IMG/VR virus record: IMGVR_UViG_3300046499_000487
Location: 1-37,175 of that record
Length of the DNA stretch: 37,175 nucleotides
Reading direction: 5' to 3' (one strand)
Source: a virus
Part shown: piece by piece, positions 1-37,175 of the stretch
How the letters are laid out: every line of letters starts with the position of its first letter
Numbering within the stretch: position 1 is the first letter of the stretch
Position numbers and translations under genes: made by a program
Notes under the pieces: generated by a model
What the model saw: only the letters and a program-made list of their open reading frames with translations
Database searches by the model: none
What the model was told of the DNA's origin: nothing

Positions 1-56
1 TACAGCTCGTCGAGGTCGTCGTCGTTGATGCTGCTCGCGGTGTGCCGCTTGCTCAT
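1..56 (-). CDS. Partial small phage protein, cut by window edge
   Basis: The first 18 codons of a gene that leaves the window on the left: ATG at 56, product beginning MSKRHTASSINDDDLDEL. A ribosome binding site AGGAAGGA lies 9 bases upstream of the ATG. The ATG overlaps the upstream gene's stop as ATGA, so it belongs to the same operon. The acidic start resembles short coiled-coil proteins common in Streptomyces phages (family memory, not a search). No function can be assigned. Confidence 0.6.
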   Translation of the reverse strand, partial: MSKRHTASSINDDDLDEL

Positions 57-427
57 GCGGTGCTGTCCTTCCTGGTGCAGGTGGCCGGGTCGTGCTGGGC
101 GCCGGCGGTTGCCCACCAGACCTCGCAGCAGGCGGAGGCCAGGGCGGCGGCGACGGCGAGTTCGGCGCCCGGGGTGCGGCGCGGGAGCTTCGAGGGGTGG
201 GCACGGTCGACAGTGCTGATCGCGTCCTCGACGAGGGCCCGCGCGCTCGTCACGGTGTCCGCGTTCGCGACCTCGCGGACGAGCGCGACCATGGGGACGA
301 GGGAGCAGGCGGCCAAAGCGGGAACGGCCCAGGCGGCGCCGTAGAGGGCTTGCTGAATGGTGGCGTAGGCGAGGAACAGGGCGGCGACGATGTGCATCGC
401 GCACACGATGCGGGCGGTTCGAGTCAT
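53..427 (-). CDS. Small two-helix membrane protein
   Basis: This 124-residue protein has two hydrophobic stretches near the N-terminus (about residues 9-27 and 33-50). A mixed tail follows, with a short Ala/Cys-rich hydrophobic patch at about 90-104 and a charged C-terminus. It starts at ATG 427 after GGAGGGACCC, inside a 65 bp segment that also occurs before the methyltransferase gene. It is translationally coupled to the next gene by ATGA. Its place at the end of the early operon, after helicase and methyltransferase, suggests an accessory early protein. I do not recognise a family; superinfection exclusion is one possibility but is not shown by the sequence. Confidence 0.65.
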   Translation of the reverse strand: MTRTARIVCAMHIVAALFLAYATIQQALYGAAWAVPALAACSLVPMVALVREVANADTVTSARALVEDAISTVDRAHPSKLPRRTPGAELAVAAALASACCEVWWATAGAQHDPATCTRKDSTA

Positions 428-489
428 GGGTCCCTCCGTGGTGTGATGGGTGGAGGGCCGGGCCTGATAGCGACAGGCCCGGCCTGCTA
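425..489 (-). repeat. Intercistronic stop-to-start repeat, copy 1
   Basis: The segment runs from the stop codon (TAG, 489-487) of the methyltransferase gene to the start codon (427-425) of the next gene. It contains a perfect 10 bp stem, GCCGGGCCTG and CAGGCCCGGC with a 7-base loop, followed by a ribosome binding site. A near-identical segment lies at 1567-1629; the two differ by a few substitutions and small indels. No T-run follows the stem, so a terminator or a translation-control hairpin are both possible. Confidence 0.85.
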
Positions 490-1569
490 GGCGGCGGCGA
501 GGACGGCGGGGGCAGCCACCGGGATACCGGTGGCGGCAGACAGGACGTGCGCGGCGAGCCGCGGCGGGACCGCGTTGGCGATCTGCAAGAAGCGGCGCGA
601 CTCGCTCCCGTGGAACGGGTAGTCGGCGCGGAAGCTCTGGAGGATCGCGGCCTCGGCGAGCAGGAGCGGGCGCTTCTCAAGGTCGTCGTGGCCGTCGACC
701 TTGACCCACACGTAGTCGTGGCGGGAGTGGCCAGCGACGAGGGTTCCGGCGGGCTGGTCCAGGCGGCGCACGGTGGCGTTCGACCGCTTGCCCTGCCGCA
801 GGACCCACCAGGAGCGGGCCTTCTCCGTCAGCGTGCGAGCAGGCTCGTCACACGGCCACTCGTTGCCACCGGACGTCTTGCGTTCGCCGCGGGTGCGGAC
901 CCACAGGCCGGGCTCCAGGCCGAGCGTGTCGGCCATGGTCACCCACGGCAGACGCGACTCACCGAACAGATCCACCTCGGTGTGCTCGCCGTGCGTCGGT
1001 GCCGGCGCAGTCACCGACCGGACCCGGGAGGCGATCAAGATGGCGCGCCTGCGTGTCTGCGGCACCCCCCAGTCCGCGGCGTTCAGCACGCCGGTCCAGG
1101 TGCTGTATCCCCATCCGTGCAGCACCCCGGCGTACTGCTTCCACAGCGGCAGCACTCCGGGCACCTGCTCCAGGCACACCCATTCGGGGCGCAGGTCGTA
1201 CAGCCACCGCATGGGCTCCGCGGCGAGGATGGACTTCTTGTCCTTGCAGGAGGTCGCGAGACCGGCGCGTGTGTCTCGCCCGTGGGCGAGGTCGTGCACG
1301 GCTTGGTGGACGTGTGGCAGGTCGGTGACGCCCTTCTGCTTTCCGGCTTGCGAGTAGGGCGTGCACACCGGCGAGCCGATCACCTTGACGCGCGGGCTGG
1401 CGAAGGGAGCGGTCGGGTACTGCGTGACGTCGCACTGGATCGTCGCGTGCCCGGCGGTGTGCGACGTGCGGGCCGCGTCGCCATCGATCTCCAGGCCGAC
1501 GTCAGCGAGGCCGAGTTGGGCGAGCCCCTCGGTCCAGCCGCGGGGGCCGGCGAACAGGTCCACGATCAT
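487..1569 (-). CDS. DNA cytosine-5 methyltransferase
   Basis: A 360-residue C5-type DNA methyltransferase, expected to transfer methyl from S-adenosylmethionine to cytosine in phage DNA, probably protecting it from host restriction. Visible motifs are the AdoMet-binding DLFAGPRGW (4-12), the catalytic Cys in GSPVCTPYS (C69), EQV at 134-136 in place of the canonical ENV, QTRRR (171-175), and ANAVPP near the C-terminus (331-336). A variable region at about 220-290 would be the target-recognition part. Motif IV reads P-V-C rather than P-P-C, which is unusual. The ATG at 1569 follows AGGA at good spacing, within repeat copy 2. No restriction partner is visible, so it is probably solitary. Target sequence unknown. 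Confidence 0.88.
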   Translation of the reverse strand: MIVDLFAGPRGWTEGLAQLGLADVGLEIDGDAARTSHTAGHATIQCDVTQYPTAPFASPRVKVIGSPVCTPYSQAGKQKGVTDLPHVHQAVHDLAHGRDTRAGLATSCKDKKSILAAEPMRWLYDLRPEWVCLEQVPGVLPLWKQYAGVLHGWGYSTWTGVLNAADWGVPQTRRRAILIASRVRSVTAPAPTHGEHTEVDLFGESRLPWVTMADTLGLEPGLWVRTRGERKTSGGNEWPCDEPARTLTEKARSWWVLRQGKRSNATVRRLDQPAGTLVAGHSRHDYVWVKVDGHDDLEKRPLLLAEAAILQSFRADYPFHGSESRRFLQIANAVPPRLAAHVLSAATGIPVAAPAVLAAA

Positions 1570-1629
1570 GGGTTTCCTCCGTGGTGTGGGTGGAGGGCCG
1601 GGCCTGATAGCGACAGGCCCGACCGGCTA
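1567..1629 (-). repeat. Intercistronic stop-to-start repeat, copy 2
   Basis: The second copy of the segment at 425-489, here spanning exactly from the helicase stop codon to the methyltransferase start codon. The stem is slightly decayed: 8 perfect pairs (CGGGCCTG/CAGGCCCG), then one mismatch. The loop and the purine-rich ribosome binding site are conserved. Confidence 0.85.
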
Positions 1630-3234
1630 CGCGGCGGTGGCGAGCAGGGAGTCGAGGACCGACGTCACGTGCTCGGTGTCGATCAGGTCGGCGATCTCGC
1701 CAGCGGTGGCCTGCCGGGGGACGGTGATCCCGCGGCGGCGGCACAGGCCGAGCTGCTTGGGGCTGGGCTTGCCCGAGCGCCAGCGGGCCCGGCGGTCGAC
1801 GAACGCGCCCGGGGTCAGGACGCGGGCCTGCTGCTCCAGCCACGCCAGCGCCTCGCCGAGCGGCCGGGCGGTGTCCTCGCGCGGCGGCTGCACTCCGGCG
1901 TCCGCCGTCCAGCGCCGCATCCGGTAGAGACGTGAGCCCGAGTCCCGGACCAGGAAGAGCACCATCGAGTTCGAGACGCGGATGAACCAGGTACCGGCGG
2001 GCGTCCGCAGCCAGCGGATCGACGAGCCGCCGAACAGGTTGATCTCCTCGGCCGTAACCTGGGCGACCAGCGTCCGGCGCTGCTCCGTGGAGGCGTGCTC
2101 CTCGGCGACCTGCCGCAGGCTCTTGCCCTCCTCGGCCTGGCCGATCTCCCGCTCGGTGAGGTCGACCATGCTGGCGAGCTTGTGGCGGGATGCCGCGCCC
2201 ATGACGTCGAGCAGCAGCGCGTCCTTCTTGCCGGGCGCCAGGCGCAGCCCGCGGCCGACCATCTGCACGTACAGGCCAGGGCTCTTGGTGGGACGGGCGA
2301 CGACGATGCACGCCGTGTGCGGGGCGTCGAACCCCTCCGTCAGAACCATGCAGTTGGTGAGCACCTGGACGTCACCGGCCACGTATCGGGCGAGGGTGGC
2401 GCGGCGTTCGTCGCGGCCCATGTCGCCCCACACCGGGGCCGCGCTGATGCCGACCGCCGTCAGGGCGGCCGCCGCCTGCTGCGCGGTCGCCACGGTCGGC
2501 GTGAAGACCACGCCCGCCCGGTCGGCCGCGTGATCGACGTACGCCTTCGCGATGGCGTCCAGAGCGCCCGACTCTTCGAGGGCCTTGCCGAGCTGGCCGT
2601 CGACTAGGTCGCCGCCGCGGGTGCGCACCTTGTTGAGGTCGAGGGTGTCGACCGTGATGGCCTTGCCGCGGACGTCGCAGAGGTAGCCGTCGCTGATCAT
2701 GTCGAGGATGTCGAGGCGGAAGACCACGTCCTGCCAGACCTCGGCGAGGCCGCCGTCCGTGCGCGTCATCGTCGCCGTGAAGCCGGCCACCGGCACGCCG
2801 TCCCAGGCGCCGAAGTGGCGGAGCACCTCCATATAGGTCGGGGCCGCGGCGTGGTGGCACTCGTCGACGATGATCAGGCCGATGTCGCGGATGGCCTCGC
2901 GGCGCCGGGCAACGGCCAAGGTCTGGACGCTGGCCACGATCACGTCGGCGTCCTGGTGGTCGTCGCGCTGCGCCTTGACGATGCCGACGCGCAGCATCGG
3001 GTCGACGGCGAGGAGCTTGGAAGCGGCCTGCTCGATCAGCTCCTCTCGGTGGGCGATGACCAGGGCTCGGCGTCCGCCGAGGCTGTCGAGCATCTGGTGC
3101 GCCAGGTGGGAGAACACCACGGTCTTGCCGGCGCCGGTGGGCAGGACGACGGCCAGACGGTTGCGGCCGTCGGCCCATCCCTTGCGCAGGGCGGTGATGG
3201 CGTCGAGTTGGTAGGGGCGGGGGGTGAAGGACAT
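1627..3234 (-). CDS. Superfamily 2 DEAD/DEAH-type helicase
   Basis: A 535-residue ATP-dependent helicase or translocase of superfamily 2 (type III restriction/XPB-like fold). Motifs in order: Q-like start FTPRPYQLDA, motif I LPTGAGKT (31-38), motif II DECHH (124-128), motif III TAT (153-155), motif V MVLTEGFDAP (296-305), and motif VI QMVGRGLR (324-331). The last roughly 150 residues (380-535) form an extension I cannot assign. It probably unwinds DNA during phage replication, as it lies across a putative origin from the primase-polymerase gene. The ATG at 3234 has GAGGTG upstream. It is followed by the methyltransferase gene in the same direction. Confidence 0.9.
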   Translation of the reverse strand: MSFTPRPYQLDAITALRKGWADGRNRLAVVLPTGAGKTVVFSHLAHQMLDSLGGRRALVIAHREELIEQAASKLLAVDPMLRVGIVKAQRDDHQDADVIVASVQTLAVARRREAIRDIGLIIVDECHHAAAPTYMEVLRHFGAWDGVPVAGFTATMTRTDGGLAEVWQDVVFRLDILDMISDGYLCDVRGKAITVDTLDLNKVRTRGGDLVDGQLGKALEESGALDAIAKAYVDHAADRAGVVFTPTVATAQQAAAALTAVGISAAPVWGDMGRDERRATLARYVAGDVQVLTNCMVLTEGFDAPHTACIVVARPTKSPGLYVQMVGRGLRLAPGKKDALLLDVMGAASRHKLASMVDLTEREIGQAEEGKSLRQVAEEHASTEQRRTLVAQVTAEEINLFGGSSIRWLRTPAGTWFIRVSNSMVLFLVRDSGSRLYRMRRWTADAGVQPPREDTARPLGEALAWLEQQARVLTPGAFVDRRARWRSGKPSPKQLGLCRRRGITVPRQATAGEIADLIDTEHVTSVLDSLLATAA

Positions 3235-3560
3235 GGGTCACCTCGTTCCGGTGGAAGGGAGAGAGGGGCGGTACGCGCTGCGTACCGGCTGCGTACCGGC
3301 TGCGTACCGGGGTGAAAGCGGGGTTGACCTGCTGTTATGTCTCTCTAGAGAGCTAGTGGTACGCAGGTACGCAGAAACACACAGGGGTCTATGTGTGCGC
3401 GCTCGCACGCACACGCGCGCACACACGCACACGCCGGAGGGGTGCCATTTCCTGGCGGCTGCGTACCACCCTGAGAACGGGTCTCGGGATACCGCTGACC
3501 TGCGGCGATGGGGTCCGGCGGGTGGTACGCAGATCGTGCGTACCACCGTCGTCGCGGCGC
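3235..3560. other. Putative origin of replication (gene-free gap)
   Basis: This 326 bp gap lies between the primase-polymerase stop and the helicase start. It holds nine copies of GGTACGC/GCGTACC, a 12 bp perfect palindrome CTCTCTAGAGAG (3341-3352), an alternating purine-pyrimidine tract (31 bases at 3404-3434, able to form Z-DNA), and an 11 bp perfect inverted repeat GGTGGTACGCA-5-TGCGTACCACC (3521-3547). Iterons beside a replication gene are the usual sign of an origin in plasmids and phages. The 3521-3547 hairpin might also terminate primase transcription. Confidence 0.6.
3270..3544. repeat. Nine GGTACGCAG iterons
   Basis: The heptamer GGTACGC or its complement starts at 3270, 3280, 3291, 3302, 3358, 3366, 3461, 3524 and 3538. 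Three copies (3280-3308) are head-to-tail with an exact 11 bp period, about one helical turn. Most copies extend to GGTACGCAG, and four to GTGGTACGCA or very close to it. Both orientations are present. This density in one short gap is far above chance. Confidence 0.85.
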
Positions 3561-6440
3561 TCATGCCGCCTCGTCCTCGTCGCCGAAGCCGATGCCTTCG
3601 GGCGTGAAAGCGAGGCACTTCGCGCGGGCGCCGTCGAACCGGCGCGGCACGAGGTGCGCGGGCCGCTGGCTCTTCAGCGTCTTCAGGTACTCGGCATCGA
3701 CCCAACTGCCGACTACGGCGTCGAGGGAGTAGCCCGCATCCGCGAGGATCTTGCGGACCCGCTCGGGCAGGAGTGCTACCTCGGCGACGCCGTCCTTGGT
3801 CGACAGCACGCCGAGCCATCCCGAGTACGGCGGCTTGTCGTGCATGGCCGCCTTGGTCGCTGTGAACAGCTCGTGTGCGTGGCCCGCGACGTACTCGCGG
3901 AGGACGTCCAGGGCCATGTCGGGCCGGTTGTCGGTCGGGTTGTGAGCGGTGAACAGTGAGCGCCACACGTCGTTCGGGAGAGGCTCGTACGGCAGCAGCC
4001 CGATGTGACACGCCAGCGCCTCGGCGAAGGCGAGGACGGCCACCATCGGTGCGCGCCGGTTGGTCATGTCGCCGCCGCCGCGGAACTCGTCCACGAGGGC
4101 GCGGTGCTTCTCCTTCAGCCCCTCGCGGCCGTTCGGCTTGGCGAGGCCGCTGAGGATGTACTGCACGAACTCGGGGCCGGCGTGCCCGTGGTGGGTGAGG
4201 ACGCCCTCGCGGGCGGCCGCCGCCGTCGGGCCGCCCCCCTCGCCGAAGGGGGCGATCGTCGTTCCGAGGATGCGGGCCGCCGCGCCCTGGCTGGTCGTGA
4301 AGGACAGCGCCGGCCGCTCGCCGGACGACAGGAGGATGGTCTCCCAGGGCAGCATGTTGCCGAACGCCCCACCCGACCGGGCTTTGCCGTGGTTCATCGG
4401 GAGCTGGTAGAGCACCTCGTCGATGAGCGTGTCGTCGGTGACGGCCATCGTCTCGTCGAAGACGGTGACGATCCCGCGCACGAGGTTCAGCCGCTTCTCG
4501 ATGGCGTACAACGTGGTCCGCCAGTTGCTCATTGCGGAGGCGTGTTCCGAGGGGTCGGCCCACACGCTGAGCGCGACCTGGAGCGCGGTGGTCTTGCCCT
4601 TGGTGGAGCGGCTGGAGATGTCCAGCGTGAAGGAGTTCAGGCCGAGCGGCTTGAGCAGTGGGGCCGCGAGCGCGGCGGCCACGGCGACGCGCGGCACCGG
4701 GTAGTCGGCCAGGCGGCCGACGGTCTCCTGCCAGCCCTCCAGCGTCCCTTTCCTGGCGTGCGCTCGGGCCGGGCCGCGCTGCTCCTCGAACGGCGTGTCG
4801 ACCTTGATGCCGTCCTCGGGGGAGGACACGAACGTTCCGTCGTCCTGCCAGCCCAACCATCGAGCCAACTGCTCGGACGGGATGCGCCCGACGTTGCCCG
4901 CCTCGAACTCGGCCAGCCACTTCTCGACAGCCCGCGCGTCACCCTCGACGGCGGGCAGGCCCGCGCTGCCCAGCGTCTCGATCAACTTCCGACCGCGCTT
5001 CGCCGTCTCGCGGCTGACGATCCGGGAGATCCTGCGCGGGCGGCCGAGGCTCCGGTCGATCCACGACAGCTCCACGTACTGGTCGCCCTCGGGATCCTCG
5101 AACGTGGCGGTGATGACCAGGGGCGCGAAGGTCACGCGCAGCCAGTTCTCGCCGCTGGTGCTCAGCACCTCCACGCCGCGGCCTGTGACCCGGTAGTCGT
5201 ACGGCGTACGGACCGTGGCCGGGAGGCCGAACGTGTCGGCGTAGTCGAACCCCTCGGAGTCTCGAGCGGTGACGTCCTGCTGCGCCTGCTCGTCGGCCCT
5301 GGCGTGCTCGTCCCCGGCGGCGGCCGCAGCCTCCGGAGCAGGGCTCGCGGGCGCGGCGGCCTGAGCCGGCGCGGCAGCGGGTGCACCGACCGGGGCGAGG
5401 TGGCGACTCCCGTAGCCCTGCCGCGCCAGCTCACGCGCGGCGGCCTTGTGGTCGCCACCGTGGGCGAGCAGGGCGTACGCGCCGAACTTCGAGTAGGGGA
5501 CCTCGCTCTGGAACTCGGAGCCGGTGGCGAAGACGTACAGCCGGTCGCGGTCGTCCTTGCCTGTCGTCGCCTTCACGCCGCCGACGCCGTCCGCCCACCC
5601 CCAGTAGGTCTCGCTGCCACGGGTGTTCAGCGGGCGGAAGACGCCCCGGAGGATGTCCGCCCAGTCGGCGCGCGCCTCGAAGTCGTCGCCAGGTCGCAGG
5701 CTCCCGTCGGACCGGGGCGGCGCGGGGCGCGGTGCGGTCTTCGGCGCCTCGGGCTGGGGGAGTTGATCGACCATGTGACAGATGTCGCGGATGGCGCCGA
5801 CGGTCTCGGCGTCGATGGTCGGGATGGTGTCGGGACCGCCGACGAGAAGGACGTACGGGCGCCCGGTCTCGTGGACTGTTCCGCCGGACGGCTCGACCAG
5901 GCCGTAGCCGCCCTCGCCGCGGGTCTCGATCAGGACGCGGACGATGCGTGCGTTCGGCTTCTCGCGGAGCCGCTGCCGCTCGTCCTCGGTGTACTCGTCC
6001 TCGCGAGCGAGGCGGCTGGCCAACTTCGTGTTGCCCGGAACACCGCCGCCTTCGACGCGGACGCGGTAGTGCCGGCCGCCGCGCGGGGATTCGGTCACCC
6101 AGCCGCTGCGGATCGCGGCCCACGCCTCGCTGATCCGAGGTCCGGACGCCTCCATGATTTCGGTGACTTCGTCGAGCAGCCCCTCGCGGATGGCGAGGCC
6201 CTCGAACTCGATCAGCTCGACGTTGCCGGACACGGCGCCGTAGACGACGGCGATACCGCGGGGCCGGTCCCCGCCGAACCATCCGTCGTGCTGCTCGGGC
6301 GTGGTGCGGGTGACCTTGTATTCGAGCCAGGACACGGCGGGCTTCTTGGTGCCGTCGGCCTTGATGGGCAGGACGCACAGGCCCGCGTCGTGCAGGGCGC
6401 GGGCTGCTGCCCGGAGGTCTGGAGTCTGCGTGTCGGTCAC
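3561..6440 (-). CDS. Primase-polymerase / DUF927-type helicase, replication initiator
   Basis: A 959-residue replication protein. Residues about 8-190 resemble the bifunctional primase/polymerase (Prim-Pol) domain: GIAVVYGAVSG (62-72), ELIEFEG with E78 and E80 where many homologues have D-x-D, PRGGRHYRV with H124, and ETRGEGGYGLVEPS at 172-185. A Pro/Ala-rich linker lies near 380-415. The C-terminal half looks like a DUF927 helicase: Walker A around K616 (KGKTT) and Walker B FDE at D662/E663. It should prime and help unwind phage DNA. I chose GTG 6440 because GGGAG lies upstream and GTGA overlaps the previous stop. Iterons follow directly after the gene. Similar proteins serve Streptomyces phages and AICEs. 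Confidence 0.85.
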   Translation of the reverse strand: MTDTQTPDLRAAARALHDAGLCVLPIKADGTKKPAVSWLEYKVTRTTPEQHDGWFGGDRPRGIAVVYGAVSGNVELIEFEGLAIREGLLDEVTEIMEASGPRISEAWAAIRSGWVTESPRGGRHYRVRVEGGGVPGNTKLASRLAREDEYTEDERQRLREKPNARIVRVLIETRGEGGYGLVEPSGGTVHETGRPYVLLVGGPDTIPTIDAETVGAIRDICHMVDQLPQPEAPKTAPRPAPPRSDGSLRPGDDFEARADWADILRGVFRPLNTRGSETYWGWADGVGGVKATTGKDDRDRLYVFATGSEFQSEVPYSKFGAYALLAHGGDHKAAARELARQGYGSRHLAPVGAPAAAPAQAAAPASPAPEAAAAAGDEHARADEQAQQDVTARDSEGFDYADTFGLPATVRTPYDYRVTGRGVEVLSTSGENWLRVTFAPLVITATFEDPEGDQYVELSWIDRSLGRPRRISRIVSRETAKRGRKLIETLGSAGLPAVEGDARAVEKWLAEFEAGNVGRIPSEQLARWLGWQDDGTFVSSPEDGIKVDTPFEEQRGPARAHARKGTLEGWQETVGRLADYPVPRVAVAAALAAPLLKPLGLNSFTLDISSRSTKGKTTALQVALSVWADPSEHASAMSNWRTTLYAIEKRLNLVRGIVTVFDETMAVTDDTLIDEVLYQLPMNHGKARSGGAFGNMLPWETILLSSGERPALSFTTSQGAAARILGTTIAPFGEGGGPTAAAAREGVLTHHGHAGPEFVQYILSGLAKPNGREGLKEKHRALVDEFRGGGDMTNRRAPMVAVLAFAEALACHIGLLPYEPLPNDVWRSLFTAHNPTDNRPDMALDVLREYVAGHAHELFTATKAAMHDKPPYSGWLGVLSTKDGVAEVALLPERVRKILADAGYSLDAVVGSWVDAEYLKTLKSQRPAHLVPRRFDGARAKCLAFTPEGIGFGDEDEAA

Positions 6441-6667
6441 CGGTGCTCCCCGTGGTACTGGCTCAGGTGACGGGTCTTGATCCCGTCGATGAACGCCCTG
6501 ATGGCGGAGGGCTTGATCGGTTCTTCGCGGGGCTTCTGGCACCCCGGGCGGTAGCACTCGTAGTGAGCGCGGTGGTTCTGCGCGTTGATGACCAGCAGGC
6601 CCGCGATCTGCTGGGCCGAGGCCGTGCGGCCCGGGGTGTCCCGGGCGCGCACGGCGGTGCCGGTCAA
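6437..6667 (-). CDS. Small hypothetical protein
   Basis: A 76-residue protein starting at TTG 6667, coupled to the upstream stop by TTGA and to the primase gene by GTGA. The start has GGGGG just upstream. It includes a HYECYRPGCQK segment with two cysteines and a histidine, possibly a small metal site, and a charged C-terminus. Its tight coupling to the primase-polymerase gene suggests a role in replication. The family is not recognised, and the TTG start is the least certain part. Confidence 0.55.
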   Translation of the reverse strand: MTGTAVRARDTPGRTASAQQIAGLLVINAQNHRAHYECYRPGCQKPREEPIKPSAIRAFIDGIKTRHLSQYHGEHR

Positions 6668-7143
6668 CGGGCCCCCGAGACGCGCGCGTTCCAGGCTTCG
6701 AGCGTCTCGGTGTGGCCGGCCGCCACGGACTCCTGGAAGTCGCGGGCGAGCCTCAGCTCTTCGTCGCGGCGGGCGATCTCTTCGCGGAGCTGGAACAGCG
6801 TGGTCGTGGGGTGCTGGCCCTGCGGGACGATCGCCATGCCGGTGCCCTCTGCGGTCCAGATGACGGCGGCCTTGGGGAGCTGCTCCTCGTCGGTGGCTCT
6901 CGACTCGTGCAGGGTGATGTGGTGCTGGGCGGCGACCTGGCGGAGGGACTCGCGGGCCAGGAAGGACGCCACCCACGCGTAGATCGTGTCCGGGGCACCG
7001 GTGATCCTGATCAGTTCGCCGATGGCGTCGAGGCACTCGGCGACGTCGGGCTCGGCGAGCAGCTTGCTCGCCTCGATGGCGGCCAGGGCGCGGGCGACGT
7101 CGGGCGTGGTGGACGGCGTGGCTGCCGTGGGAAGCTCTCGCAT
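6664..7143 (-). CDS. Hypothetical early protein, helical
   Basis: A 159-residue protein rich in Ala, Glu and Arg, predicted largely helical. Residues about 118-140 (QLREEIARRDEELRLARDF) look like a short coiled coil. The ATG at 7143 follows ACGGGG. It sits in the early operon between the helix-turn-helix genes and the primase-polymerase, with a 4-base overlap to the following gene. I do not recognise a family; a replication or regulatory accessory role is inferred from position only. Confidence 0.65.
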   Translation of the reverse strand: MRELPTAATPSTTPDVARALAAIEASKLLAEPDVAECLDAIGELIRITGAPDTIYAWVASFLARESLRQVAAQHHITLHESRATDEEQLPKAAVIWTAEGTGMAIVPQGQHPTTTLFQLREEIARRDEELRLARDFQESVAAGHTETLEAWNARVSGAR

Positions 7144-7160
7144 TGAGCGGACCCCGTTCT

Positions 7161-7481
7161 CTACTTGCTGGCGCTTGTGGGTGCGGACTGCTCTGCTGAC
7201 GGCGCCTCCGGCTGGACCCCGGGGGCGCTGTCGTCTTCGGTGGCTGATGCCGACTGGACCTCGGCGTCAGCGGTCTCGGGCAGGCCGAGGTAGCGGAGGA
7301 GATCGGCTCGGCGGACGCGGAGGGCGCGGCCGAGCGGGATTACCTCGATGGGGAACTCGGCGTCCCGGACGAGCTGGTAGCCGAGGGTGGGCCCGATGTT
7401 CAGTGCGGCGAACGCCTGCTTCACGGACGGCATCGCGGGCAGGGCGTAGACCTGCGCGGGGGAGTACGCGACGGTCGTCAT
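7161..7481 (-). CDS. Helix-turn-helix DNA-binding protein, possible excisionase
   Basis: A 106-residue protein starting at ATG 7481, coupled by ATGA to the upstream Cro-like gene. Residues about 18-65 (SVKQAFAALNIGPTLGYQL ... LRVRRADLLRYLGL) fit the small winged HTH_17 fold used by excisionases and some Cro-like regulators. The C-terminal 40 residues are acidic, Ser/Pro-rich and probably disordered. As second gene of the early operon, beside the genetic switch, it is either an excisionase bending attachment-site DNA or an early regulator. The protein at 32378-32578 is the other excisionase candidate. Confidence 0.7.
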   Translation of the reverse strand: MTTVAYSPAQVYALPAMPSVKQAFAALNIGPTLGYQLVRDAEFPIEVIPLGRALRVRRADLLRYLGLPETADAEVQSASATEDDSAPGVQPEAPSAEQSAPTSASK

Positions 7482-7768
7482 GCGCCGGCCCGAGTCTGTG
7501 CGGGAACGAACGTCCGGCCTGTCCGTTCCATCTCGACCCACAGGACCAGGAGTCCGACGCCCAGGGCGGCGGCGATGGCCTTGGCCTTGGGCTCCGGGAC
7601 GATGCGCTGCGTCCCGGCCATCAGGGCGCCGATCGTGCCGTGTGCCACGCCAGCCTTCGCGGCGAGTTCGCGGCTGGTGATGGCCTCGCCGGTGTCAATC
7701 CGTTCCATGAGCATCTTGAGTCGGTCGCTGCTGGCGACCGCGTACATCGTCGTGGCTTCTTCGCTCAC
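7478..7768 (-). CDS. Cro-like XRE-family regulator
   Basis: A 96-residue protein with one XRE-type helix-turn-helix at about residues 15-60 (TSRELAAKAGVAHGTIGAL with flanking helices). It is the first gene of the leftward early operon and is divergent from the repressor gene, the classic Cro position. I chose GTG 7768 because GGAG lies 5 bases upstream; starts at 7822 or 7795 would run into the operator region. The C-terminus contains the hydrophobic GVGLLVLWVEM. It probably binds the TGAAC sites upstream to shut off the repressor. Confidence 0.75.
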   Translation of the reverse strand: MSEEATTMYAVASSDRLKMLMERIDTGEAITSRELAAKAGVAHGTIGALMAGTQRIVPEPKAKAIAAALGVGLLVLWVEMERTGRTFVPAQTRAGA

Positions 7769-7786
7769 GTTCACTCCACGGGATAG

Positions 7787-8081
7787 GCCGTTCATTTTTC
7801 TGAACGGCGTGAGAGTGAGCATTCCACTACCTGAACAGATTGTCTAGCTTTCTGAATGGCGGGTCGTGAGTCGTTACCAGCCATTGACACGCGGTCGTCT
7901 GGCGCGCACGTGCAGATTGCTGAACACTTCAGTCAGCGATCGTGATGAACGGCATCGGTGACCTGCTCGTACGTATCTGTGAACCGTGCAAGCCCTGAAC
8001 GACGCACCCCCACCTCAGTGCTCAGGAGTGGCAGGATGACCCCCATGACAGACCGGGACGAGGCGACGCAGAACCCTGAAC
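7787..8081. promoter_or_regulatory. Switch region: array of CTGAACGGC half-sites
   Basis: TGAAC occurs in the same orientation at 7801, 7832, 7921, 7946, 7980, 7996 and 8077, with TGAAT at 7853; the consensus is CTGAACGGC. Two dyads are built from it: GCCGTTCA-6-TGAACGGC (7787-7808) and CTGAA-CAC-TTCAG (7920-7932). The array lies between the divergent Cro-like and repressor genes and so probably holds the operators of the lysis/lysogeny switch. The last site is inside the repressor coding region. Confidence 0.7.
7818..7846 (-). promoter_or_regulatory. Candidate leftward early promoter
   Basis: On the minus strand, TAGACA (7846-7841) and AATGCT (7823-7818) are separated by 17 bases, a fair sigma-70-type match. 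The TGAAC site at 7832 falls between the two hexamers and the 7787-7808 dyad lies in the leader, both good positions for repression. Confidence 0.35.
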
Positions 8082-8461
8082 GGCGGACCGCTTTTGCGGA
8101 CTTGATCCGTCGGCGTCGCAGCGAGCTGAATCTCAGCTTGGATGCGTTCGCGGCGAGGGCTGTGGATCCCGCAACCGGGACGGTCGTCAAGCGCGGCTGG
8201 ATCTTCCGGCTGGAGACGGGCGAGCCGGTCAAGTCGCCTGAGTATGAAGAGCTTTGCGCCCTTGCCGTTGCTGCCGACTTGCCAGTGGAGGCGCTCCAGG
8301 ATGCGGCCGGCAGTCAATTCCACGGCAGGGATCCGCTGCGCTCCGGGACCGGGTCGGCGGTGAGCGTCGCCTACGTGCGCAAGCTCGACAGGCTTCCCGA
8401 GGAGCAGCGGGCCAAGCTGCTCGCTTTCATCGACAGCATCGTTCCGCCGGAAGAGGAGTAG
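8036..8461 (+). CDS. Phage repressor, XRE family
   Basis: A 141-residue protein with an N-terminal helix-turn-helix (about residues 18-65: FADLIRRRRSELNLSLDAFA ... WIFRLETGEP) and a C-terminal segment ending in VRKLDRLPEEQRAKLLAFI. It is divergent from the Cro-like gene and upstream of the integrase, as expected of the lysogeny repressor. ATG 8036 is preceded by AGGAG at 7 bases; a second ATG at 8045 lacks such a site. No LexA-like cleavage domain is seen, so induction may not depend on RecA self-cleavage. Confidence 0.75.
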   Translation: MTPMTDRDEATQNPERRTAFADLIRRRRSELNLSLDAFAARAVDPATGTVVKRGWIFRLETGEPVKSPEYEELCALAVAADLPVEALQDAAGSQFHGRDPLRSGTGSAVSVAYVRKLDRLPEEQRAKLLAFIDSIVPPEEE

Positions 8462-8482
8462 ACCGGCCGAATCGGGCATTCC

Positions 8483-8509
8483 CCTTCGCATTACTATGAG
8501 TAATGAAGG
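8483..8509 (+). terminator. Hairpin after repressor gene
   Basis: CATTACT-ATG-AGTAATG is a perfect 7 bp stem, extended by CCTT/AAGG with a 2-base bulge, starting 22 bases after the repressor stop. No U-run follows. It may be a terminator or an operator-like dyad. Confidence 0.4.
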
Positions 8510-8626
8510 CGTGCAGGGAGTATCCAACTGAGGTTGGTGGTGCGATCATGTTCGGACCCTTGCCGTTAAGGGGATGCAGGTCGAGAGCGAAAGTCGAACG
8601 CGCATGCGATAGATGGGGGAGGTTGT

Positions 8627-8851
8627 ATGACGTCACCCAGGGCGCGAGCCTGGTACGTCTTCAGCGACGCCCTACCGGATGGAGAACTTGTGATGCCGAT
8701 CGTTACGCCGCACGGGACCGCCATCGCCGTGCGGCCCGGGCACATGACGGATGAGCTGATGGCCGAGCTGAACCAGTCGGCGGAGCACCTGATCAGCATT
8801 GGAATCTGGCAGCCTGGTGCGGGGAGCGGCGAGCCGCCCCGGGAGGAGTAA
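8627..8851 (+). CDS. Small hypothetical protein upstream of integrase
   Basis: A 74-residue protein starting at ATG 8627 after GGGGAGG with 5-base spacing. It has no cysteine or membrane segment. The sequence alternates short hydrophobic stretches (GTAIAVRPGHMTDELMAEL) that could form a small mixed fold. It ends 4 bases before the integrase ATG, and its last codons carry the integrase ribosome binding site, so the two are co-translated. Small genes just before integrase in actinomycete elements can encode excisionase, but no helix-turn-helix is visible here. Confidence 0.7.
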   Translation: MTSPRARAWYVFSDALPDGELVMPIVTPHGTAIAVRPGHMTDELMAELNQSAEHLISIGIWQPGAGSGEPPREE

Positions 8852-8855
8852 CACC

Positions 8856-10514
8856 ATGCCGTCTGCGCGCAGGGCCGGAAGCATCAGGAAGCGGTGCGAG
8901 TGCCGCGGAGCAGGCGGAAAGCTGCTGGGCAAGTCGTGCCCCCAGCTCAGCAAGAAGAGCCACGGATCCCTATCTCTGCGCCAGGAGCTGCCGCCCGACG
9001 CAGACGGAAAGCGCCGCACCTTCCGGCGCACCGGATACGGCAGCGTGAAGGACGCCTCGGCCGACCTCTCCCGGCTACAGGCGATCCTCGATCTTCCCGG
9101 CGACGATGCTGACGAGCAGCGCCGGGTGGGTGATCTGCTGGCCGATGTCATGGCGCGACGAGCCGACATCCCAGCGCCCGCCGAGGTGCAGCGCAGGCTC
9201 GGCGTCGGCGTCCCCCTTGACGGCAAGACGACCGTCGGCGAGTGGCTCGACCGGTGGATGTCGAACAAGAAGACGCGCCCCACTACGAACAACGGCTACG
9301 CCTCCCACATCCGCGTGCACCTCAAGCCGGGCATCGGGCACTACCGCCTCGACCGCCTGACCGTCGGCCACGTGCAGGACATGTTCAACGCCATCGACGA
9401 CCGCAACGACGTCGTTCGCGCAGAGAACGCAGCACGTCGTGAGCAGGTCGCTCGGTGCAAGCGCGGGAAGCCCGGAGCGCCAAAGGCATCGGAGCGTGCC
9501 CAGCTCGACCGTGAGCGCGAGACCTTGGCAGCCATGCCTCCGTTCCGGCGGATCACGGGACCGGCAACCAAGCAGGCCATCAGGCGCACGCTGCGGACCG
9601 CGCTCAACAAGGCGATCGGCGAGCAACTGATCACGTTCAATCCCGCCTCGCACGTCGAGCTGGCGCCGGCCGCGCGCCCCAAGGGCCTGCTGTGGACGGA
9701 CGAGCGGGTGGCCCGCTGGCGTGAGACGGGCGAGAAGCCGAGCCCGGTCATGGTGTGGACGCCCGCCCAGCTCGGCGAGTTCCTCGACGCCGCCGAGGGC
9801 GACCGCCTGTACGCCTTCTTCCACCTGATCGCCCATCACGGACTCCGTCGGGGTGAGGGTGTCGGCCAGGATTGGGAACACTTCAGCCCGGCGTCGCGCA
9901 CGATCCAGGTGGCCACCGAGATCGTTGTCGACGGCTGGACGCCCATCGAGACCGTCCCCAAGACCGACGGCTCGGCGGCCTCCGTGAAGCTGGACCTCGG
10001 GACGGTCCGGGTCCTCGAAGAACACCGAGCCCGCCAGGCACAGGAGCGGGAGGCGTGGAACGCACGGGCCGCCGAGGAGCGGGCTGCGGGCAAGGACACG
10101 GCGGACTGGTCGGACACCGGGAAGATGTTCACCGCCGCCGATGGTTCCTGGCTCCATCCCGACGTCGTCAGTACGGCGTTCCGGCGGATCGCGGACGGGG
10201 CCGGCCTGCCGCCCATCAACCTTCGGGACCTACGCCACGGGGCCGCGGCTCTGGTGAAGGCCGGTGGCGGTGAACTGCACGACGCCAAGGTGAAGCTGCG
10301 GCACTCGACGATCGTGCTCACCAGCGATACGTACATGGCCCTGTTCGAGGAGTACGAGGACGAGCTGACGGAGAAGGCGGCAGCGGCCGTGCCGCGCGCT
10401 CGGCGGGGAATGAGCGAGGCCCCGCCCTCGGTCGCTGTACCGGTGGCGGGGCCTGCCGCGTCGCAGCCAGCGAGCGCGGATGTGGATGCCGACCACGGTA
10501 CGCGCGACCGCTGA
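8856..10514 (+). CDS. int: Tyrosine recombinase integrase
   Basis: A 552-residue phage-type tyrosine recombinase. The N-terminal region contains an arm-binding-like part and a core-binding SAM-like part (about 130-190: TVGEWLDRW ... HIRVHLKPGIGHYRLDRLTV). Catalytic residues: R331 in HGLRRGE, R460 in DLRHGAA, H483 in LRHST and nucleophile Y493 in SDTYM. The position usually His in H-x-x-R is R457. ATG 8856 follows GGAGGAG. It reads toward the attachment site 240 bp downstream and should recombine this site with the 3' end of a host tRNA-Lys gene. Confidence 0.93.
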   Translation: MPSARRAGSIRKRCECRGAGGKLLGKSCPQLSKKSHGSLSLRQELPPDADGKRRTFRRTGYGSVKDASADLSRLQAILDLPGDDADEQRRVGDLLADVMARRADIPAPAEVQRRLGVGVPLDGKTTVGEWLDRWMSNKKTRPTTNNGYASHIRVHLKPGIGHYRLDRLTVGHVQDMFNAIDDRNDVVRAENAARREQVARCKRGKPGAPKASERAQLDRERETLAAMPPFRRITGPATKQAIRRTLRTALNKAIGEQLITFNPASHVELAPAARPKGLLWTDERVARWRETGEKPSPVMVWTPAQLGEFLDAAEGDRLYAFFHLIAHHGLRRGEGVGQDWEHFSPASRTIQVATEIVVDGWTPIETVPKTDGSAASVKLDLGTVRVLEEHRARQAQEREAWNARAAEERAAGKDTADWSDTGKMFTAADGSWLHPDVVSTAFRRIADGAGLPPINLRDLRHGAAALVKAGGGELHDAKVKLRHSTIVLTSDTYMALFEEYEDELTEKAAAAVPRARRGMSEAPPSVAVPVAGPAASQPASADVDADHGTRDR

Positions 10515-10539
10515 CAACGGACAGGCCTCTGCGTAGAAT
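10511..10539 (+). promoter_or_regulatory. Strong promoter-like sequence after integrase
   Basis: CTGACA (10511-10516) and TAGAAT (10534-10539) are spaced by exactly 17 bases, a strong sigma-70-type match. The -35 hexamer overlaps the integrase stop codon. Transcription would start near 10546, a few bases before the hairpin at 10553-10584, so any product would be a very short RNA or read-through into the attachment site. Confidence 0.45.
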
Positions 10540-10552
10540 TGACGCACAGGCA

Positions 10553-10584
10553 AAGGGCCTCTGACCTGCGGGTCGGAGGCCCTT
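10553..10584 (+). terminator. Terminator hairpin downstream of integrase
   Basis: AAGGGCCTC and GAGGCCCTT form a 9 bp stem. After one mismatch, GACC/GGTC form 4 more pairs around a TGCG loop. It lies 39 bases after the integrase stop and is strong in both directions. Confidence 0.7.
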
Positions 10585-10586
10585 AC

Positions 10587-10606
10587 TGCTGGCCCCGTGC
10601 TGGCCC
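10587..10606 (+). repeat. Integrase arm-type sites, left arm
   Basis: Two direct copies of TGCTGGCCC start at 10587 and 10598 (11 bp period) and are followed by CGAAGGCCG. The same arrangement recurs at 10872-10891 on the other side of the core. Paired direct repeats flanking a core are typical arm-binding sites of tyrosine integrases. Confidence 0.6.
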
Positions 10607-10756
10607 GAAGGCCGCGCAACAGCGCGATACGAGACGACACGAGACGGCACGACGCGGCCACGATGAACGGACGCTAAACGCCTCTGACCAGCATGGGGCG
10701 GCGTGGTGCGACTCTCGGCAACTCGACGCGATACAGGGCGGTATGAGCGAGCCGCA

Positions 10757-10800
10757 GACTTTTAATCCATTGGTTGTGGGTTCGAGTCCCACAGGGTCTA
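10757..10800 (+). other. attP core: 3' half of a tRNA-Lys(UUU)-like gene
   Basis: From GACTTTTAATCC onward the sequence reads as a tRNA 3' half: anticodon loop CTTTTAA (anticodon UUU, lysine), variable loop, perfect T-arm GTGGG-TTCGAGT-CCCAC, then acceptor AGGGTCT and discriminator A at 10800. Upstream of 10757 the anticodon stem no longer pairs and there is no D-arm or 5' acceptor strand, so this is not a complete tRNA. Integration here would restore the host gene. The core is probably about 44 bp. Confidence 0.8.
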
Positions 10801-10805
10801 CGGAA

Positions 10806-10842
10806 GAGCCCCCAGCTCAGAGGCGATCTGAGCTGGGGGCTC
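10806..10842 (+). terminator. Terminator directly after tRNA-like core
   Basis: GAGCCCCCAGCTCAGA and TCTGAGCTGGGGGCTC form a perfect 16 bp stem with loop GGCGA, followed by a T-rich stretch (GGTCGTTTT). It begins 5 bases after the tRNA 3' end, so on integration it would supply the terminator of the restored tRNA gene. Confidence 0.85.
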
Positions 10843-10871
10843 GGTCGTTTTCGTGCCGTCTCATGTCGCCC

Positions 10872-10891
10872 TGCTGGCCCGCTGCTGGCCC
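10872..10891 (+). repeat. Integrase arm-type sites, right arm
   Basis: Two direct copies of TGCTGGCCC start at 10872 and 10883 (11 bp period), followed by CGAAAGGCCGG. This matches the left-arm pair in order, spacing and flanking bases. With both arms present, the site is attP rather than attL or attR. Confidence 0.6.
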
Positions 10892-11018
10892 GAAAGGCCG
10901 GCGGACATGAGCGAGGGCGGCCACCCGATGGGTGACCGCCCCGCCCTACCTCGGTGCCCTCTCCGGAGCTTGGCCCCAGCACCTCGGCAGGTCTGTGTAT
11001 ACAGCAATGATCACGTAA

Positions 11019-11036
11019 TGCCTAATACTTTAGGCA
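11019..11036 (+). promoter_or_regulatory. Operator-like palindrome before small XRE gene
   Basis: TGCCTAA-TACT-TTAGGCA is a perfect 7 bp inverted repeat overlapping a -10-like TAATAC (11023-11028). It lies 16 bases before the ATG of the XRE gene and is a likely autoregulatory site. No good Shine-Dalgarno sequence follows, so the transcript may be nearly leaderless. Confidence 0.5.
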
Positions 11037-11051
11037 GACATCTTGATCTTG

Positions 11052-11306
11052 ATGTCCGACGGTGGCACGGTGCGAGACCTCCCCGACGACGCCGATGTCC
11101 GGCTGGCTGCCCGGCGCCGCGCCATCGGCGACCGCATCCGCGACGTGCGGTTACAGCGCAACCGCACGCAAGAGGAGCTGTACCTCGCCGCCGGGATCGC
11201 CCGATACACGCTCCAGCGCGCGGAGGCTGGGGCCGACGTCCAGGTCTCGACGCTCCAGCGCATCGCCATGGCGCTCGACATCACGCTCGCTGAGCTCGTC
11301 GGGTAG
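11052..11306 (+). CDS. Small XRE-family regulator
   Basis: An 84-residue protein made almost wholly of one XRE helix-turn-helix domain: IGDRIRDVRLQRNRTQEELY, then AAGIARYTLQRAEAG, then VSTLQRIAMALDITLAEL. It is a separate DNA-binding regulator from the repressor at 8.0 kb. I favour ATG 11052; an in-frame TTG at 11043 is possible. It lies on the late-gene side of attP and overlaps the 3' end of a convergent gene by 26 bases. Targets are unknown; the palindrome just upstream suggests self-regulation. Confidence 0.75.
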   Translation: MSDGGTVRDLPDDADVRLAARRRAIGDRIRDVRLQRNRTQEELYLAAGIARYTLQRAEAGADVQVSTLQRIAMALDITLAELVG

Positions 11307-11466
11307 CGCGCGTCCGCATCGGTCCGTGGCAGGCGCAGCCGCACCGGTACGTCATGAGCGGCGCCTCCCAATCGGGAGCTCCCGGCCGGCGGACATCGCC
11401 AGGTCCCGGACACGCGCCGTGCTCGTCGATGCCGCACTCGGGTGACTTCTCTGCGGTGGCCGTCAT
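11281..11466 (-). CDS. Small Cys-rich (zinc-binding?) protein
   Basis: A 61-residue protein with CGIDEHGACPG and RCGCACHG segments, giving five cysteines and histidines able to bind a metal. The basic C-terminus RTRATRRAQR suggests nucleic-acid contact. ATG 11466 is coupled by ATGA to the upstream gene. Its 3' end overlaps the convergent XRE gene by 26 bases. Short proteins like this are frequent in Streptomyces phages; function unknown. Confidence 0.6.
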   Translation of the reverse strand: MTATAEKSPECGIDEHGACPGPGDVRRPGAPDWEAPLMTYRCGCACHGPMRTRATRRAQRA

Positions 11467-11648
11467 GACCGGTCGATGAGGGGGGCGAGGCGGCGCTGCT
11501 CACGACAAGGGGCGCACGCGTACCGGACGCGGGGCGGCCCGGAGTTCCGCTCGACAGCTTCCACTAGGACGGCGGTTTCTGAGGGGCCCTCGTGCCAGTC
11601 GCACCACTGGGCTGTGCGGGCGGTCGGGGCGTGCGTAGGCTCTGCCAT
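11463..11648 (-). CDS. Small zinc-ribbon-like protein
   Basis: A 61-residue protein with WCDWH at about 16-20 and ACAPC at about 44-48, a likely C-x-x-H/C-x-x-C zinc site. ATG 11648 follows AGGAG at 5 bases. It forms a two-gene leftward unit with the next gene and is divergent from the GntR-type regulator. Function not known. Confidence 0.65.
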   Translation of the reverse strand: MAEPTHAPTARTAQWCDWHEGPSETAVLVEAVERNSGPPRVRYACAPCREQRRLAPLIDRS

Positions 11649-11715
11649 GTCGACTCCTGCAAGTCGTCCAAGCCCCGGGCCGGTGACACGGCCGCGGGGG
11701 TTTTCCCTGAGCTGA

Positions 11716-11734
11716 CCTTACCGCGCCTTACCGC
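11716..11734 (+). repeat. Tandem CCTTACCGC repeat before GntR gene
   Basis: CCTTACCGC occurs at 11716-11724 and 11726-11734, a 10 bp period, between two divergent gene units. It is a possible operator for the GntR-type regulator starting at 11793. Confidence 0.35.
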
Positions 11735-11792
11735 ACTATGCCGAGGCGTAGCGCGGTCGCGCGGCATGGTGCGGGAACCTACGGTCCGACGC

Positions 11793-12041
11793 ATGAGCAG
11801 TGAGGATCTTGACCGGACCCGGGCTGTGTGGCGGCAGGTCGCGCAGATCGTCATCGCCCGCATCAAGGACGGGACCTACCCGCCTGGGGCCCGCGTCCCC
11901 TCCACGCTGGAACTCGCCACCGAGATGGGCGTCGCGTCCTCGACGAGCCAGAAGGCCCTGGCCTTCCTGCGGGCCGAAGGATGGCTACGTGGTGAGACAG
12001 GCATCGGAACGTTCGTCGCCGACCACCCGCCAGCCGACTGA
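11793..12041 (+). CDS. Small GntR-type winged-helix regulator
   Basis: An 82-residue protein that is a bare GntR DNA-binding domain: WRQVAQIVIARIKDGTYPPG, RVPSTLELATEMGVASST, QKALAFLRAEGWL and a C-terminal wing GIGTFVADHP. There is no effector domain. GntR-type Kor regulators control transfer genes in Streptomyces plasmids and AICEs such as pSAM2, so this could regulate the FtsK module at 32-37 kb; that link is inference. The start is uncertain: ATG 11766 is in frame, and neither has a strong ribosome binding site. A terminator follows the gene. Confidence 0.72.
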   Translation: MSSEDLDRTRAVWRQVAQIVIARIKDGTYPPGARVPSTLELATEMGVASSTSQKALAFLRAEGWLRGETGIGTFVADHPPAD

Positions 12042-12058
12042 CCCCGGGCATGACGAAA

Positions 12059-12095
12059 GCGGCCCCGCCCTCCCACGTGGGGAAGGCGGGGCCGC
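12059..12095. terminator. Bidirectional terminator between convergent genes
   Basis: GCGGCCCCGCC and GGCGGGGCCGC form a perfect 11 bp stem with a 15-base loop. It lies between the GntR gene (rightward, ends 12041) and the end of the leftward late operon (12103). Confidence 0.75.
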
Positions 12096-12102
12096 GACGG
12101 GT

Positions 12103-12375
12103 CTACTGCTGCCAGGGTGTCAGGTCGAGCTGCTCGGGCGGCGCGGGCGCCGGTCCGGCCGGGGTGTCGGGGCCGACCAGCTTGGCCCAGCGCCAGATCT
12201 CGATGACGTAGGAGGTGAGCAGCTTCCGCTGCTTGCGTTCCGCGTCGAGATCCGTCCGGAGCTCGGCCGCGATCGTGCTGAAGTCTGAGCGCCGGTTGGT
12301 CGCCCTCGACTGTCCCCACGACAACAGGCCTACGACCAGGGCGACGGCGCCCCCGACCATTGCGCCCACGTCCAT
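12103..12375 (-). CDS. Membrane-anchored lysis-cassette protein
   Basis: A 90-residue protein with one N-terminal transmembrane helix (GAMVGGAVALVVGLLSWG, about 4-21). A charged helical region likely to coil follows (RSDFSTIAAELRTDLDAERK), and the tail is Pro-rich. It is the last gene of the late operon, starting at ATG 12375 with a 1-base overlap (TGATG) to the previous stop. Type and position fit an accessory holin or spanin-like protein, but the family is not recognised. Confidence 0.65.
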   Translation of the reverse strand: MDVGAMVGGAVALVVGLLSWGQSRATNRRSDFSTIAAELRTDLDAERKQRKLLTSYVIEIWRWAKLVGPDTPAGPAPAPPEQLDLTPWQQ

Positions 12376-12806
12376 CAGCGCCTCGCCTTTCTCAGGTACG
12401 GCGGGGGTGGGTCGTCCATGCCGGACACCAGCACCACGCCGATGGTGAACGCCCCCCACCCGCACGCGGACCCCACGGCCGGCGGGAACGTGCTCGCTGC
12501 GGCAGCGGAGAACACCCCGGCCCACAAGCCGCCCGGCGCTGCGAGGGCCACGAAGCCGGCCGCCTGTACGCGCGGCCACTCGACGAGCAGCCCGGCCGCC
12601 GCGGCGACGAGCCCGCAGCCCACCCACATCCAGCCGAGGGTGTCGAGTCCGCCAGGCACGTGCCGGGTCAGTTCGGCCAGCCCGCGGGCTGTGCCGTACC
12701 GGGGCTGGCCGATGATGCCGAGTCCTCCGTATCCAGCCCAGCCGAGGCCGAGGACGACGAGGAAGGCGCGGCGGTGGGAGAACCGTCGCGCCGCCGCGCC
12801 CCACAT
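12375..12806 (-). CDS. Multi-pass membrane protein in lysis cassette
   Basis: A 143-residue protein with about four hydrophobic helices (near 15-32, 59-78, 85-105 and 115-128) and a basic N-terminus. ATG 12806 overlaps the holin stop by one base and its own stop overlaps the next ATG in the same way. Position suggests a lysis or late membrane role; a second holin or antiholin is possible. Not recognised as a known family. Confidence 0.65.
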   Translation of the reverse strand: MWGAAARRFSHRRAFLVVLGLGWAGYGGLGIIGQPRYGTARGLAELTRHVPGGLDTLGWMWVGCGLVAAAAGLLVEWPRVQAAGFVALAAPGGLWAGVFSAAAASTFPPAVGSACGWGAFTIGVVLVSGMDDPPPPYLRKARR

Positions 12807-12988
12807 CAGGCGTCGGTCTTCGGTCGGTTGGGCACCGCCCAGGTGATGCCCCAGGCGGCGAGGATGGCGAGCGCGATGGTTACGCCCTCCCCGGTGGTGA
12901 GTGCGCCGTCCTGCACGGCGGTGGCGGCGACGGATGCGCCGGCGGCGAGCCCGGCCACGATGGACTTGGCGATGCTGGAGATTTTCAC
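12806..12988 (-). CDS. Holin
   Basis: A 60-residue protein with two hydrophobic helices (SIAKSIVAGLAAGASVAATA and VTIALAILAAWGITWAV) joined by the polar turn VQDGALTTGEG, and a short charged tail. Size, topology and the QDG-LTTGE turn fit small actinophage holins, which open the membrane to release endolysin. GTG 12988 follows GAGG at 6 bases. It lies 8 bases after the amidase gene and starts the chain of one-base overlaps with two further membrane genes. Confidence 0.75.
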   Translation of the reverse strand: MKISSIAKSIVAGLAAGASVAATAVQDGALTTGEGVTIALAILAAWGITWAVPNRPKTDA

Positions 12989-12996
12989 GGTGATCC

Positions 12997-13758
12997 TCAC
13001 TTCGTCTCAAGCGCGGTGACGCGCTTCTCCAGGGCGGTGAGCCGCTCCTCGGTGGTGGGCTGCGGCTTCGGCGCCGGGCCCGGGAGCGGGGCGGGGAGTG
13101 TGGTCGGCTTCGACCAGGAGGCGGGGTGCTTGAGTCGCTCGCCGACGTCGAGCCGGAGCTGGGCCATGCTGAAGGCGAACCGGCCGCGGGTGCCGTAGCC
13201 CTCGACCGGGCCAGCCGGGTCGATCTTCCCCTCGACGCTGGTCTCCAGGTGCCCGGCGACGGAGCCCGAGCCCCATCCGTGGTGACGGCAGATCGCCGCG
13301 TTCCAGCGGACCCACGCGTCGTACTGCGCCCGCGTGTACACGTCGCGGCCGTTGCCGAGGTTCTCCGTCTCGATGCCGTACAACGCGTCGTTGCCGTCGA
13401 CGGTCGAGGACTTGTCCTGCTTGGGCAGCGGCTTCTCGGCGGTGATCGCGGCCATCACGTTCGCGGCCGCGAGCCCCGCGTGGTTGGCGCGGTGGCAGGA
13501 GACCAGGACGGCGATGCCCGACTTGGGCAGGAACGTGTGGCACAGCGGCGGGGGCAGGCTCGGTGCCCCGCCGGTGGTCACGGCCCGGAGCGAATCGGAC
13601 CCGGCGGTGTGGTGGTTGAGGACGCCGTGGACCGGGCCGAAAGCCTTGCCGGTCGCGGCGTCGCGGCCGCGGGTGGTCCAGCCGTCGAACTCGGTGTACC
13701 TCACACCCTCGTCCTTGAGCGCTGCCCGCCATTCGGCAGGGGTCATCGGTGTGGCCAT
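12997..13758 (-). CDS. Endolysin, N-acetylmuramoyl-L-alanine amidase
   Basis: A 253-residue amidase_2/PGRP-type enzyme that should cut the bond between muramic acid and L-alanine in host peptidoglycan. Zinc-site and catalytic features: H49/H50 in VLNHHTAG, E130 in YGIETEN, H170 in AGHLETS, and K178 with D180 nearby. A Pro-rich linker (about 215-232) leads to a short heptad coiled coil (TEERLTALEKRVTALETK) that may oligomerise or bind a partner. There is no signal peptide, so export depends on the holin. ATG 13758 follows GGAG at 6 bases. A GC-rich stem at 13781-13804 lies before the gene. Confidence 0.9.
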   Translation of the reverse strand: MATPMTPAEWRAALKDEGVRYTEFDGWTTRGRDAATGKAFGPVHGVLNHHTAGSDSLRAVTTGGAPSLPPPLCHTFLPKSGIAVLVSCHRANHAGLAAANVMAAITAEKPLPKQDKSSTVDGNDALYGIETENLGNGRDVYTRAQYDAWVRWNAAICRHHGWGSGSVAGHLETSVEGKIDPAGPVEGYGTRGRFAFSMAQLRLDVGERLKHPASWSKPTTLPAPLPGPAPKPQPTTEERLTALEKRVTALETK

Positions 13759-13822
13759 GCAGGTCTCCAGACGCGAAGAAGCCCCGGGCCGGTCGGCGCG
13801 GGGCGGGCGGCGTGGGGGATGG

Positions 13823-14314
13823 TCAGAGGGCAGGCGTGTACCGGCGGACGGTGAGCTGTCCGTAGTCCCGGTCGACAGTGATCGACTGGCCGTCGGCGGC
13901 GGTGGACATGGCGTCGCCCCGGAGGACGATCACCATGCGGTGCCCGGCAGGCCAGCCGTCGGGCACGACGTACACGGTGTCGGTGAGCAGCGGCATGTGA
14001 TGCCGGTCCCTGGTGACGTTGTCGCCGCACCAGGAGCTGATCCGCGTCCACGAGCCGGCGCTTCCCTGCCCGCTGTCCGCGTCGTACATCCACAGGTGGT
14101 AGCCGACCCCGACCGTGTAGCCCGGCGCAGTGTCGTTGGTGACACGGGCCCTGGCGCTGACGTCCAGGACGTCACCCGCCACGACAGGGACGACGACCCG
14201 CAGGAGCGTCCGGTAGCCGAGTCCAGAAGACAGGCCGATCGGCAGCGAACTGGCAGGAACCTCGTCGGTCGCGTACAGCCCGGCCAGGGTGCAGCCTTCA
14301 AGAGACGTGATCAC
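13823..14314 (-). CDS. Putative tail tip / structural protein
   Basis: A 163-residue protein of mostly beta-strand character (for example TLLRVVVPVVAGDVLDVSAR and MVIVLRGDAMSTAADGQSIT). It has no membrane helix. GTG 14314 lies a few bases after AAGGAG, and the upstream gene stops 9 bases earlier. It sits between a tail protein gene and the lysis genes, where receptor-binding or baseplate proteins are usual. Family not recognised. Confidence 0.6.
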   Translation of the reverse strand: MITSLEGCTLAGLYATDEVPASSLPIGLSSGLGYRTLLRVVVPVVAGDVLDVSARARVTNDTAPGYTVGVGYHLWMYDADSGQGSAGSWTRISSWCGDNVTRDRHHMPLLTDTVYVVPDGWPAGHRMVIVLRGDAMSTAADGQSITVDRDYGQLTVRRYTPAL

Positions 14315-14322
14315 AATGCTCC

Positions 14323-14820
14323 TTACGACGCGGCCTCGTAGGTGATGGACCCGCGCAGGATGTGTCCTGCGGCCAGCGTGGCGGGCGTGGTCGGTGTCAT
14401 GTTCGACGCGCTCGCCGGGGTGGCTGACGTCGGGAATGTCGCGTTCACCACGGACTGGCCCGCCCCCAGGGTGAGCTGCCCGATGTATGTGGACCCGGCG
14501 GTCGCGCGGGCGCCACCGATGGTGTCCACGCCAGCGTTGGCCGCAGCCGCCGGCAGGCTGAAGGAGTAGGTGCCCGACCCATAGGTCGTGAGGCTGCCAG
14601 CGGTGAGGGTGAACCCGGCGAGGACCGTGCGGCCGATCTTCAAGTACCGGCCGAGGAACGTTCCGTTGTTCAGGACCGGGTTGGTTGTGGCTGCTGTCCA
14701 CGCTGGGGTGTACGCCGTCCACGCCCCGAAGATCGCGTTGAGCTGATCGCGGATCTCTTGGTTCAGGAGCGCGGCGGTGACGACCTCGCCGACCACCCAG
14801 GTGCGCGGGGCGAACGTCAC
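14323..14820 (-). CDS. Minor tail protein
   Basis: A 165-residue protein. Its first 35 residues, with the pattern W-V-x-GE-V-x-TAA-x-LN-x-x-IRDQLN, match a short motif common at the start of actinophage tail-tip proteins. The rest is a Thr/Ala/Gly-rich beta domain (about 35-165), probably surface-exposed. GTG 14820 overlaps the upstream stop as GTGA with GAGGAGG before it. Confidence 0.72.
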   Translation of the reverse strand: MTFAPRTWVVGEVVTAALLNQEIRDQLNAIFGAWTAYTPAWTAATTNPVLNNGTFLGRYLKIGRTVLAGFTLTAGSLTTYGSGTYSFSLPAAAANAGVDTIGGARATAGSTYIGQLTLGAGQSVVNATFPTSATPASASNMTPTTPATLAAGHILRGSITYEAAS

Positions 14821-15329
14821 TGCGCCTCCTCGATCACTCGCGAGAGCGAGGGTCGGCGGGCGCCGGCCAGCAGCCCGGCGGCAGCCGCGGCATCGGCGAC
14901 CATGCCGTCCAGGACCGGATCCTCAGATGGCGGCGGAGGCCGGTCCCAGCTCGGGTCGTCGGCGTGCCACCAGTTCCGCTCGGTCGGCAGAAGGTCTGCG
15001 ACAGACGCCTCGACTGCGGCGACGTCCTCGGGGAAGACGAGCCGGATCCAGCCGAGCCCGCACTCGGTGCACGCCATCCGCGGATCGGCCGGTGTCACCA
15101 CCTGCGCCGACCCGCACCGGCAGTCGGTGACCCAGCGGTTGTGGTTGATGCGGGCGTAGGCCTGCTGCCCCAGGATGTAGCCGTCGGGCGGGGTCATGCG
15201 CCGCTGCTGGCGGTGCTCAGCCCACCGGAACACCCTTTGTGCTGGCGGAATCTGTGACCAGTCCTCGGGGCGGCGGGCGGCCGGCGGCAGGTAGAACGTC
15301 TCCGCCCGGATGACGGGGATGATGGGCAC
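14817..15329 (-). CDS. Zinc-ribbon protein within tail gene cluster
   Basis: A 170-residue protein with a four-cysteine site: C70 and C72 in DCRCG, C87 and C90 in CTECG. The following stretch GWIRLVFPEDVAAVEASVAD resembles the strand-helix end of a zinc-ribbon fold. The region before it (about 15-65) is basic and Arg-rich. GTG 15329 follows AAGGGG at 5 bases, 11 bases after the tail protein stop; its own stop overlaps the next start. A zinc ribbon here is not a standard tail component, so its role is unknown. Confidence 0.7.
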   Translation of the reverse strand: MPIIPVIRAETFYLPPAARRPEDWSQIPPAQRVFRWAEHRQQRRMTPPDGYILGQQAYARINHNRWVTDCRCGSAQVVTPADPRMACTECGLGWIRLVFPEDVAAVEASVADLLPTERNWWHADDPSWDRPPPPSEDPVLDGMVADAAAAAGLLAGARRPSLSRVIEEAQ

Positions 15330-15340
15330 GGCGTCCCCTT

Positions 15341-17803
15341 TCAGTAGGCGAGGCGGGTCGTGGACCCGAGGACGGCATAGGTCGCGTCGTCCAGGACCCA
15401 GACGCTGTCGGTGGCCGACGCCGATGTGTGGAACTGGATGACGTGCGACTTGTCTTTGAGCGTCTCGGTGTAGCCCTCGACTGTCGCGCGCACGCTCGAC
15501 GACGGCGCCTGTGACGGCATCGAGGTGACCGTGAAGTAGGAGCTGATGTCGGCGTCGAGGATGTCCAGGTAGGTGGACATCGTGTACGCCTCGATGACCG
15601 CCTCGCGCATCTCCGGCATGGGGTTGGCGTACCGGGACACCAGCCAGTACGCCGCGTCGAGCACACTGTTGTCGGAGGTCTTGATGACGTCGAGCTGCTG
15701 CGGATACTCGCCGAACGCCAGGACGCTGGCGGGCGCGGTGACCTTCTGCGTGGCGCCGCCCGGCCGCGAGGCCTCGACGGAGTTCACCATCTTCTGGTCG
15801 TCGTCTGCGTAGTTGCTGCCCGGCTCCAGATCGGCGTAGGCGATCGTGAAGACCTCGGTCGACGGGTCCGGGTTGTAGCGCAGGTCGCGGGACTGATAGG
15901 CGAGCCCGTAGAAGTCGCGCTCGGCGTACAGCTTCCCGCTCTCGGTGGACTCGACCTCCCGCATGCGCGCGACGACGCCAGTGCCGCCCGGTCCCTGTGA
16001 GGCGATCGCATCGTGCGTGGTGCCCAGGATCGTCACCGACGGGATGCCGGCATAGCGGGCCAGCCGCTGCATGCGGACGTCCGCGTCCTCGCCAGAGAAG
16101 CCCGAGGTCGCGGCCTGGTAGTGGGACGGTGAGATGGTCGCGCCGATGCTGCCGGTGACCGAGGTGACCGCGACGTGGGCGATCTGCCCGGAGAACAGCC
16201 TGGCCCCGCGATATCCGCCGATGTGCATCGTGCGCAGGCCGAACATGTCGACGACGCTGTTCGTGAACGAGCTGGCGACGCCGTCCACGTAGAGCTGCTT
16301 GGTGGGGTAGCCGTCGTGCACGACGTGATGCCAGGCCCCGTCGTTCAGGGCTGCCCCGCCCGAGGTGTACACGGTGAGCGTGCCGCCGCTGTCGGTGTGC
16401 TCGATGGTCAGGACACCGGACGCGTTCAGGGCGTAGACGATCTGGTGGTCGAGGCCCGGCTCGAACATGCCGAGGATCGCCCGGGACACCGTCGTCGTCT
16501 TGATCCAGAACTCGACGGTCTGCCAGTACGTGGTCGAGTCGGCCGCGAACTGCGCGCCGAGATCTCCCGTCAGGTACTTGCCCGCGCTGGCGCTGGCCGG
16601 GGTGAAGGTGACCGAGCTGTCGCCGGTGTCGGCGAGCCCGTCGGTGCCGAAGTCGAGCGTGCCGCCAGCGCTGACTTGGGTGACGGCGAGTGCCCCGCTT
16701 CCACGCCCCGACAGGTCGCCGGCCGCCAGGGATCCGGACGGTTCGGTGAGCGGGTAGTACGCGGACACGAAGTCGGTGACGCCCGGCACGTCCTGCGTGA
16801 GGATCTCGCAGGCGAGCATGCTCTTGAGAACGGGCAGCCGGTTGAGCCGCTTGAACAGGTCGGTGCACGAGATCCGCACCTTGCTGAGCAGGCCCTCCCA
16901 CTCGATCGGGAACTCGTTGACCAGGCCGTAGAACCTGGGGCGCGCCTCGGCGCCGATCAGCTTCCACTCGATGTAGCCGGCCGTGCCGCCCGTGCGGGTG
17001 GTCGGGAAATCCACGGCGTGGGTCTGCGAGGTGACCCACGCCGGGGTGGCCAGGGTCCGGCGGGTCGTCCACTCCCAGCCGTCGCCGGACGTCTCCCAGT
17101 ACACGGTGCCGCCGGACTCCCGTACCCGCAGCCACGCGTGGTCGATCGCGCTGTACGTGAGGTTGGTCGGGCCGCCGTCGGCGAATCCGGTCTGCGACTG
17201 GGCACTGATCACGCCCGTGCCCGCGTCGTACCGCCAGCCGATCCGCGTGCCCGACGTGGTCGAGGTGACCCACATCGAGGCCGCGCAGTTGCTGCTGCCG
17301 TTGAGCGCGGGCACCGCGGCGAGCTTGGCCGTCAGCTTGCTGCCCACCAGGTTCCACGTGCGGGCGCTGGTGAAGTTCGTGTCCACGCCCGGCGCCATGG
17401 GGATGCGCAGTCGGCTCTCGCTGGTCTCGACGGCCGGGCCGGTGTTCGTGGTCCACAGGGTGGAGTCGACGCGCTGGTCGTCGAACGCGTCGCCGAGCAT
17501 GGCCATCGGGTACGGCGCCGACCCAGACCGCGTCGGCATCACGGCCTGCGAGATCCGGATCGGGGCGTTGCGCCGCACGAACGGGTAGTAGGGGCTGGAG
17601 CTGTTGCCCGGAGTGAAGCGCCCGTCCTGGTTGTCGAGACTCAGTGTCGCTGTGCCGGGCTGCGTCTCAGAGCGTTCGTCCGCGGCGCCCCGGGTGATGA
17701 CGACGCCCGTTGTGTCGTCGGAGTAGGGGCTGATGTCCGTCCAGGTGATGGTGGACGGGAGCTGCACGAGACCGCCCCAGCCCACCTCTACGAGCACGGG
17801 CAT
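15341..17803 (-). CDS. Large minor tail protein with LamG-like domain
   Basis: An 820-residue protein directly after the tape measure. The N-terminal part (about 20-100: TDISPYSDDTTGVVITRGAA, TLSLDNQDGRFTPGN) resembles phage tail-hub proteins. A beta-sandwich region follows near 105-250. A concanavalin/LamG-like jelly roll lies at about 430-570, with EFWIKT, DGAWHHVVHDG, LYVDG and IGGYRG. The C-terminal third (about 590-800) looks like hub protein again. The LamG domain could bind host surface glycans. ATG 17803 lies 4 bases after the tape measure stop. The assignment as tail hub with inserted binding domains is inference from order and motifs. Confidence 0.82.
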   Translation of the reverse strand: MPVLVEVGWGGLVQLPSTITWTDISPYSDDTTGVVITRGAADERSETQPGTATLSLDNQDGRFTPGNSSSPYYPFVRRNAPIRISQAVMPTRSGSAPYPMAMLGDAFDDQRVDSTLWTTNTGPAVETSESRLRIPMAPGVDTNFTSARTWNLVGSKLTAKLAAVPALNGSSNCAASMWVTSTTSGTRIGWRYDAGTGVISAQSQTGFADGGPTNLTYSAIDHAWLRVRESGGTVYWETSGDGWEWTTRRTLATPAWVTSQTHAVDFPTTRTGGTAGYIEWKLIGAEARPRFYGLVNEFPIEWEGLLSKVRISCTDLFKRLNRLPVLKSMLACEILTQDVPGVTDFVSAYYPLTEPSGSLAAGDLSGRGSGALAVTQVSAGGTLDFGTDGLADTGDSSVTFTPASASAGKYLTGDLGAQFAADSTTYWQTVEFWIKTTTVSRAILGMFEPGLDHQIVYALNASGVLTIEHTDSGGTLTVYTSGGAALNDGAWHHVVHDGYPTKQLYVDGVASSFTNSVVDMFGLRTMHIGGYRGARLFSGQIAHVAVTSVTGSIGATISPSHYQAATSGFSGEDADVRMQRLARYAGIPSVTILGTTHDAIASQGPGGTGVVARMREVESTESGKLYAERDFYGLAYQSRDLRYNPDPSTEVFTIAYADLEPGSNYADDDQKMVNSVEASRPGGATQKVTAPASVLAFGEYPQQLDVIKTSDNSVLDAAYWLVSRYANPMPEMREAVIEAYTMSTYLDILDADISSYFTVTSMPSQAPSSSVRATVEGYTETLKDKSHVIQFHTSASATDSVWVLDDATYAVLGSTTRLAY

Positions 17804-17807
17804 GTGC

Positions 17808-20800
17808 TCACCCCCCGAGATTGAGTCGAACGGTCGCGCCCTGCGCGCGGCCGAACTGCAGGAGCACGCGCTGGATTTCGCGGCCGACGGCGACCGGGTC
17901 CATGGCCTGCTCGATGCGGACGTTGACGACCATGCCGCCAGCGCTGGCGCCCGGCACTGCGGCCCTGCCCGCTGGGATGGCGGCCCGTCCCGTCATCCGC
18001 CCGGCGACGACGTTCATCGCCCGGTCGATGTGAGGAATCCCCGAGATCAGGCCGACGGCGATACCGCGGGCCGTGTTGATGCCGTCGGGCTTCATCTTCG
18101 TGGCGGGCGACTTGATGCCGAGAGCTTCGCGCAGGGCGTGCTGCATGCTCTTGGCGATTTTGATCATGGTCTTCTTGAGGTCTGCCTCCTGGGAGAGGAG
18201 TCCCTTGAGGAAGCCCTTCGCGGAGTTCTTTCCGGAGTCGTACATCCGGTCGGCGCCGACCTGCCCGAGCGACGCCGTGCTCTTGTTGATCTGCGTTTCC
18301 AGCGAGTTGATCGAGGAGAACGTCGCCTTGTCCGCGCCGACCAGAGCGCTCGCGTAGGCGTAGCCCTGCTCCGGGCCCATGTTGAGGATCTGGTGCAAGA
18401 GGCTCTTGTTGAGGCCTCGCTTCGCGAGGATCCCGATGTACCGGGTGAGCTGCTGGATCTGGGCGAGCTTGCCCGCCAGCCCGCCCTTGATGCCACCGGC
18501 TGTGACCGAGTCGGCGTCCATGCCGAGGTTGGACAGGCCGGCGCTCTCGCGCGCTGCGTTGGTGACGCTGGACGCGAACTTCTTGGTCTCGGCGATTTTG
18601 GCCGCGATGGCGTCACGCTTCTTCGCCGTGTCCAGCAGCTTCGCTGTCTGCTTGTCGATCATCTTCAGGAGGCCGGACTCCTTCTTGCCGGAGAAAGCCG
18701 TCCTGACGTCGGTCGCGAGGTCCTTCGCCACCGACTTGATCTTGTCGCGGGAGCCGGTCAGACCGGTGATGAATCCCTTGGCCGTATCCTTGGCGAGGGC
18801 CTTCGTCTTCTTTGACGGAGAGGCGATCTCCAGTTCGCCCTTGATGCCGGTCGAGACGGCGGCCGCCATGGCGCGCGCGGCCGCGTCGACCCTGGACGTG
18901 GAGCCGGCCATGCCGGACATGAGGCCCTGCGCCACGGCAGCACCGGCGCCGGGCATGCCAGTCCCGCCGCCGAGGCGGTCGGCGTTGATGGCCTCGACCA
19001 GGCTGCGGTACTTCGCAGTCGAGCGAGCGTTGATCATGTACTCGCCGTTGGACGCCATGATCGGGATGCTGTCCGAGGTCCCGGTTCCCGGCCCTCTGAT
19101 CGGACCGCCGCCGGGGAATCCGATCGGACCACCGGTGGCGTAGTTGCCGCCCTCGTGGAAGACGGTGCCCGCGTTCGACGTCTTCGTCTGCATGACGATG
19201 TAGGTGACGGCAGTCTTCCCGTCGATCTCATTCAGACGCCGCTGGGCGCGCGAGACCTCGTAGAGCAGGTTGGAGATGTCGCCCTTGACGGCCGCCTTCT
19301 TCGACGCCGGCACCGAGGCGAGCTTCTTCTTCGCCGCGGTGACCTTCGCCTCAAGGTCCTGGACGTCGCCCTTGAGCCGTGCAGTCTTGTCCGGCGTCCG
19401 CAGGATCTGGTCGGCGAGTGCCTTGGCCTCGGTCCTGGTCAGGCCCATCGCCCTGGCCGACTCGATCAACTTCTCGCGGCCGCGGGCGTAGATCCGGTTG
19501 GCGGCCTCCCATGAGCCGCCGGACTGCCGGGCCTGTGCCGCGGCTTCGTCGGTTTTCGCGGCCAGGTCGTTCAGTGCGGTCGCAGCCGCCTGCGCCTTCG
19601 GACTGTTGAGGTCCAGCTCCCCATTGACCATGTGGAGAGCGCCGTGGTTTTCCTTGGCCGCCTTCGCCGCGGCGTCGATGGACGCCTCGAATCCGATCAT
19701 CCCGCCGATGCCGGCGCGTTGCGCGTCGTTGAGCGCCTGGATCGACTGCCGCAGACCGTCAGCAGACTGCTTCTGCGCGGCGAGTGCAGCCTGCGCCGAT
19801 TGCGCCTGCTTGCCGAAAAGTCCCTGTGCCTCGGCCGCCAGGTCCTGCTCGAACTTGGCGTCGGCCAATGCCGACTTGTACGAGCTGAGGCGGCGCGTGA
19901 AGTCCGTGACGTCGTGGCCGCCCTTGCCGTACTCGGCCGACATGCGCTTCAGCGCCACCGCCGCAAGGTCCGCCTTGCCGCCACGCACCAGGGTGGTCAG
20001 ACCCTTATCGATCGCGTCGAGCCGCTCCTTCGCCTCGTTGTGAGGCGTGGAGTCCGCGATGCCCAGCGAGAACACCTTGACCAGGCCCTGCTGGACCTTG
20101 TCCGTGGTGCTCGCGTCGGTGATGTTCCGGATGCCGTCGTACAGGCCATCGAGGTCCTTGCCGAAGAGCCTCGCCGCCTCGCCGGTCGCCTTGCCCGAGA
20201 GGGCCAGCTTGCCCAGTGACGTCGTCAGCTTGTCGACGTCCGGGGGCGCCTTCTTACCGATCTTCGCTAGGTTGACCATGGCGACCGCGAACAGGCCGAT
20301 GCCGACCGCGGCAACGTTCATCTTGGCGCCGGTCGACAGCGTCCCGAACGCGCGCCGCAGCGAACCCATGGTCGTGGCGGATCCCAGCGCCGCCGTGCCC
20401 ATGGTGCGCAGGGATGCGGACACCGCGGTGAAGCCGCCCGCCAGGAGCTGGAACCCGGAGCCTGCCAGCTTCACTGCCCGGATCGCGATGGCCGTCTGCA
20501 TGAGCACGGTGACGAATCCCGGCGGCAGTGAGGCGACCAGCGAGGCCGCGGCGTTCGCGAGCTGGAGCACGCCCACACCGACACCGGATGCCGCCTGCAG
20601 CAGGTTGAGCGCGGCGGAGGCGACGTTCTTCAGCGTGTCTGCCAGGAGCGGGCCCTGGGCGCGGGCGTAGTCCATGAACTGCGTGAGCGCCCCGCCGGCC
20701 TTGCCCGTGTCGAGGGTGCGCATCAGGTGCACGAGTCCGTCGTTCGCGCGGCGCAGCGAACCAGTGGCGAACTCGGAGAACTTGTCCGAGAGCCGGTCGA

Positions 20801-21359
20801 AACCGGGGCTGGCCATGCTGCCGGCCGCGACGGTCATGAAGCGGTCCAGCTCGGTGGACGCGCCCTTCACCAGGGGGGTCAGCTTGGGCAGCATCGCCGA
20901 GGCGACAGCGATCCCCTTGGTGAAGACGGGCATGGTGTCCTTGGCCAGCCCGTCCGACCAGGCCGCGTACTGCTTCTTCAGGGTCGTCAGGGCCGCCGCC
21001 GCCTGGCGGGTGGCGGACGGCATCTTCTCGATCTGCTGCTGGAACTCTGCCTGCGCCGTGAGCGCCGCCTCGGACGTGGCACCTGACTTGGCGACGGCGT
21101 CCTCGTACTTCTTCTGCGCTTCGCTCGCATCCGACAGCGCGCCGATCTGCGGGATGACGGCCGCACCGAACGCGGCCACGGCAACGGCTGCCGCGCCGGC
21201 CTGCGCGGCCAGGGGCGCCAGCGCGGCGGCCGCCGGGATCGCACCGCTGGCGAGCAGCAGCTTCTTCTGCAGGTCGGCGGCCGAGTCGCCTGCCTTGTCC
21301 AGAACCTTGGACAGCCGGTCGCGGCCCTCCAGCGTGAACGTGAGTCGCGTGCTGGCCAT
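17808..21359 (-). CDS. Tape measure protein
   Basis: An 1183-residue protein, the longest in the window. The Ala/Leu-rich hydrophobic N-terminal region (35-75) and another at about 210-370 are typical of tape measures. Long helical stretches rich in Ala, Lys and Asp follow (about 430-740), then Gly/Ser-rich parts. GFITGLTGSRDKIK and further repeats of an AKGF-x-x-GL type occur toward the C-terminus. It sets tail length and is injected with DNA. ATG 21359 overlaps the tail chaperone frameshift product's stop by one base, the classical arrangement. Confidence 0.92.
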   Translation of the reverse strand: MASTRLTFTLEGRDRLSKVLDKAGDSAADLQKKLLLASGAIPAAAALAPLAAQAGAAAVAVAAFGAAVIPQIGALSDASEAQKKYEDAVAKSGATSEAALTAQAEFQQQIEKMPSATRQAAAALTTLKKQYAAWSDGLAKDTMPVFTKGIAVASAMLPKLTPLVKGASTELDRFMTVAAGSMASPGFDRLSDKFSEFATGSLRRANDGLVHLMRTLDTGKAGGALTQFMDYARAQGPLLADTLKNVASAALNLLQAASGVGVGVLQLANAAASLVASLPPGFVTVLMQTAIAIRAVKLAGSGFQLLAGGFTAVSASLRTMGTAALGSATTMGSLRRAFGTLSTGAKMNVAAVGIGLFAVAMVNLAKIGKKAPPDVDKLTTSLGKLALSGKATGEAARLFGKDLDGLYDGIRNITDASTTDKVQQGLVKVFSLGIADSTPHNEAKERLDAIDKGLTTLVRGGKADLAAVALKRMSAEYGKGGHDVTDFTRRLSSYKSALADAKFEQDLAAEAQGLFGKQAQSAQAALAAQKQSADGLRQSIQALNDAQRAGIGGMIGFEASIDAAAKAAKENHGALHMVNGELDLNSPKAQAAATALNDLAAKTDEAAAQARQSGGSWEAANRIYARGREKLIESARAMGLTRTEAKALADQILRTPDKTARLKGDVQDLEAKVTAAKKKLASVPASKKAAVKGDISNLLYEVSRAQRRLNEIDGKTAVTYIVMQTKTSNAGTVFHEGGNYATGGPIGFPGGGPIRGPGTGTSDSIPIMASNGEYMINARSTAKYRSLVEAINADRLGGGTGMPGAGAAVAQGLMSGMAGSTSRVDAAARAMAAAVSTGIKGELEIASPSKKTKALAKDTAKGFITGLTGSRDKIKSVAKDLATDVRTAFSGKKESGLLKMIDKQTAKLLDTAKKRDAIAAKIAETKKFASSVTNAARESAGLSNLGMDADSVTAGGIKGGLAGKLAQIQQLTRYIGILAKRGLNKSLLHQILNMGPEQGYAYASALVGADKATFSSINSLETQINKSTASLGQVGADRMYDSGKNSAKGFLKGLLSQEADLKKTMIKIAKSMQHALREALGIKSPATKMKPDGINTARGIAVGLISGIPHIDRAMNVVAGRMTGRAAIPAGRAAVPGASAGGMVVNVRIEQAMDPVAVGREIQRVLLQFGRAQGATVRLNLGG

Positions 21360-21972
21360 CACTCACCCCCTGCTGTTTGGGCCTGCGCGGCCACGTGTCG
21401 GTCGACCCAGATGACGGCTTGGAGGAAGCGGGCGCGCGGCAGCGCTTCGAGCTCGGCGGGGCCGATGTGCAGGAGGTGGGCGATCAGGGGCCAGTACTCG
21501 TCGAGGAGGTCTCCGATGCGACGTCCGGCGAGGGAACCGGGGCCGGCGGCGGAGTGGCGGTGGCCGGGCCTTTTGGGGCCAGCTCCGCGAACGCCTTTTC
21601 GACGTCGGCCTCGTCGTGCGCCATGGTCCGCATGAAGCCGGTCATCCGCTCCACGACTTCGTCGGTGGCTTCCGGGTTCTTCACCAGAGCCTCGGCCATG
21701 TCGAGGATCTCCGGGTACTCCAGCCGGGCCTTGGTGCGCCGCTTCCAGCCGGGAAGGTCGAAGTCGGTGAACCGCAGCGTGGGCTGCTGCCGCTTACGGA
21801 ACACCCACAGGACGGCGCGCATCGCGGTCGGCTGCTGCTGGCGCAGGGCGCTGTCGACGTCGTCCCAGTCCAGGCCGGTGGCGGACTCGATCACGGACGA
21901 CTCGATCGCGGACAGGTCGTCGGTCGAGACCTCTTCGACGCTGCCGTCGTCGAGACGGTAGGAAACGATCAC
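21359..21972 (-). CDS. Tail assembly chaperone, -1 frameshift fusion (GT-like)
   Basis: The predicted 204-residue fusion reads the upstream chaperone frame for 134 residues and slips -1 at CCCAAAA (21577-21571). It continues for 70 residues, including GRRIGDLLDEYWPLIAHLL, IGPAELEALPRARFLQAV and IWVDRHVAAQ. The downstream frame has no start of its own, codes a convincing globular sequence and ends one base into the tape measure ATG. Such fusions are needed in small amounts to wrap the tape measure during tail assembly. Confidence 0.85.
21484..21972 (-). CDS. Tail assembly chaperone, unshifted product (G-like)
   Basis: A 162-residue acidic protein starting at GTG 21972 after AGGAG at 6 bases. 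It has a helical middle part (LEYPEILDMAEALVKNPEAT and EVVERMTGFMRTMAHDEADV) and a Pro/Thr/Ser-rich tail beyond the slip site that looks like filler. Position between tail tube and tape measure matches lambda G and its relatives. Confidence 0.85.
   Translation of the reverse strand: MIVSYRLDDGSVEEVSTDDLSAIESSVIESATGLDWDDVDSALRQQQPTAMRAVLWVFRKRQQPTLRFTDFDLPGWKRRTKARLEYPEILDMAEALVKNPEATDEVVERMTGFMRTMAHDEADVEKAFAELAPKGPATATPPPAPVPSPDVASETSSTSTGP
21571..21577 (-). promoter_or_regulatory. Programmed -1 ribosomal frameshift site
   Basis: In the minus-strand frame the codons read GCC CCA AAA GGC, so C CCA AAA fits the X XXY YYZ slippery rule. A GC-rich region follows that could form structure. Slipping joins the two chaperone frames exactly. 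Confidence 0.85.
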
Positions 21973-21985
21973 GGGTTGCTCCTGG

Positions 21986-22492
21986 TTATTCGAGGCGACG
22001 GCGGACGTCGTCGAGGACACGGGCGGCTTCGCGATCCATGCGGGGGCGGCCCTTGCGCACGGCGTTGTCCCACCACAGCGGGGTGGCGTTCTGCTGCACC
22101 CAGCGCTTGCGGTTGCCGTAGACGGGGTGTCGGACCCGCCCGGTGTTGAGGGCGGACGGCATCTTCCGCAGGTCTGGCGGTAGGCGCCCTTTGTCGACCC
22201 AGACGCGGGCGCCGGGGTTGCCCGACGTGCGGACGCTGATGCGGATCGCGTCGGCGATCGTGGCCCGCAGGGGGCGGGTTGTCGGGGACGGTCCGCCCGG
22301 CCGGCCGCGGCGCCCCTGCGAGCTGATGTCCAGCCCGCGGATCGCGGACTGCAGTTCGTCACGCAGGGGCTCCGCGGCGTGGCGCAGACGGCGCTGCATC
22401 GAGGCGCGGATGTTCTCGTGGCCCGCAGCCCGAAGGCGGCGCTGCAGCTCGATCAGGCTGCCGGTGTTGGTGATGCGGATGTCGGAGACCAC
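21986..22492 (-). CDS. Tail completion / HK97 gp10-like protein
   Basis: A 168-residue, strongly basic protein. Its start (SLIELQRRLRAAGHENIRAS, LRHAAEPLRDELQSAIRGL) has the two-helix pattern of HK97 gp10-like connector proteins, and a beta region follows (IRISVRTSGNPGARVWVDKG). It probably helps join or finish the tail. It lies after the tail tube gene rather than before it, which is not the commonest order. GTG 22492 follows GAGGTG at 5 bases. Confidence 0.65.
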   Translation of the reverse strand: MVSDIRITNTGSLIELQRRLRAAGHENIRASMQRRLRHAAEPLRDELQSAIRGLDISSQGRRGRPGGPSPTTRPLRATIADAIRISVRTSGNPGARVWVDKGRLPPDLRKMPSALNTGRVRHPVYGNRKRWVQQNATPLWWDNAVRKGRPRMDREAARVLDDVRRRLE

Positions 22493-22501
22493 GAGGTCAC
22501 C

Positions 22502-23488
22502 TCACAGCGTGACGTCCGTGGACATGTACTCGATCTTCACCGGGTTCGTTCCGTCGTACAGGGCGGTGAAGTTGAAGGTGGGCCGGATGACATCGAAACC
22601 GTCGACGACCGGCGGGCCCTCGTCGAAGCGCACCGCGGGCAGGGTGATGCGGAACGTCTCGGCGTAGGTCGACGCGATGATCGGGCCGACGAACTCCCAG
22701 ACGAGGGACGTCGCGCCGTCGCTGGTGTGCAGGTCGTCGAGGATCGTGTCGATGTAGTCCGTCTCCAGCGAACCAGTGATCTTCACCTGGTCGTTGGAGA
22801 TGGGCTCCTTCTTCAGCCCGGCCTGGCCCGCGTAGAAACGCTCCGTCGCCTGCGGCCGCTCGATCTTCACGGACACCTTGCGGACGCCGTCGCGTGCCGT
22901 CTCCGAGGAATAGGTACCGGTCTTGACGGCCATCTGGCTGAAGTGGAACGGGCTCATGTTCGGGTAGGCGGCCGTCGCCAGCGTCTGTGCCTCGTCGCAC
23001 GTCTTGCCGTCGAACTCGAACGACCCGGTGAGCATGCCGCCCACCTCGCACGCGAACTCCGCGCTGGTGACCTTACAGCCGAGGAACGTCTTGTCGGTGA
23101 CGGTCCCGGTAGTGAGGGGCACCCCTTTCTGGATCGTCAGGCTCTTGCCTGCCGTGTCCGCGAGGGTATGCGTCTGCAGGTAGGCAGCGGTCGCCACCTG
23201 CTGCACGGGCGTGACCGTCGTCCCCATGAGCGCCTGCAGCAGGACACCCATGGACTTGTTGACGATCTCCAGGTCGATGGAGCCCTGCACCTCCTGGCGC
23301 GTCAGCACGCGCCGGGAGCTCAGCGCGAGCAGACGGCCGGCCGCGATGCCCGCGGACTGCGCCGTGGTCTTCTTGAGCGCCAGCGATTCCTTCGTGAACT
23401 CGATGAACTTGGCCGGCGCGACGAACGTGCCGTAGCTGCTCTCGGCGCTGATACCGAGCTGGGCACCGAGGCCCGAACCGATCGCCAT
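22502..23488 (-). CDS. Major tail tube protein
   Basis: A 328-residue protein. The start GSGLGAQLGISAESSYGTFV with PAKFIEFTKESL is typical of tail tube proteins from actinomycete siphophages. The rest is beta-rich, with alternating polar strands and no cysteine-rich or membrane parts. Several hundred copies should build the tube. ATG 23488 overlaps the previous stop by one base (TGATG). Its position before the chaperone pair and tape measure supports the call. Confidence 0.85.
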   Translation of the reverse strand: MAIGSGLGAQLGISAESSYGTFVAPAKFIEFTKESLALKKTTAQSAGIAAGRLLALSSRRVLTRQEVQGSIDLEIVNKSMGVLLQALMGTTVTPVQQVATAAYLQTHTLADTAGKSLTIQKGVPLTTGTVTDKTFLGCKVTSAEFACEVGGMLTGSFEFDGKTCDEAQTLATAAYPNMSPFHFSQMAVKTGTYSSETARDGVRKVSVKIERPQATERFYAGQAGLKKEPISNDQVKITGSLETDYIDTILDDLHTSDGATSLVWEFVGPIIASTYAETFRITLPAVRFDEGPPVVDGFDVIRPTFNFTALYDGTNPVKIEYMSTDVTL

Positions 23489-23703
23489 CAGAGATCAGCT
23501 CCCTTCGCGGCGCGCGCCGCCTTCTTCGCCTCAGCCGTGGCCTTGAGGCCCGGCTCTTCGACGGACTCCCAGTTGGTGGGCTGGCAGACGTAGCCCTCGA
23601 ACCTGTGGTCCGGAACCTCGACGACGGTGTCCGGCTCGACGAGCCGGTCCCCGAGCTCGGGCACGGTGACCGGGTCCGAGCCCACGTAGCGCACACGCGC
23701 CAT
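23488..23703 (-). CDS. Small head-tail region protein
   Basis: A 71-residue protein starting at ATG 23703 after GAGGAG. It has a small beta-strand core (MARVRYVGSDPVTVPELGDR, DTVVEVPDHRFEGYV) and a Lys/Ala-rich helical tail. It is coupled to the tail tube gene. Such short proteins are common in this position in Streptomyces phages; no defined function. Confidence 0.7.
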   Translation of the reverse strand: MARVRYVGSDPVTVPELGDRLVEPDTVVEVPDHRFEGYVCQPTNWESVEEPGLKATAEAKKAARAAKGADL

Positions 23704-23730
23704 GGCAGTACTCCTCTTCGGGTGGGTGGA

Positions 23731-24195
23731 TCAGATACGGGCCCGGCAGGCCACGGTGAACTCGACGCCAACCTCGGCGCCTTCGCTCGCGGACTGCTGC
23801 ACGTTGCCGGTGGTCAGGTGCGCCCACAGCACGGTGCCGTTCAAGGTCGGCGCCTCGGGCGCGGCGTCCGTGGCGCGCAATGCCTGCTCGACTTCGCCGA
23901 CCAGGTCGAACGCGTCGGTGCGGCGGAAGGACATGTCCTTGTCGCCGCCGCGGGATTCGGCGTAGCAGGAGATGACGAACGTCTCGTCCCGCGTGCGGGC
24001 GCCCGCACTGCTGAAGTCCTGTGCCACCTCGACGGCCTGCTCGCTGTCCGGCGACCAGCCGATGTGGATGCGGCGCCGCTGGGTCAGGTTGACCGCCGTC
24101 GGCCCGTCGACGACGGCGACGTCCGCGAGGGCGGGCCGCGCCCGCAGGATCGTGAGCAGCGCGTCGATCGCGGCGGGCACGCGGGAGGTCTGCAC
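23731..24195 (-). CDS. Putative tail terminator protein
   Basis: A 154-residue protein of alpha/beta pattern: helix PAAIDALLTILRAR, then strands RRRIHIGW, TFVISCYAES and GVEFTVACRA. Size, fold pattern and location between the head-tail connector and tail tube genes fit the tail terminator (lambda U-like) or head-closure group. GTG 24195 overlaps the preceding TAG by one base. Confidence 0.65.
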   Translation of the reverse strand: MQTSRVPAAIDALLTILRARPALADVAVVDGPTAVNLTQRRRIHIGWSPDSEQAVEVAQDFSSAGARTRDETFVISCYAESRGGDKDMSFRRTDAFDLVGEVEQALRATDAAPEAPTLNGTVLWAHLTTGNVQQSASEGAEVGVEFTVACRARI

Positions 24196-24752
24196 TACGC
24201 CACCCCCGGCGGAACCTTGTACGGCTCCAGCAGTTGCAGGACCCGGTTGGGGATGGCGTAGCCCCAGCCCGGCACGGCCTCGGTGACGCTGAAGTCGTCG
24301 CCGCCGCCGACCCCGGACAGGCCGCGTGCCGCCCCGTACTGGGTGCGCCACAGGTGCTGCAGCAGGATGCGGGCGGCCAGGTTGATGGTGGGCGGGATCG
24401 TGCCGCGGCCGGCCGTGTAGAGCGCCGTCCACGGGCCCCCGGCGAAACTCCCCCCGTCCACCCGCCGGATGACGCCGGCGTCCCTGTCGAGCAGCAGGTC
24501 GGCGGTGACGAAGGCGACCCCGCCTGGCAGGAGCGGCGTGAGCGAGGCGACCGAGACGGCAGGCACCTGCGTGACACAGATCGTGTATCCGCGGCCGTCG
24601 ACGGTCTCGGACACCTCGCGGTTCTCGACGGGCCCCACGTGCCGCTCGATCGGCGCGGTGAGTGCGTCGATGTACACCTGCAGCTCGGCGTCGTCACCGG
24701 TCCCGCTGATGTCGAGCTGCGCCTTCGCCTCGACCAGCGTCAGCAGGGCCAT
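24195..24752 (-). CDS. Head-tail connector (gp6-like adaptor)
   Basis: A 185-residue protein. The N-terminal helices (LLTLVEAKAQLDISGTGDDA, ELQVYIDALTAPIERHVG) are the hallmark of phage gp6/gp15-like connector proteins, which form a ring under the portal. A beta insertion (60-110) and a C-terminal helix with ARILLQHLWRTQ follow. ATG 24752 has a purine-rich GAGGGGGG upstream. It comes two genes after the capsid gene, as usual. Confidence 0.78.
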   Translation of the reverse strand: MALLTLVEAKAQLDISGTGDDAELQVYIDALTAPIERHVGPVENREVSETVDGRGYTICVTQVPAVSVASLTPLLPGGVAFVTADLLLDRDAGVIRRVDGGSFAGGPWTALYTAGRGTIPPTINLAARILLQHLWRTQYGAARGLSGVGGGDDFSVTEAVPGWGYAIPNRVLQLLEPYKVPPGVA

Positions 24753-24762
24753 GCCGCCCCCC

Positions 24763-25002
24763 TCAGCTCTTGGCGCCGCGAGCGGTGCGCCGCGGCTTCG
24801 ACTCGACCGCGGTCTCCTCCGGGCCGACGCCCCAGCGCTCCAGCTCGGCATCCACTGCCGCCACGCGGTCCTCGCGGCCGTAGGTGACGTAACTCGCGCG
24901 CTCGCGCCGCAGGGACGCGATGTACGCCTCGTCGGGCGTGGGCACCTCGGTCGTGACCGTCTCGCCGGTCCGGACGTTGGTGGCGTTTTCCTGCTCGGGC
25001 AT
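24763..25002 (-). CDS. Small protein between capsid and connector
   Basis: A 79-residue hydrophilic protein, ATG 25002 with AAGGAG at 7 bases. It has a Thr/Glu-rich start, a charged helix (DEAYIASLRRERASYVTYGR, VAAVDAELERWG) and a basic tail. The tail KPRRTARGAK might contact DNA. It is regularly seen in this place in related phages; function unknown. Confidence 0.7.
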   Translation of the reverse strand: MPEQENATNVRTGETVTTEVPTPDEAYIASLRRERASYVTYGREDRVAAVDAELERWGVGPEETAVESKPRRTARGAKS

Positions 25003-25060
25003 GTCGTGTCTCCTTTCGGGCCCGGGCCGGACAGCAGCAGCCATCCGGCCCGAGGAGCCG

Positions 25061-26479
25061 TCAGAACGTCGGGGTGATCAGGCCGGTGCCGGAGATGACC
25101 GCGATGGCCTTCGGGTAGCGCGAGGCGTGCAGGGCCGCGTAGTTGTAGAACCGCAGCAGCACGCTGAGCTGGTCCGCCTTCGTCTCGCGGAACGCCTCGG
25201 CCTGCGGGGTGCCCTCGAAGAAGATGACGTCCGTCGACCGCAGGATGATGATGCGGTCCTCGTTGGTACCCGCTCCCAAGTTCACCGGGATGTTCGGGTC
25301 GACGTACACGGGCAGGCCCTGCAGCGTGCCGACGAACCCCTCGGAGGCGACGGCACCCATGGCGGCGAGGACGTTCTGCGGCATGTTCGTCGACGGAACG
25401 ACCAGCGGCCGGCCGGCGGTGTCGACCGCGGCGGTGAACCAGGCCCACCGGCGGGGCGCCATGAAGATCTTGTCCCCGGGCAGGAAGCGGCCGGTGTGGA
25501 TCTGCTGGATCGCGTCGGCGACCTTCGGGTACAGCTCGGCGGTGGTCGGCGTCGCGTCGGTGTAGGTCACCGCGTTGAGGCCGGACACGTTGAGCAGGCC
25601 GACCTTGTTGGCCGCGTTGTTGTTGATGACGAAGGTGTCGGCCTTCACCGCGTAGTCCGCGGCCAGGTCCGCCAGCAGGATCTGGTCCATGTTGATCGGC
25701 GACTGGTCCAGGAGCTGCTGGGCGACGACCTGCTGCCCGGCGATCGTGGTCACGTTGGCGGTCACCGAGTTGGTGGTCGCGTCGGTGTTCTGCACCGCCG
25801 TGTTCTGCGTGGTCTGCTCCGCCACCGCGGTGCCGGTCGCCACCCGCGGCAGGCTGATCGCGTCGGTGCCCGTGGGCAGTCCCATCGGGCGGACCTGGTC
25901 GGCGACCACACGGCCGCCGCGAGCCAGCGCGATGTAATCGTTGATCATCCACAGCGGCGGGACGAACTCGCCGCCGGCGCCGTCCGTCGTGGTCAGGGCG
26001 CGGGCCTCCATGCCCTCCAAGGCCTGCTCGGCGCCGCGGGCGATCCGCTCCACGTGGTCCTGGACCTCGCGGTCGTTGCGGGACAGCCGCTCGATGGACG
26101 ACGTGTCGCCCTTCATCTGGGCGCGGAACAGGTCGCGGAAGTACGACGTCTGCCCGCCCTTGCGGTAGGTCTCCGGCTCCGAGACGACGGTCACCCGCTC
26201 GCGGCGCTCGCCGGTCTGGCGGTGCTCGGCGAGGATCTGGGCCGCGCGCTGCTCGCGCTGCTCGTCCTTCTCCAGGTCGGCGATCCTCTCGCGGAACGCC
26301 TCGATCTCGGTGTCCTTCGACTTGAGCGCCTCGCGCTTCTCGCCGAACGTCTTGGCCTCGTCGTCGGACAGGTCCCGGCTCTCGGCCTTCGGTGCCGCGA
26401 GGATGCCGTCCATCTCGGACTTCAGCGCGGCCCGGGCTTCGAGCGCGGCTGTCATCTGCTTGCGCAGGTAGGCGAGCAT
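25061..26479 (-). CDS. Major capsid protein, HK97 fold
   Basis: A 472-residue protein. Residues 1-100 are a charged coiled coil (KSKDTEIEAFRERIADLEKD), the scaffold-like delta domain. The coat domain starts near 110. Recognisable capsid segments are GGEFVPPLWMINDYIALARG, a Thr/Gln/Ala-rich stretch, LLADLAADYAVKADTFVINN and a C-terminal axial part with VDPNIPVNLGAG. The delta domain should be removed by the prohead protease encoded just upstream. ATG 26479 follows GGGAG. The 145 bp gap before it has no convincing gene. Confidence 0.92.
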   Translation of the reverse strand: MLAYLRKQMTAALEARAALKSEMDGILAAPKAESRDLSDDEAKTFGEKREALKSKDTEIEAFRERIADLEKDEQREQRAAQILAEHRQTGERRERVTVVSEPETYRKGGQTSYFRDLFRAQMKGDTSSIERLSRNDREVQDHVERIARGAEQALEGMEARALTTTDGAGGEFVPPLWMINDYIALARGGRVVADQVRPMGLPTGTDAISLPRVATGTAVAEQTTQNTAVQNTDATTNSVTANVTTIAGQQVVAQQLLDQSPINMDQILLADLAADYAVKADTFVINNNAANKVGLLNVSGLNAVTYTDATPTTAELYPKVADAIQQIHTGRFLPGDKIFMAPRRWAWFTAAVDTAGRPLVVPSTNMPQNVLAAMGAVASEGFVGTLQGLPVYVDPNIPVNLGAGTNEDRIIILRSTDVIFFEGTPQAEAFRETKADQLSVLLRFYNYAALHASRYPKAIAVISGTGLITPTF

Positions 26480-26624
26480 GGCTCGCTCCCTTCATGGGTG
26501 TTGGGATGGGTCGCGCCCGCGTAGCCGTCCGGGTGGTGATCCAGGTGGTGGCGCTCGTGCGGGCATGCCGCAGGGCGCTCCGGCGTGGACTCCGGCGCGT
26601 CAGGTGGTGCAGGCGGATATCGGC

Positions 26625-27296
26625 TCAGGCCAGCAGGTCGGCCTCAGCCAGGTACAGGGACAGCGGGTGCCGGGCCGCCGCGGGGGCGGGCTCCAGGCGC
26701 CGCTGCAGACGCTCGTACAGCGCCCGGGCGTCCGCCTCGTCGAGGCGGTCGAAGTCGGCGGAGCGCATCGCCCCGACGGTGGTGGCGGGGTTCGCTCCGA
26801 AATTGACGACGCTGACATCTCCGCGATGCAGGTCGACTTCGAGGATGTCGCGCTGGTCGTAGTCCGGCGACCACTGCTGGCGCGTCACCCTGAAGGCGAA
26901 GCTCATCTCGTCGACACTGCCCTCTTCGAGGGCGGCCAGCATGTCGCCGACGTCGGAGCGCTTCGTCGAGACGTCCGCCTCCATGTGCAGGCCCGTGGTG
27001 TCCTCCGACAGGCGCAGGCTGCCGGCCTTCGTGTACGCCATCGCCAGGCCGCCGTGGTTGAGCAGCAACTGCACCTGCGGGTTCTCCGCCAGAGTTTTGG
27101 CGAACGCGCCCGTGCGGACGACCTCGCTGTACGGGCCCAGCCAGTCCCACATCTCGAACGGGGCTTCGGTGACCGAGGCGTAGCCCTCGACCGTCGAGAT
27201 GCCGGACGCGCCCTTCTTGGCGCGGATTTCGAGCTGCACGGGGAACGCGCGCCGCTCGGTACCGGACGGCTTCGCCCGGTCGCTCTTGACGCTCAC
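26625..27296 (-). CDS. Prohead protease, HK97 type
   Basis: A 223-residue serine protease of the HK97 prohead family (U35). H81 in QLLLNHGG and S132 in VDEMSFAF are the expected catalytic residues. EGYASV and WDWLGPYSEVVRTGAFAKTL are conserved early segments. It cleaves the capsid delta domain during head maturation. GTG 27296 follows GGGAGGA. It lies between portal and capsid genes as in HK97. Confidence 0.9.
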   Translation of the reverse strand: MSVKSDRAKPSGTERRAFPVQLEIRAKKGASGISTVEGYASVTEAPFEMWDWLGPYSEVVRTGAFAKTLAENPQVQLLLNHGGLAMAYTKAGSLRLSEDTTGLHMEADVSTKRSDVGDMLAALEEGSVDEMSFAFRVTRQQWSPDYDQRDILEVDLHRGDVSVVNFGANPATTVGAMRSADFDRLDEADARALYERLQRRLEPAPAAARHPLSLYLAEADLLA

Positions 27297-27309
27297 GGCG
27301 TCCTCCCTT

Positions 27310-28476
27310 TCACTGTCCGTTCTCTTCTGGCTTCGCGGTGGTCAGCGGGAGCACGACGTCGCCGCCGGGCAGGGGGGCCTGGTCCTCGTTGTCTCGCACC
27401 TCGTTGGGTACGGCGAACTGGTTGCGCAGGGCGATGGCGTGCGCGCGGTAGCGGGTCAGCAGGTCGGTACGGGCCAGCGCGGCACGGTTGATCTTCACGT
27501 ACTGGCCGCGCGGCAGCATCGACGTCCACATCCGCTCGGTGCGCACCAGCCACCGGTCTAGCGCGTAGGTCAGCAGGTCGAGGCTGCGCTGCTCGACGTT
27601 GGCGTAGGTCATGGATCCGCCGGTCTCATAGCCGAGGATCTCCGGCATGCCCGGCCCGTAGATCCGCGCGCACTCGGCCGCCGTGTACTTCTGCGTCTCC
27701 AGGAACTGGGACTCCTCCGGGGCCACGGAGACGGCCTGGAACTTCCAGCCCTGCCCCAGCACGAGCGGCTCCCGGGAGCCGCGCAGCGCGGCCATGAACC
27801 GCTGCTTCGCCACGGCCGCCTGCTTCGGGTCCAGGGGCTGCTCGTTGGTCAGCAGCCCCGACGGGGTGCCGCCCTCCTCGAAGAACTGCTGGCCGAACTT
27901 CGCGGCCGCCAGGCCCTGCCCGATCGTCGACGCGTGGTGTGCCACCGGCGACAGCCCCAGCAGTCGGCCGGGAATCGTGTACGCCCGCTGGTGCCACATG
28001 TCCGCGGCGGCGTCGGCGTCGAGCGTCTCGCCACAGACCCGCCACCGGGCCACCCCGCTGGCCGGGTCCCGCCAGCCCTGCACTTCGTCGGGGTGGTAGA
28101 GGACGACCTGCGTAGGGTTCGCCATCCGGTCGCGGTCGGCGACCTTGCCGTAGGTGTTGCCGCGCAGCAGCACCGACATCATGTACTGGTACGTCCAGTC
28201 GCCCAGCCCGTAGCCGTCGCCCGCCGGGTCCTCCAGCAGCGGAGGCTTAGGCAGCTCCTTGCGGGCCGCTCCCGTGCCCTCGTACACGTCGACCGGCAGC
28301 GTGGACACGAGGGACGCGACCAGGTCCGTGGCCGCCCACACAGCGACCTTCTGCAGGCTCGCCTCGGCGTGCGACAGGTTGATGCTCGCGAACGTCGAGC
28401 CCAGCATGGACGGCCGGGGAATCGGTGGCTCGGCGAACGGCGACCGCCGCTCGCGTCGGCTGAAGAACAGACTCAC
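27310..28476 (-). CDS. Portal protein, HK97 type
   Basis: A 388-residue portal protein forming the DNA entry ring. Typical segments are LQKVAVWAATDLVASLVSTL, LPVDVYEG, YMMSVLLRGNTYGKV, VLYHPDEVQGW, AAKFGQQFFEEGGTPSGLL, IYGPGMPEILGYE and NVEQRSLDLLTYALDRWL. GTG 28476 overlaps the preceding stop as GTGA and follows GGAGG; a longer reading frame upstream lacks such support. The C-terminus includes NEVRDNEDQAPLPGGD, common to this family. Confidence 0.93.
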   Translation of the reverse strand: MSLFFSRRERRSPFAEPPIPRPSMLGSTFASINLSHAEASLQKVAVWAATDLVASLVSTLPVDVYEGTGAARKELPKPPLLEDPAGDGYGLGDWTYQYMMSVLLRGNTYGKVADRDRMANPTQVVLYHPDEVQGWRDPASGVARWRVCGETLDADAAADMWHQRAYTIPGRLLGLSPVAHHASTIGQGLAAAKFGQQFFEEGGTPSGLLTNEQPLDPKQAAVAKQRFMAALRGSREPLVLGQGWKFQAVSVAPEESQFLETQKYTAAECARIYGPGMPEILGYETGGSMTYANVEQRSLDLLTYALDRWLVRTERMWTSMLPRGQYVKINRAALARTDLLTRYRAHAIALRNQFAVPNEVRDNEDQAPLPGGDVVLPLTTAKPEENGQ

Positions 28477-28649
28477 CTCGACCTCCAGTCCGCGATCAGG
28501 CAGAACACGCCAGCGACCGCCAGCCCCGCAGGTACGTAGATGAGCCATGCCGCCGCCGACAGCAGCAGCGCACCAGCCGCGCCGGGCAGATGCCGCAGCG
28601 ACCAGCCGGCCGCCGTCGCCAAGGCGCCCACGACCTTCGCCCTGGTCAT
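28473..28649 (-). CDS. Small membrane protein between terminase and portal
   Basis: A 58-residue protein with a basic start, two hydrophobic segments (about 20-34 and 37-51) and a short charged end DWRSR. ATG 28649 follows GAGAGGGG and the stop overlaps the portal start. Role unknown. Confidence 0.65.
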   Translation of the reverse strand: MTRAKVVGALATAAGWSLRHLPGAAGALLLSAAAWLIYVPAGLAVAGVFCLIADWRSR

Positions 28650-28660
28650 ACGGGCCCCTC

Positions 28661-30199
28661 TCACAGGATGTTGTCCATCGGGTCGACTGCGTCCTCGACG
28701 TCTGCGCCGAGGCCCCACTTGGCGAAGGTCGCGGCCACCAGCGGGCTGATATCGACGCCCACGCCGCGGCGGGCCCACGCCCACGCGTCGCCGAGCGGCC
28801 GCTTCTGCGCGCCCGCCAGTGCGGTCGCCAGCGGCGCCTGGTCGAGGTGGCTGAGTGTCTGTTCGGTGACTGCGTCGTAGAACTGGCCGCACGAGTTGGC
28901 TACGTCGCGGGCCTTCGGCTTGACCACCTCGACGCCGAGTCCGTTCTCCTCGTCCTCAAGGTCGGGGATCAACGACCCGGCCGGCCCGCCCGGGTCGACC
29001 ACCCAGCACCGCGGCTTCCACTTCCGGTGCAGCTCCTTGGCCCGCTCCAGGATCCAGCCGGTGCCCGGCCGGTGGTCGACCACCTCGACGTGCGCGCCGC
29101 CCCGCCAGCGGCCCGCCACGGCGATCGCCGCGTGCGAGCGCTCCGGGGTCATGTCGATCGCGAAGACCACCTGACCCTCAGCGGTGGACTCGGCGGCCGC
29201 CAGCGCCCGCCACACGTCCTCGCCGATGACCTGCCACGTGTCGGCCGTATCCGACGGATACACGCCCACACCCAGCCGCTCACGGGAGAACAGCGTGTCG
29301 CCCAGCGTGAGCCGTTCGTTCGCCGACTTCTCCAGCGTCAGCCGGTAGCCCACCGCCGGATTCGACTTCAGGATCGACTCCGGGTCCGCGACGTCGTCGT
29401 GCTCCGTGCAGGCTTGCCCGCACTCGTCGCGGTGCTCGTTGATGGACCACTCGAAGTAGGCGAGGGTGGGATCCGGTACACCCGTCTCGGCGGCCGCCAG
29501 GGCGCGGCGCCTTACCCGCCCTAGCTGTACGGACTGGTGGCCGATGCCAGCGCTCCCCAGATACCAGGTCTGCGGGTTGGCAACCGCGGCGAGGGTCGGC
29601 GCGAGCGCCGCCATGGCGTCATCGCCCAGGATCATGTCTTCGTCGAGGATCACGCAGTCCGCAGTGAAGCCACGGCCGGACCCGCCGGAGCGCGCGATGA
29701 ACCGCAGCTCCTGCCCGGAGTGCAGCTCGATCGCCTCGTCACCCACCGTCTTCCGGTAGATCTTCACGCGTTTGTGCAGGTCAGGGCATGCGCGGATCAG
29801 GTTTTCGATCCGCTTGTACGCGTTCTTCGCCGTCTTGAACTCATGGGCGCTGTGCAGGATCAGCCGCTCGCCGCCGATGAACAGGCCCCACAACTCGCGG
29901 GCCTCGATGATCCCGCCCTTACCGTTCTGCCGCGGGACGTTGACGCACACCTCGGGCGCCGCCCAGTTGCCGTCGGCGCGCTCGCCCATTCCCTGGTCGA
30001 GGACGTGCTGCTGCCACGGGTCGAGCTTCAGACCGGCCCGGGCCGCCAAGTCGACGGCTTCCTGCCCTGCGCTCGACAGCGCGGTGCCCGGCACGGTGAA
30101 GACGCGGGGGCGCTGGTGGCCATACGCGGGGCCGTCAGCCACCGACTGCCTGCTCTGCTGCCGCTGCTCGGCGCTTCTTTCGCTGCTCAGCAATGTCAT
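28661..30199 (-). CDS. terL: Terminase large subunit
   Basis: A 512-residue packaging motor and nuclease. The ATPase has a Walker A-like PRQNGKG (89-95), as in HK97-type terminases, and Walker B VILDED (183-188). The nuclease domain begins near FAIDM with D349, and VVDPGGPAGSL follows. It drives DNA into proheads through the portal encoded downstream. ATG 30199 overlaps the small-subunit gene by 65 bases; an in-frame GTG at 30142 would overlap by only 8 and is an alternative start. Confidence 0.93.
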   Translation of the reverse strand: MTLLSSERSAEQRQQSRQSVADGPAYGHQRPRVFTVPGTALSSAGQEAVDLAARAGLKLDPWQQHVLDQGMGERADGNWAAPEVCVNVPRQNGKGGIIEARELWGLFIGGERLILHSAHEFKTAKNAYKRIENLIRACPDLHKRVKIYRKTVGDEAIELHSGQELRFIARSGGSGRGFTADCVILDEDMILGDDAMAALAPTLAAVANPQTWYLGSAGIGHQSVQLGRVRRRALAAAETGVPDPTLAYFEWSINEHRDECGQACTEHDDVADPESILKSNPAVGYRLTLEKSANERLTLGDTLFSRERLGVGVYPSDTADTWQVIGEDVWRALAAAESTAEGQVVFAIDMTPERSHAAIAVAGRWRGGAHVEVVDHRPGTGWILERAKELHRKWKPRCWVVDPGGPAGSLIPDLEDEENGLGVEVVKPKARDVANSCGQFYDAVTEQTLSHLDQAPLATALAGAQKRPLGDAWAWARRGVGVDISPLVAATFAKWGLGADVEDAVDPMDNIL

Positions 30200-30410
30200 C
30201 GACGGTGTCCCCCTTCTCCCCGACGGGGGCGAGCTTGCGGAGGTCGGCCATGATCGAGCGGAGCTCGCGGGCGGCGACGGCCTTGGCGGTGGGGGCGTCC
30301 GTTCCGTCGATGGCCTGCGCGAGGTCGAGGGCGACGGCCGCCATGCCGGGCGCCGTCTCGTCGGCGTGGAGATCTTCGAGCTCGGCGGTGATCTTGTCGG
30401 CGACGCTCAT
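30135..30410 (-). CDS. Putative terminase small subunit
   Basis: A 91-residue helical, charged protein directly before the large terminase. The N-terminus (SVADKITAELEDLHADETAP) and middle (AVAARELRSIMADLRKLAPV) are helix-forming, and the tail is basic (EQRKKRRAAAAEQ). Size and position fit a small subunit that recognises the packaging site. ATG 30410 with GGGGG close upstream is preferred over GTG 30416. The repeat-dense region just before it would be its natural binding target. Confidence 0.7.
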   Translation of the reverse strand: MSVADKITAELEDLHADETAPGMAAVALDLAQAIDGTDAPTAKAVAARELRSIMADLRKLAPVGEKGDTVDDIAEQRKKRRAAAAEQAVGG

Positions 30411-30420
30411 GGGCACCCCC

Positions 30421-30600
30421 GCTAATTCACTCGAACCGAGTTCGCGGAAATAGCGCGGTCACAGAGGGTGATGTCACGGAGGGTGAAGCCACTAATGTGA
30501 CCCAACTCAGTTCGCGTGAATAGGCTTTCAAAATCGCCGCGCAAAAAATCGGGCGAGAAGGGCGTTTGGGTCGCCCGGGAAGGCCACCAAAAAGGGGCCG
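30421..30600. other. Repeat-dense, AT-richer segment before terS (candidate cos/pac)
   Basis: A non-coding stretch clearly richer in A/T than its surroundings. It contains an inverted pair of 20-mers, ATTCACTCGAACCGAGTTCG (30425-30444) and, on the opposite strand, ATTCACGCGAACTGAGTTGG (30521-30502). It also holds a tandem pair CACAGAGGGTGA/CACGGAGGGTGA and a 7 bp stem CGGGCGA/TCGCCCG (30550-30577). An open frame crosses it but its codons lack the GC-rich third positions seen elsewhere. Position directly upstream of the terminase genes suggests the packaging site. Confidence 0.45.
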
Positions 30601-30621
30601 GGCTCGCTTCGTTGATCATGG

Positions 30622-31059
30622 TCACCACGCGCGGGACGCCTGCGGCATCGCCTCGGCCGGCCGCCCGCGCCGGGCGTTGTACCACCGGGTGACGACCCGT
30701 TCCATCTCGGGCTGTCGCATGGCCTTGACCCTCTGCATGACGATCTCTCGCCCGGGGTCCACGGTGATGATGCGGGCCTCCAGCCTCTTGTACTTCGCGA
30801 GCGCCTTGGCGCTGGGCTGAGTGTGGATCAGGTACACGTCGACCTTGTCGAGGTGCTGACATGCCTCGTCGATGGCTGCGTACCGGGCTCGGTGCACGAC
30901 CCGGGTCAGCACCTCGGTGTGGCTGTGGTGGTCAGCGCCGGGGCCAGCCATGGCCAGTGCCATCAGGTCCAGGTCGATGACGATGTCACGCGCTGTCGCG
31001 TGCGCCTGGATCCAGCTCGACTTGCCCGCGGCCGGGGGGCCGGTGACGACGTACAGCAC
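30622..31059 (-). CDS. P-loop kinase-like protein (AAA_33 type)
   Basis: A 145-residue P-loop NTPase: Walker A TGPPAAGKSS (6-15), then IVIDLDLMALAM, a likely metal-binding DxD, and a C-terminal EIVMQRVKAM segment. Compact kinases of this sort phosphorylate nucleic-acid ends or small molecules; zeta-type toxins share the fold. Position between HNH and small terminase genes suggests a role linked to DNA ends or packaging, though this is only inferred. GTG 31059 starts 6 bases after the HNH stop. Confidence 0.75.
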   Translation of the reverse strand: MLYVVTGPPAAGKSSWIQAHATARDIVIDLDLMALAMAGPGADHHSHTEVLTRVVHRARYAAIDEACQHLDKVDVYLIHTQPSAKALAKYKRLEARIITVDPGREIVMQRVKAMRQPEMERVVTRWYNARRGRPAEAMPQASRAW

Positions 31060-31065
31060 TGCGCG

Positions 31066-31344
31066 TCACCACCGCCGCGACGTGCGGGCGCGCTGCCGGG
31101 GCGCGGTGGTGCGGTTGCCGCGGGCGCTGTTGCACCGCCGGTGTGCGCTCCGGGCGTTGGCGGGGTCGAGGAGGGATCCGCCTCGGCTGAGGGGTACGAG
31201 GTGGTCGAGGGTGAAGGCGAGCGGGTGCCGGCGGCCGTCGACGCCGGACGGGATGTTGTGGCCGCAGATCCAGCAGGGGAGGCCGAGGGCCTTCTGTGCG
31301 GCGACGAGGCGGCGATAGGGGCGCCCGTTGCGGATGTCGGCCAC
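31066..31344 (-). CDS. HNH endonuclease
   Basis: A 92-residue HNH nuclease: zinc cysteines C24/C27 (CWIC) with C71 as a further ligand, DH at 47-48 in TLDHLVPLSRGG, and H68 with N72 in NARSAHRRCNSARGNR. Small HNH proteins beside terminase genes stimulate the terminase cut at cos in HK97-like phages, which fits this position. GTG 31344 follows GGAGG at 5 bases. Confidence 0.9.
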   Translation of the reverse strand: MADIRNGRPYRRLVAAQKALGLPCWICGHNIPSGVDGRRHPLAFTLDHLVPLSRGGSLLDPANARSAHRRCNSARGNRTTAPRQRARTSRRW

Positions 31345-31362
31345 GGGCGCCTCCTGGTCTGT

Positions 31363-31614
31363 CTATGCGTCGCCGAGGACGTCGTCGCGTGCGGCCTGGG
31401 CCTTGCGGTTGAGGGCGCCGGTCATGCGGAACAGGGCGACGGTGAGAGCGCCGAAGACGGCGACGAGCAGCACCTGCGTGATCACGCTGACGATGTGGAC
31501 GTCCTGGGTCGCGATGGCGATGGCGAGGGCGATGAAGTTACCGGTGGCCCAGGCGAACCACAGCCTGAGCTTCTCGACGCGGACGGCTGTCTGTACCTCG
31601 CGGTAGGTGGCCAT
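31363..31614 (-). CDS. Small two-helix membrane protein
   Basis: An 83-residue protein with two hydrophobic helices (LWFAWATGNFIALAIAIA and VSVITQVLLVAVFGALTVAL), a positive N-terminal helix and a charged C-terminus. ATG 31614 has GGGGGG just upstream; an earlier in-frame start would add 13 residues. It lies 18 bases before the HNH start. No known function. Confidence 0.65.
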   Translation of the reverse strand: MATYREVQTAVRVEKLRLWFAWATGNFIALAIAIATQDVHIVSVITQVLLVAVFGALTVALFRMTGALNRKAQAARDDVLGDA

Positions 31615-31708
31615 GGTCCCCCCAAGGGCGTGCTGTGGCTGAGGGGGCATCATCCGCCCTGCGGGCGGCCTGCGTGACCGCTGTGTCCGTCTCGTGACCA
31701 GGTCCGCC

Positions 31709-31972
31709 TCAGACCCTGGGCGGCCAGGCCCACGTGCCGGGCTCGTCGCCCTCGTGGCGGGAGGTGGCCCAATGGCTGTCGGGCCCGTCGAGCAGGACGT
31801 GGAGGTTCAGCGCCTCGTCACCGTATGACGCGACGACGATGGCCGGGTACGCCTGACCAGGCTGCGGCGTGTTGCCGGTGATGCTGTCGTGGCTGCGCTG
31901 CTGCCGGATGTGGCGGGCGTCGTCCTCGGTGAGCCTGTACAGGACGACCCGGCCGATGGTGGGCAGTGGCAT
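31709..31972 (-). CDS. Conserved small actinophage protein
   Basis: An 87-residue protein starting at ATG 31972 with GGAGG. Its pattern (GRVVLYRLTEDDARHIRQQR, YPAIVVASYGDEALNLHVLL, DGPDSHWATSRHEGD and WAWPPRV at the end) is a family I know from many actinomycete phages and integrative elements, always without a known function. It looks like a small beta-barrel fold with a WATS loop. Confidence 0.8.
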   Translation of the reverse strand: MPLPTIGRVVLYRLTEDDARHIRQQRSHDSITGNTPQPGQAYPAIVVASYGDEALNLHVLLDGPDSHWATSRHEGDEPGTWAWPPRV

Positions 31973-32054
31973 GGCTTCCTCCGGGGTGCGCGTCTTGCAC
32001 GGCGGCGGCCCGGGGTTCAGGTCCTCCGGGGCGCCGCCGTGAGTCTGAGGCCGG

Positions 32055-32264
32055 TCAGAGCCGGCGGATCTCGAAGGCGAGGGCGAGACGGGCCAGCCGG
32101 GCGCGCTCTTGCACCTCGATCGGGAGCGGAACCGTCGAGGGGGCACAGGAGCCCTTCAGGCACGCGGGCGCTCCGTCGGAGACGTAGTGGACGTGCTTGC
32201 CCTGCTTGGCGAGCAGGTGGGCGGCCTCGGCGGCGCTCCGGGGCGCCTGGGCTGTGGCGGGCAT
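32055..32264 (-). CDS. Small hypothetical protein
   Basis: A 69-residue protein. I start it at ATG 32264 after GGAGG; the open frame extends further upstream only across a terminator-like hairpin. It includes CLKGSC with two cysteines and a helical C-terminus (VQERARLARLALAFEIRRL). It may begin a new transcription unit after the hairpin at 32285-32308. Family not recognised. Confidence 0.6.
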   Translation of the reverse strand: MPATAQAPRSAAEAAHLLAKQGKHVHYVSDGAPACLKGSCAPSTVPLPIEVQERARLARLALAFEIRRL

Positions 32265-32284
32265 GGCGCCTCCGGGTACGACAA

Positions 32285-32308
32285 AGGCCCCGCTGGTGGG
32301 CGGGGCCT
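32285..32308 (-). terminator. Hairpin terminator before late accessory genes
   Basis: AGGCCCCGC and GCGGGGCCT form a perfect 9 bp stem with a 6-base loop; on the minus strand a short TTTG follows. It should separate transcription of the FtsK module from the genes to its left. Confidence 0.65.
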
Positions 32309-32377
32309 CGGTGTCTGTGATGCCCATGTGCGGGCATAGCTGTACGCGGAGATCGTCACACAGTGTTTGACCTGGGG

Positions 32378-32578
32378 TCAAGCGGTGACGCGCTGTTGCC
32401 TCTTGAGGGCCAGCGCGGTGACGTCCGGGACCGCGAAGTACGGGTAGCGCTCGGTACCGCCGGAGCGCTTGAGCTGGCCACGGTAGACGAGGTTCCGGAG
32501 GGCCCCAGCGCTGACGCCGAGAGCCTGGCGGGTTTGCTCGGCGGTCAGGTGGCCGGGGCGGATGATCTGTGGCTCCAT
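32378..32578 (-). CDS. Excisionase-like helix-turn-helix protein
   Basis: A 66-residue protein that is a complete HTH_17/MerR-like winged helix: LTAEQTRQALGVSAGALRNL, VYRGQLKRSGGTERYPYFAV and PDVTALALKRQQ. Proteins of this size serve as excisionases or regulators in AICEs. It lies 186 bp after the FtsK-like gene, next to an extended inverted repeat that could be its operator. The start at ATG 32578 has GGAGG immediately adjacent, which is unusually close. Confidence 0.75.
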   Translation of the reverse strand: MEPQIIRPGHLTAEQTRQALGVSAGALRNLVYRGQLKRSGGTERYPYFAVPDVTALALKRQQRVTA

Positions 32579-32664
32579 GCCTCCATGATGCGCCTGCGGT
32601 GTCGCTCCCGGGCGCGGTCTCGGGGGCCGGTTGCGGGGGTGTTAGAGGCCGCTCGCGGCAGGGC

Positions 32665-32754
32665 CGAAACTCGAAACCTCGCAGCCCAGGACCGATATCG
32701 GGGGCGAAACCGGTTTCGGATCAAGGCGAAACCGCGTCCTTGATCCGAAACCGG
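32665..32754. repeat. CGAAACC repeats with 17 bp inverted repeat
   Basis: CCGGTTTCGGATCAAGG (32710-32726) and CCTTGATCCGAAACCGG (32738-32754) form a perfect 17 bp inverted repeat with an 11-base spacer. A 14 bp palindrome CGAAACCGGTTTCG lies at 32705-32718. CGAAAC(C) appears at 32665, 32672, 32705, 32727 and 32746, and inverted at 32712. It lies directly after the FtsK-like gene and may be a terminator, an operator or a transfer locus. Confidence 0.75.
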
Positions 32755-32764
32755 CTGGAGGGCC

Positions 32765-34861
32765 CTACTCGGCGTCCTCGGCGGCGGGCAGATCCTCGTA
32801 GCGGAGGCCCTTGGCGCCGCCGCAGCAGTCGCGGATCGTGAGCTGCCGTGTGGAGACCTTGTGGGGCTTCAGCGCGGCCGACAGGGCCGTGGATGCCCCG
32901 GCGGCGTCGAGCTCGGTCCACGGGCGGTACAAGTCGGCCCGGTACGCGGCGAGGGCCTCGACGAGCCGGTGGGAGTGGACCGTCTCGACTCCGTCCGGCC
33001 AGATGGCACGCAGGTGGTCGAGGACCGTCTCGACGTCGTGTTCCTCGATCTGAGCGCCGACGGCCTGCCCGGTGAGGGTGCCGGCGGCCGTGCGCAGCGC
33101 GAGGGCGCGAGCGGCGATGTCCTCGGCCTCGGTCTGCTTGATGAATGCGGCACGGACGGTGATGCCCTCGCGGCCGCGGGCGAGGATGCCGGTTCCCTGC
33201 TCGTCGACGGAGATGTCGGTGGCGCGGAGGCCGCGGTCGTAGGCACCGGTGCCTAGGACGTTGTTGTTGGCCCGCCAGTCCATGACGGCGAGGCACAGGC
33301 GGGTGCCGACGCTGCTGGAGACGGAGCTGGGCAGGCTGGGGGCGTCCGGGTTCTGGGTGAGCAGGATGAGGATGAGGCCGTAGGCGCGGCCCTTCTTGAT
33401 CAGGCGGGTGGCGAGGGCGGCGGCCTCCTCCTTGTAGTCGGGGTGGGTAAAGAGCTCCTGCACCTCGTCGATGACGATGACGCGGGGGCCGAGCTGCTGC
33501 TCGGGGTACTTCTCGGCGAGCGCCCGGGTGACCTTGCGTCCCTCGGGGACCTCGGAGGCGGGCAGGGAACGGACGAACGCGGCGCGGCGCTGGTACTCGG
33601 CGATGCCGGAGCGCATGCCGCCGAGGGCGGCCTCCAGGTCGGGCTCGTCGTCGCCGGTGACGTAGCGATGGCAGATGGGCTTGACGGAGTCGAGGTCGCC
33701 GGAGCCCTTGAGCTCGTAGATCCAGAGCTCGGCGGTGGGGTCGAGGGCGACGCCGAGGACGATGGCGAGCGCGCACGACGTCTTGCCGCTGCCCGGGATG
33801 CCTCCGACCAGCAGGTTCGAGTACATGAGGGTGATCTCGACGAGGTTGCCGCGCGGGTCGAAGCCGTAGGGCAGGGGCTGGTAGACGTCGGCCTGGCCCT
33901 CGCGCATGAGCGGCCAGAGCTTCCGGCCGGCCTTGGCGGGGTCTCGCTGGGCGACCCACAGGACCAGGCGGCCCGGGTGAGCGGTGCGGTCGGCCTCGGG
34001 CCACACGGTGCTGATGGGGCGGCGCATGGCGGCGGCAAGCGCGGCCCGCTTCTCCAGGACGGCGGTGGCTTCGATGCCCGGGGGCAGGTCAACCTCGGCG
34101 CGCCAGCCGGGCCCGTCGCGCATGACCTCGGCGGCGAACTCCACACCCTTGCGACCCTTCTTGCCCTCGATGCCGATGGCGGCGAGCGCGTCGAACACCT
34201 CGGTGGAGTCGAGGCGGCGGAGCACGTTGGTGGCGACGTACCGGGTGATGAGCGCCTTGTCGCCTTTCTTGCCGTTCAGGCCAGCCAGGGCGGCGACGCC
34301 GACGTACGCGGCGAGCGTCCAGCCGGGCACGAGGAACGCGCTGACGAGCGTGGTGATGCCGGTGGCGGTGGCGACGGCGAGGGAGGCGACGCGGCGGGGC
34401 CGGACGCGGCGGGAGTGCTCGCGGCACAGGTCCAACCACGCTTCGATGTCGGCGGTCGTCGCGGCCTTGGCCCGGACCGGGCGAGCCTCGGTGTCGGCGA
34501 CCCACTTACCCCAGCGCACGATGAGCCGGCCGGTGCCGCGCGGGCCGCGCAGGAGCAGCCGTCCGAAGTAGACGGGGACGCGGAGCGCGTGGAAGGCGGA
34601 GACATGTCCGTAGTAGGACGCTGTCCATCGGACGGCGTCCTTGAAGGCGTCCCAGCGGCGCAGCGCGGGAGGGACGATGGGTGGGGCGTCGGCGAGGTAG
34701 GCCCGCCGTTCCGCGATCCATGTGCCGTCGGGGGCGGCCTCGGGGCGGTCGACGGGACGCGGCTCGGCGTTCTGGATGATGTCGAGGACGGTCTGCCGGG
34801 CGGCGGCGTCCTCGGTGTCCTGGGGGGCGTCCTGTAGCGGCTTGATCAGGCTGTCGGTCAT
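32765..34861 (-). CDS. FtsK/SpoIIIE-type DNA translocase (TraB-like)
   Basis: A 698-residue membrane-anchored motor. Residues 1-155 are a cytoplasmic N-terminal part, followed by a hydrophobic hairpin (about 157-177 and 181-196). The motor has Walker A GGIPGSGKT (353-361), Walker B VIVIDE (461-466) and GRAYGLILILLTQNP before the arginine-finger region. The C-terminal 60 residues (STRQLTIRDCCGGAKGLRYE) look like a DNA-reading winged helix. In Streptomyces plasmids and AICEs one such protein moves double-stranded DNA between cells. In this phage it may do that, or separate or pump phage DNA. ATG 34861 follows CGGAG. Confidence 0.88.
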   Translation of the reverse strand: MTDSLIKPLQDAPQDTEDAAARQTVLDIIQNAEPRPVDRPEAAPDGTWIAERRAYLADAPPIVPPALRRWDAFKDAVRWTASYYGHVSAFHALRVPVYFGRLLLRGPRGTGRLIVRWGKWVADTEARPVRAKAATTADIEAWLDLCREHSRRVRPRRVASLAVATATGITTLVSAFLVPGWTLAAYVGVAALAGLNGKKGDKALITRYVATNVLRRLDSTEVFDALAAIGIEGKKGRKGVEFAAEVMRDGPGWRAEVDLPPGIEATAVLEKRAALAAAMRRPISTVWPEADRTAHPGRLVLWVAQRDPAKAGRKLWPLMREGQADVYQPLPYGFDPRGNLVEITLMYSNLLVGGIPGSGKTSCALAIVLGVALDPTAELWIYELKGSGDLDSVKPICHRYVTGDDEPDLEAALGGMRSGIAEYQRRAAFVRSLPASEVPEGRKVTRALAEKYPEQQLGPRVIVIDEVQELFTHPDYKEEAAALATRLIKKGRAYGLILILLTQNPDAPSLPSSVSSSVGTRLCLAVMDWRANNNVLGTGAYDRGLRATDISVDEQGTGILARGREGITVRAAFIKQTEAEDIAARALALRTAAGTLTGQAVGAQIEEHDVETVLDHLRAIWPDGVETVHSHRLVEALAAYRADLYRPWTELDAAGASTALSAALKPHKVSTRQLTIRDCCGGAKGLRYEDLPAAEDAE

Positions 34862-34897
34862 GCTGGTGACTCCGGTTGCTCGATGGGTGGTCGGACG

Positions 34898-34940
34898 CCC
34901 GGGGACGGCGGCTGCTTGGCGGTAGGACGCCGTCCCCGGG
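34898..34940 (-). terminator. Strong hairpin before FtsK-like gene
   Basis: CCCGGGGACGGCG and CGCCGTCCCCGGG form a perfect 13 bp stem with a 17-base loop, between the coiled-coil gene stop and the FtsK-like start. It may limit FtsK-like expression as a terminator or attenuator. Confidence 0.6.
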
Positions 34941-34946
34941 GCGCTG

Positions 34947-35282
34947 CTATCGGTAGCGGCGGAGCTCGCTCTCGATGCGGCGGGCGGTCTGCTCGTGGTC
35001 GTGCATCTTGCGGCGGGCGTCCGCGCGTTCCTTGCCGCTGCTGGTGCGCATGGTGACCCGGGCGCTGGCGGCGTCCCGGCGGGCCTGGCTGAGACGGCGC
35101 TCCAGCTCGGCGACCTCGGTCCGACCGCGCTCCTCGGCCCGCTCGGTGATCCGCTCGGCCTCGCGCTTGAGCCGGTCGTCGATGGTGTCGGCGTGGCGGT
35201 CCCCGGCGAGGGACTGCTTAGCGGCCTTGAGGGTGAGCCAGGCGAGGCGGCGCTTCTCGCGGCCGGTGTACGAGGCAGGCAT
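34947..35282 (-). CDS. Coiled-coil protein of the FtsK module
   Basis: A 111-residue, highly charged helical protein (for example DRLKREAERITERAEERGR and VAELERRLSQARRDAASAR), predicted to be a coiled coil over most of its length. ATG 35282 follows GGGGAAG, two bases after the previous stop. It has no known family. Its place directly before the translocase gene suggests a partner or adaptor in the same process. Confidence 0.7.
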   Translation of the reverse strand: MPASYTGREKRRLAWLTLKAAKQSLAGDRHADTIDDRLKREAERITERAEERGRTEVAELERRLSQARRDAASARVTMRTSSGKERADARRKMHDHEQTARRIESELRRYR

Positions 35283-35284
35283 GG

Positions 35285-35602
35285 TTACTTCCCCTTCTTG
35301 ATGTCGCCCCAGATGGAGCGGAGGACGAGTGCGAGGATGGCGACGGAGATGCCGCAGATGGCGATGGCGATGGAGGCGAACGCGATGCCCACGCCACCGA
35401 CGCAGACGGCGGCGCCGATGCCCAGCCACTCGCTGGCGCTGCGGCCTTGACTGTGCGTCTGCTGGCACGCGGGGAGCTGGGCGGCCGGCTGCTGCTGGGC
35501 GAGGCGGGCCAGCTCGACCGCGGCGAGCGCGACCTGTACGGCGGCGCTGTTGACGGCAGCGTCGGACGCGGCCTTCTCGGCCTTGGCGAGGGCGTCGCTC
35601 AC
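35285..35602 (-). CDS. Small membrane protein, Spd-like candidate
   Basis: A 105-residue protein. The N-terminal half is an Ala-rich helix (ALAKAEKAASDAAVNSAAVQ) and the C-terminal part holds two hydrophobic helices (about 61-76 and 79-96) with a basic end. GTG 35602 overlaps the preceding stop as GTGA and follows GGAGG. Small membrane proteins beside TraB in Streptomyces plasmids are the Spd spread proteins. Similarity here is by type and position only. Confidence 0.68.
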   Translation of the reverse strand: MSDALAKAEKAASDAAVNSAAVQVALAAVELARLAQQQPAAQLPACQQTHSQGRSASEWLGIGAAVCVGGVGIAFASIAIAICGISVAILALVLRSIWGDIKKGK

Positions 35603-35775
35603 TTCCACCACCTCCGGATGCGGCGGGCGAGGCGCGGCCACGTGTAGAGGCCGACGGCGAACGCAATGACGGGGGGCTGTGTGGCGATGGCGGTCCCGAC
35701 CGTTACGGCCAGGCCGAACAGGGGCGGGACGGCGACGAGCAGGGCGAGCAGGAGGCCGAACAGGGTGCGCATCAT
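35599..35775 (-). CDS. Small two-helix membrane protein
   Basis: A 58-residue protein with two hydrophobic helices (LFGLLLALLVAVPPLFGLAV and PPVIAFAVGLYTW) and a basic tail RLARRIRRWWK. Tandem ATGs at 35775 and 35772 overlap the upstream stop. It is another Spd-like candidate in the chain of overlapping genes leading to the translocase. Confidence 0.68.
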   Translation of the reverse strand: MMRTLFGLLLALLVAVPPLFGLAVTVGTAIATQPPVIAFAVGLYTWPRLARRIRRWWK

Positions 35776-36548
35776 GCTGTGACCGCCTGTCGCTCGGGGA
35801 GCTGGTCGGGGTGGAAGAGGTTGCGTCCCGAGGGCGTCTTGCTGTGGACGGTGAGGCGTCCGAGCGCGACCCAGGAGCGGACCGTGGACTGCTCGATGAG
35901 GTAGTGCTGGGCGACCTGAGCGGACGTCATGAGGGGCGGCTCGGGCGGCGGTCCGTCCTCGGTGTCCTCGGCGTCCTGGCCCGTCCCGGGCGGGAGCTGG
36001 GGCGTCTTGTCGACGTCCTGCCGGTCGTCCCGCTCCAGGGTCACGGTGGGCCCGGGAACGGAGACGAGGGGTAGCAGTCGGACGCCGGGCGGGACGACCA
36101 CCCGAACGGGCGGGACACTCAGGACGGCCGGGGGCGGCGGGGCGTCCTGGGCGAGACGCGCGTGGAGCTGGCGCATGAGCGCGCCGAAGGCCACGAGGGC
36201 GGCGGACGGCGGGACGGCCGCGACGACGTACTCCATGGGGTCGGCGCCGTACCCGACGCCGGCCACGTTGAGGGCGATGGATCCGAGGGACCCGAACGCG
36301 GCGAGGGCGACGGCCCACCAGTCCATGCCGTGGCGGCCGAGGGAGGCGCGGAGCATGAGCAGCTCGCCCGCGACGATGAACAGGTCGACGGTGGCGGGCC
36401 ATGCCCAGGCACGGGCGTCGTCGAGGCCGTTGCCGTCGGCGATGTCGTGCAGGTGCTCGTACGACAGCCAGAACGCGGCGGCCGTGAGCAGCACGGTGAC
36501 GGTGGCGGCTCCGAAGGCGAGGCCATCACGGGCGGTGGGTCGATTCAC
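35772..36548 (-). CDS. DUF2637-type membrane protein with C-terminal HTH
   Basis: A 258-residue protein. Four hydrophobic helices (about 10-30, 50-69, 77-96 and 105-125) with WLSYEHLHDIA and AWAWPATVDLFIVAGEL are typical of the DUF2637 family, which is common beside FtsK-like genes in actinomycete elements. After a Pro-rich linker (135-206), residues 207-250 form a MerR/HTH_17-like domain (TSAQVAQHYLIEQSTVRSWV, GRNLFHPDQLPER). It would anchor DNA to the membrane, perhaps to deliver it to the translocase. GTG 36548 overlaps the upstream stop as GTGA. Confidence 0.85.
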   Translation of the reverse strand: MNRPTARDGLAFGAATVTVLLTAAAFWLSYEHLHDIADGNGLDDARAWAWPATVDLFIVAGELLMLRASLGRHGMDWWAVALAAFGSLGSIALNVAGVGYGADPMEYVVAAVPPSAALVAFGALMRQLHARLAQDAPPPPAVLSVPPVRVVVPPGVRLLPLVSVPGPTVTLERDDRQDVDKTPQLPPGTGQDAEDTEDGPPPEPPLMTSAQVAQHYLIEQSTVRSWVALGRLTVHSKTPSGRNLFHPDQLPERQAVTA

Positions 36549-36964
36549 AGGGACGCACCGCCGTACCGGGCTGGCTCGCAGATGACGCAGACGTGTTCGG
36601 CGCTGCCGTCGTGGCAGTTGTCGATGCACTGGCGGCACCAGGGCGTGTCTCCGTGCCGGGCATGGCCGTCGAAGCGACGGTCGGCCGGGTCGAACGGCTT
36701 GTGGCAGCGGGCGCACAGGTTCTTGGCGCGCTCGTCGGCGTCGGCCTGCTCGGCAGCGAGCTTGCTGCGAAGGAAGTCGGCGTTCCAGGAGAGGTCTGCG
36801 GGAGTCTCGTCGAGAGCGGCGCGGACGACGCACTGGGCGTACGCGGCGCGGGCGAGGATCCGCTGGTCGTAGTTGTGCGCGTGGTACGGCAGCGTGAGCG
36901 CTTCGGCTGCGGCTTCGAGGAGCTGGCGAAGGCCGTGGCTCTCCGCAGTGGGGTCGGTGGTCAC
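36545..36964 (-). CDS. Zinc-finger protein of the FtsK module
   Basis: A 139-residue protein: a helical first half (LRQLLEAAAEALTLPYHAHN, ILARAAYAQCVVRAALDET) and a C-terminal half with several metal-binding Cys/His groups (LCARCHKPFD, HARHGDTPWCRQC, NCHDGSAEHVCVIC), enough for two zinc sites. GTG 36964 overlaps the previous stop as GTGA; the open frame continues upstream but in Arg/His-rich shadow sequence. Probably DNA- or protein-binding; no known family. Confidence 0.72.
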   Translation of the reverse strand: MTTDPTAESHGLRQLLEAAAEALTLPYHAHNYDQRILARAAYAQCVVRAALDETPADLSWNADFLRSKLAAEQADADERAKNLCARCHKPFDPADRRFDGHARHGDTPWCRQCIDNCHDGSAEHVCVICEPARYGGASL

Positions 36965-37104
36965 CGGACCACCGCCTTGCGGATGCTGCTGCCGGTGACG
37001 CCGACCTCGGTGACGCGCACGGTGATGGTGCGGTCCGGGGTCCGGCGGATGATGCCCGCGGCGACGATGCGCCGACCGGGGGCGATAGGGTTCCGCTGGG
37101 TCAT
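36961..37104 (-). CDS. Very small basic protein
   Basis: A 47-residue basic protein (MTQRNPIAPGRRIVAAGIIR, then RTPDRTITVRVTEVGVTGSS) with beta-strand character and no cysteine. ATG 37104 has only a weak purine stretch upstream, and the stop is shared with the next gene's GTG. It is the first gene seen in the FtsK module. It may be a small DNA-binding protein; not recognised. Confidence 0.55.
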   Translation of the reverse strand: MTQRNPIAPGRRIVAAGIIRRTPDRTITVRVTEVGVTGSSIRKAVVR

Positions 37105-37138
37105 GAGGAGCTTCCGTCTCTCTCGTGATCAAGTGGTG

Positions 37139-37172
37139 CCCCGGACGGGCGGTAGGGTCGCCTGCTCCGGGG
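37139..37172. repeat. 7 bp inverted repeat at right window end
   Basis: CCCCGGA (37139-37145) and TCCGGGG (37166-37172) flank 20 bases at the extreme right end, upstream of the FtsK-module genes. It may be a terminator of a preceding gene or part of a larger element cut by the window. Confidence 0.35.
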
Positions 37173-37175
37173 TTG

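Follow-up and report, generated by a model that had tools for sequence, protein, structure and literature searches.

Why should a temperate tailed phage carry a DNA translocase of the kind found in actinomycete conjugative plasmids and AICEs (actinomycete ICEs), and what might the enzyme do there? The question is raised by a leftward gene unit at positions 32378–37104 of an IMG/VR record of 37,175 bp, which bears a tailed-phage gene set and lacks end repeats; the whole stretch is referred to here as the window. A preliminary description had read the unit as an AICE-like transfer module inside a siphophage. The reading favored here, to which we assign a probability of about 70%, is that a temperate siphophage here houses a full TraB-type transfer module, of the kind known from AICEs and Streptomyces plasmids, which moves double-stranded DNA between hyphae or compartments.

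The phage genome and its integration site

The window meets the criteria for a tailed temperate siphophage (Caudoviricetes), namely an HK97-type major capsid protein, portal, large terminase subunit (TerL), tape measure, lysis and integrase genes. The full phage set claimed in the preliminary description was recovered, TerL, portal, protease, capsid, tape measure, minor tail protein and endolysin all being found:

3561–6557, minus strand, replication helicase, DUF927/Cch-like (PF06048, 3.7e-35; Cch1-like)
8799–10514, plus strand, tyrosine integrase (PF14659, PF00589; phrog_1, 3.9e-41)
10755–10800, plus strand, attP core, 3′ part of tRNA-Lys(TTT), ~45 bp (92–98% match to three S. scabiei att copies)
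11793–12041, plus strand, GntR-family regulator (PF00392, 2.9e-13)
12997–13758, minus strand, endolysin
15341–17803, minus strand, tail protein
17808–21362, minus strand, tape measure
22502–23488, minus strand, minor tail protein
25061–26479, minus strand, major capsid protein (HK97-type)
26625–27296, minus strand, protease (HK97-type)
27310–28548, minus strand, portal
28661–30199, minus strand, TerL (phrog_9, 1.4e-81)

The attP core sits just behind the integrase gene, interior to the record and not at its ends. Judged by sequence, it looks genuine, because att copies in S. scabiei, one of them in a tRNA-Lys gene, bound a related prophage. That genome holds three successive copies of the tRNA-Lys sequence, one within the intact tRNA-Lys gene. 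Copies ~42 kb apart flank the related prophage; its ftsK, located at 5.41 Mb, has 86% identity to that of the window. The third copy lies 29 kb beyond. Tandem tRNA-Lys att copies at S. scabiei 5383546–5454438 (L193–L195), bounding both the 42-kb module-bearing prophage and the further 29-kb stretch, suggest that elements are stacked at a single site.

The record's ends join up, because the gene order in three relatives (L043, L011, L019) spans them: in these, rep-helicase-(MTase)-orf124 continues directly into the ftsK operon. On this comparison, the window may be taken as nearly a full genome, circular or permuted. Upstream of a terS-like gene, at 30422–30540, lie short repeats around ACTCGAACCGAGTTCGCG and ACTCAGTTCGCGTGAATAG that could mark a cos/pac site or a promoter.

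Some of the accessory features proposed earlier had to be revised. The supposed Prim-Pol replication gene is the DUF927/Cch-type helicase, whose N-terminus resembles Prim-Pol by eye only; neither Pfam nor NCBIfam returned a match to Prim-Pol or DUF3631 in this protein. Iterons, also postulated, were not found near the replication or integration genes, and the real repeat element is a clt-like one at 32660–32764, absent from the preliminary description. The GntR regulator is real, but it adjoins the integrase gene instead of belonging to the transfer unit.

The translocase operon and the phages that share it

The unit under study comprises the following features, all on the minus strand:

32378–32578, minus strand, excisionase/MerR-like small HTH protein (HTH_17), downstream of the repeat element
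32660–32764, minus strand, clt-like non-coding element of ~100 bp, directly 3′ of the translocase stop codon
32765–34861, minus strand, FtsK/TraB-type DNA translocase, 698 aa (PF01580 FtsK_SpoIIIE, 5.5e-6, above curated cut-off)
34947–35282, minus strand, small, charged protein with a coiled coil, resembling DUF6257 (PF19771, 2.4e-5, narrowly under cut-off); its gene immediately precedes that of the translocase
35285–35605, minus strand, Spd-sized membrane protein, 106 aa, two hydrophobic stretches
35599–35775, minus strand, Spd-sized membrane protein, 58 aa, one hydrophobic stretch
35772–36548, minus strand, DUF2637 membrane protein (spread-type), four hydrophobic stretches, C-terminal HTH (PF10935, 2.1e-15)
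36545–36961, minus strand, zinc-finger-like (CxxC) protein of the same operon, also present in an AICE (L064, below)
36961–37104, minus strand, 47-aa protein heading the operon as assembled

The translocase, DUF2637 protein, Spd-sized membrane proteins and coiled-coil protein named in the preliminary description were all recovered, the last with only a weak family match; its excisionase-like protein survives as a small HTH protein, HTH_17/MerR-like. Its notion of a single leftward unit is upheld as well. The same gene order, including the small membrane proteins, repeats across dozens of independent contigs, and because of this recurrence it cannot be put down to chance. In relatives, the operon runs on upstream of the 47-aa protein into orf124-MTase-helicase-rep, and a Streptomyces decoyicus plasmid likewise has a DUF6257 gene directly before ftsK.

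The translocase matches the FtsK/SpoIIIE-like PHROG family phrog_1358 at 1.2e-27; NCBIfam gave no informative name for it. It has an N-terminal hydrophobic hairpin (~139–199), a Walker A motif GGIPGSGKTS (353–362) and a Walker B motif VIVIDE, followed by a C-terminal winged-helix-like domain (~610–690) whose helical/winged part is predicted at a pLDDT of ~80 and whose DNA binding is inferred. A profile search of solved structures returned FtsK and the clostridial conjugation protein TcpA; congruently, the AlphaFold model best matched the FtsK motor 6t8o (1.2e-11), with TcpA next. The model as a whole is only moderate, with a mean pLDDT of 61, and confidence in it is low except for the motor core and the C-terminus.

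The conjugative plasmid pFP11 encodes a protein of the same DUF2637 family, and Pfam does not place pSVH1 SpdB2 in it. The Spd analogy therefore rests on position, size and hydrophobicity together with pFP11. The C-terminal DNA-binding domain of the DUF2637 protein is BldC/HTH_17-like; PHROGs labels the DUF2637 part an excisionase, probably a misnomer from such HTH ends.

Translocase loci at 52–95% identity to the window number 45 in viral contigs and 22 in bacterial genomes, mainly Streptomyces with some Actinomadura. The small operon genes recur around the translocase in related loci, and iterated profiles place a terminase 2–5 kb downstream of it in about 40. In about 40 loci, translocases 77–95% identical to that of the window occur where the terminases are 28–91% identical, falling to 28–38%, and the translocase dN/dS of 0.15–0.38 indicates purifying selection. 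On these sequence grounds, the ftsK operon is taken to be the conserved core of a phage group, a selected module common to phages with different heads.

The operon also occurs outside recognizable phages. An element in S. albus NRRL F-4971 (L066:6890–20897) and its near copy L037 carry the operon (73% translocase identity) and a clt-like element, adjoined by an integrase and a weak terminase-small-subunit match (PF05119, just below cut-off). No TerL or capsid gene was found in either, and they are possibly satellites or decayed elements. In S. verrucosisporus, an ~11-kb AICE (L064) encodes a translocase 70% identical to that of the window, matching operon genes and the same repeat element, alongside an integrase and Prim-Pol plus DUF3631 replication genes; chromosomal genes flank it, and no phage genes were found in it.

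The repeat element behind the translocase gene

The window element contains six GTTTCG/CGAAAC units (at 32665, 32672, 32705, 32713, 32727 and 32746), a 17-bp perfect inverted repeat (32710–32726/32738–32754) and a GATATC box. The element begins 10–20 bp past the translocase stop codon, and its conservation averages 0.79 over the first 115 bp, compared with 0.85 at the end of the coding sequence and 0.60 beyond the element. The GTTTC units are its most invariant columns. In a survey of the 64 relatives with a translocase identity of 51% or more and enough downstream sequence, 63 had at least three GTTTCG/CGAAAC units less than 200 bp after the stop codon, and the 64th (L053) had five units 545 bp on, behind inserted sequence. 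The element is thus kept in all 64, phage or AICE, regardless of the neighboring terminase, lysis or replication genes. When IMG/VR was scanned with a 26-bp core of the element, 38 stretches were obtained, all on contigs with this translocase, including three previously unmet contigs in which the translocase directly precedes the element. S. scabiei, with a genome of 10.1 Mb, has a single copy of this core, located at the prophage ftsK.

The repeats change with the translocase. Relatives at 36–44% identity have a similarly placed element with CTAGC/CTATCG-type repeats in 22 of 23 full-length cases; in Pseudonocardia broussonetiae the repeats after the translocase are GGTCAGG; and two closely related AICE-type translocases of S. 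scabiei (L087:8226–10328 and L088:8971–11085; 700 and 704 aa) are followed by an eightfold CAGGGA element. In pSVH1, the known motif CCCGGA occurs seven times at the same spot after the tra gene; the TraB of this plasmid binds 8-bp repeats, and the TraB-clt pair is proven. No repeats were found after the genes for chromosomal FtsK, EccC or the FtsK of phage Gilgamesh, nor after those of three small S. scabiei AICE translocases (L084–L086), which from their context we take to be of the pSAM2 type; none were obvious after the translocase gene of plasmid pPaSha2. A 6-mer repeat score alone was not significant in S. decoyicus, pSG5, pNBC01298, pPaSha2 or an Actinomadura locus (L067), so the case for a clt depends on how well the element is conserved among relatives and on those lineages in which the repeats are clear. 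Outside the element, the motif has an observed/expected ratio of 0.42 in phage loci versus 0.58 in AICE loci, a difference too weak to use.

The experimentally mapped clt of pWTY27 consists of the last 16 bp of traA and 159 bp downstream, and its 7-bp repeats are footprinted by TraA and required for transfer (PMC3583192). Because place, size, build and lineage-dependent repeats all agree with pWTY27 and pSVH1, the best reading of the element, by analogy and without binding data, is a clt, the cis site at which TraB would load. Such a locus directly after the gene fits the AICE reading and speaks against a role in packaging. In many lineages with differing repeats (AICEs, pSVH1, pSG5) there is, after the repeats, a further motif near (T)GACCTGC or TGATCAG, which may be a common part of clt loci.

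Two quite different explanations bear on this element. In one, translocase and element would serve virion DNA packaging or DNA entry, the former as a packaging aid and the latter as a pac/cos site. Proximity lends this some appeal, since element and ftsK lie 2–5 kb from the terminase in most loci, but the same element follows ftsK where the terminase is of another kind (28–38% identity), where tail or lysis genes follow instead (L032, L054, L070) and in the terminase-free S. verrucosisporus AICE, and the window has a normal TerL; we give this idea hardly any credence. In the other, the element would be a replication origin or the transcription terminator of the operon, and the translocase a leftover of recombination with an AICE. 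The perfect inverted repeat, with arms that covary modestly, and the position after a long operon, which fits a terminator, are compatible with it. Against it, conservation is not confined to the stem, the conserved columns being the repeated GTTTC units together with the distal parts GATATC and GTTTCG-AGTTTCG; the motif varies with the translocase lineage; replication families differ under the same repeats (a DUF927 helicase in the window, Prim-Pol plus DUF3631 in the S. verrucosisporus AICE); and the purifying selection on the translocase does not suit a leftover. This explanation, too, is very improbable, if slightly less so than packaging. The element tracks neither terminase nor replication genes, which makes a packaging site or an origin unlikely. 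As a packaging site specifically, it was rejected for following ftsK beside unrelated terminases and in a phage-free AICE, and as an origin for occurring with unrelated rep families. The paired arms of the inverted repeat do covary slightly more than permuted arms, and part of the element could act as a hairpin or terminator too.

A probable transfer module shared with AICEs and plasmids

The preliminary description had named phylogeny as the arbiter: grouping of the translocase with chromosomal FtsK or phage packaging proteins would refute its reading. No such grouping was obtained. The phage-type translocases form a clade (100/98), within which the S. verrucosisporus AICE also lies, and a larger clade (99/98) adds an AICE-like Streptomyces plasmid, a Nonomuraea AICE and two Pseudonocardia phage-plasmids, uniting the window translocase with those of AICEs and conjugative plasmids. 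Chromosomal FtsK, EccC and the Gilgamesh FtsK fall away from it; these outgroups are long branches whose exact order is unsure, and none joins the window translocase.

A search of 296 Streptomyces species found translocase relatives in 82, mostly at 36–44% identity. Twenty loci in this range were fetched, and most are ordinary AICEs with integrase, Prim-Pol, RRQRL, DUF2637 and GntR genes, in which no terminase or portal was found. On a combined tree, the label phage or AICE changes five times as counted by a quick method, and at least four of the changes are forced by well-supported branches. The translocase would by this count have changed context between phage and AICE or plasmid about five times. 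A second, separate AICE-type lineage in phage-like surroundings is seen in two Streptomyces genomes (L184 in G041, L185 in G129; 37–38% identity), with CTAGC-type repeats and, in L184, a tape-measure gene and a tRNA-Lys att copy.

The AICE-like reading of the preliminary description is supported by the tree, by homologous operons in a phage-free AICE and by the clt-like locus, its contact-dependent transfer by lysogens remaining an inference. How the module might work is modeled on TraB, a membrane-anchored hexamer that assembles on its own clt and pumps double-stranded circular DNA into a recipient hypha, with small membrane proteins helping DNA across septa (PMC4170104). Observed in the present sequences are the gene set, the family relationship, the conserved operon, the element with its lineage-specific repeats, purifying selection and attP; binding to the element, the hexamer, transfer and its timing are inferred without transfer, binding or expression data. 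After excision, or on a circular or replicating phage genome, the C-terminal winged-helix domain would bind the GTTTCG repeats behind its own gene, and the translocase would form a membrane-located hexamer together with the DUF2637 protein and the small membrane proteins. This hexamer would then pump phage DNA, in double-stranded form, through the hyphal wall and the septal cross-walls into neighboring compartments or touching hyphae, where the DNA would integrate at tRNA-Lys. One infected or induced compartment might in this way seed a whole mycelium without lysis, the structural genes still permitting virion spread.

A narrower version would confine the translocase to the host mycelium, where it would move excised or replicating phage DNA through septa, or clear that DNA from closing septa in sporulation, with no intermycelial transfer. 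The same anatomy would serve, the phage host is multi-compartment, and spread (Spd) proteins are known to act in movement within the mycelium (PMC4170104). However, the AICE relatives, for which movement from one mycelium to another is expected, have retained an operon and element of this kind, and the relative that was checked is integrated, with tRNA-Lys att repeats, so that segregation of a plasmid-prophage would be needless. Such an exclusively internal role is unlikely, though it cannot be dismissed as readily as packaging. Transfer between hyphae or compartments remains the preferred reading. Its extension to a widespread group of tailed Streptomyces and Actinomadura phages, as dual-mode elements that spread both as virions and, by conjugation through the mycelium, with a self-addressed dsDNA transfer system swapped with AICEs, is put forward with less assurance, at only somewhat better than even odds.

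No paper describing a clt or a TraB module for these phages was found in the open-access literature, and prior reports are not excluded. Three things appear to be new: that a large phage group has as its conserved core a translocase of AICE type accompanied by a clt-like locus of its own, that this translocase has been exchanged repeatedly with AICEs, and that these AICEs bear a general clt signature. For pSAM2, no clt has been described (PMC9513070). If the proposal is true, phage and conjugative element are not separate lifestyles in filamentous actinomycetes, one module having crossed between them on several occasions, and the genome of a phage could colonize a mycelium without lysis. The repeat element would be a testable address predicting which DNA each translocase moves, including in many AICEs. 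TraB is thought to mobilize chromosomal DNA through clt-like sequences, and for this reason such prophages could also drive chromosomal gene exchange.

Several known systems resemble the window. Cluster J mycobacteriophages also encode an FtsK-type motor, which is closest to host FtsK, lacks the membrane domain and has an unclear role (PMC3706429). Phage Gilgamesh likewise has such a motor, with only 24% identity and no repeats after the gene. The 90-kb ParAB plasmid pZL12 of Streptomyces (phiZL12), reportedly described as a plasmid-phage by Zhong in 2010, encodes an FtsK/SpoIIIE-like protein. This protein belongs to a different lineage of marginal relation (2.6e-7 with filters off), and no repeat element was found behind its gene; marginal similarity and absent repeats rule it out as a close relative. 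pZL12 is a distant precedent for a phage with transfer, in that phage structural genes and a transfer function are combined in one element (PMC3583192, PMC4487206). Pseudonocardia alni pPaSha2 and P. broussonetiae plasmid 3, which the collection lists only as plasmids, have a DUF2637 gene beside a related translocase and a terminase gene, pPaSha2 with capsid and portal genes also; they are apparent phage-plasmids. Their translocases are ~35–39% identical to that of the window, and the repeats after the gene differ, being not visible in pPaSha2 and of another type in P. broussonetiae.

Also similar are the TraB-clt plasmids pSVH1, pWTY27 and pSG5, which have a membrane-anchored FtsK-type motor with a C-terminal winged-helix-like domain, a domain that in the window is predicted, and in which the tra gene ends in or is followed by a cis locus of short repeats (PMC3583192, PMC4170104). 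They differ in their repeats, pSVH1 TraB has only ~31% identity over the motor, and the window module resides on a phage. Similar, too, are AICEs of the Prim-Pol/DUF3631 class, with TraB/FtsK-type translocases in one clade with that of the window, DUF2637 and small membrane proteins, GntR, a tyrosine integrase acting into a tRNA gene and a repeat element after the translocase gene. An FtsK/SpoIIIE-type Tra protein is a defining criterion of AICEs (PMC3218068), and the window satisfies it, as it does that of an integrase with a tRNA att site. It fails on the type of Rep, its DUF927 helicase being unlike RepSA, RepAM (DUF3631) or the Prim-Pol type, and on the absence of virion genes; the S. verrucosisporus AICE does have the required Rep. 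Because TerL, portal, major capsid, tape-measure and endolysin genes are present, the window is not itself an AICE but a phage that carries a transfer module of AICE type.
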